A stretch of DNA of 64,000 bases. Source: Spinacia oleracea. Lineage: Eukaryota > Streptophyta > Magnoliopsida > Caryophyllales > Amaranthaceae. The stretch is from NCBI RefSeq assembly GCF_020520425.1, contig NC_079490.1, forward strand, positions 1,116,001 through 1,180,000. The letters run 5' to 3'. Below the pieces are notes generated by a model. The model ran no database searches, was not told where the DNA came from, and was given only the letters and a program-made list of their open reading frames with translations. Shown here piece by piece: positions 1-64,000 of the stretch (position 1 is its first letter; each line of letters begins with the position of its first letter). The position numbers were made by a program, and so were the translations under genes.

Positions 1-1049
1 CCAAAATTAACCCAATTGTGTGAAAGTTTAGTCCCCTTAGTTATAAGGTTAGTCCCCTTAGTTAAAGTACACTTGTCATCATATGATTTGTTCCGCTTAA
101 ACAATGCAAAGGTTTACCTTTCACATTTACCCTTCTAAATTCTAATACTCTGAATTGTAATTCGGTCTTCTCCGTCGAGGCGTTGTCTCTTTGAAGAAAT
201 TGCCTTGAACCTCCGGCGCTTAACTTTGGCAATGTCCGTCCTCTTTCAGATTTACGCCACTTCTTCCGCCATTACTTAGGTATATTGCACTGTCCTTATC
301 ATTTTATTTTCTGGATTTTTGTTTTGTTGGTTGAAAATTGGGAGAATATTTTTGGTTGAATTGAATTGAGATCAGGTTTCAGTTTGAAATAAATAATTGA
401 TATTTGCATTGAACTGAGTCCAATTTAAACTCGAAGTAACCAGATTTGATCCTCTCACTAATTTATCTACTTGTGCGTTTGATTTTACCCTTCTATTACA
501 ATGGCAAAACAACATTGAGTAATGGGTCATTTATTTTATTTGCAGATGTAAAATGGTTGCGGAAATGCTTGATTATTGCTGTAAAACTTGCTTGATGCAC
601 CTGATTACAAATGAGATGAAGGTTTTGGTTGATGACAAAATTACTGGAATGCTTTCAGATGTGAATACTGTAAATTTTTTTAAGGTGTTTGATGATGAAC
701 ACTTTTTTCAATTTGGTGTTGGCGTTTGATGAAAAACATGGTAACAGGAAGAGTTTTATAGCAAGCAATCCTTAACGGTCATATTTTGTGTAATTTGAGA
801 GATTTTACCTTCATTTAATGTTCTGAAATTATTAATTGCATTTAAATGTTTTTATTTTTTATTTTTATATTCATGTTGTGGGTTAACAGTGAGTTTACCT
901 TGAGTTAACTTGCCGGAAAGTTGGTTAGAGGTCCTAAAGGGTGAAAAAAAAAAAGTGTAGGTCCTTAAGGGTGAAAAACTCAAAAGGTGAGACCCCAACT
1001 TTGTGCTTAACTCGAGAAAGAATTCGTAGGAAGTAATAATAATATAGAT
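1..1049. other. Intergenic, no gene recognised
   Basis: No ORF of coding character is visible. Two short internal repeats stand out: a 20-bp 'gtccccttagtta' type repeat near 30-75 and a 'taggtcctWaagggtgaaaa' repeat near 925-980. These suggest an old non-autonomous transposon, but I cannot define its ends. Confidence 0.4.
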
Positions 1050-1226
1050 TTTTCTTTAAAATTTTTTTTTATGTTACCAATTGTTCACCCTTGGGTTAAT
1101 ATAGATTTGGGCGAATTCTGGGTGGATAGTTTTCAATCTCTTTTCAATTGTTGTTGCGGGAATCGAACATGCGATCCTCCCTACTAAATTCAGTCTCAAT
1201 CATCACTGAACCAACAGGCAATTGGT
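1050..1226 (-). mobile_element. tRNA-derived SINE, copy 1
   Basis: Read on the minus strand this is a ~177-bp element with a tRNA-like A box (TGGTTCAGTG) and B box (GTTCGATTCC) about 50 bp apart, ending in an A-rich tail. It is flanked by an 11-bp target-site duplication ATAATATAGAT (1039-1049 and 1227-1237). A second member of the same family is at 44244-44422. The box structure, poly-A tail and TSD together support a Pol III SINE; it is not a tRNA gene. Confidence 0.85.
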
Positions 1227-1566
1227 ATAATATAGATATATTTGGCTCATTTTTTTTTTAATCTGTCCATACATGTTGTGTTACCAATTTTAACGAGTGA
1301 TTATTTTTTGAGAAAGATATACATGAACTTAATTAAGACGATTCCTCGCAGTAAAAAAGAATTCGAGCATTTATATATTTGTGCTACTCGGAAGTACTTT
1401 TTTTTTTTGGGTACTCCGAGGCCTTGTTTTTATTTTTGCACATGGCCTCCAAGATGTTTAGGACGGCTTTATGTATACGATATGCACCTCATAGAAATGC
1501 AATTGGCGCCGATTGTGATACATTGTCTCTATAATACCATTCTTACTTTTCATTAGAGCCAAAACT

Positions 1567-1670
1567 AATTAATTAAAAAATCCATTCTTCAAATTACAAG
1601 TTCAACAAAAATAATACTATGACGAAATGAAATAAATTAATTAAAAAATTCATTCTTAAAATTACAAGTT
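1567..1670. repeat. Two-copy ~67-bp tandem duplication, LOX-A 3' flank
   Basis: A block 'aattaattaaaaaatYcattctt...attacaagtt' occurs at 1567-1602 and again at 1634-1670, just downstream of the LOX-A stop codon. It probably lies in or near the 3'UTR. No function is implied. Confidence 0.6.
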
Positions 1671-1714
1671 GTATATCAAAAGATTTAGAATCATAAATTC
1701 AATCAAGGTTCGAT

Positions 1715-4700
1715 TTATATTGAAATGCTGTTAGGAACTCCCATTCCAGTCACTCCAGATTTAGAAAGTGGCTTAAGTAGTTGATATGACAAGGTCCCTG
1801 CTCCATTTCTGTTCTTGAATTTATTATCTGCATTCCTCGAATCAATAATGTTCTCCAAATCCTTCAAACTAGCATTAAATTTCTCAAATGCAGTTTTTAT
1901 TTTCAGATCTTCAGCCCAGGAAGGCTCGATTTGATCACCGATATACTCCTCATCAGGAGAATGAGTTGATAACACATTCAAAACCGCCATGACTTTCGTG
2001 GCTTGCATTTTGGATGGGAAAGTTTTGAGCAAGTAACCAACTGGATCTTGTACAAAATTTGTCCTTATTTCTTCAGTCGCTTCTTCTGAAGGCATGTTGA
2101 TTCTAGCAATGGTAGGCCGATTTGGGAAGTACCCTGCATAAGCGTACTGACCAAAGTTGACAGCAGCATGGTGCCCTGAAGTAACCCATATCATATTAGT
2201 TAGGACTTCAATGAGGCTACTTGGTGTATTTAGCACCGGCCACCATGCTTCGTCTTTCTTATCTTGATGCCCTTTGGTTCGGATTTCTTCCCACCATGCT
2301 TGGAGTTCGTTGTCAGAATTTACAAGATCTGCAGTCGCGTAGTAGTGGTTTACATAATCAGTGACCCATTGCTTGATCGCATCCCAAAGGATAAGTCCAT
2401 CGTTGGCAAAAGGGTAGTCCTCGATTGTTAGCTTCAAGCCATGTGGTGCAGTTGGATCTTCAACAGCCATTCCCCTATATATATTGAATGGAATAAGTTC
2501 GTTAGAGACAAAGGGAGTACATATGTTAGTTTCACGCAACGTTTGTTAGTTTCACGCATGCCGATGCACAACTTTGATCATTTATATCTTAAATTCTCTT
2601 TATGCAAAAATTATAAAAAGTTGATATTTTGAAAATACACATTGAGACGAATCTAACAAGATCACACATGACTATGTTTTATCTTATATAAAAAAAACTA
2701 CGAACAGTCAAAGTAGATTAAATGAATAGTGGCAAAAGTCCAAATGTTGCGAGTATTAAAAGACGGAGGAAGTAGGATTTAGGACAACAAACCAGAATTG
2801 TCATTGTTGACTCATATAAATATCATTCAATGGTAAACACGTGAATCATGGAGTTTCGCTGAATATAACAAAGACACTATATTATTATATTATTAGGTAC
2901 CTGACAATAAGATCAGCTGGCAAACCCTGTTGATCAAACCTCCACTCCTTATCATAAATAAAAGAGCTGAACTCCATGGAATACCTTTCCGTAGAGAACG
3001 AGGTCTCGATAATCCCACCCGCGTTAATCAAGGCTTGTCGAGCAAGAGCGTTGATCATCATGGTGAAGCGGAAGTAAGGGTTCATGAGTCTGTAAATTGG
3101 GTGCATTGCACTGAGTTGTCGATTTGCTGCAATTATGTAAGGCTCTACACAACAATGAGTCCTTAGCCTGCAAAAACAAACAATGATATTAGTAAAGCCT
3201 CTACATACTCATATATAAATATAATTGCCGCGGTACCCTAATCCCTCATACTTTGTTTAGAGCGAGAAATGAGTTTGAATCACTTAAAACGTTTAGGAGA
3301 TGAAAGGGATATACATCTTAGTTTTAAAATAAGAATACTGCAAAATGGCACTGTTTCCAACACAAAAATATATTTTAAACTAGTTGTTAATTTACAAAAG
3401 AAACTGAGTAAATGTAGTTATTCGCAAAATTGGTAAACTACAAGGTAGTTTTTCCCAAATTTTCCTTAACAATGTGCACATACTAGAGGTGATCAAATGG
3501 CGGGCCGGGCCGGGTTCGGGCCGGGCTTGGGCGTAAAAAATCAGCCCGGTATGTAGGGCCGGGCCAAGATACGGGCCAAATTTTTGTGCCCTAATCCGTT
3601 ATTTTCGGGCCGGGCCTACCGGGCTTTTCGGACCAGGCCAAATTTATAGCTAAAAAGTGTATTTTTGTGTTTCCCAAACCCGCCCAAAAAAAATAAATTT
3701 TCGAGCGGGGTCGGGCCAGGCCCGGAAACCGGGCCGGAACATTCTGCCCAAACCCACAAAAATTTCGGGCGGGCCGGGCCGGGCCGGGACGACGGGCCGG
3801 GCTAATCTTGATCAGGTCTAGCACATACCAATGGCTAATAAGTTGGTGATGACCAGAATCATGAGCGAGCACATGAGCTTTAGCAAGCCTCCAAAGCCAT
3901 CCCTCGGTAGCATTCCAGCAACTTGGGGTGAATACTTGCTTCCATTGCGGCTTCCCATCATCAGCCGGAGGCCTCGTTAACTCAATGGCTATAGGCCTAA
4001 GAGTGCCTTCAGGAGCCAGGAAGAACAACGTTCGTGACCCATACAACGTGGTGTCGTTAATCTGTCTTACTTTGTTCACGAAAGGCAGCAAAATGTCGTG
4101 GTAGTCTAACATGAAGAGTTTCTTTTTCTCTAGAGCCTGCAACAGTTCACCGAGCAATGCAATCAGATATGAAATTGGGTGATGATAAAGGTCGCAAGTT
4201 GTGACAACATTTAGTTGTCACAATCGTATGTGTCGCAGTTTAATTGGTACATATAGGCGTCACGTATGCTATGCGTCATCATAATATTTTTACTATCAAT
4301 GTAATATTTTTACTATGAAAATATGTAAATAAGGTAGTCGATATGAAAAAGGAAACAAATTAGAATATTAAGATTTTCCTACCTTTTTTGAAACATATAT
4401 AATAGATTATATAAGTTAAATATTTTAGCTTCCAATTTAAATCATGACACATAAGCATGCCATGTCATCATTGTGACACGTCTTAAAGGTCGCATGTCGC
4501 GACCTTTATCATTTTCGATGAAATTTAGGCATTACGTTTACAAAAAAATAGAAAGGTTTATCAAGTACCTCGTCGACAGACATAATGCCCTTGATCGCTT
4601 CCTCGATCACCAGTGAGGTGATTGCTGATTCTGGTGGACCGTAGACTTCAGGGTCTAGGTTGCTCTTTAGAGGCCATTCCTACCAAATGTGTTAAGAGAT

Positions 4701-7700
4701 TATGAAAATTAGTCTAATGTTCTACAACATTCATTCCTCAAAACTAGACCTGGTTATCGGGCGGGGCGGGTCAGGGTCGGTGCGGGTCAAAAGAGGGCCG
4801 GGTATTGAAAGGGTCATTTTTAGCGGGTCGATAATGGGCGGGTCAAAAGCGGGTCGCGGGTCAATAGCGGGTCATTAGTGGGCGGGTCAATAAATGAGCA
4901 ATGAAAAATGAAAAACAAAAGAGCCATGTGCAAGTACAAGTAAATACGAAGCTATACACGTAATTTTTTGTATCATTACTATTTTAATTTTCAAAATAAT
5001 TGTAGTATAAGTTTGACCCTATAATGACCCTGTCCAATAAGAGCTCTGCCCAATAAAAGCCCTATTAACTTGACTCTAATCCTATATCCATTGGACTACC
5101 CTGTCCAATAACCAGGTCTACTCAAAACTAGAAAGTATGAATGAAATCCATTGTTCACAAAGTTCTTATTTACCCAAATCACAATCCCATCTCATATAGT
5201 AATGGTTGGATATAGAATCAAGCATGCTAAAGACACAAATTTAAAGACAAGTAAATGTTTTTCTTAAGTCTCTCTTATCTAAAGGTTTGTATTCATGCAG
5301 TAGCTTAGTAGGTAAAGTCTCTAAATGATATTTAAAACGCATGAGATCAAACTTTATCTACATATAATAGTATGACGTGAGTAGTCTAGAAAAGTTGTAT
5401 ATTCCAGATTTTCAGTGATTTATGCGAGAGATATCTTATAGTGCAATATATTCTAAACGATGGAAATAATACCTATTTTTGTTCAACTTGTTATGTATCT
5501 GGTTGATTCGTTTTTATTAATGAATTCATTTTACTTTTAAAAAAAAAACGTAAGCAGTCCTTATATCATACCGTGACGAGCTTAATGGCGTAAGGGTTTA
5601 GACCAGCAAGAGTTTCTCGAGCAAACTCTTCATCTCGAAACCAAGCAAATTCATCTCCTGCACAACCCGACCAAACAATTATGAATGTTAATCGATCATC
5701 TGTTACGCTTTGGAAAACGTGAAAGTTAAAGTGGTGCAACTATTTCTAAACGGAGGAAGTAATATGGAGAGAGATTGAGATTCGAGTAGTTAGATACTCC
5801 CTCCGTTTCAAAATGTTTGTTACGTTTGGAATTTGGCACGTTTATTAACGTAAATTAAGATTCTTTTTTCTTTTTTTTAATTTTAAATGTTCTAGATTCA
5901 ATCATAAATCTGATTTCATCCTTTCAAATTCTGACATTTATTACTCTCTTTGAATATAGTGCAAATATGCTTTCATCTTTTATTTAAAAAAATATACCTC
6001 AATTCACTAATCATTGAAACAACCAATAAGATTGTTTTATTATATAAATGAACCAATAATTAAAAATCACACAGATTGCTAACTTGTCAAATTGTGAATG
6101 ACCTTTATTGAGTTGAAAAGTTGGACCAATTAAAAATAAAAGTTGGCTCAGAAAATAATAATAGTAACAAGTTTATAAATAGAAAGATTCTTTATGTAAC
6201 AAACATTTTGAAACACTATTATAGAAATACGTAACAAACATTTTGAAACGGAGGGAGTAGTTACTTACTGTCCATTAATTCAGTGGTGGGAAAACTAAGA
6301 ACATCTTTACTCAGAAACAGTTCAGGCAGTTGATCATTCTCCATGGTACTTTTCTCTTTCATGTCAGACAACTCGATTCCTTTGTTGAACAATTCAAGTA
6401 CCTCTTTGAAGCTTTCGAACCCTAGATTCTTATCAACAATGGTTGCCTCTAGAGAAGGTACTAGTGCATGGAGGACGTTATCTAGGACGCTAATGCCGAA
6501 TGTTATCTGCTTCAAATCCGAAAAGTTTTCGTCCCTTGGCACGTAGAAGCTGGCTACTCGTTTTTCCGATGACGGGTCTGAGTAGAACACAAACACAAAC
6601 ATAACTAATGAGGTTGGCTACATCGCTGTCCACCAGCGACAAAAAAAATCCATACCCACCCTTTAAAAAAAAAAAAAAAAGGTTGAAAAGATGGCCCACA
6701 CTTAAATAGTGTTGCTAACTTGTTATATACTGTCATCGGTAATATAAGTATTGTCATTGTTATATATATACTGTCATTGTTGTATTAAAATACTATCACA
6801 ATCATCCAAAAAAAGAAATTATGTATACAAGTGTAATGAAATAGAAAAAGTAAAGGGATCACTTAAATGAATGGATAAAAGTGTTACATATTAAATGAAT
6901 AGATAAAAATATGTATACAAGTGTTATATAAGTATTATCATCGTTTACATAAATACTGTCATTGTTGTATTTAAATACTGTCATTGTTGTATCAATTACT
7001 GTCATATTACCGATATTTAGTAATTTGTTTGACTTTTCAACTCATGTAGCGAAAATACCATTTTACCCTGGGTATGGACTCTTTTTGTCGCTGTCCACCA
7101 GCGATGTAGCATGTCTCCATAACTAATATATTAAAAGGCGTTTCTAATATAATATACATATGTGACATGTGCAGTGGCGGCGATACATTGAGACAAGGGT
7201 GGGCCTCCGTCCACCAAAAATGTGCTAATATAAAGATTTGAACTTGTGATGACACTACAATAAATTGTTTCCATTAACGAGAGAATATTTCGTCGTTAAA
7301 GCCCAATAATGACGGGATTTCCTATAGCGAGCTCGTCATAAAAGAGGGCCGTCATTGATGGAAAATTCCACCGTTATTCCGTCGTAAAAGGCATTTGCGA
7401 CTATCGTTCCCGTCTTTATTTACTTGTTATTATTATTGGGTTGTCATTAAGACACAAATTCTCTAACAAGTATTGAATTATAAGTTTTATTTACTTAGCC
7501 AAACATTTTATGGGCTTTATTACTCCGTATAAATTTATGCTTAAACCGAAAAAGATGAGTAATTAAATTTACTACATTTTTCACCAGCAATAGTTACATA
7601 AGACAATTCAACAGGAAAAGGGGAAAAAAAAATCCTAATTAGCAACTCTTATTTTGTTCATGAATTTTATTTTCCATTTGCGACATAAAAAAAAAAAAAA

Positions 7701-9701
7701 AAGTTCTACTTAATTATTATTATTTTTTTATAAAAAAATCGAACATATTTATCTCATTCAAACGACAACCAGAGACATCGCTCGAGCCACACACTAGTTA
7801 TAATTTATATATAATCAATTTAATAAATAAATTTTTGTCAAAGTAGTCAATTTGTTAAAAGACGTGTAGTCACCTGTCTTAGTCGGTGGTCGTCCGGTTC
7901 TGCAACGCCTCGGATACGGATGCGTCTTGGTTCCGAGAACCGGTCGACGAAGCAAAGAGTTGTTATCTGGATTACCAAGATCATTATAAGTGTCATAATC
8001 ATAAATTCTTTCATAATCTTGTCTTTCTCCTTTCCCATTGCCTCTCAAACTCGCAAGATCTTGTTCACGTAAACTCTTTAATCCAATTGGGGTTTGTGAT
8101 GGTAAGTAACCCTGTAATTTTGGGATCAAATTATAATTAGAAATTATCATAATATTAAAAATAAAAATAGGATAGACATAATAATAGGGTGATGATAAAG
8201 GTCGCAAGTTGCGACAACATTTAGTTGTCGCAATCTTACGTATAGGAGTTTAATTGGTACATCATCAGAATATGCATCATCAGAATATTTTAAGTTGTCA
8301 TGTAGGATATGCATCATCAGAATATGTTTACAATCAATATAATATTTTTACTATGAAATTATGTAAATAAGGTAGTCAATATAAAGAAAAAAACAAATTA
8401 GAATAAAAATAAAAATAAAAATCTACCTGTTTTGTAACATTTATAATAGATTATATAAGTTAAATATTTTAGTTTCCAATTTAAATCATGACACATAAGA
8501 ATGTCATGTCATCATTATAACACGGTTTAAAGGTCACATGTTGCGACCTTTATCATTTTCGCTAATGATATTATTTTATAAGTACATTTTTTAGCTAGGC
8601 AATAGACACCTAATATTATATTAATTTATAAAGAATTGATATATTTTCACGTACCTTATTTGTGAAGAATATTCTTTTTTCAGGATTGTCAAACTTAGAA
8701 TGCACCCAAGATTCACAAGTGACCTTAACAACACCTTCAGGCAAGCCTTCAACGACGATATCTTTAACGTACATTTCTTTCCGATGCTCATTCGTGACCA
8801 AGATTGCGCCGAGCTTTCCGAAATTCCCGTGTACCGGAAGCTTCGCCTCGTACTTGGTTTCATTCGCCTCGTCTTTTAAGGTGATGTTTAGTTTTGCCGG
8901 GGCTCGAACCGGTGTCTTCTTATCCAACGTTGTTCCTAACACTATAAAAGCACCCAACATGAAGATCAATACATCATTGTAGGAATAACAAAAACAAATG
9001 CACTAAAAAACTTCCATAGGGACCATAGATATATGTTTTTTTTTTTTGGAAAGTGGTGTGTGGTTAAGAAAACTCATATTGTAGCAATTAAGTACAACGT
9101 CACATAGACATGATAGTGGGACCAGTATCTTGAACAGTTTTACGAGAGGAGACCAGTAGAAAAATTAAGCAATATAGTACAAAATTTATACAAATATGCT
9201 CAAATTTTAGGGGGGACTGGAACTATAAAATACAATGCAGAATTTTCAGGCGGGGAGCCCAGTCCCACACCCCCAGGCCATTAGGAAGATCCGCCAGTGG
9301 AGGCACGTGCGTTGTCGCTATATCAAAACGATTTTTCTCGAAACACTTATATATATTATCTGGATCTACCACAGTTCAATTAAAATTTAGTAACGCCCTC
9401 CCTCCGCCTCCTCATTTGTACGTGACTGCAGGGAGTATCGTGACTTCTGAATCACGAAAACTCCGCAGAACAACTATTTATAAACGGAGGGAGTACGTTA
9501 CAATGCATGGTAGTTAGTGTAACGAGTAACGAGGAACATACTTGGATCGGCGTCGGAGCTAACAAGCTCTAATTGAAGAGCATTGCCAAAAAAGATATCT
9601 GAAATTGAATCAATCCCTTGACCTAAACCAATGTTCTTCAAGAATCCAGTAGCAGTTAATTGCACCGTAACAATTGCTCTTACACTAATATTTTTAGCCA
9701 T
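1715..9701 (-). CDS. Type-2 13-lipoxygenase without transit peptide (LOX-A)
   Basis: Lipoxygenases add O2 to linoleic/linolenic acid; 13-LOX products feed jasmonate and green-leaf-volatile synthesis. Exons in gene order: 9542-9701, 8655-8941, 7874-8111, 6269-6577, 5572-5657, 4569-4679, 3829-4136, 2901-3167, 1715-2474. All joins keep phase and give 841 aa. An N-terminal PLAT/LH2 domain (about 15-150) is followed by the catalytic domain. Iron ligands are present: His494 and His499 (HQLISH), about His691 and Asn695 (HAAVN), and the C-terminal Ile of PNSISI. The Ser-Phe pair in 'ETSF' is the usual 13-LOX signature (9-LOX have Thr-Val). The protein starts [13 protein letters not shown], directly at the PLAT domain, so no plastid transit peptide is seen, unlike LOX-B. 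A TATA box lies 135 bp upstream. Introns are filled with MITEs. Exon calls are by splice consensus and homology pattern, not transcripts. Confidence 0.92.
2517..2773. mobile_element. Degenerate Stowaway-like MITE in LOX-A intron 8
   Basis: The right end reads 'GCGAGTATTAAAAGACGGAGGAAG' followed by TA. It matches the intact element at 38113-38371, including the interior motif about a transfer from 'tgatatttt' to 'gacgaatctaacaagatc'. The left terminus has decayed to a 'cGCAACGTTTG' remnant. The element ends about 40 bp from the exon 9 acceptor. Confidence 0.55.
3484..3820. mobile_element. hAT-type MITE at the LOX-A exon 7 donor
   Basis: A 337-bp GC-rich element (many GGGCCGGGC units) begins TAGAGGTGATCAA and ends TTGATCAGGTCTA. 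It is flanked by a perfect 8-bp duplication GCACATAC at 3476-3483 and 3821-3828, typical of hAT transposons. On the minus strand the TSD is GTATGTGC, and its GT is exactly the exon 7 splice donor (3828-3827). A second copy of the donor octamer therefore sits at the far end of the element. Confidence 0.88.
4177..4517. mobile_element. Mutator-like MITE family A, copy 1 (LOX-A intron 6)
   Basis: A 341-bp element with inverted ends ATGATAAAGGTCGC..., flanked by ATGAAATT (4169-4176; 4518-4525). Two more copies occur at 8187-8561 and 30054-30401; the third has a perfect 9-bp TSD, which points to a Mutator-type mobiliser. Removing the element and one TSD copy would leave an intron of only about 82 bp. 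Confidence 0.8.
4745..5120. mobile_element. hAT-type MITE (LOX-A intron 5)
   Basis: A 376-bp element with terminal inverted repeat TAGACCTGGTTAT / ATAACCAGGTCTA and a perfect 8-bp TSD CTCAAAAC (4737-4744; 5121-5128). The left half carries reiterated GGGTC/GCGGGTC subterminal motifs. Its terminus TAGACCTG is shared with elements at 3484 and 30558. Confidence 0.9.
5797..6257. mobile_element. Stowaway (Tc1/mariner) MITE (LOX-A intron 4)
   Basis: A 461-bp element with ends CTCCCTCCGTTTC and GAAACGGAGGGAG and TA duplications at 5795-5796 and 6258-6259. The TIR extends into 'aaaatgtttgttacg', and a second copy of that motif lies internally near 6200. The right end lies only 8 nt beyond the exon 4 donor GT (6268-6267). 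Confidence 0.9.
6610..7117. mobile_element. Mutator-like MITE with hairpin-bearing TIRs (LOX-A intron 3)
   Basis: The inverted ends are GCTACATCGCTGTCCACC... and its complement, continuing through a GGGTATGGA block. Each TIR contains its own small palindrome CGCTG-TCCAC-CAGCG. The element is flanked by a 10-bp direct repeat CATAACTAAT (6600-6609; 7118-7127). The interior holds degenerate repeats of 'tactgtcattgttgtat'. The left end is about 32 bp upstream of the exon 4 acceptor. Confidence 0.75.
7253..7475. mobile_element. CACTA-type non-autonomous element, degraded
   Basis: Starts CACTACAATAAATTG and ends in a mutated 'aaattctctaacaagtattg'. The interior phrases (gacgggattt, cgtcataaaaga, gacattaag) match the intact CACTA MITE at 36933-37211 in LOX-B. 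It lies in LOX-A intron 3. Confidence 0.65.
8187..8561. mobile_element. Mutator-like MITE family A, copy 2 (LOX-A intron 2)
   Basis: A 375-bp copy with ends GGTGATGATAAAGGTCGC and GCGACCTTTATCATTTTCG. The flanks are near-matching TAATAATA/TAATGATA. It carries an internal duplication around 'gcatcatcagaatat' that explains its extra length over copies 1 and 3. Confidence 0.8.
9123..9305. repeat. Dispersed ~185-bp repeat, copy 1
   Basis: Shares 'cttgaacagttttacga', 'aattaagcaatatagta' and 'aagatccgccagtgg' with copies near 13640-13820, 43497-43655 and (inverted) 51638-51824. The last copy has hAT-like ends CAGGGGCGG/CCGCCACTG, so this family is probably a hAT MITE. It lies in LOX-A intron 1. 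Confidence 0.55.
9400..9494. mobile_element. Stowaway MITE remnant (LOX-A intron 1)
   Basis: A short segment between 'ccctccctccg' and 'aacggagggag' followed by TA. The right end is typical of Stowaway; the left end and interior are decayed or deleted. Confidence 0.45.
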
Positions 9702-9833
9702 ATTTGATTGTTTTTTTTGCTTAGAAATTAAAGCTTAATAATTCAATATAAAGGAGATTAAAAATTGGTTTAATTAATACTTTAATTTTGGTTTTGTTTT
9801 TGGTTTGATTAAATGTAATGTTAAGAACTTCTC

Positions 9834-9841
9834 TTTATATA
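9834..9841 (-). promoter_or_regulatory. LOX-A TATA box
   Basis: On the minus strand TATATAAA lies in 'ATCTATATAAAGAG', 132 bp upstream of the LOX-A ATG (9701-9699). The spacing fits a short 5'UTR and argues against a missed upstream exon coding a transit peptide. Confidence 0.6.
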
Positions 9842-9899
9842 GATGGATTAATTTGTTCTAGTACTTTTTTTTTTGTTGCGCGTCTTGACTTTGAAAGCT

Positions 9900-9990
9900 A
9901 CTTCTGTGGAAATAAAAGTCGTCCAATTGATATAAATGTTATTTATGGAAATAAAAGTCTTCCAATTGAGTATAAAAGTTATTGGTAATT
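9900..9990. repeat. Two-copy tandem repeat upstream of LOX-A
   Basis: 'ggaaataaaagtcKtccaattga(g)tataaaagttatt' occurs twice in succession about 60 bp apart. It lies in the LOX-A upstream region and may be promoter sequence, but no known motif is evident. Confidence 0.5.
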
Positions 9991-10301
9991 CACTAATTTG
10001 GTATAATTGTACAATTAATTTCGAATTGGACTTTTCTTGTTTTCTCTTTCAACTTTTCTAACCAAATTTGCAAGAAAATAAACGCCTATGAACTGGCACA
10101 AAAATGTTTTGCAAGTGGTGTGTGGATAATGTTCTCCGCCGATATCAATTTTTGTTTTCAGTTTTTAGATTTTTAGAAAATTAAAGGCAATTTTTAGATT
10201 TCGTGGCCAGCTTTCAAAATAAACATGATTGCTTTTACATGATTGCTTTTACATGATTTCACAGATAGGTATGATTGATTTTTTTTTTAATTAATGATTG
10301 T

Positions 10302-10448
10302 TTTTGCATGTAGGTGTGCATGGATAAATTCTATGCAAAAACTGAAAACTGACAGTGATATATATACCCGTTTAAACTGGAAAAACTTTTGCATGTAGGT
10401 GTGCATGGATGATTTTCTATGCAAAAACTGAAAACTGACAGTGATATC
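10302..10448. repeat. Two-copy ~85-bp tandem duplication
   Basis: Copies at 10302-10364 and 10387-10448 share 'gcatgtaggtgtgcatgga' and 'ctatgcaaaaactgaaaac'. A third partial copy of the last motif follows near 10485. No gene is present here. Confidence 0.7.
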
Positions 10449-10548
10449 ATCGAACGGACCCTAATTAAACTTATGGTTTAACAAAAAATGAAAACTGACA
10501 ATGATGCATGTGTTTGAACTGAAAAAAACTCATGTGGGCCTAGGTTGC

Positions 10549-11205
10549 ACCAAAACGGATACGAACACGAACACAATACGGGTACGGGGATACGCCATCT
10601 TAAAAATGACGGACACGGGACACGAAAAATAATATTATTAAAATAATATAATATATCAAAAAAATCATTAATAAAATAATATGCAAAAAGTAAAATGACA
10701 TTCAAATAAGAAAATAGAACTATTCTACCCAAAATGACATGATAATGACACGGTAATCATCTCCTCTTACATCCCACATTTTGTTCTTCCCTTGTAATAA
10801 CTTCCACTCCTCCTAGAAATTAAGTAGACCGAGATTATTGTGAATGAACACCAAGCCTTCATAAACATAAGATCAAATTCACATGATGGATGGAAACCTT
10901 AATTAATGTCATGGCGGCTTGTGAATCTGGTCTACTATGTTTATGAAGGTTGTTGATTCCTCAGGACTCAGGAGACCTTCGAAAAAATTGTGTAAAAGAA
11001 ATAGTAACCAGAAATATTAATTAATATTGAAATATGTGTCCAAGATGTGTCCATCGTGTATCCAACTATGTTTCTCGTGTCCTGATTTTTCAAAAAAAAA
11101 AAAATCAGGCACGTGATATCGCGTGTTGGACACATATTTTCGCGTATCCAAGACGTATCAGTGTCCAATACGTGACGGACAGGACACGACAGACAAATGG
11201 CGTAT
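10549..11205. mobile_element. Probable MITE with 'acggatacg' termini
   Basis: The left end 'gcaccaaaacggatacg' and the right end 'cgtatccgtgcttccc' form an imperfect inverted pair. Both flank regions are rich in (g)gacacg motifs and the interior is AT-rich. No clean target duplication was found, so the boundaries are approximate. Confidence 0.4.
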
Positions 11206-11655
11206 CCGTGCTTCCCATATGTGGGTGGTGTGTGTGGATGTATAATTTTGTACGAATTAGCTAGAGGCAATTAAGTTTATGGTTTACCATTTCTAAAGAT
11301 AGTCAACCTTCCATTAGAAGGTACTATTTGATACAAATAATTATAGAAGAAATTTCTTTGAGGACTTCTATTTTATCTTTATAGCTATTTGGTATGTACA
11401 ACGTTTCTGAGCTTTATCCATCATTCAACTACAACTACAACTACGTACCATACATTCATATTTGTTCATTAGCAATTAAGCTAATTAAGGATGACCTACT
11501 ACTATGGCCTAGTACCTTGTTGGAAACGTTGCTTGCCAATGAGCGGGCGACATGTCATCGTATCGTAATAGGGTCGAGTTCCTTATCTTTATTTAACTAC
11601 GTACCATTCAACTACGTAAGTAATTCGTTCAAATTTGTTCATTAGCAAGGATTAA

Positions 11656-11828
11656 GGTTGCGTTTTATTCACCTGATTTTCACTTATTTTTTCTGAACTT
11701 ATCTGAATTTATCAAAATTTATTTTAGTTATAAATTATACTTGGTCAACCCTTATTTTTTTTTTAACTGAACTTATCTGAACTTATTTTTCCTGAAATAA
11801 GTGAAAATAAGGTGAACAAAACATGGCC
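11656..11828. mobile_element. Tourist (PIF/Harbinger) MITE
   Basis: A 173-bp element with inverted ends GGTTGCGTTTTATTCACC and GGTGAACAAAACATGGCC, flanked by TAA at 11653-11655 and 11829-11831. The 3-bp TAA target is characteristic of PIF/Harbinger. Confidence 0.75.
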
Positions 11829-11831
11829 TAA

Positions 11832-12862
11832 TTCCTACCTTGTTTTCGAAGTTATTGCCGAAAATAAATTAAATCCGCTTTATTTGAATTCACTTCATAA
11901 TATTCCTAGCTAAACAACAATAATTCGTATGATTTTATCTACAAGAAGAAATTTCTTTGACAAGGACATAGTAATTCCTAGTAGCTAGATAAGTCGCCTA
12001 TTCTATCATTATATCTACCCAAAAGCTTTTGTGTAAGACCGCCTAACTGTTAGATCGCCTTTTTTATACTAACTAAACTAGTGTAAAACATAACTAAAAA
12101 TAATAAAATCATAACTAATTGAATAACAAAATAGTTAAGGTATAAAGACAAATAGTTCAATTTATGAGTCAAATTAGTTATTATTTTTGAACAAACTTAT
12201 TATTAACTAAAACTCATAAAATCTTAACTAATTGATCTCATTGCTTAACTAATCAGTTTCATTGTTTAACTAATTGGTTCAGTGCTTAACTAATCAATTT
12301 CATTAGGTGACAACAAAGTGGTCTAACCGTTAGACGGTCTTTCCTAAAAATTGGTAATATCTCTTGGTACGACGTTTCCCTCAAATTTATCTATCGTTCA
12401 AGTATTCAACCATAATTCGAATTAAATTTCTTCATTAGCAAGGACTCTAAATTAATTACCTTGTTTACAACGTTTCACTCCAATATGAGTCGGCTACATG
12501 TCATTGGATCATAATTGGGTCAAAATAACTTGTAAAAGAGGGATTTATAGGGAGCTTTACCAAATTTGTTAGTGGTTATTGTCATACGGATGTTATAGCA
12601 CCTTTTATACAAGGGCGAATTTTAATAGAATACTAGATTTTAGCTTGTGAGATGCACGGATTCTATTAAATTATTTCATTTTAGAATTATTTTTTCATTA
12701 TTTGAGTGTTTGATTTAGATAAAATTGTATTTGCGTGATGTTAGTAATTAATTGATAAGAATGTCTATGTGGCACTCGATTTTTTTAATTCAAAAAAAAT
12801 TAGAAATCTTATTTTTAGGTTAAAGACAAACCCTAAGGGACAAAATCATTTTTTTTGCAAAT
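11832..12862. other. Intergenic, no gene recognised
   Basis: AT-rich sequence. Around 12030-12340 there are several degenerate copies of 'taactaatYgRtttcatt', which look like simple sequence decay. No ORF or RNA gene is seen. Confidence 0.4.
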
Positions 12863-13030
12863 GGCATCGGTTTTTGAAAAATGGCATCCATTTTTCCAAA
12901 ATAGCATCGATTTTTGAAAAATGGCATCCATTTTTCCAAAATAGCATCTGTTTTTAAAAAATGGTATCTGTTCTTTGAAAACTGGCAGCCATTTTTTGAA
13001 AAAAGGCATGTGTTCTTTGAAAAATGGCAC
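12863..13030. repeat. Minisatellite, ~20-21 bp unit
   Basis: About eight units of the form 'atggcatcNRttttt(t)gaaaa' in tandem, alternating 'tttgaaaaatggcatc' with 'ttccaaaatagcatc'. The array yields repetitive short ORFs on both strands that are artefacts of the repeat. Confidence 0.85.
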
Positions 13031-13639
13031 ATGTATTAATGTTTGTCTTATCCCTATTTTGTCGTTTAGTGAGGTGATAAGAATCTTGAAATACATATCA
13101 GATATTAGCCTCTCCGCCCTCAAACTGAATCGCCAACTTAATTTGGGAGATAAGAAATTTGAATAGGTAATTAGTAAACAAGAAGTAATCATAGAAAATC
13201 AAACTAAAACCCAATTCTTTTCTTTTCCTTAAATGGAAAAAGGAAAGATCGTTAAGCAAATCTTACTTACTATACTTCACATGGGAATAGAAGACCAAAC
13301 CAAATGAAGCAAAATGAAAAGTCTTTATTTAATTTCAAACTTTTGTAAACCAACCAATGACCAAATCAACCTTACTTAGCTAGCTTTAAGGTGGAAAATG
13401 AACCAAGTGTCCAAGTCTTTTTATGTTAGAGGACTATAAATAAAAGTCATAAACTTTAAGGTAGGAAAAGTAGCTAGTTTGCATAATTGACAATTTCATC
13501 TAGCTTGTTATTCATACAATTAGGGTAAAAACGTGTTGCCCCGTCATATGTTTTTTTAGGTAAGTCTTAAAATAACATATTGTACTTGAAATAGTAAGTT
13601 AGCACAACCTTTTACCCATATGGATGTAACGAATCGTCA
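13031..13639. other. Intergenic, no gene recognised
   Basis: AT-rich sequence without ORFs of coding character or recognisable transposon ends. Confidence 0.4.
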
Positions 13640-13820
13640 AATTGTAAATAACAACATGGCTGATCTTGTACAGTTTTACGATGTGATCTGTAGAAAAATT
13701 AGGCAATAAAATATGTTTATTTATGCAATTACACGCAAATTTTACCCACTGTGAAATTTTTTGCCGAGAGGGGGATAGAACCACCAAAGTCATAAGGAAA
13801 ATCCGCCATTGGTGATTGAT
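13640..13820. repeat. Dispersed ~185-bp repeat, copy 2
   Basis: Same family as 9123-9305: 'tcttgtacagttttacga', 'aaaaattaggcaataaa' and 'aaaatccgccattgg' occur in the same order and spacing. Confidence 0.55.
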
Positions 13821-14164
13821 TTTGGCATACCTTTACGTGAGCAGAGCACGAGAAAATGTGCTATCACTGCACACCCGCTGTGATACAAACGTTGCGATAC
13901 AAGAAAGTTTCAAGTTAGAGGGTTTTTGAACCTTAGCCCTAACAAAGTTTATTACTTTGCTCACTTAAAAGGCTCCAAATGAGCAAATAATTAACCTTAA
14001 TTGGTTGTACTACGCACAAGGTACGTGCATACACATGTTGGACACTATTTGTTGTAACATATATCGTCGGGTTTTACTAATTGATGAAATTAGTAATATC
14101 GTCAAGCCGATTGGCAATGTTGGTTAAGAATCCACCAACAACAATACTCGTATGAAGTACGTTG

Positions 14165-14318
14165 TATAAGTCGTGGGTCGGGCCTGGGCCGATTTTTTTG
14201 GGAAAAAAGCACGGCACGACAAAGTACAAATAAGATTAGCCACAACAACCCGACACCCGGCACAAAAGCCTACGGGGCCTGTCTTGAACTTTCCAGCCCG
14301 ACCCACGGCCATCTTTAT
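14165..14318. mobile_element. Remnant hAT-like GC-rich MITE
   Basis: Contains 'gggtcgggcctgggcc', 'agcacggcacgac' and ends 'ccacggccatctt', resembling the intact element at 60673-60962 (end CCATCTTTA). The left terminus is not resolved. Confidence 0.4.
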
Positions 14319-15541
14319 GTTCAGGTGTCTCAGACTTCATTCACAAACCGTGCTTACTAATCCTTGGATAAAATCATAAAAAGTCAACGGAAGTCAACTG
14401 TGGTAACTCGACAGCGGTTTATAAGCACAAGTCAACTATGGTAACTCAGCACAAGTCAACAACAGCTATAGCATTCTGAGCAGCAGCCTGATTATCAAAC
14501 TGACAATCATGCTTAATTGTCAGAGTACCTTTGAGCAGCACAAAACAGGTTTCCACTGATATTGTATAATTACTAATTAGACATTTGGACCTAATCAGTA
14601 ACTTGCTAATCTCTCAAACTATATGACCTTCTCTAATAACCGAAAAATAAATTTCAATCAACTGATATAAATAATATCCTACATTCATCTTTCTGACAGC
14701 TACCAGCAGAAGCACCAAACAAATTTCACTATCAGACATCAAATTAACCCACTAAGTCACTAACAGCAAACTGTACCACTAAATTTATCTTTATAACAGC
14801 AAGATGGTTGATAGACCATAATCCAGATTCCTAAAATTCAGATCTTAAGCTACAAATTAGAAAGAATTTTCAACATAATTCCGCCCCTGATTTACAGGGA
14901 GATAAGAAACATAGTTCAAAAGCTATGAGAAACACGTGCATATAGAATTCGTCTATTTCAGTGCAATGTTGGTGAATACCAAAGATTTCAACTACAGCCT
15001 CTGAAGCAGCAGCTCGCAGAGATAATACAATAACCAATGCATTAACGGGATAATAAACAACAAATTATACAGAAAGGTGAGTGAAAAATTAGGATATTTG
15101 GGGGGAAATTTTAGTTATCTGTATCCTCCCTCCTATGTCCTCAGTTCCTCACACCACCACTACATTTCTTTTACCTTCACTCACCATTGTTCTTATTAGT
15201 TCGTCTCCCTATTACTTCATTAAAGCAGGCAGCATTATCAACAATCCAAACACACCCTAATTCAAACAGTGTAAAGGTTATGAGGTGTCTAGAGACACGA
15301 ACATATATTATCAGGCAGTGTTATGAAAGTTCTTTATAGGCCCTCGCCCCCAACAAAAAAACAACCTTGTGTGAATATCTGTTCATACAAGTGGTCAGAA
15401 AAGTGCACATTACATTGTGCCAAGGTAATGAGGATAGAACCTATTGAATCATTCTTCATCTATGTAATTAATTCATTGGTGTTTCTTTTCTTTTTATGAT
15501 TTCCTCTTTTTTATGTACAAATCTAATATCTACCACCAACA
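14319..15541. other. NOG1 downstream region, no gene recognised
   Basis: Moderately complex sequence downstream of NOG1 with no long ORF and no clear transposon. It could include unannotated transcribed DNA, but nothing in it supports a specific call. Confidence 0.35.
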
Positions 15542-16026
15542 TACCTAACAAGATAGAATGAAAGCTAAAATGTTCTTCATAGTATTTCTATCCTCAACAA
15601 ACGATCATGTCAAACCCCTTGTCACTATAATGCAAATGAGGCAAGAACCAATGCAATGTAATTGACTTCTTATTTAATTAGATGGTAGTTGATAGTGAGG
15701 TATTTTTTTAATATTGATAGTGGAAAATGTGTCAACTTTTTGAGGAGATAATGGAAAATGACTCACTTTTTAATATATATTTTTAGGGAGTAGATATATA
15801 GGTGGGTCCATGGGTAAGTATAATATTAATAAAAATATACCATTTATAGAAACGGTGCAAGTAATCCGGGACGGCATTATAAGGAAGGCGGTGCAAGTAT
15901 TCCGGGACGGAGGGAGTACCTAACAAGATAGAATGAAAGCTAAAATATTCGTCATAGTATTTCTATTCTCAACAAACAATCATGTCAAACCCCTTGTCAC
16001 TATAATGCAAATGAGGCAAGAACCAA
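15542..16026. repeat. 110-bp direct duplication bracketing a half Stowaway MITE
   Basis: Copies at 15542-15651 and 15917-16026 ('acctaacaagatagaatgaa' to 'gaggcaagaaccaa') differ at only a few bases. Between them (15652-15916) lies a MITE of the 34907-35233 family that keeps its right end (GACGGAGGGAG-TA) but lacks its left end. The flank duplicated is far longer than a transposon TSD. Confidence 0.8.
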
Positions 16027-16663
16027 AGAAATGAACTATATACTACTGCAGTACTGCCTCATAAACTGTGTATATGAGTTACTAGAATGGACTCGATATG
16101 AGGAACTAGCCACAGGAGCAAGTGCTAGAAGCCTAGATAAATCCAAAGAAGTTTGATTACCAATACTGGACCTCAACCCTTATGACACGGATAGTATATC
16201 CAATTTTGTAATCTACTATCAGTGTATATCAATCAAAGCCTCAAAGGGAACTGAAATTGGGAATACAAGAGTGATTGATTACAGTCATTACTCAATAGAC
16301 CAAGAAATCTGCTCCAATTTTAACATTTTAAGCTTCTACAACCTCATCAAGCCAAAATACAAGCTAAATAGTACCAATCATTTTGTTACCTACCTCGTAA
16401 TTAAACAAAAACAAAATCGTCAATGCATCACCTTTGGCAAGTTTCCGTACTTCTGTATTTTTTTGTAAAATAAAATACTTATTCCAAGTTTCACAATAGT
16501 TAACTTTGATCGGAGAAGGTAGATGAGGTCCCAAATGGTGATTTTTGGCAAAATTGAGAACCCAATTATAATTCATGTTGTAATTCATGTAGTAATCAAA
16601 CGAAAATAATCCGAACAAATAACAGAAATACAAGTAAAAAAAACAAAAAGTACCAGATATGGC

Positions 16664-18697
16664 TTAACGGCGATCAGTTTTTCCAATTCCTCGCTTCCCA
16701 GAGTAAAGATGTTTAGGTTTGAGATTAGGAATAACTCTATCGCCTTCTCCCTTGTGTGCATTCTTGTTCCTTTTCTTGGAAGATTTCTTGGCAAGATTAA
16801 TAGCTTTAACCTTCTGGATTGAGTCCTTAAATCCTTCTCCTGGAACAACTTCACCTGGTGGCCTTGACAACGATCTAGACCTGGGACGAGACAAAGCACG
16901 CAACTTCTTGTTGTTGGGTTGCTCAACATCCATATCCATGACATCACCTTCTCCTCCAACTTCAGGTGACCTCTGTCTTTTCTGACCCCTTGACTTGCTA
17001 CGAGCTCTCAATATAGCTGCAGAAGGATCGATCCCGATTTTCGTTAACTGCCTACCCATTCTCTCAGTCGTAAACTTCCTATCCTTATCAAACTTCCTCG
17101 GCACAACAGCTCTGCTACCAGCAGTGCTCTTCTTCAACCTGTGTTCTTGTATAAGGATGCTTTTCTTTCTCCTAATTTCTGCAAGTGCCTCTTTCTCTTC
17201 CACTGTTAATTCCTCACCATCCATCTCAAAGTCTTCCTCCGCCTCGTCAGCAAGACGAAGGCCTTCTTCTCTCTCCAACTCTTCAAGCCTATGCAGAATA
17301 TCAGGATCAACAAAGTCATAAACATTGTGCCCATCAAGAAATTCTGGCATAATGTCCTCTTTCCATTCATCGTTTGCCAATATATAATGCTTCTTCAAGC
17401 TAGCAGAGTATACACCAGCACCACCATTCTCATCCTCCAACTGCCTTTCAGTTATTCTATGTTCTTTCTCTGCCTTTTCCGCTGCTTCCTTCGCCTTGGC
17501 TTCTAGGACACCTTGAGGTATGCAAGCTGGTCTTTCCTTCTGGTCTCGGGGCTTTGGCATCGCTACATGAAAACGGTTCAAACAGTCATTTATCTTCTTA
17601 GACTTCATCTTCAACTCAACCCTCTGATCTAACAATCTATCACAAGCTGCATTCTTCACTGCCATAACCCCTTCTTCCGTAAGAGTACTCATGGTTAGAA
17701 GAACTCCCTCCTCTTCATTAGTTGCCTCACCTCCTTGACCAATCACTGTTTTCAGAGCTTCCGCTTTCATGTCCATTACAAGCTTCTTGTCTTCCTCGGG
17801 AATATTATCAAATGCCAGCAAATCTGTCTTATTACACACTATGATCAATGGCTTATTCATGAAAAGAGATTTGATACTGTGAAAGAGAGCAGCTTGTTGG
17901 GCAATGGTATATCCACATGATCCAGAGATGTCTAAAAAGAAGAGGATTGCAGCTCGAAGATGTGCAAGAGCAGTGATACTGCACATCTCAATAATATTCC
18001 TATCTTCAAATGGTCGGTCCAGAATCCCAGGGGTATCTATCACTTGATACCTCAAATACTTGTAATCTGTATGACCCACAAAGAGAGACTTTGTTGTAAA
18101 TGCATAAGGCTGCACATCTACATCAGCCCTAGTAATCTTGTTCATAAACGAACTCTTACCCACATTGGGGTAACCACAAATTAAAATTGTTCTTGTGTTT
18201 GGGTCAATGGAAGGCAACCTTGCCATATGCTGCCTAACTTGCTCAAGATAAGCCAAACTAGGACTGATTCGCTTCAATACTGTGCACATTCGACCAAGAG
18301 CAGCAACTTTAAGACACTTACATCTGTAGAGTGAATCACCATACTTCAACAGCTTAACATAATCCTTCGAGATTTTTGAAATCAAGTTTCTAGCAGTATT
18401 CACTTGTCCAAGCGCAAGCTTGTAGTGATCCTTGTTGTAAAGAACATGGAGGAGATCTCCATAAAAAGGGTGGATATCATCGAGCCTAGGGAACTCATCA
18501 ATAATGGCAGAAAGTTTTTCATGAAAATTCTGTTGCGTGTATTTGACTTTCCTCATGTAAAACTGTCTAAGACGAGAAATTGCATAACCTTTGTGGACAA
18601 CTGTTGGGGTTTGTCGTTGTGTTCGAGATAGAACAATGTCTATCATTTCTTTCCCATTGGGAACAACCGTAATTTTCTTGAGGTTATACTGCACCAT
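16664..18697 (-). CDS. NOG1: Nucleolar GTP-binding protein 1 (60S ribosome biogenesis)
   Basis: An uninterrupted 677-aa ORF, the usual length for plant NOG1, starting MVQYNLKKITVVP. NOG1 is an Obg-related nucleolar GTPase that joins pre-60S particles and is needed for large-subunit maturation. The N-terminal ~165 residues form the NOG1 helical domain. GTPase motifs follow: G1 GYPNVGKSS (about residue 175), G3 DTPGILD and G4 NKTD. The C-terminal part is acidic (EELEREEGLRLADEAEEDFE) and then strongly basic, ending in a KR-rich nucleolar-type tail. The single-exon CDS is preceded by an acceptor-like CTTCTTCTTCAG 21 bp upstream of the ATG, suggesting a 5'UTR intron (18719-20012). All key GTPase residues are present; nothing suggests a pseudogene. 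Confidence 0.97.
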   Translation of the reverse strand: MVQYNLKKITVVPNGKEMIDIVLSRTQRQTPTVVHKGYAISRLRQFYMRKVKYTQQNFHEKLSAIIDEFPRLDDIHPFYGDLLHVLYNKDHYKLALGQVNTARNLISKISKDYVKLLKYGDSLYRCKCLKVAALGRMCTVLKRISPSLAYLEQVRQHMARLPSIDPNTRTILICGYPNVGKSSFMNKITRADVDVQPYAFTTKSLFVGHTDYKYLRYQVIDTPGILDRPFEDRNIIEMCSITALAHLRAAILFFLDISGSCGYTIAQQAALFHSIKSLFMNKPLIIVCNKTDLLAFDNIPEEDKKLVMDMKAEALKTVIGQGGEATNEEEGVLLTMSTLTEEGVMAVKNAACDRLLDQRVELKMKSKKINDCLNRFHVAMPKPRDQKERPACIPQGVLEAKAKEAAEKAEKEHRITERQLEDENGGAGVYSASLKKHYILANDEWKEDIMPEFLDGHNVYDFVDPDILHRLEELEREEGLRLADEAEEDFEMDGEELTVEEKEALAEIRRKKSILIQEHRLKKSTAGSRAVVPRKFDKDRKFTTERMGRQLTKIGIDPSAAILRARSKSRGQKRQRSPEVGGEGDVMDMDVEQPNNKKLRALSRPRSRSLSRPPGEVVPGEGFKDSIQKVKAINLAKKSSKKRNKNAHKGEGDRVIPNLKPKHLYSGKRGIGKTDRR

Positions 18698-18718
18698 TGT
18701 TACAGGTTATTGATCAAC

Positions 18719-20012
18719 CTGAAGAAGAAGAAAGATAAACACAATCAAATGTTGAAAACTTTTAAAAGAAAGAAGTTCTCTATAGAAAAGGATAATAAAC
18801 AGAGCGTAAGAACGAAAATTCAAATAATGGATTTCACTTGGGGTAGCACAACAAGGTTCACATAAAAAATATTCTTACCCTCCACACTACTATTGACCAC
18901 TGTTACCTGATTCGCAAGTATGAGATTGGATAAGGGTACACAATTCGCTACATAATTTGCTACATTAGACCAATTTGCTACATTAGACCATTTTCATGTT
19001 ATAATTCGTTTATTTGGTTCGCGATTCGTGCGGTGATTAGAGAATTAGGTAACGCTGCTAATGACAAATAAAGGACACTGGAATGCAATTAAGTAAACCA
19101 TGGAAACAATAACAAGGCCACGGCAAGATGATAATGGATTTGTACAAAGAAAAACCTTACTTGAGCAAAATATCTACTATCAAACTCTAGCAAACACAAA
19201 TTTCACATTGAGGAAAACTCAGATTAGAGCTTTAATACGCAAATTATTAGTTTTATAGCTCAGATTTCTACTATCAAACTCTAGCAAACACAAACTTCGC
19301 ATTGAGAAAAACTCAGATTAGAGCTTTAATACGCAAATTATTAGTTTTATAGCTCAGATTTCTACTATCAAACTCTAGCAAACACAAACTTCACATTGAG
19401 AAAAACTCAGATTAGAGCTTTAACACGCAAATTATTAGTTTTATAGCTCAGATTTCTACCATCAAACTCTAGCAAACACAAACTTCACATTGAGAAAAAC
19501 TCAAATTAGAGCTTTAATATGCAAATTATTAGTTTTATAGCTCGGATTTCTACTATCAAACTCTAGCAAACACAAACTTCGCATTGAGAAAAACTCAGAT
19601 TAGAGCTTTATCGCAAACTATTAATTTATAGCTCAGATTATACTACTAGACCTGACAATTAGAATGTTATACTGATTGAAACCCCTCAACCGGAACACGG
19701 CCAATTTAAAACCCATTTCAATACACAGATCATAAATCACTGAGCTAAACCAACATTGGAAATGATAACATGATTTTCAAATACAATAACAAAGTGGGAA
19801 TAGACTAAATCGACATGAAAACAACACCAAAAGAAAGCCACCAACAATATTTCATCATTTTCCAACATTATATCAGGAAAAATCCACCGTCCCCAAATCA
19901 AAATAAAAACTTATTGGATTTATAAATACAGATAAAATCGACAGAAAGATTCAACAAAAAAATCGATACAAAACAGAAAATTGAAGGAAGTAGAAAGGAA
20001 AAGAAGCCATAC
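18719..20012 (-). other. Probable 5'UTR intron of NOG1
   Basis: On the minus strand a donor 'ACATTG|GTATGGC' ends a leader exon at 20013, and a strong polypyrimidine acceptor 'CTTCTTCTTCAG' sits at 18719-18720, just before the NOG1 ATG. Plant housekeeping genes often carry such leader introns. Transcript data would settle it. The leader exon (20013 to about 20165) contains no ATG in the frame I examined. Confidence 0.55.
19174..19640. repeat. 94-bp minisatellite, five copies
   Basis: Units start at 19174, 19268, 19362, 19456 and 19550, each exactly 94 bp apart, beginning 'ctactatcaaactctagc'. The last unit has small deletions. Copies differ by a few substitutions. The array lies inside the inferred NOG1 5'UTR intron. 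Confidence 0.95.
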
Positions 20013-20170
20013 CAATGTTATCGAAACCGAGAATAGCAGCGGCGGAGAAGGAGCGGTGGTTGACAGAGGCGCCGAAGAGTAGAAGATGATGGTTCTGTTT
20101 GAGGAGAGGAGTTAGGGTTTTAAGTTGAGAAGGAGTTTTGTTGTTTCCTAATTCTCCAAAATTCAATTAA

Positions 20171-21023
20171 AACAACCTTACTCCTAATTAAGTAATTAGG
20201 GGTCTAATAATCTTAATTAAGTAATTAGGGGTCTAAAAAAAGTTGTACAAAAATCGATCGGGAACGGAAAAATGATTCAGATCAGCCTTAGACCGGACTG
20301 GTTACCTAATCGGAGACCTCGGATCGGACTGATTAGCTAACAGGAGGCAATTGATTTGGTCTCCTGGTCGAGAAAAAAATATTTTCCGATTTTTCGGTCC
20401 GATCTTGTCCAAAACCTTTAAGAACAATTTTTGGATGAGACTTGTTTTCCCTTACAAAATTGTTCCTTTGTAAATGGTTGTATTATACTAAACTGAGCAC
20501 TTTCTTAAACTGGTCGTATTTTACTAAATTGTGCACTTTTATTTTTGAAATGATTCTATATTTTAATACTTCTTCCGTTTCATAAATATCGCATCATGGT
20601 TGACTTTTACTCCTCTAACACATTACTTTGACTCTTAATATCTCAAATTATGTGTAAGTAAAAAATATTAAAAAAAAAATTGCAATTTAGAAAATACTGA
20701 GTATATAGCGTACGAGTCTAACATGACCCCGCATGACTACAATTTTGTCTCTAATCACCATTTTGAGACGGATTTGGTCTATTTAGAGACGGAACTCCTC
20801 GCCTCTATAAAATGATTATTTTGTAGTGTCATGAGTTAATTCGGCCAGTTCGTGTTACCGTGTTAGATCCTTCATAAGTTACCCACCTTTAATGATTGAA
20901 TCTTGTCCATATAAAATTTTAATAGCTCTATATGCACTATTAGAGACAAATAACAATTAGTTATTGTGATGGTCGATAGCTCAAATGAGAAAACTCCCTG
21001 GTCAAAGGCTTCTACTTTGATTC
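20171..21023. other. Upstream of NOG1; MITE and CACTA remnants
   Basis: From about 20566 there is a Stowaway-like left end (TACTTCTTCCGTTTCATAAATATCG). Its interior is related to the element at 46229-46495, but no matching right end is seen. At about 20829 a CACTA-type right terminus 'TTTTGTAGTG' occurs without a partner. The NOG1 promoter should lie in the first few hundred bases, but no TATA box stands out. Confidence 0.4.
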
Positions 21024-21028
21024 ATTAA

Positions 21029-21832
21029 TGTTGTGATTAAAGCGAAAATTAGAACAAACTTATCTGATTCGATGAACTGAACGAAGAACAATTGTTGCGT
21101 CGTGGACACCCACTGTCCTAAAAGACGATTCCGCGCTACCTCCCGGTGCAGTAGAACAGAATGCGGTCGCCCTCCAGGATTAGCGCAACTCCGACGTTGT
21201 GTGCACTCACAAAGCCGGATGGAGTCAGAACGTATGCCCAAAACCGAGAGCAATTTTGTGTGAGAGTAAGAATGTGTTTTCGTATTTTGTGTGTATGATT
21301 TTCTGTGTGAAGGGAACTGAAACTCTGATTTAAATAATTAGAAGGAAAGCATTGCAACAGACAAAAACGGCTGAGGGAATGAATGTTGCAACAGCCAAAA
21401 ACGGTCAGAGACATTGAATGTAGTAACGGACGTAATTAATGGTAATTAATCCAACGGTTACGTAATCAATACAGATTCCCGTAACAATGACTTAAGCAAA
21501 ACGGTCCAGTTACCAAAAAGAATAGGGTTGACCCACAAAACCCACCCCACGCCCGCGAACCGCATTCCCAAGTCCCAAGTCCCAAGTCCCAAGTACCAAG
21601 GCCCAAGGCCCAAGGCCCACGGCCCACGGCCCGCGGCCCGCGGCCCGGCCCGGCGCGCGCGCGCGTGTGTGTGATGTGTCCACCCATACCATTCTCACAC
21701 TTTCTTAAACAAGAGTTACACTCATTCCCCAATTAATAAACAAGAGGAATATGAAGAGTTTTTCCAATGTGGGACTCTTGAATTTTCACTCACCCTTTTT
21801 TCCTTTGTGTTTCCCAATGAGAATTTCCAACA
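21029..21832 (-). repeat. Copia 3' LTR (left on the plus strand)
   Basis: An 804-bp LTR, TGTTGGAAATTC... on the minus strand, ending ...ATCACAACA. It contains a heptamer array (CCCAAGT) followed by a GGCCC/CG-rich run and (CG)n(TG)n at about 21545-21672. This array is about 48 bp longer than in the partner LTR. Short ORFs here are not genes. Confidence 0.95.
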
Positions 21833-22392
21833 ATCCCCCACAGGTTCGAATATGCGGAAAAGAAAGAAAAGAAAGGAGAAGGATATTGGTTTTGGGCAAA
21901 CAAAACAATTGAATAGGTGTCAATGTCTTTCGACTTGAATTAACACTTAGTGACATTTAAGCTATGATCTCTTTCCTACCAAGTGACTTTCGTATTGAAC
22001 TTGATAGGGAGATAGAAACTCGTCACTTAAAGCACGCAACTGAATATGTATGACATTCTGACTCCGCGAATAAAGTGACGCCTTATACTGGCCATACGAC
22101 CGACCTGGATATGCTCATAGGTGCTCTAGAGAATAGCCCACATCGCAATTCTCATAGGAAGCGGCCACACTTCCACACCTACGTAGGTGAATCCCATCAA
22201 GTGTGAGCTACATTCACACCACCAAACATATGGTATGGGTTCATTAAGAGCCGTATGCTCAACCTCTTTCCTATTGTAGCAAGCACATTATAACATCTAG
22301 GGGATGGACAAAAAATAAAATTTTGTGCTTCCGAATTATAACAATAATGTCGTCCTTTGAACTCTGTGAGTAGGAGTTCATTATTTTACAAT

Positions 22393-23867
22393 TCATTCAA
22401 CGGGCTTCAGGCCCATCCCTTCCGATGTTTCCAAAACTAGTTTTCTACATAGGCCTTTCGTTAACGGATCCGCAATGTTCATTTCAGACTTTACATAGTC
22501 TAGTGATATCACCCCACTTGACAACAATTCTTTGATGGCCTTGTGCCTCAAACGAATGTGCCTTTTCTTCCCATTGTAGGCATGGTTGTTTGCCACAGCA
22601 ATAGCCGCTTGCGAATCACAATGAAGTGCAACTGAAGGAGCTGGCTTCCCCCACAGCGGAATATCTGCAAGCACATTTCTCAACCATTCTGCCTCATGAC
22701 CTGCCAATTCAAGAGCAATAAACTCAGATTCCATAGTAGACATAGCAGTACAAGATTGTTTACAAGATTTCCAAGACACAGCTCCACCCCCTAGGGTGAA
22801 AACATAACCACTGGTAGAGTTAATTTCATCATTGCCAGAAACCCAGTTAGCATCACAATAGCCTTCCAAAACTCCTGGAAACTTGGAGTAGTGCAAACTC
22901 CAATCCATGGTACCCTTAAGGTACCTGAGCAATCTCTTCAAAGCATCCCAATGTTCATGACTTGGGTTATGAGTATACCTGCTTAATCTACTCACAGAAT
23001 AAGCAATGTCAGGTCTAGTGTAGTTCATCAGAAACATAACACTACCAATAATCTTAGCATATTCAGATTGGCTAACAGGATCACCATTATTTTTCCTTAA
23101 GTGGATGCTTGGATCATAGGGAGTCCTAACTGGATCGACGTCAAAAGAGTTAAATTTTTTAAGTAACTTTTCAACATAGTGAGCTTGGCTAAGACAAATG
23201 CCATTTGGAGTTCTCTTGATTTTCACTCCTAAAATCACATCTGCCTCACCCATATCTTTCATTTCAAACTTAGAACTTAGAAAACTTTTTGTCTCATTTA
23301 CTCGATCCAAATTAGTCCCAAAAATTAACATATCATCCACATAAAGACAAATAATCACACAACCATCAGAATCATGCTTAGAGTAAACACAAGAATCACC
23401 TTCATTTACATGGAACCCATTACCTGTCATAGTCTTGTCAAATTTGTCATGCCATTGCTTTGGAGCTTGCTTAAGCCCATACAAGGACTTGACTAATTTA
23501 CAAACCTTATTCTCTTGACCAGGAACAACAAACCCTTCCGGTTGAACCATGTAAATTTCCTCATCCAAATTACCATTTAAGAATGCAGTTTTAACATCCA
23601 TTTGATGCACAACAAGATCATGAATGCAAGCAAGAGCAATCAAAGTTCTAATAGTAGCAATTTTAGTGACAGGAGAATAAGTATCAAAATAATCAATACC
23701 ATGCCTTTGGGTGAATCCCCTTACCACAATTCTAGCCTTATACTTGTCAATGGATCCAGTGGATTTTAATTTTTTCCTAAAGATCCATTTACAAGTAATG
23801 GGCTTGCAACCCCTAGGCAGATCAACCAACTCCCAAGTATTGTTACTTAGGATTGACTGAAGTTCAC
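22393..23867 (-). pseudogene. Copia reverse transcriptase-RNase H, severed from its start
   Basis: The downstream half of pol, separated from integrase by the solo LTR (TSD at 23863-23867). It has the RT core YVDDMLIFG, the conserved '[19 protein letters not shown]' block, and a C-terminal RNase H with ESEFIAL and CDSQAAI. It is open to its natural stop at 22393. It has no start codon of its own and should not be translated from the element promoter. Confidence 0.92.
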
Positions 23868-26600
23868 TGTAATCCCCCGTAAATTTATAAAGTTTATTAA
23901 CATATGTTAACGTATAGTTTTTTATATTTAAATGAAATTGGTCGATTTTAGTAATAAATATATATTTAATGTATATTTATTTTATTTAAATGAATTATAA
24001 ATATTTTAATGATTTATTGAAATCAAACACTTTAGAATCATAATTCGAAAACGAATTGAAACATAGAAACACTTCGGTTTTGGAAAAGTATTTCTAATCG
24101 GGTTTGAATTTAAATACTCTCAAATTGGAAAAGGAATCTTAATCTTAGCCCAATTGTTATAGCCCATAAAGTAAATAAACCCCCTAAACCCAAATTTTAC
24201 CCACAACTAATTCTCTCTCCTCACTCAACTTCACACACTCACGTGAAACCCTCATTCTCTTTCACGTTAATTCTCTTTTCTTCCCTCTCAGGCAACCACC
24301 ACCGCCGCCGGTCAAGCAGCAGCCGCCGCCGTTGCTCTCCTCCGACGCCCGACTTCCACCCATCGTCGCCGGTAACCTCTTCTCTCCCCTCGTATTTCTT
24401 TCTTCCTCTCTCTCTTGCGTTTTGCTCTCCTTACTTGCTTTTTCTTTTCTTTTTACGTGCGACAGCCACCAACAGCACCACCGCCACGTCGCCGCCCAAC
24501 CTGCATCGCTGCGCCGCCGCGTTCCTTGCCCACACCAACCAACGTCCTCCCTTGTTCTCCCTCTTGCTTGACGGAACTCCTTTTCGTTCTTCATATCCCG
24601 CAAACACGAGTCAGTCGCAGCCGCCACCGCTGCGCCACCATCGTGCCTTGCCTGTCAGCTGCCGATTGTTCTGCTGGCGCCGTCTCAGACCACCGGCCAG
24701 CCACCCTTTTGTCTCTCTTTTTGGTTAATTCTTAAACCCTAAACTAATTAATGAATTGAATTACGTTTTAATGATTTGATTATGTTTCTTGAATTTAAAT
24801 TATAAGTTTTATGATTTGACTATGAATTTCAAGAATTATATGTTTGCATAATTAAATTATTAATTTCAGATTATATAAATGCATTGAAATATTGATTTTT
24901 AATTATTTAAAGTATGAATTTTAAGGTTTTTAATGATTTAAATCATGGTAGGATGTTTAGGAATTATTAAAGTTATTGTTATTATGATTTCAAACATGTT
25001 AATTATGTTTTGGAGTAGTTTGAAAGTAGTTATATTGCTGGAAATTTAAAGTATGATGCTTTGAAGAGTTTTCAACGAATTTCAATAATTAATATAAAAA
25101 TTATGATGCTAGGAAATCAAATATTCAAGTTTCGATATTGGGAAATGTTCTAATTATGTTTAGGAAGGGTTTGAAGCTCCCTAATGTTGCTGAAAATTCA
25201 ATATGAATTGATATGAGTCTATATTGGTTGTTGTTAGGTGGAGAATTCTCCGTAGGCGACTTTTGAATTATTAAAGTGGTCTTGCAGTTTGTTTACACAA
25301 GGTACGTACATACCTGTGTGCTTGGAATGTGTGCTAATTGTTGAAACCATGTGTATTATTGATGAACCTGGTTATGTTAATGTTGTTGATGAACTTAGTC
25401 GGGTTGAAACTGCATGTTTGATACTGTTGGATGAACATATTAAACCTTTATTGCATTTTGAGGATTATAACATGTTAGTATGGAAGATTGATGCAAACAT
25501 GTTTGATTGGGAACACTAGATTGTTTAGTATATAATTCAGATCAGTTAATTGTTGTTCCCTTTTTAGCTTTTCACTACTTTATGAGGGCGGAGGACCTCA
25601 TTTAGTAAGTTGAAACCTTATACCCATATTCAGGGGTTGATTAGTATTAAAGAAAAGATTGGAGTTAATTGGAATGAGTCTTGTTAGATGCCTTTGTGAT
25701 CACTTACTCAATTCCAAGATAAAAACAGTTATAAATAAATGTGAGTTGCATGCCTTATGTGATTGTTGAGTCATAACAGGGTGTCAATTTGTAAATCATG
25801 TAAAGTGAAACTGAGTAGCAATAGCTTTAGACTGTGCACGTCTAAAGTGACGGACAAACAGGAGTTGGGGTTCATGGTGGTAGCCCATGGCCTTTCATTC
25901 GGACCGGATTGATCACCGCGTCCTATTTTCAGTCAAACGTTCCTCGATATCGCAGGTCACTGAGGTTACGGAGTCGCGCCCGTACCTCGCCTAGCTAGAA
26001 AACTCGGTCCATTGCCTATTTAAATTAAAATAATGTTATTGTTATAAAAAGTCTAGTCCAGTCTAGCCTAGTCTAGTTAAGTATGGTCGTTAGATTATCA
26101 TGCTTTGTTTGCCCTTAATTATGTTTAATAGTATCATGTTAGGATTATTATTGCTTTAGTATGTAGTACTCAGCTTTGCTGATTACGTGCTTGTTTGTGT
26201 GTGTTGATCATGGCTATGCCTTATTGATCCTGTGATGACCCATTTCTGGTGAGCAGTCTCTAAGGATCAATAAGCATTGCCCATCTACAGGTTTGAAGAT
26301 GATGCATCATTGGGATCGGGATTAGAGAGCTTGTAGTTCTATTTGTTTAATTAAGTGATTCAATTTGTTAACTTGGATTTGAAACTTGTCGTACTATTCG
26401 TATTTCCTTATTTCAGTTGATTATTTTGGACCTAATATGTAATAGATTAATTATGAACCCAAAAGTTAGTTTTATGTTTTCCGCTGCAAAATTCTGAATA
26501 AGCCGTACGTTTTTACACGGGCGATAATACTTTGATAATTCCCTACAGTTATATTTAAAAAGAGGTTATTTTAGAAAATGGGAATTGTCGGGGTGTTACA
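23868..26600 (+). mobile_element. 2.7-kb solo LTR nested in the copia element
   Basis: Begins TGTAATCCCCCG and ends GGGGTGTTACA (TG...CA with short inverted ends), and is flanked by a perfect 5-bp TSD TTCAC (23863-23867; 26601-26605). No gag or pol domains are present, so it is best read as a solo LTR left by recombination. Plus orientation is inferred from the 3'-like end ('tttccgctgcaaaa' then 'ggggtgttaca') and a pyrimidine-rich leader near 24200. Long plant Gypsy elements often have TGTAA-type LTRs. A GC-rich tract at 24290-24700 gives spurious ORFs on both strands. Confidence 0.85.
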
Positions 26601-29066
26601 TTCACTATCTATTGCCTCTTTCCAAAACACTGCATCAACAGATTTCATAGCCTCTTCATAGGTCCTAGGATCATCTTCCAAAATAAAGACATAAACAAAG
26701 TCATCATCAATCAAGTAAGGTTCAGTTAAGAAAGCAGTAATAAAATCATCACCATAACTGGTTTCCTTTCTTGCCCTCTTGCTCCTCCTTGGCTCCAATT
26801 CAGAATTCACATCAGAGGTGGGAGGAGCAACAACAGGCATACTAGAAGAAGTGCTAGAAGAAGGCACATCATTGATACAAGATATTTTCAAAGGAAATAC
26901 TGTTTCAAAAAACTCGGCATCTCTTGCCTCAATGATGTTACCACCTGCATAAGAATTGTTAGCACCTTTAACAAGAAAACGATATGCAGCACTTTGGTAA
27001 GCATAACCAATAAAAATACAATCAACCGTTTTAGGACCAATCTTGTCCCTTTTGAAGCTGGGTATAGCCACCTTTGCTAGACACCCCCACACTTTCAAAT
27101 AACTTAGGTTAGGTGCCCGACCCTTCCATATTTCGTATGGAGTCTTGTCTAGCTTCTTGTGAGGTACCCTGTTTAAAACATGACAAGCAGATAATATAGC
27201 TTCCCCCCACATGTTATCAGAAAACCCAGAACTAATAAGCATAGAATTCATCATGTTCTTCAATGTTCTGTTCTTCCTTTCAGCAATCCCGTTCTGCTCG
27301 GGTGTGTAGGGAGCCGTTGTCTCATGAATGATCCCATTCTGCTCACAAAATGCCTTAAGAGTGTTAGGGTCATATTCACCACCCCTATCACTCCTAAGTC
27401 TCTTGATCTTCCTATCAAGTTGGTTCTCCACTTCGGCCTTGTATTTGAGGAACATTTCCTCAGCCTCATCTTTTGACCTGAGAAGATAAACCATGGTGAA
27501 TCTTGAGCAGTCATCAACAAAAGTAATATAATACCTTTTACCACCCCTGCTCTCATAATTTTTAAAATCCCCCAAGTCACTATGAACAAACTCTAGTACT
27601 TTAGTTTGTCTATCTATTGATTTAAATGGCTTCTTTGCAAACTTGGCCTCAACACATACTTCACATTTTGCAAAATCAGTTTTAGAAAAACTGGGAATCA
27701 AGTTAAGTTGTTTAAGCCTTTTAATTGAAGCAATGTTAAGATGACCCAACCTTGCATGCCATAAATCAATAGACTCAGCAATATAAACAGAAGAAGTACT
27801 AGCATTCTTATTCATAATTTCAAGTTTGACATCAAGAGTAAATAAACCCCCATTACAGAAACCCTTTCCCACAAACTCCCCATTATGAGTAATAACAAGC
27901 CTATCAGAATCAAATGAAAGCTTCAATCCAGCCTTCATTAGCAAGCTACCAGAAATCAGGTTCCTACGCATTTCTGGAACATGCAACACATTGGTAAGAG
28001 TAATAAGTTTTCCAGAGGTAAGAGTGAGAACGATCTTCCCTTTGCCTTGAACAGTTGCAGAAGCTGAATTACCCATGAAGACATTTTCACCATCAGTTTT
28101 TTCGTAGGTAGTGAACATGTCTTTGTTGGTGCAGATATGTCTCGTTGCTCCAGTATCAACGATCCATTCAGCAACATTACCTGTCAAGTTAGCTTCTGAA
28201 ACAACAGCAACAAAATGGTTAGGATTAGAAACTTCATTAGCTTCAGCAAGGTTGGCTTGGTTCTGATCCGACTTCTTCTTGGATCTGCAATCTACAGACT
28301 TGTGACCAGTTTTCCCACATTCAAAACACTTGCCCTTGAACTTATACTTCATTGGTTTCCCTTGAGGCTTGAAAGGACTTCCCTTTCCCTTAAACTTTTC
28401 AGAATATGCATGAGGCTTAGGTTCTACAAGGTTAGCCTAAGCAGACCCGGAAAACACAGATTGACCCTTATCCTTAATACGATTTTCCTCCTCAATTTTC
28501 AGGTGACCTACAAGCTCCTCTAAGGTAAGGTCCTTTTTCTTATGCATTAACTGATTACGAAAATCTTTCCAAGAGGGTGGGAGTTTCTCAATTAAAACTA
28601 TAGCAAGGGTAATATCACAAATACTCAAACCCTCGGCAGCCATAGCAATGCAAATATTTTCATAAGCATGAATCTGATCAATAATTGGTTTATCATCTTG
28701 GACTTGAAAAGCTAACCACTTACTGACACAATAACGCTTAGTACCAGCATCATCAGTTCCATATTTCTTTTCTAATGCATCCCAAATATCCCTAGCATGA
28801 TTAAACCCCATATAGATATCAAGCAAAGTATTCGACATATGATGCAGCAACATGCCCTTACATGTCCTATCATCTTTAGCAAATTTCAACTCAAAAGCAT
28901 GCAATTCAGTTTCATCATCAGGTTCGACAACGTCATCAAGCACATAAGCAATCTCAATTTGTTCTAAATAGAATCGCATCCTAACAGCCCAACGTTTATA
29001 ATTCTTGCCATCAAGAGGTTCTAACTTAGACATATCAGGAATCATGAATTTGGAAGTCAAAGCCAT
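26601..29066 (-). pseudogene. Copia gag-protease-integrase, broken
   Basis: Gag starts with ATG at 29066. An in-frame TAG (28439-28437) follows about 209 codons and probably arose from CAG. The same frame continues through a CCHC zinc knuckle (CFECGKTGHKSVDC), an aspartic protease (WIVDTGATRHIC) and an integrase with HHCC (HARLGH...CEVC) and DDE regions. The frame is then cut at 26601 by the solo LTR insertion. The stop lies upstream of the knuckle, so it looks like decay rather than a programmed gag-pol stop. Confidence 0.9.
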
Positions 29067-29084
29067 AATAATCGTCTTTTAGAT

Positions 29085-29840
29085 TGTTGTGATTAAAGCG
29101 AAAATTAGAACAAACTTATCTGATTCGATGAACTGAACGAAGAACAATTGTTGCGTCGTGGACACCCACTGTCCTAAAAGACGATTTCGCGCTACCTCCC
29201 GGTGCAGTAGAACAGAATGCGGTCGCCCTCCAGGATTAGCGCAACTCCGACGTTGTGTGCACTCACAAAGCCGGATGGAGTCAGAACGTATGCCCAAAAC
29301 CGAGAGCAATTTTGTGTGAGAGTAAGAATGTGTTTTCGTATTTTGTGTGTATGATTTTCTGTGTGAAGGGAACTGAAACTCTGATTTAAATAATTAGAAG
29401 GAAAGCATTGCAACAGACAAAAACGGCTGAGGGAATGAATGTTGCAACAGCCAAAAACGGTCAGAGACATTGAATGTAGTAACGGACGTAATTAATGGTA
29501 ATTAATCCAACGGTTACGTAATCAATACAGATTCCCGTAACAATGACTTAAGCAAAACGGTCCAGTTACCAAAAAGAATAGGGTTGACCCACAAAACCCA
29601 CCCCACGAACCGCATTCCCAAGTACCAAGTACCACGGCCCACGGCCCGCGGCCCGGCCCGGCGCGCGCGCGCGTGTGTGTGATGTGTCCACCCATACCAT
29701 TCTCACACTTTCTTAAACAAGAGTTACACTCATTCCCCAATTAATAAACAAGAGGAATATGAAGAGTTTTTCCAATGTGGGACTCTTGAATTTTCACTCA
29801 CCCTTTTTTCCTTTGTGTTTCCCAATGAGAATTTCCAACA
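29085..29840 (-). repeat. Copia 5' LTR (right on the plus strand)
   Basis: A 756-bp LTR almost identical to 21029-21832. It differs by a C/T near 29186 and a contracted GC-rich array. Internal sequence begins 'ATCTAAAAGACG' only about 18 bp before the gag ATG. I see no TGGTATCAGAGC primer-binding site for initiator Met tRNA. Confidence 0.95.
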
Positions 29841-29845
29841 ATTAA

Positions 29846-30053
29846 TTCCCTATAATTATATAGATGTGTATGTATTTCGTTTATCGTTGGATTAAGTCAA
29901 GTAGTTCTTCATAGTACGTAGTGTAATTTTGTTATATTTTTCCTCCTATTTTGTTTAAGAAATAAGTTCGATAGAACTACGATCCTTTTTTTTGCAAGAG
30001 AAGTTTTACTTTGCATATTCAAAGTTTTGTGAATAGGACGAGATTTACCATTT
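29846..30053. other. Short spacer, no gene recognised
   Basis: AT-rich spacer between the copia TSD and the next MITE; no ORF or motif seen. Confidence 0.5.
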
Positions 30054-30401
30054 GGACGATGATAAAGGTCGCAAGTTGCGACAACATTTAGTTGTCGCAA
30101 TCTTACGTGTCGCAGTTTAATTGATACATATAAGCGCCACGTAGGCTATGCGTCATCATAATTAATATTTTTACTATTAATTCAATATTTCTACTACGAA
30201 AATATGTATATAAGGTAGTCGAAATAAAAAAGGAAAAAAAATTAGAATATTAAGATTTTCCAACCTTTTTTTATAACATGTATAATAAAAAAATATAAGT
30301 TAAATATTTTAATTTCCAATTTAAATCATGACACATAAGCATGTCATATCATCATTGTGACACGGCTTAAAGGTCGCATGTTGCGACCTTTATCATTTTC
30401 G
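30054..30401. mobile_element. Mutator-like MITE family A, copy 3
   Basis: A 348-bp copy with a perfect 9-bp target duplication TTACCATTT (30045-30053; 30402-30410) and ends GATGATAAAGGTCGC / GCGACCTTTATCATTTTCG. This best-preserved copy fixes the family boundaries and the 9-bp TSD. Confidence 0.9.
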
Positions 30402-30557
30402 TTACCATTTTGGCCTTCGGGTAGTGGGCCCTTTATCGTTGTCTCTCCACTTGATGACAACAAAGTAGCAATAAACATTGTGTCTCGTCTTATAATGTGC
30501 CCATTGCAAGTGTGGCAATTTTATTGAAACCGGAGTAGTAGTTGTTAACTACTACAG

Positions 30558-31116
30558 TAGACCTGTCAAACGGGTCGGTCGGGTCGGATTGTAAAAAATT
30601 ATTTTCGGGTTCGGGTTAGATCGGGTCGGTCACTTTCGGGTTCGGGTTTACAAATGCTTGTTCAAGACCTATAACTTTCGGGTTCGGGTCGACCCAACGG
30701 GTTGAGAGATTTTAAAACGCGCATTATATTTTCATTAATTTAGATGATAAATATACAAAATATGGGCACAAATTAACAAATTTTCCTACATAAGTTTATA
30801 TTTAGTCAAATTCAACCATAAAATGGCGTATAGTTCAAATTAAAATCATATTACACACAATAATAGTAAAAACAGCGTGTTTATTATGCTTAAATTTTCT
30901 CATAATCGCATTTATTACGATAAATACAACGATTTTCAATCGGTCGGGTCCAAAACGGGTTCGGTCGGGTTTTGACCCATTACTTTTCGGGCTGCTCGGG
31001 TTCGGATAAAATCGGGTTACGGGTCACAAAATCTTGTTCAGGACCCATTATTTTCGGGTCGGGTTCGGGTCGGGTTCGGGTCGATTTTCGGGTCGGGTCG
31101 ATTTTTGACAGGTCTA
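30558..31116. mobile_element. hAT-type MITE downstream of LOX-B
   Basis: A 559-bp element with TIR TAGACCTGTCAAA / TTTGACAGGTCTA and a perfect 8-bp TSD TACTACAG (30550-30557; 31117-31124). It is rich in CGGGTCGGGT subterminal motifs. It starts about 85 bp beyond the LOX-B stop codon, just past a possible AATAAA signal (31133-31138, minus strand). Confidence 0.92.
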
Positions 31117-31201
31117 TACTACAGAGTACATTTTTATTCATGAGATTTGCTATTAAAGAAGCCAAGAATTGACTATCGAACAACCCAATTGTCGCAATTT
31201 A

Positions 31202-34200
31202 TCAGATAGAGATGCTATTTGGAACACCCATAGCAGTGACTCCAGGATGGGAGAAAGGTTTCAACAATTCATAAGGCACAATTCCTGCACCATATCTATT
31301 CTTTAACTTCTCGTCAGCATTCCTTTCGTCAATAATCCCCTCCAACTCCTTTAACCTTCCATTAAACTTCTCGAAAGCCGCCTTAATCTTAGGTTCAGTC
31401 TCCCAAGCCGACTCCATAGTCTCGCCGAGATACTCCTCATCGGGTGAATGGCCCGAGAGCACGTCCAAAATAGCCATAACTCTAGTAGCCTGTATTTGCG
31501 AAGGGTAGCTACGAAGAAGCGTTTCCTCAGGCTTTTCTATGAAGTGTTTCCATTCTTCAGGAGTGGGGTCTTCTGTAGGCATCTTAGCCCTGATGACGGT
31601 AGGCCTATTAGGGAAGTAACCTGCATAGGCATATTTTCCAAATTTTGATGATGATGATGGTGGTGATGATAATAACAATAATACTCCCTCCGTTCCGGAA
31701 TACTCGACCCGGTTTGACCGGCACAGAGTTTAAGGGACTTGAATTGACTTATTTAATTTAATAGATAGTACTCACTCTGTCCCATAATATAGTGCCCGTT
31801 TGACCAAAATCACGGTTATTAAGGTAAAGGATAACATTGATAATAAAAACAATAATGATTTGTACTTTCAAGATAAAGTACATGTTAATTGGCAAAAATG
31901 GAGAGTTAAATTATAGATTAAAGGTGTGTACATAATAAATAGGCCTAAAAAGGACAAAAATCAAGCACATGGGTTGAATAAAAGTCAAAAAGTACAATTT
32001 TCAAAGTAAAAATTAATGGTTTAAAATAGAAATAGGCACATCATTTAGGGACACCATTTTAGAAAAACAGACACTATATTATGGGACGGAGGGAGTAGTT
32101 GATAGTGGGGTATTATTTTAATATAGTTAGTGGAAAATGTGTAAAAGGGTGGGGTTGGGGGAGAGTAGGGGTTGAATTTTTAACTATTTTTTGTATAGAA
32201 TAGGGGTAGGTAGGTTAATAGGGGTGGAGTGAGAAATAATATAATATATATTGTTAGAATATTTCCATTTTTAGAAACAGGTCAAGTATTAAGGGACGGC
32301 CCGATAAGGAAAACAGGTCAAGTATTCCGGGACGGAGGGAGTAATAATAGTAAGATGAGTTGAACAGAACTGAATGTTTATGAACTGAATTAAATGCTAC
32401 TAGTTGAATTATTAAACTTAACTGAAAATAAGGTCATGAAACTGAAAATAAACCAAAAAGACCAGGTAGGTCCTTAATTACCTGCATAGGCATATTGTCC
32501 AAAGTTAACAGCTGCGTGGTGCCCTGAAGTCACCCATATTATGGTGGTGACAATTTGGATAAGGTCCTCATTTGTTTTGAGGGTTGGCCACCATGGCTCG
32601 TCTTTCTTATCTCCATGCCCTACGGTTCTTACCTCCGTCCACCAAGCTTGAAGCTCTTGATCTGACTCTACGAGGCTCGAATCTGTGTAGTAATGGTTCA
32701 CATAATCTGTCACCCATTGCTTGATGATAGCCCATAAGTCTAGGCCATCAGCCGCGTATGGATAATCCTCTATTGTTAGCTTTACTCCATGTGGTGATGT
32801 TGGATCTTCAGTTGCCAAACCCCTATAAGATTATAATGTGATTCTTCTTGGTATATATTTTCAAACTATCAACTTTTTTCTACTTGAAATTGGATATACT
32901 TAGGGTTAAAGATTACAATAGAGTCTATGTAAATAGTACTTCCTCCATTTTTTTTTATTATTGCACCATCTACATTGGGCACAAAAATTAAGAAAGGTGG
33001 TAAAAGGCGAGAGATTGACAAAAATACCCATGTGATTAAGTACAAGTTGTAGGTAAAGAACAAGTGGGGTTTGGTCCCCACCACCCATACAAGGATAAAA
33101 ATGTCATTTCATGTAGGTAAACTTGCTAAAAAAGGAAATGGTGCAATTAATATGCAACTTCCGAAAAAGGAAAATGATGCAATAATAAAAAAAAATGGAG
33201 AAAGTATATGTTAAGAAAATTTCTTAAATGGAGGTAATGGGCGTGTTCGGCGGTAGCTTTTGAGGTAGCGGGTAGCGTTTTGACCGAGTCAAGACGCTAC
33301 TTGTAAAATTTGTAAGTGTTTGGCGAGGTAGCGATTTAGGTAGCGGTTAGCGGTAGAGGTAGCGGTTGAGTGGCTTTTATCAAACGTTAAAATTAGTAGC
33401 GTTTAAGGTAGCGGGTAGCGTTTGACAAATTTATAATAAAGTTTTAAATAATATTTCACCTTTTATTTTATTTTATAATATCAACCGCTACTTTTACCGA
33501 ACACTCATATCAGTTACCCGCTACCTTTGACAGCTAACCGTTACCCGCTACTATTGACCGCTACCCGCTACTCCAACCGTTACCCGCTACTGAACCGCTA
33601 CCCGCTACCCGCTACCGCTACTTTTACCGAACAGGGCCAATACATACTAGCTAGGAGTTTAAACGAGCTTAGCTACCTGCTAATAAGGTCAGCTGGTAAG
33701 GCTTCATGATCAAATCGCCACTCCAAACCATAGATGACAGAGCTAATCTCACAAGCGTACTTCCCTGGTGAGAAGGAGCCCTCGATGATACCACCTGCAT
33801 TAATCAAAGCTAGCCGAGCAAGGGCGTTGATCTCTATCGTGTATCGGAAATGAGGGTGCAATAGCCTATATATTGGGTGCATTACACTCAGCTGGCGATT
33901 TGCTGCTATTATGTAAGGTTCTGTGCAGCAATGAGTTCTTAGCCTACACAATGCACGAGTACAACATAAAAACCAATGAAACACGGGGGTACGTATAATG
34001 TAGAAAAACTCAAATTTGTAAGTTAGAACATGCCTTTAAATCGGTCAATCCCCTTACTGTAATGCCCTATTTTAGGGGTTTGGGGATGCAACGTGGTCCT
34101 CAACGGGGGTTCGAGGAAAACAACACCGAACTTTACGGTATCTGTATTCTGGACTATGGTTATCTGTTTGGGCCTATTTTCTGGGTTTTCTGCATCTGTC

Positions 34201-37200
34201 TAGAGAGTATTATGTAAATTCTGTAGGTCATAACCTAGTTGTATTATGTAATGTGTACTCCTCAAGGTTAATTAAAAAAATCTCTCCTCTGCTTGTGGAC
34301 GTAGTTAACACATTGTTAGTGAACCACGTTAAATTTATGTGTTCTTTATTCACGTTATTTATAGTCTTCCTTGCTTCCGTTATAACATTATTTATTTTAC
34401 ACATTGATAGAAAATGTACGCAAGATGTTAATTAAAAATGTAAAAATATGTAGCGTACCAGTGGCTGACAAGTTGATGGTAACCAGAGTCGTGGGCGAGG
34501 ACATGAGCCTTGGCAAGCTTCCAAAGCCAGCCGGAAGTGGCGGTGGTTCCCGGCATATACACTTCCTTCCATTGCGGCTTCCCATCCGTGGGAGGCCGAG
34601 TTAATTCAATAGCTAAAGGTCTTAGAGTTCCTTCGGTAAGAATGAACAAAGTCCGCGATCCATATAAAGTCGTACCCTTGAGCTCCCTAACTTTGTTCAC
34701 GTAAGGCAAAAACATGTCATGGTAATCAATTATGTACAACTTTTTCTCTTTCAATGCTTGTTTAAGTGTTGTGGATCCTTTTATCTGGCTCTCTATGAGT
34801 TCTGTTGTCAAAGCTGATTCTGGTGGGCCATAAATTTTGGGATCCAAATTACTCTTCAGGGGCCATTCCTGCAACACAACAAGAGTGACATATTAACATT
34901 TTTTTACTCCCTCTGTCTCGGAATACTCGACCCGGTTTGACCGGCACAGGGTTTAAGGGATTTGAATTGACTTATTTAATTTAATAGGTAGTAGTTAATA
35001 GTGGGGTATTATTTTAATGTAGTTAGTGAGAGGTGGGTTAAGAGGTGGGGTTGGAGGAGAGTAGGGGTTGAATTTTTAATTATTTTTGTATGGAGTAGGG
35101 GGTAGGTGGATTAGTAGAGGTGGAGTGAGAAATAATATAATATTGTTAGAATATTTCCATTTTTAGAAACAGGTCAAGTATTAAGGGACGGCCCGATAAT
35201 GAAAACAGGTCAAGTATTCCGGGACGGAGGGAGTAGTAGGTAAGAGAAAGAACTCTATTGAACAAACACATTTCATAGGTTAACAAGATTAGCTAAGCAG
35301 ATATACACTTGAGCCACTCCCAAACATTTTGCAGTTGATGGGCTTCACCTTGTGACCTCCAAGTAACAAATTGAGTTATTCACCAACTCCACCAACTTAT
35401 GTTACCAACATGAGTTAGTACATTCGATGGTTACCAACACGAGTTTGTCTGAATGAGTCACAATGACATTTTAAATTACAGATGCAACACGATTTTTTTT
35501 TCTATTGTGTAAGCCTTTTGACCTTTACTATACTAGAAAAGCTATCTATGCTACAAACATAAGAATTATTTGAGTTCTCAAAGCTAGCTTTGTAGATCAT
35601 ACCGTAACAAGTTTGATGCTTAAAGGATTCAAGCCAGCAAGTGTTTGGCGAGAGAACTCCTCATCTCTGAACCAAGAAAACCTATCCCCTGTAAATTAAG
35701 TTGATTACTTTAATTAGTCGAAATTCGTTACTTGGTAAGACCATTATTGAGGGGGATTTATCCATAGTTAAAGATTGATTTAGTTAGAGATAAGTAATTA
35801 GGAATGTTCATACTATCAAATATCTTAGGGAGCTCGAATCGAAGCATATTATCTTCAATATCAGTGACAGCCCTAACGAGCCTAGGTAACATATTTTGCA
35901 AGATTCCATGTTGTTCCAATGCAGGACAATTAATTCCTTCATTGAAGAGCGAATCGATGGCGGTGAAGTACGGAAATCCTTGTTCCGGATCAACCATGGC
36001 CATCTCTAGGGATGGTATTACAGCATGAAGCACCGAGTACACGGTTTTGAACCCGAATTGCGCCTGCTTCACGTCCGAGAATGTTTCGTCTCTAGGCACA
36101 TACACTGTAGGAGATCTGCTCTCCGAACTTGGATCTGCACATTATAAATAGAGCAAATAAATAGCGTGTCATTATTGTATGTTGTATAAATATTTTGATC
36201 CTAAGCAATAATAATTTACGGAAAATATATTCCATGGTATCAGAGCCTATGATAACACAACTAGTTGTATAATAAATCACCTGTCTTAGTAGGACGACGC
36301 CCTGTCCTACAACGTCGAGGATAAGGAAGTTCTTTATTGCCACCCAAATTTGGTCTTGCTAATTCAGGATCTTTGTCTGGATCACCAAGGTCATTGTAAG
36401 TGTCATAGTCGTAAATTCTCTCGAAATTCTTGCGTTCTCCTTTTCCATTCCCTCTCATACTTTCAAGCTCTTTGTCTCTCAACTTCTTCAATCCAATCGG
36501 TGTTTGCGATGGCAAGTATGACTACAAAAACATTACATTGTTGCAAATCAAAATTGGTTAATAATTGTACAACATGCCAATGTAAATAACGAACAAAGTC
36601 ATTACTAGATTACCTACCTAAATTGATATGAATTTAGTATTGCATGACAAAATCACGCGTCAACAAAATGAGGTAACTATAACCCCATTTTTTAGATGGT
36701 AGTAATTGGTGACCGATATTGGTAATTTAATGGCTTATGTTTTAAGAAAAAATCATGTCAGTGTTCATGTCCATGAAAATTCATAAAGTTTCATTATCAT
36801 CGGGCTATATACTACACCTTTAGATATGATGCTGGTAATGGAAATTTACGAAGAAAATTGCATATTTGATGATAAAAGTATAATAAATTTGCATGAATAC
36901 TATTTATGCATGAAATTAAATGAAGAATATATCACTACAAGAAATTGTACTATTGACGACGGGAAATCCCGTCGCGAAAGGCCAATAATCGTTGATTAAC
37001 GACGGGATTTCCTGTCGCGAACCCGTCATAAAAGGGGGCCGTCGTTAATAGAAATCCCGTCGTAAATCCATCGTAAACCCGTCGTAAAAGACATTTGCGA
37101 CGATTATTCCCGTCATTTTTCGGTTGTTAGCCCCGTCGCAAAAGCCTTTTGCGACGGGATTTTTGACCCGTCGTAATTAGGTTGTCGTTAAAGATACAAA

Positions 37201-38810
37201 TTCTTGTAGTGTATTTACATGTACCTTATTAGTGAAGAAAACCCTTTTTTCAGGGTTGTCAAACTTGGCATGAACCCATGAATTGCAAGTAAATTGAACT
37301 GACCCAAAAGGTAAACCATCAAGGAGAATATCAGTGAGATACATCTCTTTGTGGTGTTCATTTTCAACAAGTACGGCACCCACTTCGCCGAAATCCGGTG
37401 GGACGACTAAATCCGCCTCGTATTTCACCAGCCCGTCCTCGGCTTTTAAACGATGGGCGTACCCTTTGATCGTCTTCTTCTCCTTTCCCGTCTCTTCAAC
37501 AACGAAAAATTAGAAGAAAGTTGATCAAATTAATGTCCATTGTCATAAGGCAAAGTCTCGTAGATATGAGTCCGTCTTACAATAACTTATTACTAATTTT
37601 ATATGCACGCGATGTGTGCGAGAGTATATATATAAAAATTAAAATTAGGATTATAAAATAATCATCACAATTCACAAACAATAGTAAAGAAAATAATTTA
37701 CAAAGTTCATCTAATTTTTTTTAATAACTCAGTGTTGTTTGCTATTAATCATGAAAAAGTAAATACGGAGTACTACACTTTTAGTGTATACTTGATGCAT
37801 TTTCAGTAATTCATAACTCTTAATCTTGAAAAATGAATACTTGTGTTATTTGTATTTTTTTTACCAACTAATTGTTGTCACTAAATTGCTTTGATTTTTT
37901 GTTTTTTCAATCATATTGTTTTCCTTAGGAAAGTAGCATAAGTACTTGTTTGATTCGTCTCGAGTGTTAGCTAGCTAGCTTTAAATACATCAAATTTTAT
38001 AGTTTTTACTGATGTGAAAAAACATATTAATGATCAAAGTTGTACAGTACGTGTACATGTACCGTTAAAACAGAAAGATCAGTAAGAAACGGAGGGATCG
38101 AGCTAAGTAGTACTTCTTCCGATTTTTAATACTCGCAACGTTTGTGATTTCCACACTATTCACATATTATACTTTGACTATTGTCGGTGATTTATACGTG
38201 AGTTAAAACATAGTCATGTGAGATCTTGTTAGATTCGTCTTAATATGTATTTTCAAAATATTAACTTCTTATAATTTTTACTTAAAAAGAATTAAAGATA
38301 TTAATGATCAAAGTTGTGCGTAGGTATGCATGAAAGTGACAAACATTGCGAGTAAAAATGAACGGAGGAAGTATTAATTTACTTACTTGGTTGAGCCTCA
38401 GCACTAACAATTTCCAAGAGGAGACTTTTACCAAGCAAGTCACTAATATCATCAAGCCCTCGGCTAACCCCCATATTGGTTAATAAACCACCAACGGTTT
38501 GTTTTACTGAGACAATAGCCTTAACTTTCACAGCTTGTTCACTATCTATGGTGGTTACTGATGATGATAATGATGCTTCAACTCTAAGGCGGCCGCCACC
38601 GCCGCCGTTTCGACCACCGTGACGGCGGCGGTGTGCCCTAGGTGCAACACCACCACCACCACCACCAATAAGAGATGCATTATTGTGTGCCCTAGTAGAT
38701 GAAGAATTGTATAGTTGAACGAAACTCGTTTCGCCTCCGGTAATGAAGGGCTTCCGGAGTGAAAATGGTGATGGGGTTTTGGTGATATTGTTTGTGTATG
38801 TATTCAACAT
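31202..38810 (-). CDS. Plastid 13-lipoxygenase (LOX-B)
   Basis: A paralogue of LOX-A with the same fatty-acid dioxygenase role. Exons: 38387-38810, 37225-37493, 36281-36521, 35814-36134, 35603-35688, 34459-34868, 33677-33943, 32482-32822, 31202-31620; phases agree and give 925 aa. The first ~90 residues are Ser/Thr/Arg/Gly-rich and lack acidic residues, as in a chloroplast transit peptide. PLAT and catalytic domains follow. Iron ligands are His578 and His583 ([11 protein letters not shown]), His775, Asn779 and terminal Ile925. 'EGSF' carries the 13-LOX Ser-Phe pair. Exon 6 corresponds to exons 6+7 of LOX-A. Exon 8/9 is split by an 861-bp intron that LOX-A lacks, within [13 protein letters not shown]. 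The protein is intact only if that intron is spliced. A TATA box lies 61 bp upstream of the ATG. Confidence 0.92.
31684..32341. mobile_element. Stowaway-type MITE (outer) inside the LOX-B gained intron
   Basis: Ends CTCCCTCCGTTCCGGAATACT and AGTATTCCGGGACGGAGGGAG with TA at 31682-31683 and 32342-32343. Its family member at 34907-35233 is uninterrupted, while this copy is split by another MITE at 31771-32095. Confidence 0.9.
31771..32095. mobile_element. Stowaway MITE (inner) nested in the outer MITE
   Basis: A 325-bp element, CTCACTCTGTCCCATAATAT ... ATATTATGGGACGGAGGGAG, with TA at 31769-31770 and 32096-32097. The paralogue at 34907-35233 shows the empty site 'aggtagTAgttaatag' where this copy reads 'agatagTA[insert]TAgttgatag'. 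Confidence 0.92.
33239..33638. mobile_element. MITE with GGTAGCGG subterminal repeats (LOX-B intron 7)
   Basis: A 400-bp element starting GGGCGTGTTCGG and ending CCGAACAGGGCC, an imperfect inverted pair. Many (G)GTAGCGG units lie on the left and their complements CCGCTACC on the right, so the element could form a long hairpin. The flanks share only AAT, so the superfamily is uncertain. Confidence 0.7.
34907..35233. mobile_element. Stowaway-type MITE, intact (LOX-B intron 5)
   Basis: A 327-bp element, CTCCCTCTGTCTCGGAATACT ... AGTATTCCGGGACGGAGGGAG, with TA on each side (34905-34906; 35234-35235). It is the same family as 31684-32341 and lies about 37 bp upstream of the exon 6 acceptor. Confidence 0.9.
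36933..37211. mobile_element. CACTA MITE hugging the LOX-B exon 2 donor
   Basis: A 279-bp element starting CACTACAAGAAATTG and ending AATTCTTGTAGTG with 3-bp TSD TAT (36930-36932; 37212-37214), diagnostic of CACTA/EnSpm. The interior has repeated CGACGGG motifs. Its edge lies about 11 nt from the exon 2 donor (GT at 37224-37223). Confidence 0.93.
38113..38371. mobile_element. Stowaway-like MITE hugging the LOX-B exon 1 donor
   Basis: A 259-bp element, CTTCTTCCGATTTTTAATAC ... ATGAACGGAGGAAG, flanked by TA (38111-38112; 38372-38373). The inner TIR includes 'ctcgcaacgtttg'. Its edge is 12 nt from the exon 1 donor (38386-38385). Confidence 0.85.
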
Positions 38811-38870
38811 TTTTTATTTTTTTTTAAAAAAAATTTGGGGGTGAGGAAAGGAGGTATGTTAGAAGTTTCC

Positions 38871-38877
38871 TTTTATA
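38871..38877 (-). promoter_or_regulatory. LOX-B TATA box
   Basis: TATAAAA on the minus strand within 'TTCTATAAAAGG', 61 bp upstream of the LOX-B ATG (38810-38808). Only about 72 bp further upstream the sequence becomes a TAA microsatellite and then the LINE at 39019. Confidence 0.65.
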
Positions 38878-38948
38878 GAAGAAGAAGAAGAGGGCATGCA
38901 AATAATTGTGTGTGATCCTTGTGAAATATCTTGGGAATTGAAACTAAA

Positions 38949-38949
38949 G

Positions 38950-39018
<69 letters not shown>
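38949..39018. repeat. (TAA)n microsatellite, 5' flank of the LINE
   Basis: About 23 uninterrupted TAA units directly abut the 5' end of the non-LTR element. Poly-Leu/Ile/Asn ORFs over it are artefacts. Confidence 0.97.
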
Positions 39019-39108
39019 TTAGGGCACGATGGTGTTCCTCGTCATCTTCACCGGCGACGTTTAGTGTTACCCGGCGACGTTTAGTGTTATCCGGCGGTGG
39101 TTCCACGG

Positions 39109-39440
39109 CGGTTCAGCGTTCCCACAAAGGTAATCGGCGGTTATAGGTGCAGTTCCTAGGCGAATTTTCAGCGGTTTTGGTCGACATTTTCATTGCAATT
39201 CTCAGGCGTATCACAGGGGGTTCAGGCGTAGGTTTAGGTTGTCCATTTCCGGCAACATCGATACCAGATTACGGCGAGTTTATCGGTGGTTCAGCGGTCC
39301 CACGAAGGTTATTGGTGCAAGTGTTTGGTGCAGTTTCTCGGCGAATTTTTCATTGCAATTCTGGGCGGTTATTGCGGGTTTCAGGCGGCGGTTACGTACG
39401 GCGAAGGTTTACCGGCGGGTTCCAGGCGGGTCTCAGGCGT
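39109..39440 (+). repeat. Imperfect ~180-bp tandem repeat in the LINE 5' region
   Basis: 'ggttcagcgKtcccacRaagg' at about 39109 and 39289 starts two diverged units that also share 'ttttcattgcaattct' and 'ttcaggcg'. Just upstream, a 22-bp repeat 'cggcgacgtttagtgtta' occurs twice (39049-39092). Some LINEs carry promoter-bearing 5' monomers; whether these do is inference. Confidence 0.6.
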
Positions 39441-39599
39441 GGTGGTCTTGGTTTCGGTCCATTTTCTCAGGCGGTTTTCGAGTATTTGTTGCAGTTTTGG
39501 TGCAGTTTTCAGGCGGCGATTTTCGAGTGGTTGTTGGTGGCATTCAGGTGGGTGGTTCTGTTTGTGCAGCGTGGTGCATTTTGAGTCCGGCGGTTTTGT

Positions 39600-39682
39600 G
39601 GGTTGTTCGGCAGTTTTGTGGGTTGTTCGGCAGTTTTGTGTGTTGTTCGGCAATTTTGTGGGTTGTTCGGCAGTTTTGCGGT
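39600..39682 (+). repeat. 20-bp tandem repeat in the LINE 5' region
   Basis: About four units of 'cggcagttttgtgggttgtt' in succession. It contributes to a long open frame upstream of the first ATG because the strand is G/T-rich and poor in stop codons. Confidence 0.85.
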
Positions 39683-39940
39683 GCTTCTTTGGTCCAGCAG
39701 TTCCTTTTTGCGGTGCTTTGTGTTCCATTTTGCAGCAGTTCAGTTTTGCGGTGCTTTGGTTCTTTGGTCCAGCAGTTCCGGCAATTTTGTTGTTTCATTT
39801 TGGTGCAGGGGTTGTTACATTTGCAGGGGTTGTTCATTTTGTTGTTGGGGTTTGGTACATTTGCAGGGGTTCATTTTGGTGCTTTGTGTGGTACTGCATT
39901 GTTTTGCTCCTGTTTTGTCCAGTTGTTGAAGTGCTTTGAT

Positions 39941-42900
39941 ATGGCGGCTACAGTGGAGAAGTTTCATTGCCCTTTTGTGGGTCTTAGCGGGTGCCAGGAT
40001 GGCGGTGGGCGTGGTTTGGTAAGGAGTTCTCTGATCACTCACTTACGGGATCGTCATTGTTGCTCTGATGTGCGGGATGTAACCCGTCATTCCCTTACTA
40101 CCAATTTGCAGGTTTTTACTACGGCTGAGGTGACCTTTCGTCGTATGGGAATTTGGCTATGTGGAGATTGTTTCAAGACGCATACTCATCGTATTAGGTG
40201 TCGACATGGCAGTGGTTCTAGTACGGTTTTTGTGGACCCACCTGATTCTGGGGATGGTACTATTCGTTTTACTCTCTACGGTATTCAAAAACCACAAGCT
40301 CCTGCTTCCGAGCTGCCTTCTTCTGATGCGCCTCGGGAACATCATTTTTCTTTTGATGTTGCTCTTCTAGACTCTTTGTTGTCTAAGCGGTTGCGTTCTG
40401 TGAAATCCATCCCTCCCAAATGTCGCTTGGGTTTTTCGCGGGTTCTGAAAGGGGCGCTTGATAAGGTGATTTGCAGATCAGATGACATCGCTTGTTGGGT
40501 TCAGTTGCTCGTGTTACCTCTTTGTGTCCTCACGACTTTTTCTCCGCGGAGTAATCGTGAGTGTTCATCCGGTGTTAGGCGTCGTCGTCAGGAAGAGAGT
40601 ATCACCGCTGCTATTCGTTCTTGGGGTGTGCCTGGTGGTTCTGAGCAGCTTGTTATGGACACATTGGCTAGCGTGTCTCCCCCTCTATTGGATGTTGACG
40701 ACGACCATGATTTGGCGGAGCGTAATATTAAGCAATGCAAGAGAAAAATTTCTGACGGTCACTACACGGCTGCCGTTAGAGTTCTTTCGTCCTCAGGTCT
40801 TGCCCCTTACAATGATGCTACTCTTGCTGATTTGCAAGCAAAGCACCCTTCAGTTCCAGAACCTACCTTTCCGGATATCCCAGTTGATCATCACCTTACT
40901 GCTTCCTCCGCTGTTGTGTTGGAGCAGATTAGGGGCTTTCCGCGTGGTACTTCGTGCGGTAGAGATGGCTTGCGTGCTCAACACCTTTTGGATTGCTTGG
41001 GTGGTGCTGCTGTAGCTGTTTCTGATGAGTTGGTGGACTCTATCACTCAGGTAGTTAATCTCTTTCTTGCTGGAAAGTGTCCTGCTGAGCTTGGTGGATA
41101 TATTGCTAGTGCTCCTCTTACGCCACTTGTTAAGCCGGGTGGTGGTATTCGGCCTATTGCTGTGGGCACTATTTGGAGGCGTCTTGTTTCTAAGGTTGGG
41201 GCTGCTATGATTGGTCCGCGTTTAGGGAACTACTTTGGGGGGCTTCAGTTTGGAGTTGGGGTTCCAGCAGGTGGTGAGGCTATTCTCCATGCTGTCAATC
41301 GTTTGGTTGAGGCTCGTGGGGCCGATGTTGGCCTCTCTATGTTATTGGTGGATTTTCAGAATGCATTCAATTTGGTTGATCGTTTGGCTTTGTTGCGTGA
41401 GGTTCGGCTACATTGTCCTGCTCTTTCGCGTTGGGTTGAATTCTGCTACTCTTCTCCAGCACGGTTGTATTATGGGGAGCATACCTTGTGGTCTTGTCAA
41501 GGTGTGCAGCAAGGGGATCCTCTCGGCCCTTTGCTATTTTCTTTGGTTCTACATCCATTGGTGTGTCGAATCAGGGACTCTTTTGATCTATCTCTGCAGG
41601 CGTGGTACTTGGATGATGGCACTATCGTTGGTGACAGTTTGGTGGTTGGAAAGGTCTTGGAGTTGATTTTGGAGGAGGGTCCTCATTTAGGTCTCCATGT
41701 TAATGTTGAGAAGACAGAGGTTTTCTGGCCTTCGGAGGACCCACGCAGTCGTCTAGAGGGTGTCTTTCCTACTGGTATTGCTCGTCCCGCGCTTGGTGTT
41801 AAGTTGCTTGGTGGTCCAGTCAGTACGGATTCCTCTTTTTGTAAGGAGTTGGTTTCGCGGCGGGTGTCGAAGACTGTTGTGTTGATGGATGCTGTAGCTA
41901 AGCTTAATGATCCCCAGTGTGAGCTGTTGCTTCTTCGTGCGTGCACTGGAGTTTCTAAACTCTATTTTGCTATGCGCACTTGTCCACCTCACCTTTTTGA
42001 AGCGGCCCAAGTATCTTTTGATGTGGCTCTTCGGGCTTCTTTAGAGCGTATCGTGACTGCTTCGGGACCTGGGTTCGGTGACTGGCAATGGCGTCTTGCT
42101 ACCTTGCCTTATTCGTATGGAGGATTGGGTGTTTATTCAGCTGGTGATGTTCGGCATTATGCTTTTCTTGCATCCCGTTTGCAGTCTTCTGGTTTGCAGG
42201 ATTCGCTTCTTCGGCTTTCAGGTGTTGATGGTCCGGGGTCGGCCTTTGATGATGCTCTTGGTCTTTTCAATAGGACCGTGGAGAGCGACCTTATGAGTAG
42301 CCCTAGTGAAATCGCTGCCCCCACTCTCATGAAGAAATTGGCAGACATATATTTCACGAAGGTTACTGCTGATGCGGTATCCGCCTACTCCTTATCTTCG
42401 CGTCATGTTGCCCTTTGGAAATCCCAGCAGGGGGATCACTCCTCAGCTTCGTTGCGGGCAGTCCCCATCTCGGGTTTAGGCCAGACTATGAACGGTAAGA
42501 CTTATCGTTCGGTTCTTTGCTATCGGTTGGGTATTCCGTTGTTCTCTGATTCGACGCCGTGTTCTGCTTGCTCTCGGGTTTTCGATGGGGATATTTATGG
42601 GGATCATGCTGTGTCTTGTGCTGGGATCGTGGGTATCAAACATCGACATAATGTTGTTCGTGATACCCTTTTGGATATTTGCTATCGGTCGGGGATTTCT
42701 GCTCGAAAGGAGGTTGATGTTGGGCTGGCTAGTGAGAGTGATGGAGCTCTTCGTCCTGCAGATATATTGCTTTATTCTTGGGATGGCGGTGTAGATGTGT
42801 GTGTTGACTTGACTGGGTCTTCACCTATGACGCAATCTGGGTTGTCAGACTTCGTTCCGGGTCGGGTTGTGGCGGTTGCTGCGCAGCGGAAGCAGGTTAA

Positions 42901-43132
42901 GTATGCGGCACGTTGTAGGGCTTTGGGTTACGGTTTCTTTCCTTTTTCCTTCTCTTCTTTTGGGGAGTTGGAGAAAGGGGCTGTTTCGTTGCTGAAGCGG
43001 GTCCAGACGTACTCCAGGGCTCAAGACATAGGGGCACGGGCAGCTGCCCACATTTTCAGCAGGATCGGGTTCGCCATAGCTAGAGGAGTGGGGGCCCAGA
43101 TTGTATCTCGGCTCCCCACCAACTTCTTGTAG
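39941..43132 (+). CDS. LINE polyprotein: zinc finger, RT, restriction-like endonuclease
   Basis: The first in-frame ATG at 39941 gives 1063 aa; the same frame stays open upstream to about 39239 without an ATG, so that part is probably untranslated. The N-terminus has a CCHH-type finger (CPFVGLSGC ... HLRDRH) and a second Cys/His cluster (CGDCFKTHTHRIRCRH). The RT core includes LLVDFQNAFNLVDR, GVQQGDPLGPLLFSL and YLDD at about 556-559. The C-terminus has a CCHC knuckle starting at about Cys874 (CSACSRVFDGDIYGDHAVSC), then RPAD (938-941) and DVCVDLT, the layout of the PD-(D/E)XK endonuclease of R2/R4/NeSL-type elements. No apurinic-type endonuclease is present. The ORF is intact, so the copy may be young. 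The clade is not certain from sequence alone. Confidence 0.9.
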   Translation: MAATVEKFHCPFVGLSGCQDGGGRGLVRSSLITHLRDRHCCSDVRDVTRHSLTTNLQVFTTAEVTFRRMGIWLCGDCFKTHTHRIRCRHGSGSSTVFVDPPDSGDGTIRFTLYGIQKPQAPASELPSSDAPREHHFSFDVALLDSLLSKRLRSVKSIPPKCRLGFSRVLKGALDKVICRSDDIACWVQLLVLPLCVLTTFSPRSNRECSSGVRRRRQEESITAAIRSWGVPGGSEQLVMDTLASVSPPLLDVDDDHDLAERNIKQCKRKISDGHYTAAVRVLSSSGLAPYNDATLADLQAKHPSVPEPTFPDIPVDHHLTASSAVVLEQIRGFPRGTSCGRDGLRAQHLLDCLGGAAVAVSDELVDSITQVVNLFLAGKCPAELGGYIASAPLTPLVKPGGGIRPIAVGTIWRRLVSKVGAAMIGPRLGNYFGGLQFGVGVPAGGEAILHAVNRLVEARGADVGLSMLLVDFQNAFNLVDRLALLREVRLHCPALSRWVEFCYSSPARLYYGEHTLWSCQGVQQGDPLGPLLFSLVLHPLVCRIRDSFDLSLQAWYLDDGTIVGDSLVVGKVLELILEEGPHLGLHVNVEKTEVFWPSEDPRSRLEGVFPTGIARPALGVKLLGGPVSTDSSFCKELVSRRVSKTVVLMDAVAKLNDPQCELLLLRACTGVSKLYFAMRTCPPHLFEAAQVSFDVALRASLERIVTASGPGFGDWQWRLATLPYSYGGLGVYSAGDVRHYAFLASRLQSSGLQDSLLRLSGVDGPGSAFDDALGLFNRTVESDLMSSPSEIAAPTLMKKLADIYFTKVTADAVSAYSLSSRHVALWKSQQGDHSSASLRAVPISGLGQTMNGKTYRSVLCYRLGIPLFSDSTPCSACSRVFDGDIYGDHAVSCAGIVGIKHRHNVVRDTLLDICYRSGISARKEVDVGLASESDGALRPADILLYSWDGGVDVCVDLTGSSPMTQSGLSDFVPGRVVAVAAQRKQVKYAARCRALGYGFFPFSFSSFGELEKGAVSLLKRVQTYSRAQDIGARAAAHIFSRIGFAIARGVGAQIVSRLPTNFL

Positions 43133-43183
43133 TTTACTTGATCTTTGTAGCTTGTTAAGCTTGTAACGTTTTGGTGGTTTCTC

Positions 43184-43266
<83 letters not shown>

Positions 43267-43315
43267 AATAAAAATAAAAATAAAAATTATTTATTAATAA
43301 TAATACAGAGTAGTA

Positions 43316-43380
<65 letters not shown>

Positions 43381-43381
43381 C
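43184..43381. repeat. (AAT)n microsatellites, 3' flank of the LINE
   Basis: Two AAT/TAA arrays (43184-43263 and 43317-43381) separated by a short 'aaaataaaaataaaaattat' spacer follow the 3' end of the LINE. They may combine a TAA-type tail with the original target microsatellite. Confidence 0.95.
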
Positions 43382-44231
43382 TGTAATAGTAGTAATAATA
43401 ATAGAGATATGGGCACTTTACTATATATATAAGGGGATAATATTACAAATTACAAATGAGTTGAGGGAGGAATTGAATTTGTTATCAATGATAGATCTTG
43501 AACAATTTTATAAGGAAGGTCAACATGAGAATTAAGCAATATAGTATGAAATTTACACATTTATATTTAAATTTAAGGTGGTGGAACTAGAAATCACTAC
43601 GAAATTTTTTGTCCGAGGAACCGGGCTCATCTAAGCCATATTTAAGAACCGCCATTGCTTGTGACGTACGTAGTATTGTACATATGTCCTCGGTTTTACC
43701 TATCTCAATTTTGTACAAAAATCATATCCTCGTGTCTATCTCAATGAAATTCATATTTTTATTTTTCCCGAAGAATTTTCATAACCATTCAATACAATTG
43801 ATAACGATAAAATGGTAAGACATCAAGGAAACTTGTAAATTTGAGTTTCTTTGGTAAAGAACAAATTGTAAAATTTACATCGAATCAAAAGAAAAATGTG
43901 ACTAAAATAATTAAAAAGACAAAAAAAGATTGTTTCTATATTCGGTGCAAAGACAAAAAAACATTGTTGATTATTATCTTTTATCAGATATTCTATATGA
44001 ACCATAAAATGTGATCAATAATGGCATAATATAACCAATAGCCCAATATATGTGTACATCTAATAAATAAGTATGGACCACCGTACGTGGTCCAATTATG
44101 ACTTCTGGACTCCACATGACCCGGCCCATTTCTTGTGGTTGATATTCCACTATTTTATTTTTTATATTTTAACAAACTGAACACGTGTTCGTAATATACG
44201 TGTCAATCAACTTTTTATTCATTTAAGATCG
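43382..44231. other. Intergenic with dispersed repeat copy 3
   Basis: No gene is seen. At 43497-43655 there is another copy of the 9123-9305 family ('cttgaacaattttata', 'aattaagcaatatagta', 'agaaccgccattgc'). Confidence 0.5.
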
Positions 44232-44243
44232 CTCAACTAGTTT

Positions 44244-44422
44244 TTTTTGGGCGTTAGCACCCGATTCACTCTCAGAGCTAATTCAGATTCGGGGCGGGCT
44301 ATGGGTGGTTAGGTTACAGTCCCCTCCCAATTGTTGTTGCGAGGGATCGAACAGACGAACACGAGATCTCCCTACCAAGTTCAGCCTCAATCAACACTGA
44401 ACCAACAAGCAACTGGTAGATC
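44244..44422 (-). mobile_element. tRNA-derived SINE, copy 2
   Basis: Same family as 1050-1226. On the minus strand: A box TGGTTCAGTG, B box GTTCGATCCC, then ~100 bp of unique body and an A tail. The TSD is CTCAACTAGTTT (44232-44243) versus CTCAATTAGTTT (44423-44434), one mismatch in 12 bp. Confidence 0.87.
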
Positions 44423-44434
44423 TCTCAATTAGTT

Positions 44435-45124
44435 TATAAGCCCGTGCAATAATTTTAAAGTACTTTCTCATATTTGTTAACATATTGCTTCAAAATTGCT
44501 TGTAACACTTAGGTGGAGGTGAGTAGGACTACCAGGTCGATTCATTGATCGGTTACATGTCGTTTTTAATCGGTTCGAATATAATTGGATAATGTCTTTG
44601 TGCGGGATCTTTGAGCACATCGGATTGAATGTGAGATCTTTATTCCTGGTCGCTTCGACATTTATCAGATGTCAGTCGAATCAGGTCAATTGTTTATAGC
44701 CATATATGGAACCATAAATATCGAACAGTTCCACCATGATAGCGAGGTAATACTGGAATTTCGGATGGTGTCATGTGGTATTGTGTTGTTTTTTAAAGGA
44801 TTTGGTGAACCACTTCCAGCGTGTGGGCCATTTGTTGGCCACGTGGTGGTGGCCCTGGTGGTGGTCCTGGTGGCAGCGATTCTAGTGACGTCATTTTCAT
44901 GTTAAGTTGTGAACCGTTTTAAGTAAAACCGGGAAATAACAATGCTCCAAAATGAAGAGAGCGAGACAATTCAAGTAAATTGTCTCGATTAGCTTGTTGA
45001 TTTGAAAACAACTCCTTATTTGATTACTCCATATCAACTACGTACTCTTTTTTTTTAGCTAACACACAATAAAATAACGAAAATTCTAACACGTAAACTA
45101 ATTCAAATGATTGTCCTAACGTGG
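44435..45124. other. Intergenic, no gene recognised
   Basis: A 78-codon open frame near 44669-44905 lacks recognisable domains and has no splice or homology support. I treat it as chance. Confidence 0.4.
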
Positions 45125-45126
45125 TA

Positions 45127-45409
45127 CTCCCTCTGTATTTATTTAAGGGATACACTTGTCTTTTCCGGACGTATTTATTTAAGAGATACACTTGTCATTT
45201 TTAGTAATTTATCAACCCCATCATATAATTAAATACTCTATCTACACCCCACCCCAACTCCACACCCCCTAAAATGACATGGTCCCCACTCATTTTACTT
45301 ATTAAAATATCTAGCTAACCCCACTTGTTTTATTACTTTACTTCATTCAATTCTTCTTCTTAATATCCGTGTCCGGCCAAGTGTATCCCTTAAATAAATA
45401 CGGATGGAG
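45127..45409. mobile_element. Stowaway MITE
   Basis: A 283-bp element, CTCCCTCTGTATTTATTTAA ... TTAAATAAATACGGATGGAG, with TA duplications (45125-45126; 45410-45411). The subterminal 'gggatacacttgtc' is repeated internally at about 45185. Confidence 0.9.
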
Positions 45410-46001
45410 TATCTCTATACCTTTGATTCAGGGCCCATTTATTTTGACGGAAAACAGTTTTTTGAAAAAATGATTGATACTCGTATTGCACTGGGCATAA
45501 GGGTGGATACGAAATGAACTATCCGTGAACCGTTCGGAATCGACTCGGTTTTCTGCGAATCTCTCAATCGAGCCGATCTTGAACTCGAAATATAATTCGA
45601 ACTCGAACTCGAACTCGAACTTGATATACAAATAGTTAGATTTATTAATGTTCGACTCGAGTCGGCTCGTGGTCACCCAGTGGTAAGAGGAGTCACTACG
45701 CAACACATACCCCATTTTGGTGACAGCTGTCACCAATTAATGGGCTTGCTTAGATGGTTCCAAACTAGTAATATCCAAGGCCCATCACAAAATTTAATAC
45801 TTCAATAGTGTTTTCTAATAAATACAAAAATCTTGAATTAGACTGCAGTTCACTATTTCGTACCCAATCATAAGTAAATGCCAGAGTAAATAGTACTCGA
45901 ACCAATAAGTGTCCAACAAATTGCCAGCAACAGCCATAAAGTAAATAACAATAATTAGGGTTCCAACTAATTATTTGTAAAATGTTTGACTTTGTTCAAA
46001 A

Positions 46002-46070
46002 TAGTAATAATAATAATAATAAATAATAATAATATTATTATTATTATTTATTATTATTATTATTATTATT
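46002..46070. repeat. AAT/ATT microsatellite beside the truncated LINE
   Basis: (AAT)n switches to (ATT)n at about 46033, producing a near-perfect inverted repeat, and directly abuts the 3' end of the truncated LINE copy. Another short ATT run lies on its other side (46213-46224). Confidence 0.9.
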
Positions 46071-46213
46071 GTGGGAAACCACCAAAACGTTACAAGCTTA
46101 ACAAGCTACAAAGATCAAGTAAACTACAAGAAGTTGGTGGGGAGCCGAGATACAATTTGGGCCCCCACTCCTCTAGCTATGGCGAACCCTATCCTGCTGA
46201 AAATGTGGCAGCT
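46071..46213 (-). mobile_element. 5'-truncated copy of the RLE LINE
   Basis: Reverse complement of 43040-43182: it covers the last ~30 codons of the ORF, the stop and the 3'UTR with only a few differences. Its 3' end meets (AAT)n and its truncated 5' end meets (TAA)n. This is an independent insertion in the opposite orientation. Confidence 0.93.
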
Positions 46214-46228
46214 TATTATTATTATAAT

Positions 46229-46495
46229 TTTTTCGTTACTTAAATATTGTACCATGATTGACCTTTACTCCTAAAAAACATTAGTTTGACTCTTAATATC
46301 TTAAAGTATGTACGGAGTAGAAGTTATAATTATAAAAAGTTGATATTTAGAAATATATAGTGATACTAATTTAACATGGTCTCATATAAGTTATAACTAC
46401 AACTTTTTTTTACGTATTAATCACAAAAAATGGCTAAAGTCGCAATGTGAATAGTATAAAAATAAAAATGGTGCAGTATTTAAGGAACGGAGAAA
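46229..46495. mobile_element. Degenerate Stowaway-like MITE
   Basis: The ends 'cgttacttaaatattgtacca' and 'tggtgcagtatttaaggaacg' form an imperfect inverted pair. The interior is related to the remnants near 20566 and 2517. TA flanks are not clean. Confidence 0.5.
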
Positions 46496-46879
46496 ATAAT
46501 AATTATAATAATAAATGGTCAGATTTTTATGATAGCCACATCTAAGAGATGATCATAGAGTAATGTGGAAAATGACATTATACCCACATTTAATTAGTTA
46601 TCGAACTAATATCAATTTTCAACCACTTAGTCTATGGTATCTATCAATTGGGAATGGACATTGATAAATTTTTCTAGGCTGAAATACGAGTCTATGTTAA
46701 AGAGAATGACCATATACAGATGCACAATCCAAAATCTCTTAATTCCATCTCATTCGTTATTGTGGGATAATATCGTAATATACCCTCACCTCCTGTACTC
46801 CTCTCGTCATATGAGGGTTATTTATGTGATCACAATAACAAATATTAAGCCTATTTTAGTGACTTTTTGGTTAATCGAA

Positions 46880-47150
46880 TTTCGTTTACATTAGAGCTCA
46901 TCAAAATTAGCGGGTTTTGGGCAAAAATTTCGGCCCGAATTTCATTTACATTAGAGCTGATCATCATGGGCTCGACCCATTTTTTTTAATTTTTTTTTCC
47001 CGTGTTTTGGACAATGTAAAACAACAATTTTAGTAATAAATTTGGTCCGACCCGAAAATTCACTAATTTTGACCCAAAAAAACAGATTTTGGACACACAA
47101 AATTAGGCCGAAGCCTGGCTTGACCCGAACCCGACCCGCCATCATATTAC
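46880..47150. repeat. Degenerate GC-rich MITE remnant with a 30-bp duplication
   Basis: 'gaatttcRtttacattagag' occurs at about 46877 and 46937, followed by 'gggctcgaccca' and later 'ttgacccgaacccgaccc', typical of decayed hAT MITEs in this window. It ends about 260 bp upstream of the TOP6B ATG, so it may lie in that promoter. Confidence 0.45.
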
Positions 47151-47407
47151 TTCAAAACTATTGTTGGTTGCCGCTAAAATATTCAACACATTTTTCAAAG
47201 GCATTTGATATTTGGCGGGAAATAACAACTAACCGCCTCTTCAACCGTCCGATATGTGATCTTCAATCAAGATTATCATTTTACTGTACACTCGTCCACA
47301 CTGGATCCCTTTCTTTTCCCTCTTTTCTCCCAAAACCCTAATTTCCGAAAAAATTGAAGAATTTTATGCAATCAAATTCCTAAAAGTTAGTGAGAGAATT
47401 AGCTTTA

Positions 47408-50400
47408 ATGGAGTCTGGAGATGGAAGTGATAGCTCAATTGAGCCGAAAAAGGGGAAAGCTAAGAAAACTCCCAGAAAACCTAAAGAAAGTGTTCTCAAG
47501 CAAAGTAAGTTGAATACCCTTCTCCCCTTTGTTATCGTACTTTTGGGATTTTATTAGGGTTTGGGTTGATGATTTTTTGAATTTTGTTGGGGGGTTGGCA
47601 GAATCACCAGCTGAATTTTTTGCGGAGAATAAGAATATTGCGGGATTTGACAATGTAAGTTCCAAGCTCAATCCTTTTAACTATGTAGTGATTTTTTCTT
47701 CCTCGTTTGCGTGAATTTTGATGAACTTTTGACCTAGGAATTTATGTTTTGTCACCCTTGTAAGAAATGAATACGATCTCGCTTGAACTATATGATTTGT
47801 ATGATTTTCTTGATGTTTGGGTGGACCTGCAATTCACAGTTACAGTTTGTTTGTAATCCTAGCTATAACATCTTGTAAAATAGGCAGTTAATTTCTCTAT
47901 TATGAAATAGGGATACCAATATTTATTTCTTATAGGTCCTATATCACTCGAATTGTGTTGAAGTATGGCCTTTTTCTACCGTGCATTCACTGTGATTTTT
48001 ACCAATAATGGAAATTTGAGGGGAAGTTGAGGTGTGTTAGTAGGTTGTAGTGGGAAGAAATGCGGGTGATATAAATTCTAGAACTTCATGTTGTGATACT
48101 GTTCTTTTGCAGCCTGGTAAGTCCCTGTATACTACCGTGAGAGAGTTGGTGGAAAATGCTCTCGATTCTGCTGAGTCTATATCAGAGCTTCCTGTTGTGG
48201 AGGTCACAATGTAAGTGGTTTCATTCTATGATTATGGCGTGTATGTAAAGTTGGCATTGTCCAAATCTGTTGATAAGCTTGGTGTTTGATCAAGTTGTTT
48301 TTAATTTAGCATCTAATTTCGTGATTTTACCAACTGTTGTTATTGCAGTGAAGAGATAGGTAAAAGCAAGTTTAACGCCATGATTGGTCTCATTGACCGG
48401 GAGCGAGTTGATCAGGAATTATATGATGATTTCGAAACAGTTAAGGCTCGTGAGGTACGTGAACTTCCAGTGTCCTTTCAAATGCAAGTATTAAGTCAAG
48501 CATGATTACTCTAGTAGTAGACTAGTAGTTATAGAATATTTTCCATGTCCGTAGCTAGGTTAACTCGTGGCTTATTCTTGAGTGTTCTCTTCACATATTA
48601 ATTTGGTTAGACTGTTGTCCTAATAAAATGTGTCACTTGGGAAGGTCCTAGCATTTCAATCAATCAAGTCTCTAATGCCTGAATGGTTACTGATTTCTAG
48701 GACTTGAGAGCTATGTTTGTTTCGAAGAAAATGTGAATCAAGTTGTTGAATTCTTAATTTTACTTGTAATATTTGTTGTCCAAAATAGAAACGCCTGGCA
48801 AAGGAAGCCCGTGAACAGGAAATCCACGCAAAAAATGCAGCTTCGGGGAAGAAAGTAAAAGAGACTGCTGCGAAGGCTGGCAAAGGCCGTGGGGAAGCCT
48901 CGTTTTTCAGAGTGACTTGTAAGGTGCTTAATGTCTCAACCTTTGTCTCCTTAGTAGAGTTTCTGCTACTTATATAAGTCCGTCCGGCTCTATTGTTGAT
49001 GAGAAATATTTCACCCAATGCAGGACAATGGAAAAGGAATGGCACATGATGACATACCTAATATGTTTGGGAGAGGTGAGGTGTAATATGCTTAAATTTG
49101 AAAGGAGTACACTTCATTTCCTTGCTTTTTCTTTATTGTTAATTTGTTTTCTTTTATTTTTAAATGCAGTTCTATCTGGAACGAAATACGGACTGAAACA
49201 AACACGTGGAAAGTTCGGTTTGGGGGCTAAGATGGTAAGTGTACTCTTCGGCTGTTGCAAAAACTTTGTAACTCTTTTGTTGTATAATTTTTGTTTCACT
49301 GGATAGCAGTATAAGTGGCAGGTCTCCGTCTTTAAGCTATAAGATTTTCCATGCTATAATATGAGTTGTATCAGGCTTATATGATTCTTATTAAACTTAT
49401 GTAGGCTTTGATTTGGTCCAAGATGAGTACCGGACTACCAATAGAGATATCATCAGGAATGAAAGGCCAAAGTTTACTATCATTCTGCCGGCTGGATATT
49501 GACATTCATCGGTATTATTAAAATTGAAAGAACTTTTGGGTTTATGCTTGTATTTCCAATGCTTGATAGGTTTATGCTTGACATAGTTCTACTGATATGC
49601 TAGTGTTTTTATTGCTCCCTTGGAATACAAAGTAATTTTTATCATTTATGTAATTTTTTTTTTTCTAGGAATATTCCACACATTCACTTACATGAAAAGC
49701 GTGAAAACAAGGACCGTTGGCATGGAGCTGAAATTCAAGTTGTCATTGAGGGAAACTGGACTACCTACCGGGTATTTGTTACTATTGTCATTTGATCTTT
49801 ATCCAGGCATAGTTGTTTCTGCTTTGCCTATTTGCCCTTTAGTTACTAGCACTTGAAATTCCTGATATTTTCTAATAACTGGTACCATGTTCATGCAGTC
49901 TAAGATATTGCATTACATGCGTCAGATGGCTGTCATCACACCTTATGCTCAATTCGTCTTCAAATTTGTCTCAGAAACACCTGAGTATGTTGTCCCCTTT
50001 TCTTTAGTTTTCTGCATTCTTCTCTTGCCACATTGGGGATGTCTCAATGCATCAGAACTCTTACTTTTCCCCAGAGTAGATCTAATTCACTGAGTATGTT
50101 GTCTTCTAGGCATTGGCTAATCTTTTTTTCTTTTGATACAGTAAAAATATGACGATAGGATTTGCACGAAGAACTGACGTAATGCCTCCGGTACCCATGG
50201 AGACAAAGTACCATCCATCTGCTGTTGATCTATTACTTATTAAGCGGCTTATTGGGGAAACTTCAAAGCAGAATTTGTTACAATTTCTTCAACATGAGTT
50301 TGTGAATATAGGAAAACCTCACGCTGAGCGTCTGATTGGTAAGAGATTATTAATGTAACTCACAGAATGATGTATAAAGTACCTTGTAAGTAAAATGAAA

Positions 50401-53400
50401 ACCAATGTTAAATTTGGGAAGTCGACAGAATTTTGAGATGAGACTAAGTGATTTTACATTGAGGTTGTGTTGTACTTGTGATTCTCCTATCATTGGATGG
50501 CTATCCTAACCTTGTCCATTCTGTTCTCGCTAGACACTAACAATTATAGGACAGAAAGAACTGTTGTAACAAAGGCTTTGTTTTTGTGGTTACTTACAGA
50601 AACATAAGTTTTATGATTCCATTTTGTGAAACTACCTTTTGCTATCATCTCTGTACGGACAGGTGCCAATTTTTTTGTCTTTTATCATAGTGCTATAAGA
50701 GATGGTTCATTTGCATAGAATTGATGTATTTTGTTTTGGATATCTGCTAGCCTATACAAGTTTTCAAATGTAGACACTGAGATGGATCCTTTATGATGTT
50801 GATTGTGTATTTACAGGAGAAATGGGCACAGATTTTACCCCAAAAATGGCTGTAAAATCACTTACTTCACAACAACTAGTTCGCATACATCAGTTGTTTC
50901 GTCAGGCTAAATTCGGTGATCCTAGTGGTGATGTAAGCACACTTAATTACTATAAATCATCAATTTGCACTGGTATACATGCTCATTTTTATAGCAACTT
51001 AAAATGGCTTGTTAACTATTTGCACTTTTGCAGTGTCTCAGCCCTGCAGGGGAGTACAATCTTCGTTTAGGAATTATAAAAGAGTTGCATCCCGACATGG
51101 TTGCTACTTACTCAGGCAGGTTCGTACCAACTTTTGAGAACTAATTAAGTTTTCTTCTTTACTTGACATCCTGCTGGAACAACCTGTTTTAGGACAAAAA
51201 TATTGTGTCAATTTCCATATTGCTATTTCATATCAACCTTTTCTGTGAAAATAAATCCGCTGTATGTCATTCTGTGCAGTGCTCAAGTATTTGAAGGCCA
51301 CCCTTTCCTTGTGGAGGCTGGAGTCAGTGTTGGTGGCAAAGATGTTAAACAAGTAAGTAGTTGCTATTGCTTTGTTGTCATTGTTGATCTTGACCATTGA
51401 GGTAGAGCATTGATGTCAATAATTGAGGAACGAAAAGGTTGGGATGTAGTCTCTCAAAACAGAAAAAAGGAAGGAATGAAGTGAAAAGCACTGCTATGAG
51501 ACTGTTTTTCATCTTAAAGATTTACACGAAAGGATTCATTTTGTTATCATGAAAGTGTTTGGTTATTAAAACTTCACGGTATTGGCCAGGTCCAAAAAGT
51601 CCTAGGCCTTGTAGCATTTTGATGCTGTATTTAACGCCAGGGGCGGATCTTAGTTAGTATTGGGGTGGGCCCGGCCCCTCGGACGGAAAATTTTGTAGTG
51701 TATTTTTAGTTACGGCCCCCCCTAAATTTGTGTATAATTGTATAATTACATAGTATATTGCTTAATTTTTTTTCCTACCGTCCCCCTTCGTAAAACTGTT
51801 CAAGATCCGCCAGTACCGCCACTGTTTGATGTAAACACGTTCCTGTTCAGGAGTGAATACTGTCACTTGCTATATTGGCATCTGTTGTTAAAGGATATCC
51901 AAATTGGTCAATTTGTGAATGACATTTTCTTTCATCTTTAGTCTGATACGTCTATTTCCTGCTTTACAATAGGGTTTAAACATTTTCCGGTTTGCCAACC
52001 GAATTCCACTTCTCTTTGAGCAAGGTGCTGATGTTGTCACAAGAACAGCTATGAAGAGGATCAAGTAAATGCCTTTTATTTGTCCCCTTATACTTGCTTC
52101 TCTTGGTTGGTACTTGAAATTATATTGTGGAAGAAGATATCTCACTGAAGACATATTTGACAGTTGGGGCAGTTACAAGATCAACCAGAATCAGGACAAA
52201 ATTGGAGTCTTTGTCAGCATTGTTAGCACTAAAATCCCTTTCAAAGGAACTGGAAAGGAATACATTGGTGATGATATTAGTGAGATAGCCGCGGCAGTCA
52301 AGGTGAGTCTTTTTATTTATTTTTTCTTATATTTTAATTTTCCTTGTGAAGTTCCATTTTGGTTAAACACTGGTTCTCAGCTAATGGTGTCTTTGCAGTC
52401 TGCTATTCAACAATGTTGTATCCAGTTGAAGTCCAAAATAGTGAAGAGAATTCAGGCTAGGGAACAGCAGGAAAGAAAGCGAAATATGAGCAAGTTAATA
52501 GCCTGGTTTTATATCCCTAATCTAGAACTTAATTTTTCTGTTAGGCTCCGTTTGGTAGGGTGTAAAACAATTTCATGGAAAACGGTTTTCCCAATTTTAA
52601 TTATTTTACGTTGTTTAGTTTGGCAAGGGATGAAAAACAATTTTCCATAACTCCTTCAAAGTTGGAAAAAACCTTTTTCCCTTTGAAAGGGACGGAAACC
52701 ACTTTTCCACTTTTACTTTTTACCTCCCTCTCCCTTCTTCTCCTCAATCTTCACCATCTTCTCCCATTTTCTTTTAAAGAACCAAACAAAGGAAAACTAT
52801 TTTCAAATTGTGTTTTCCCTTGAAAAATGTTTTACATGAAAAATCATTTTGCACCGAAAACGTTTTACACCAAACCAAACGGAGCCTTAGTCTCGCGCTC
52901 ATTTCTCACCTTCCCTGGCTCTTGCAAATGCTAGATACATTCCCGATGCTGCAAATGCCATCTATGAGGTGCTTAGAGAGGCTGCACAACTGCACGCATC
53001 AAAGAAGAGAAAATATGAAGGCGAAGATGCAGAAATACTGAAGAAGGTGGCAACTCGTGCTTTGACAACAGAAACACTTAAAGAGAAACTCGCTAGACAT
53101 GTTGAGCAGGTAAATTCAGCATGCTCCTTGACTGTATGGCCATATTTCTGAATAATGAATACATCAGACTTGGATATTCTTGAGTCCTATTACCAATTGA
53201 GCAAGAATATTTGTTGTGGATCACATTGAAGTTTGCTTAGATGAGAGATGAAATGAGTTATATTCTGTGTTGTTTAGAGTTGAGAGTCATAACCCTCATT
53301 AGTTCATCCGATGGTCTGCCAATCTCATATTCTCATCTTAACATGATCTTTCAGCATAAAACATATCCTTGTACGCATTCAAAAAGTTGATCCACTGTCT

Positions 53401-54095
53401 CAATCCCTCAAAATTAAGGATATGTAGTGTCTTTATAAATAGACTTTTGTAAATTGTAATAGTTAAACCATTTCTTTCCTCTTCCACTCCCTATTACTTA
53501 ATTCAAGTAGTGGCATATTGAGAAATCTAGTTGTAAACCAATGCTATATTAGGAAAGGTGACAACTTTTTCCTGACATGCTTAATACTTCCTCCATTCTT
53601 AATTACATGACAGAATTTCCCTTTTTAGGGAAATTCATTTTTAGTTGACACAATTCTATTATGGGAAAGTTTTATATGGTAAATTGTCATCTTTACCCTC
53701 ACTTTTAAAGAGGTGAAAGTGATGGTTGGTTGTTGTTGTTGAGGGAGGCACTTCTGTCCTTTAACTTTCTCTTTTACCTCTCCTTAATATATGTGCCAAA
53801 ATCAATTGTGTCATGTAAGTAAGAACGGAGGAAATATGAAGTAGTGTACGTGACTTCAGCTGAAGGGAGTTTATCATGTTGTCATTTTTTTTGTCAACTC
53901 TCTCTTTTCCATTTGGTGAAACTTATATTTCGAAAAATGTTGTTGCAGGTCGACTATGAAATGGCCCTTGAATACGCTACACAAGCCGGAGTTAGCGAAG
54001 AACCTAGAGAAACCTTTCATATACAGTCACTGGAGTCAAAAGGCAACTTCATTGATCTGCATAGTCCTGTTTTTGTTTTCAGACTTTTTCAGTAG
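47408..54095 (+). CDS. TOP6B: DNA topoisomerase VI subunit B
   Basis: TOP6B is the ATPase subunit of the plant type IIB topoisomerase that, with the Spo11-like A subunit, supports endoreduplication and cell growth (known from Arabidopsis RHL3/HYP6/BIN3). Nineteen exons: 47408-47504, 47602-47654, 48113-48210, 48349-48454, 48789-48923, 49024-49075, 49170-49234, 49405-49511, 49669-49771, 49899-49984, 50142-50338, 50817-50932, 51034-51119, 51280-51352, 51973-52064, 52164-52302, 52399-52493, 52935-53109, 53949-54095. They sum to 673 aa in frame, the expected size. GHKL ATPase motifs are visible: ELVENALDSAE (N box), DNGKGM (G1) and GKFGLGAKM (G2). The transducer domain follows, then a Lys-rich plant C-terminus. 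The N-terminus has a basic stretch (KKGKAKKTPRKPKE) that could aid nuclear import. Introns carry three MITEs, none touching a splice site. Confidence 0.96.
51638..51824. mobile_element. hAT-like MITE (dispersed repeat copy 4) in a TOP6B intron
   Basis: A 187-bp element with ends CAGGGGCGG and CCGCCACTG. The flanking octamers TTTAACGC/TTTGATGT differ only by transitions, as expected for an old 8-bp TSD. It is the inverted relative of the repeats at 9123, 13640 and 43497. Confidence 0.6.
52544..52886. mobile_element. Tourist (PIF/Harbinger) MITE in a TOP6B intron
   Basis: A 343-bp element, GGCTCCGTTTGGTAGGGTGT ... ACACCAAACCAAACGGAGCC, with TTA on both sides (52541-52543; 52887-52889). It ends about 48 bp from the exon 18 acceptor. 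Confidence 0.92.
53587..53834. mobile_element. Stowaway MITE in the last TOP6B intron
   Basis: A 248-bp element, CTTCCTCCATTCTTAATTAC ... GTAAGTAAGAACGGAGGAAA, with TA on both sides (53585-53586; 53835-53836). Confidence 0.85.
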
Positions 54096-55300
54096 GATCA
54101 GGTACACCATATACGTTCACATTTTCATTTTTTCAAAGGTAAGATGAAGTGCCCTACCGGGTCGGAACCCCACACGGGTCAACCCACCCGGGTTAGCAGG
54201 CATTTTCATGAATAGTTTCTATTCACACATAGGTGATAGGTTTGTTGTAATCTTTGATAGTTACCTGGGTTGTTATTAACTCCCCATTATGAGAAATAAA
54301 ATCCTGTACAGGCGTTCTATTCTTTTTTCCCCCCTTGGATATGTAAACTGAAACTCTGAGATTTTATGTAACAGTTTGTAACAATGATATAGATAGAAGT
54401 CATAGAACAGATTAACAGTTTGTAAACCGAAACTCTGAATGATTATCTTTGTTTTACGGCTCAAATTTGTCACCCAATTGTAACTAAGGTTTGTGTTGGG
54501 ACTTGAGAGAACTGATGATCACCCTTAGAGGATCTTCAATTTGATTACATTGGACCTTTAGTTAGGGGTTGAAGTTAAATGATTCATTATGTTTTGATTT
54601 TTACAATCTGTCATGCTCATTGAAATCCAAGCATGCAACTCTTGCAACTATTCTTATGCAACTCAATCTTCATAGCAGAATGTCACGTGTTAACATTCTC
54701 CCGATGCTAAGACCCAACTTTTTCATATGAGGAAACTCCCATGAGCATGCGTGCCTTTACTAATGCATGTATTTTGCTGCAAGTTAGTATCATTGCGTGA
54801 TATTTCCTCTAAGCTACTACCGTTATGTTTGATGCTTGTTGCACACATAGGGTAGGCTGGTCTGGATCAAGCCTCGGGGATTGAGGCGTCGTGCGGGCAG
54901 CCAAAAGGCCCGTCCGCGGCAAGAAACATCTATTATGTGAGATTGGATATTTCGTATGGAGTAACTAAAAGATTAAAGATACAATAATAACTAATGTTTA
55001 TTTTTTGTGTCAAAACTTAAAAACTTTTGCATTGCCTGATCTCCGAGAGTGGATTCAAGAGTTCGCTTTTATGACATAAAACAATCAAACTTGCTTCACT
55101 AGACAATTTCCTCAAACACAAGGAAATGGTAGTTTTATTAAAATCAGAACGTGTGCAACAAAAATAAATTCATTTACCCATTTACACATTTACACACCAG
55201 ATTAAAGAATGGAGAACCAAGATTTGTAAGAAAAACAAAAAAAAATAACTGTTACAAACACTTGATTAGCGCACTACCGCGTTTTGTCTTAGCTAGTCGG
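54096..55300. other. TOP6B 3' region and intergenic
   Basis: Contains the TOP6B 3'UTR and about 1 kb of unassigned sequence. The promoter and leader of the next gene are expected at its right edge. No further gene is recognised. Confidence 0.5.
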
Positions 55301-55452
55301 GTGCATTGCAGTGTTCATTGTTCAGGTGAGTTTTCGACTTCCCACTTTCAAATCCCAGATAATTCACACTCAATTACACTCTGAAATCCAATAAAAATTG
55401 AATCTTTTTTACTAAATGGGGTTATATTTTGATTTCAGAACCTTCAAAATCA

Positions 55453-58400
55453 ATGGCGAAACAGACCCAGATCGCCATTATCGGAGCAGGAACTTTTGTG
55501 AAGAATCAATACATTCCCAGATTATCTGAAATCTCTGATCTTGTTTCCATCAAATACATTTGGAGTCGTTCTCAGGTATCAATTACCCATTTCCCTCTAT
55601 TATCAAATCATCAAATACTTAGTAAAAGTTTCTAATTTATTGTTGTAAATGTGTGTAAATTTGTGGGAATTTTTCAATTTTTGAAAATGGTAATGTGAAT
55701 AGGAATCAGCTAGATCTGCAGTGGAAGCAGCAAGTAAGAATTTCCCAGAAGTAGAATGTAAATGGGGTGATGCTGGTCTTGATGATATTATGAAGGATGC
55801 CTCAGTAATTGGAGTTGCTGTAGTTCTTGCTGGCCAAATTCAGGTCTGATTTTTTCTTTCCTTTTGCTTTTGGTATCTTGTTATCTTGCATTGTCTATGA
55901 ACTCAATTCAATTGTGTGTAGAATCTAAACATGTACTATTTAAGTTCAGTCATAGATTTTATTGAAAAGATTAAGCTTTGTGTATTCTGGTATTGAGTTA
56001 ATGCAATGACATAAACAGTATGATTGCGAACAATTTTCGCCGACATTTATGGTTTTAACCATGTTTGAGAAGCTTACATTGCATAATCTTCATAGCTTTC
56101 ACTATATTTGTTATGTGAGGACATCTTTTTTATGGGGGTGTTTAGGACTAACAAGTGTAATGGGTACAAACAACATAGAAGTGATAAACAATATGATTGC
56201 AAATTATTTTCGCCGAAATTTATGGTTTTAATCAGGTTTGATAAGCTTACATTGCATAATCTTCATAGCTTTCACTATATTTGTTATGTGAGGACATTTC
56301 TTTTTTTATGGGGGTGTTTAGGACTAACAAGGGTAAGGATACAAACAATACAAAAGTGATAAATTTGCGCTTCGTACTCATGAAAGACATTGGTTTGTGT
56401 TTTGCTTCTTAGTTGTCTGGTTTTCCTTTTAATTATAAACTTGAGTTCTGGTGTATTAGTTCATTAGTTGAATGTACTATATAAGGTTCATAATTCAACT
56501 CTTTTTAGGAGGCGGCTATTGTTCTTACATACTTATTCTCTTGTTGACGCGGTTTTTTAGGTAGATATGGCGCTGAGACTACTCAAGGCAGGAAAGCATG
56601 TAATCCAAGGTAATCACACGATCATCAAGAGTGCGAAATGAAAAGAAATGATGCCTTTAACTAGTTTTACTCTCTTTTGGGCATATGGCTCTTCTATGAT
56701 TATCTTTTTAAGTTACTTTCTTGGTTGTTTTTATCATTTCTGATGTGTGAGTATGTTTTCTGTGATTTTCATGTCAATATCTTTGGTGTTGGATAATTTG
56801 GTGGGTCAACAGAAAAGCCAGCTGCTGCAAGTGAGTGAATATCTTGTCATCACATCTATTTGTGGTCATTTATCTTCTCTATCATTTCTCTGATTATTAT
56901 TAATTTCTTTGCTCTTTTGAATTACGAGTTACTAAAACATACATAGATGTGGATGTTTATTGTTTTGATGGCAATAGTTCATAATATCCTGGTCAAAATC
57001 TCAACGGCTTATAAGATGGTTACATCTTGTTAGTTACCCCTTTATGAACATTTTTATGATGAATCCGGAATAAAGTAGACCGGTGAGATGGCCATATTAG
57101 GTTGTAATCTTCGATTCATGTCTGCTAGACTTCATGTGAAGAACTAATATTTTTGAGCATAAAGTTAATGGCAAAATATGTAATAATCTGATTGATAGAT
57201 GAACAAACCGAAATGGGATACAAAAGTAGTGACTTGAGGTCACGACTCTCCAAAGCCTAAGCTTTACCATATTCTGAACATGCTTCTCATAACCTAATTA
57301 ATGTGCCCTTATTTACAACTATTCTACTACGCCTACCTAATTTACCTTCTACCTAATATTACTCACTACCTATTATGCCCATCCCTTACACTTGATTCAC
57401 TACACTTTAGCCCTTAAATTTTCTAACTTCATCTGTTTGTGCAGACAACGAGGAGGCAGAAATGGCACTATCAAGCTACAATCTTATATCTCCTGGTAGT
57501 CCTAGCAAGCCAATATGGGCTATCGCAGAAAATTACAGATTTGAACCTGGTTTCATTGAGGTACATATACATGGTATTCTGCTACGCCCTGTGTGGCTGT
57601 GCCTGTATTCTATTTGCCTTTTGGAAGCTTCTCCTCAGCTGAATAACTACTGGATGTATAGGGCAGGAAGCTAGTAGAAGAAATAGGAGATATGATGAGT
57701 GTCCAAGTTATCGTGGAAGGATCAATGAACAGCTCTAACCCATATTTCGCAAGTTCTTGGAGGCGGAGCTTCACTGTAAGTGTTTCATTAAGTGATGGCT
57801 GCTGTATATACATTCTCTTACGTGAGATCCGTGCAAATGAGGCTTTGTTGGATGCATAAATGGCATTATGTTATCACTTGTAAGATTTGTATTTGTAGGA
57901 ATATGCCGAAATAGTTTTAAAAGGCGCGCCTTGGATGCGCTTAAGCGCACCTAGGCTCAAGGCGCGAGTCTTGGCGCCTAGCCATGACAGGCTTAGGCGC
58001 CCTCCAAAAGGCGCGCGCCTTTGCACCTTTTCCCAGGCTCAAGTAATATAAGGATCCAATTGTTGACAAGTAATATATTTTTTTGAAAAAAGGTCAAAAC
58101 CACGTGACTTTAATGGCTTCCAAACAGTTAGAATTTACTATATCGAAAAGAGGAGAGAAAAAACCCTAAACTTTTCCATTTTTCCCTTGTCTCTTTCAGC
58201 CACAGGTCATGCAAACTTGAAGAATCGACAAAGAATGACGAACATAAAACCGTGATTTTTTAAAGTAACTGTTTGAATAGCCAGTGACTAAAATGTTAAG
58301 CCTTCCTTAGTCCCACTTTTATCTAGTTTTTTTTCCTCATAAAGGCTTTTGGTCTTACTATAATTACTATTTTACCCCTTTTTGAAACAAAAAATACTAT

Positions 58401-61233
58401 TTTTGATTATTATTTTCAGAAAATAAATACCACAAAAAATTATAAAAATATGCGCCTTGCATACGAAAGGGGCACGCATTCGCCTTGCTCCTAGGCTCTA
58501 GGGACTTTTGCGCCTTTTAAAACTAAGCCGAATATATGCCACTCTAGCAAGTTTTGATTTACTAAATCACAGAGGAACGCCTCTTAGCACGACTTGATTT
58601 ACTAAATAACTGATGCCAGAGACCAGGAATGTTGTTTCTTAGAGATTATTCTAGTCTTGAAGAGTTCAACTTGTTTAGAATCTTAAAAATACGAGTCTTC
58701 CTCTATGGACCATAATATAATCACTTGTTTGTTTCTCTGCGAAAAGTTTGATAAACACTACTTCATGTATTTTTATTTTTGTCGTTAGGCAATTCAAAGG
58801 CCTATAAAGTTGTGTTATGGTGATTGGTAATAAACTAACATTACCAAAATTTATGCCAAACCTCTACACTTTGACCACAATACATAAATATGCCCCATGT
58901 TTTAGATTATGGTGTTTTATTGTTGCAGGGAGGTTTCATTCTGGATATGGGGGTACATATGATTGCAGGATTAAGGATGGTAATTTGCTAACTAATCATC
59001 TTCTAGGTTATTATTTCAATTACTTTCTATCCTTGATTATGCCTTTTATAAAATCAGGACATGAACCATTGATGAAGCGTCTATTCCTGTATTCATTCCT
59101 TACATTTATGTCTTTTTCTTGTCCCGAGCAGCTTGTTGGGTGCGAGATGAAGTCCGTTTCAGCTTTTACCACTCACATTGATACTATTCTGCCCCCACCA
59201 GATAACATCTCAAGTACATAGTATGTTACGAGACTATGATTGTCAATAATCTTTCTTTTCTTGCATAGTCTTAATCTAAATGTTTTTCACATTTTTGTGT
59301 CTGCAGTCAACTAGAGAACGGTTGCTCTGGCATTTTCGTGATGTCAGTATCTACTAGATCACCGAAGGCATGTGTTTAAACAATATAATCCTGATTTTTT
59401 TTGTTATGATTTCTGAACATAGTTCCTTCATTCTTAATGGACTAATATTACATCACAGATATTCTGGCGGGTTGTTGGCATAAACGGGACTGTTCAAGTT
59501 GAACGTGGCAACATTGACGGGAAACATGGTTACTTGGTACGCCGAAATTCAAAATCTGACTCCAATAGTCCTGTCAAATTTCCTTATACTTCCACTGTCA
59601 TTGCAGGTGTCTAAGTTCGATGTCGATGGGAAATGCACAAGCTCATTTCACCCATTCAGTGGGGTAACTGAAGAACTTAAATCATTCTTACATAGCATAT
59701 CAGAGGTGAGTCCAAACTCCAAAAGTTAATTATTTAATTACATTTCTTTATACTATAACAGACATGGGATACATTTTTTTTTTTGGAGTAGATGCTAACA
59801 TGATTCCTAAGAAGCTTGAACTTGTTCATTAGATCTTCTTGTGGTTATTGTGGGAGAAAAAATGGCTATCCATGTTATTGTCAAGGAACAAAATCAACCA
59901 AAAGCTTAAGCGGATGGTTGAAGCCCCATGATTAGTTCTTATACTCTTATCACGCCCCCTCACATGAAAGCCCTTTGGGCTTAAAATGTGGATGCAACAT
60001 GGGCCTCCCATACCCAACGCTAAATAATTCACTTTGAAAGGAGGGGTGGATGAGATTTGTGACCTTTGTGTCACGCTGACTCCAACTCAACCAAAAGTTT
60101 AAGCTTATAGTTGAAGCCCCAGGATGCAACATGGGTCTCCCATACCCAGCACTAAATATTCCACTTTGAAAGGAAGAGTGAATGAGATTTGAACTTGTTA
60201 CCTTGGCTCTGATACCATGTAAGGGACCAACACAACCAAAAACGTAAGTTGATGGTTGAAGCCCAATGATTAGTTTTTATACTTTATCAGTTAGTTTATT
60301 ACTGCACATGATTTGTTAAATGCCTCTGAAACGCCTATGACATTGTAAAGATATACAAGTATATGACTATCATAATTCACAAGGGCAATATATGGAATTT
60401 GTTCCTTGAATGTCTCCATGGTATTCTTTACACCTGCCCTAAGTGAGTAAGTGGTACATTAGAATTTGACGGACACAATGTTGCTATGCTTGTTATGCTG
60501 TCAATCTGTCAATGTTTCCACTTCCAAGCACTTGGGCATATGGTGTTTTTGTTTTACAGAAAATGGTAGCTATACCATGCAATCACTACATACCAGATTA
60601 AATATGGTCTGCCTCGGCTTGATTCAAGCCGGGTTTGGCCACCTTTTTATCATCTGGACCTGTGGTCCTACCTAAAGATGGAAGTGTGCCGGGCTACGTG
60701 CCGAGCCACGGGCCGGCCCCATGCCAAGCCCACTCTGCATCGTGCAGGCCCGAGCCGAAAAGTTCAAAGCAGGGACCAGGCCCATAGGCTGTCGTGTCTA
60801 AGCCTAATTTTACTAATTTTAGCGTGCTTTGTCTTGCCTTATCGTGATTTTTCCAAAAAAAATGCAGCCCACGACTTCGTACTCGTGTCGGGCCGTGCTT
60901 TTTTTGTGTTCGTGTTGGGCTTTTCGTTCCGGGTGGGCCGGGCCGGCCCACAACCATCTTTAGTCCTACCCAAGAACATCTCTACTTACGAATTTACCAT
61001 AGCATACCTTCCCTCAAAAGCCAAGATTCCTGCAACATCATTGTCATTTGCTGCCTTATTGATGTGCAACTTATGCTTCCTATTGCTCAAACCTTTATTT
61101 GCAGGACTCCAGCAACCACAAACCCGACCCTCGCCTATCTTTCATCGAAGGTGTTCGAGACGTGGCTGTTTTGGAGGCAATGCTCGAGTCTGGATCGAAG
61201 CAAGGAGTCGTGGTGCCTGTCAAAACATTTTAA
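55453..61233 (+). CDS. GFO/IDH/MocA-family NAD(P)-dependent oxidoreductase
   Basis: Rossmann-fold dehydrogenase of unknown substrate. Twelve coding exons: 55453-55575, 55703-55843, 56561-56609, 56813-56830, 57445-57560, 57662-57775, 58929-58979, 59132-59220, 59307-59367, 59459-59536, 59607-59705, 61105-61233, giving 355 aa in frame. The N-terminus MAKQTQIAIIGAGTFVKNQY holds the dinucleotide-binding GxGxxx loop. 'GKHVIQEKPAA' is the conserved EKP motif of the family, followed by the C-terminal alpha/beta domain (GGFILDMGVHMIAGLR). No targeting peptide is evident. Exon 4 is only 18 nt, and intron 9 appears to use a GC donor (AAG|GCATGT). A leader exon probably ends at 55325 (CAG|GTGAG), with an acceptor at 55438. 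Several introns carry repeats. Confidence 0.92.
56011..56363. repeat. Two-copy ~175-bp tandem duplication (oxidoreductase intron 2)
   Basis: Units at 56011-56183 and 56184-56360 share 'agcttacattgcataatctt' and 'ctatatttgttatgtgagga', with scattered substitutions. It produces similar spurious ORFs in each unit. Confidence 0.9.
57914..58524. mobile_element. MITE-like element with AGGCGC-rich inverted ends
   Basis: The ends TAGTTTTAAAAGGCGC and GCGCCTTTTAAAACTA are exact inverted repeats of 16 bp. Subterminal GGCGC/GCGCC motifs continue inward. The flanks share 'gccgaa' but offset, so the TSD is not clean. It lies in oxidoreductase intron 6. Confidence 0.8.
59879..60289 (-). mobile_element. 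TRIM retrotransposon, partial dimer (oxidoreductase intron 11)
   Basis: Terminal direct repeats of 72-74 bp (60218-60289 and 59879-59952), TG...CA on the minus strand. A 13-nt primer-binding site TGGTATCAGAGCC (60217-60205), complementary to initiator Met tRNA, follows the 5' repeat immediately. A purine tract GTGAGGGGGCG abuts the 3' repeat. The interior is duplicated, with a third truncated LTR near 60082-60121. Flanks GTTAT/GTTAG approximate a 5-bp TSD. It has no coding capacity. Confidence 0.87.
60673..60962. mobile_element. hAT-type MITE (oxidoreductase intron 11)
   Basis: A 290-bp GC-rich element with TIR TAAAGATGG / CCATCTTTA and a perfect 8-bp TSD GTCCTACC (60665-60672; 60963-60970). 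Confidence 0.92.
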
Positions 61234-61289
61234 CCAGATCAGAGATTCCTGCTGTAGCATAATATCGGCTTTGCTCTAAAAATAAAACG

Positions 61290-63180
61290 AACGAGGTTCA
61301 CCTATATGATTGTAGTGTTTCAGACTCAGACAAGTGAACCTGAAAAACCTGCAGTCAACTGAAAGAATTGATCTGTATTGGCATGTGACAAGGAATTGAT
61401 CTGTATTCAATGGTGTTACTTAAGCAAGTCGATCTGATCTGATCTGATGTAAACTGTACCCGAGTTGATCTGTATTGAATCAACTCAGAAAGTTAATCGA
61501 ATAAACAATACTTCGTATTCTTTAAACTTTATTTGTTTATTCAAACTTGTTTTTTACCACTAGAAAACAGAAAGTTTCGTGATCGAAATATGACCAATGT
61601 CGAATCACACCGGACCAAACACAATGCATATATGATTGTTTTGTCAATTGGCGCCTTGAGTGATCCCTTGATGTTTCCCTATTAGTATCAGTGTCCAAGC
61701 TTATATATACTGCAGCAAAACTGAGGCTAAAAACCACCCTTAATCAATCACTATAATGCCTATCTTAGTATTTTCCCATGTTTTCAGTTTTTATTTCTCT
61801 TCAAGTCGCCAAAAATCACAACCATTACTACTTTTAACCACTTAGATAAGAAAATTGTCTCGAAAACAATAGATATATGTCCTAGTAAGAAGAATGAACC
61901 AACTGAATGAACACCTATCTCAGGTTAGCCAGCGCAGTCTACGCTCGAGCCACTCTCAAACATTTGGCAACTGATTAGGCTCGACCTTTTGACTTGGTGA
62001 ATTTCCCAATAACTTTTTTTGGTTAATGTAATCTCATATTATTGTGCATTTGTATTCTATACAAACAAAATAATGTATGAACTATTTTATACTACTCCTT
62101 ATAGAAAACATAAAAAAAATTTGATTAAATAGTTAATATTAATACATGTTACAAAGGGGCCTCCAACTCTCCATAAATTGGTAAACCAATCACATAAATC
62201 CAAATAAGAAGATTTAGTACAAAATTACCAAGTTGCTAGTTACTCCTAATTAATCCGACCAGCAAGGCAGCAACTATCCTCACACGTGCCAAAATCGGCC
62301 AACAACCTCCCACGTGTGTACCTCGGGTAAATTCAATCTTTTTTTTTACTGCTTTTTACGGTTTCCATTGTAACTGCACTTCCCAATTTTACAGTTTTGC
62401 ATTTGTTAATACTTCTGCGTTCTTTTCTATAGTCTTACATTTTTGCAACTCCAACAAAATTCAGGTTCCCAAATGCAATAATTTAATCTTTTTATTTTTT
62501 AATTATTTTTTCCTCTTTATGTCTCGTAGATGGTTCTTTATTACGGTTCATGTTAACCGAGCCCAAATCATTTATTACGGTTCATGTTAACCGACCCCAA
62601 ATCATTTTGAGAATAAAACTCTGTTGTCGTTTTCTTATTTTTTTGGGAAAACAACAAATCTTCCAAATGCAAAACCTGGTTTTACAGTTACCTCTAGAGT
62701 CTTGAACAAATTCCCTGTTTGTTTGAGTTGGTAAGCAACCTTGCTTCTATCCATCCAACTCCACTTTTTACTTCAACAAAGACATAATTTTTTCCCCCTT
62801 TTTTGAGGTTTGTATTTGTTAAACCAAACACTACTTTAGCTTTGTAAGTCACAACTAAAATGAAATGCAGATCTGCCTGTTACTTTTTCTTCCTGTAAGT
62901 TTGTCATTTTCATGCATTTTCTCTTCATTCCCATCTATAGTTTGTGTTTTTAACAATCATTTCAGAAAACAGAGTTAAAAAAAATCCATCTTTTTTTTGG
63001 CATTTATGCGGGTTTTGGAGAAAAAAAAAACACGCGTGCATACCCTATTTGAAAATCCCGGTTCCGCCACTAGATTGTATGGTTGTTTTTATCTGTTTCT
63101 TTCTTTATGCAATAAGCCATTATCCAATATTTCTACTGTAATCTAACTTTGTTTCTTTTTTCTGTAAAATAATGCAGGTG
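61290..63180. other. Intergenic between the oxidoreductase and MCTP genes
   Basis: Holds the oxidoreductase 3'UTR and the MCTP upstream region. A ~40-bp tandem duplication with 'ttattacggttcatgttaac' lies at about 62537-62605. A possible MCTP leader exon may begin near 63179, after 'ataatgcag'. Nothing else is recognised. Confidence 0.45.
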
Positions 63181-63421
63181 TTTATGCTGTCTGAAACTCT
63201 GAATCAGACTCTGATTACTGTTTGAGAGTTTGCTTCACTGAAACACTTCACTTTTTTGGTACATTTTATTCAATTACTTTCTTCTTTAATCCCTTTAACC
63301 TTTGATTATCTGCCATTTTTTCCCTTTTGACTGGTGCTGATTTTTTCAGTTTACTTGCCATTTACTCTTAATGATACCATATTGCTGATTCTTAATAGAC
63401 TAAAATCAGAGTTCAATCAAA

Positions 63422-63606
63422 CCAATTCTTCCATAAACAAAAATCCCACATTTTATTCTGCGAAATTGTATACATACAAAGTATATTTTCAAAGTTTTGA
63501 CTAGAATCACATTTCAACCCAATTCTTCCATAAATAAAAATCCCACATTTTATTCTGTGAAACTGTATACATATACAACTATAAAAGTATATTTTCAAAG
63601 TTTTGA
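63422..63606. repeat. ~97-bp tandem duplication abutting the MCTP start codon
   Basis: Copies 63422-63500 and 63519-63606 both contain 'ccaattcttccataaa', 'tcccacattttattctg' and 'gtatattttcaaagttttga'. The second ends 2 nt before the ATG at 63609. One copy may be intronic and the other in the leader, or both may be leader. Confidence 0.9.
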
Positions 63607-63608
63607 AG

Positions 63609-64000
63609 ATGAAACCAGCTTCTGCAATGGAGGACTTTGCACTGAAGGAGACTTCTCCTGCAATAGGCGGGACCGGGTTAGCAGGGGAGAAACTGACCTC
63701 GACTTATGACCTTGTTGAGCAAATGCAGTATCTCTATGTCCGTGTAGTTAAGGCAAAGGACCTCCCCGGAAAAGATGTAACAGGAAGTTGTGACCCTTAT
63801 GTAGAAGTAAAGCTAGGAAACTACAAAGGAGCAACTAAGCACTTTGAGAAGAACACTAAACCCGAGTGGAACCGAGTTTTTGCCTTCTCAAAAGAGCGAA
63901 TTCAAGCTTCTATAGTGGAGATTCTGGTAAAGGATAAGGATGTTGTTAAGGACGATTTCTTAGGGAGGGTTATATTCGACCTGAATGAGGTGCCGAAGAG
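63609..64000 (+). CDS. Multiple C2 domain and transmembrane protein (MCTP/FTIP-like), 5' part
   Basis: The ORF starts MKPASAMEDFALKETSP and runs off the window. After ~35 residues a C2 domain begins: YLYVRVVKAKDLPGKD, SCDPYVEVKLGNYKG, KNTKPEWNRVFAFSKERI, then VKDKDVVKDDFLGRVIFDL. The acidic loop residues (D in DLPGKD, D in CDPYVEV, DKD in the third loop) fit Ca2+-dependent lipid binding. Plant MCTPs (FTIP1, QUIRKY type) tether the ER to the plasma membrane, often at plasmodesmata, and usually have three or four C2 domains plus C-terminal membrane spans, which would lie beyond the window. Plant members are typically single-exon in the coding part. Confidence 0.9.
   Translation, partial: MKPASAMEDFALKETSPAIGGTGLAGEKLTSTYDLVEQMQYLYVRVVKAKDLPGKDVTGSCDPYVEVKLGNYKGATKHFEKNTKPEWNRVFAFSKERIQASIVEILVKDKDVVKDDFLGRVIFDLNEVPK

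Follow-up and report, generated by a model that had tools for sequence, protein, structure and literature searches.

How did a spinach lipoxygenase gene come by an 861-bp intron that its paralog in the same region does without? The window, by which we mean the whole stretch of 64,000 nucleotides analyzed here from the genome of Spinacia oleracea (C4:1116001-1180000), carries two lipoxygenase genes, LOX-A and LOX-B, both on the minus strand. The original prediction placed 861 bp in LOX-B that LOX-A lacks, and this is what we found, with LOX-B interrupted at 31621-32481 and exon 9 of LOX-A running unbroken. It is rarely possible to say where a gained intron came from, and gain by exon duplication, by break repair, and by transposon insertion are mostly treated as separate models. 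The LOX-B intron keeps readable traces of all three, together with stacked layers that differ in age, and spinach is a vegetable for which genome and RNA resources exist. The LOX-B model was built by hand by homology, and the two genes and the borders of the intron are laid out as follows (here and below, a slash in a motif marks the splice junction):

31202-38810, minus strand: LOX-B gene, nine exons, introns all GT-AG
38387-38810, 37225-37493, 36281-36521, 35814-36134, and 35603-35688, minus strand: LOX-B exons 1 to 5
34459-34868, 33677-33943, 32482-32822, and 31202-31620, minus strand: LOX-B exons 6 to 9
31621-32481, minus strand: putative gained intron in LOX-B, 861 bp, phase 1, between GQYAYA and GYFPNRP
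32480-32506, minus strand: donor-side repeat copy (original, exonic), containing CAG/GT
31619-31645, minus strand: acceptor-side repeat copy (derived, mostly intronic), containing TATGCAG/GT
1715-9701, minus strand: LOX-A gene, nine exons in the model, introns all GT-AG, 842 codons with the stop
1715-2474, minus strand: LOX-A exon 9, unbroken, with the homolog of the repeat (the empty site) at 2132-2158

Spliced according to the model, the LOX-B coding sequence comprises 926 codons including the stop and encodes a lipoxygenase of 925 residues, so that the frame is restored as predicted. Its C-terminal part matches PDB lipoxygenases and retains the C-terminal SISI; the iron-ligand residues, among them the Asn and the C-terminal Ile, lie there and in a second conserved stretch, with roles assigned as in the soybean lipoxygenase. 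We take LOX-B to be a 13-lipoxygenase of type II, and its N-terminal extension looks like a plastid signal. Synonymous divergence between LOX-A and LOX-B is saturated across the whole alignment and therefore gives no date; in exon 8 alone, Ka/Ks is 0.10 at a Ks of 1.98.

The borders of the intron carry the first clue to its origin. A direct repeat of 27 nt, 25 of them identical, stands at both borders with a spacing of 861; thus, the repeat of about 25 bp in the original prediction is real, if slightly longer than described. The donor reads CAG/GTAATT and the acceptor TATGCAG/GTT. Taken in register, donor and acceptor match at 25 of 29 positions, compared to 3 to 12 of 29 for the remaining introns of LOX-A and LOX-B, and the longest exact word common to the 80 nt around donor and acceptor is 17 nt here versus 5 to 7 elsewhere. 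All 16 introns of LOX-A and LOX-B entered this control, and a comparable border repeat was absent from the 15 others. An AGGT-bearing segment of the exon is thus found at both borders, and the GT of its first copy and the AG of its second serve as splice sites in the gene model, leaving the protein unchanged. The duplicated AGGT-bearing exon end that had been proposed as the source of both sites is indeed present, although LOX-A reads AGGG at this place. Between the copies lies filler that is not homologous to the exon, bracketed by the direct repeat of the exon end. Judged from the gene model, the 861-bp segment would be a spliceosomal intron that yields an intact lipoxygenase when spliced at the two repeat copies.

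The second clue is the filler, whose layers are the following:

32345-32473, minus strand: terminal fragment of a Tourist/PIF-Harbinger-like MITE, with the terminus GG at 32473 and TAA before it
31646-31681, minus strand: (TTR)n(TCA)n simple repeat, located between MITE-derived sequence and the acceptor copy; the (TTR) stretch resumes at 32344-32354
31684-32341, no strand: outer Stowaway-like MITE, with flanking TA, interrupted by the inner MITE
31770-32095, no strand: inner Stowaway-like MITE, with flanking TA
34907-35236, no strand: clean sibling of the outer MITE, in LOX-B intron 5

The MITE within a MITE that had been predicted is present, and without its inner guest the outer element measures 330 bp, the same length as the clean sibling. 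A further element lies in LOX-B intron 7 (33238-33640); it carries repeats of the GTAGCGGGTAGCG type, which occur in inverted orientation at the opposite end (GTTCGGCGGTAGC ... CGCTACTTTTACCGAAC). With the outer Stowaway-like MITE removed, the insert shrinks to ~201 bp, made up of the 27-nt copy and ~174 nt of non-exon DNA in the order TAA, one MITE end, simple repeat, acceptor copy. Within the intron itself, the exon-derived part is confined to the last 25 nt.

No source of the filler was found within the 64-kb window; a search of the whole genome (894,210,420 bases in 242 contigs) identified it. The filler occurs at 38 places including itself (37 further), and many family matches to the MITE fragment end at ~32361. 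The family terminus is GGCCCTGTTCTTTTTGGCTTAATTTCAG, and in 13 of the 19 copies fetched it follows TTA or TAA. Both ends were found in two of the 19 (906 and 753 bp), with TAA flanking each side. These two both-ended copies (L026, 1507-2412; L030, 1506-2258) have TTCAG-rich arms around an (AAT)n center, and copies of the family differ visibly in repeat number. The family thus has a 3-bp TWA target duplication and terminal inverted repeats, and the LOX-B fragment has one end only; we assign the family to the Tourist/PIF-Harbinger-like MITEs. A complete element with its own target duplication at both borders was not seen in the LOX-B intron, which holds one terminus, the TAA of the family, and a border repeat of 27 bp. 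This 27-bp repeat and the simple-repeat tail raised the possibility of a retroposon with a long target-site duplication, which was rejected on the inverted ends and TAA target duplications of the filler family. The filler combines a simple repeat with a diverged end fragment of a Tourist-like MITE that is present in many copies.

These observations point toward an origin in break repair. In our model, the exon of LOX-B would have been broken at or near TATGCAG/GT and repaired with filler (the Tourist-like MITE end and the simple repeat) and a patch duplication of 27 nt of the exon end, the re-synthesis of which placed AGGT on either side of the filler. The donor would then be the GT of the first copy, with an intronic half (AATTAA) from the filler, and the acceptor would be the AG of the second copy, with the protein unaltered. 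Two Stowaway MITEs, the second inserted into the first, would later have enlarged the intron to 861 bp. We consider this account as a whole, a spliceosomal intron of the LOX-B lineage made from filler and exon re-synthesis and later swollen by MITEs, to be probable. What the filler was before the Stowaways arrived, a MITE fragment and a simple repeat, suggests break repair with patch duplication over plain tandem duplication of the exon. Among the points that stand against it, the 27-bp repeat exceeds the 4 to 12 bp reported, as a range and not as a strict definition, for staggered-break introns in Daphnia, the start of the filler resembles the exon after the acceptor somewhat beyond what shuffled sequences give (14 of 1,000), and the MITE fragment looks older than the repeat, by a nonsignificant margin given below.

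The presence of only one transposon end may also mean that the element inserted later, into a short spacer, and was then cut short by a deletion. Filler capture and duplication would then be separate steps: 27 bp and a short spacer were duplicated and were spliced or tolerated, a Tourist-like MITE inserted into a TAA of the spacer and lost its other end, and the Stowaways followed. The MITE terminus does sit directly after TAA, as in much of its family. However, neither a second terminus nor a second TAA was seen in the intron, and without the MITE the spacer consists of the simple repeat, the (ATT) part of which is similar to internal sequence of long MITE copies. This two-step sequence of events is possible, but we regard it as somewhat unlikely.

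Considerably less plausible is the duplication that Rogers' model envisages, in which a segment of ~200 bp of exon with AGGT is duplicated head to tail, the stretch from one AGGT to the other becomes the intron, and only the last 27 bp has escaped later divergence or replacement. It would account for AGGT on both copies and for the exact frame, and two faint resemblances speak for it, one between the first 40 nt of the donor-side filler and the exon downstream of the acceptor (the 14 of 1,000 shuffles mentioned above) and one between the simple repeat and the upstream exon (96 and 110 of 1,000 shuffles under two settings). The body of the intron, however, is a genome-wide MITE family and not exon, and when the whole 136-nt body was compared with the downstream and the upstream exon, it aligned no better than shuffles did (302 and 393 of 1,000 reached the score). 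Moreover, one old duplication would not be expected to leave a 27-bp block of 93% identity next to sequence in which all similarity is gone. These shuffle tests lend no support to a longer tandem duplication of the exon. We did not find an intron body derived from duplicated exon but a MITE fragment and a simple repeat with 25 nt of exon origin, and since only these last 25 nt are exon-derived, the earlier claim that the intron was created by exon duplication, in Rogers' sense, is not sustained.

As predicted, retention of the insert would be costly: the protein would end at residue 788, with the loss of 137 residues and the C-terminal Ile, and each of five alternative acceptors tried inside the insert truncates the protein as well, at 787 to 811 residues. 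With a small splice score trained on the other 15 introns of LOX-A and LOX-B, the donor scores 8.99, equal to third best among those introns, and the acceptor 6.33, near their middle. The filler appears to have improved the donor, from 5.75 for the uninterrupted exon (CAG/GTTACT) to 8.99 (CAG/GTAATT). Two features count against fully efficient splicing, namely, an AG at 31944, inside the inner MITE, which scores 7.99 and thus better than the proposed acceptor, and the pyrimidine-poor last 50 nt upstream of the acceptor (26% T, 26% C). Exon 9 past the intron has nevertheless stayed intact. Only 1 of 30 residues that are invariant in the other 11 rows of the alignment is altered, and the chance that an unconstrained exon 9 would be undamaged is 0.29 at 2% divergence and 0.005 at 8.5% (assumed indel rates), or ~0.007 at 8% neutral divergence under the assumptions stated. 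The intact exon 9 speaks for splicing without proving it.

If the insert were unspliced in the plant, LOX-B would be broken, a pseudogene with a truncated 788-residue product, and splicing at this intron is indeed a prediction of the gene model. This reading is improbable. The remaining exons and splice sites are all intact in the model, and the figures for an unconstrained exon 9, 0.29 or 0.005, argue against it. In a tree of the last 250 residues (12 rows, 3 of them PDB proteins; 4 of 9 inner branches without resolution), LOX-B groups with LOX-A and 8qdr (99/98), and the branch of LOX-B (0.19) is shorter than that of LOX-A (0.33).

The model also requires that the intron was gained in LOX-B and not lost from LOX-A. 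A search of the genome for the Pfam lipoxygenase family gave 81 exon matches among the best candidates scored; eight full LOX loci were found besides LOX-B (LOX-A and L009-L015). In all eight, the exon runs uninterrupted through the site of the intron. Eight fragment loci (L016-L023) were examined in addition, five of which do not span the site; the three that cover it (L018-L020) have no insert, although the stretch in L018 contains a stop, and at least four further weak fragment loci lie outside this count. The relatives with an empty site are thus paralogs from the same genome.

Furthermore, the acceptor copy reveals its template. Comparison of the flanks with the exon of the paralog gave 25/27 matches between the acceptor copy and the LOX-B exon, 20/27 between the acceptor copy and the LOX-A exon, and 22/27 between the two exons. 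At all five sites where the LOX-B exon differs from LOX-A, the acceptor copy has the LOX-B state, which indicates that it was copied from LOX-B's own exon after the split of LOX-A and LOX-B; at both sites where the repeat copies differ from each other, LOX-A agrees with the exonic copy. The two changes in the acceptor copy, AAA for AAC and AAA for CAA, would turn the iron-ligand Asn and the Gln of NFGQY into Lys. Since these codons belong to a motif kept by 12 of 12 lipoxygenases compared, the acceptor copy is evidently not read as protein and appears to be decaying as noncoding DNA. The empty site in all other LOX loci and the derivation of the acceptor copy from LOX-B's exon together argue for a gain in the LOX-B lineage, as the original prediction had it. 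An ancient origin of the intron in plant LOX genes, with loss from all the others and with the border repeat added later by local conversion, is very improbable: intron turnover is real at these loci, LOX-B itself being without another intron that the eight others keep, but by our reading of the LOX tree of this genome (several forks of which are open) the intron would have to have been lost about three times independently, and a separate duplication would be needed, and the acceptor copy holds LOX-B states at five of five informative sites.

The other intron change concerns the junction VDE/ALE:

4137-4568, minus strand: LOX-A intron 6 (VDE/ALE), 432 bp, at a position common to the seven other full LOX loci
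34757-34758, minus strand: LOX-B junction without the VDE/ALE intron, inside exon 6, joined without a gap

The intron measures ~84 to 213 nt in the seven other full loci, and LOX-A intron 6 consists mostly of a repeat also present at 8183-8561 and 30052-30417. By comparison with the eight full loci that keep it, LOX-B has lost this intron precisely; one LOX-B intron was thus lost exactly and another gained. A more specific reading, which we advance tentatively, unites these changes. A single repair event may have drawn on two sources, with the exon supplying both splice dinucleotides through the 27-bp patch duplication and the captured MITE end supplying the intronic half of the donor (CAGGTTACT to CAGGTAATT), so that the intron was spliceable from birth, and the same gene, having precisely lost an intron kept by every other full LOX locus found, would have held its nine exons by exchange.

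Some further features of these loci may be mentioned. The last exon of L013, a locus of the 9-LOX type, has an interruption of ~83 nt with GT-AG ends at HPTDE/IYLGQRE (about 1456-1545); it is absent from the other full LOX loci, each of which gives a single match there, and is possibly another gained intron. Fragments L016 and L017 show sequence similar to the region of this interruption. They were first suspected of sharing the LOX-B intron, as they start near the same residue, but look like 9-LOX-type exon fragments with no exon 8 before them; a LOX-A query gave no match to either at the threshold used. These last-exon fragments (L016, 2100-2600; L017, 1450-2050) lie on two chromosomes and share non-LOX flanks, which gives them the look of gene parts that a mobile element has transported and multiplied. 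Just downstream of LOX-B, direct repeats of ~800 bp (21029-21834 and 29085-29842; 93.5% identical) enclose long minus-strand open frames, and 21029-29842 is probably an LTR retrotransposon. No LOX relative was confirmed when viral contigs were scanned.

The nesting of the layers sets their order: the MITE fragment and the repeat copy, then the outer Stowaway, then the inner one. The MITE fragment matches its family consensus at 47 of 60 positions (78%), compared to a median of 0.967 (range, 0.85 to 1.0) for the 19 other copies, and its closest copy is L035 at 0.85. The outer Stowaway matches the clean sibling in intron 5 at 292 of 326 positions (90%); for the sibling itself, the genome search gave 1355 candidate places, of which 39 others were scored and proved 96 to 97% identical to it. 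For the inner Stowaway, 39 other copies were scored as the best of 332 candidates, and its identity to each of them is ~98%. The divergences of the layers (78% to the consensus, 90%, and 98%) suggest an age of millions of years. At an assumed 6.5e-9 substitutions per site per year, the two changes in 25 intronic sites of the acceptor copy would correspond to 12 My (95% range, 1.5 to 44 My). The MITE fragment looks older than the repeat, although the difference is not significant (47/60 versus 2 changes in 25; Fisher p = 0.21). With such an estimate and with older insert layers that are 10 to 22% diverged, the description of the intron as recently gained is not established. Orthologs from beet, quinoa, and wild spinach could reveal the steps, and also whether a mixed exon-plus-transposon repair product was spliced at once.

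The literature searched on intron gain, lipoxygenase gene structure, and spinach lipoxygenase gave no listing of the LOX-B intron, but parallels to it exist. That direct catches of such gains in plants are few, as had been stated, is questionable, since a review of 2012 counts 188 gains by tandem duplication, many of them imprecise, in a set of organisms that includes Arabidopsis and Oryza (PMC3443670), and a gain by tandem duplication of AGGT is described in the potato RdRp gene (PMC4974935). The Rogers model and the potato intron share with LOX-B a duplicated AGGT, a precise gain, and an unchanged protein, and the potato case, like LOX-B, departs from the pure model (PMC4974935, PMC3443670). 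In the pure model, however, the intron body is the duplicated segment, whereas in LOX-B this applies to the last 25 nt only, and the potato case has RNA-Seq (PMC4974935), whereas LOX-B splicing is predicted from the gene model.

The repair pathway that we infer has its closest precedents in Daphnia, where staggered-break introns are reported to have repeats of the adjacent exon of 4 to 12 bp (see also the review PMC3443670); in the one genome examined here, the repeat is 27 bp, and the filler is a fragment of a MITE end, unlike in the Daphnia introns so described. In rice, a study of insertions gives tandem duplications attributed to patch repair as the most common kind, with a share of 70% initially that falls beyond ~125 bp (PMC7971508). 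Introners resemble the LOX-B intron in combining a transposon body with a duplicated target that gives splice sites (PMC9860276, PMC3443670), but the border repeat, at 27 bp, differs from the 3-bp target duplication that the MITE family makes, a single terminus is present, and the Introner survey reports none in land plants (PMC9860276). The model of Rogers and Bendich (2025; PMC11782384) describes the LOX-B case: a fragment enters a break, error-prone repair creates direct repeats, and, as in LOX-B, GT and AG inside these repeats are used for splicing. In the portion of its table concerned, repeats of at least 25 bp all belong to plastid introns and have 72 to 84% similarity, whereas the LOX-B intron is nuclear and its repeat has 93%.

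In sum, the LOX-B intron works like an exon duplication, a break repair, and a transposon insertion, and fits none of the narrow definitions fully, since its body is not exon, its repeat is long for break repair, and this repeat is not the target duplication of the element. Taken together, the described routes of intron gain cover what the LOX-B intron shows.
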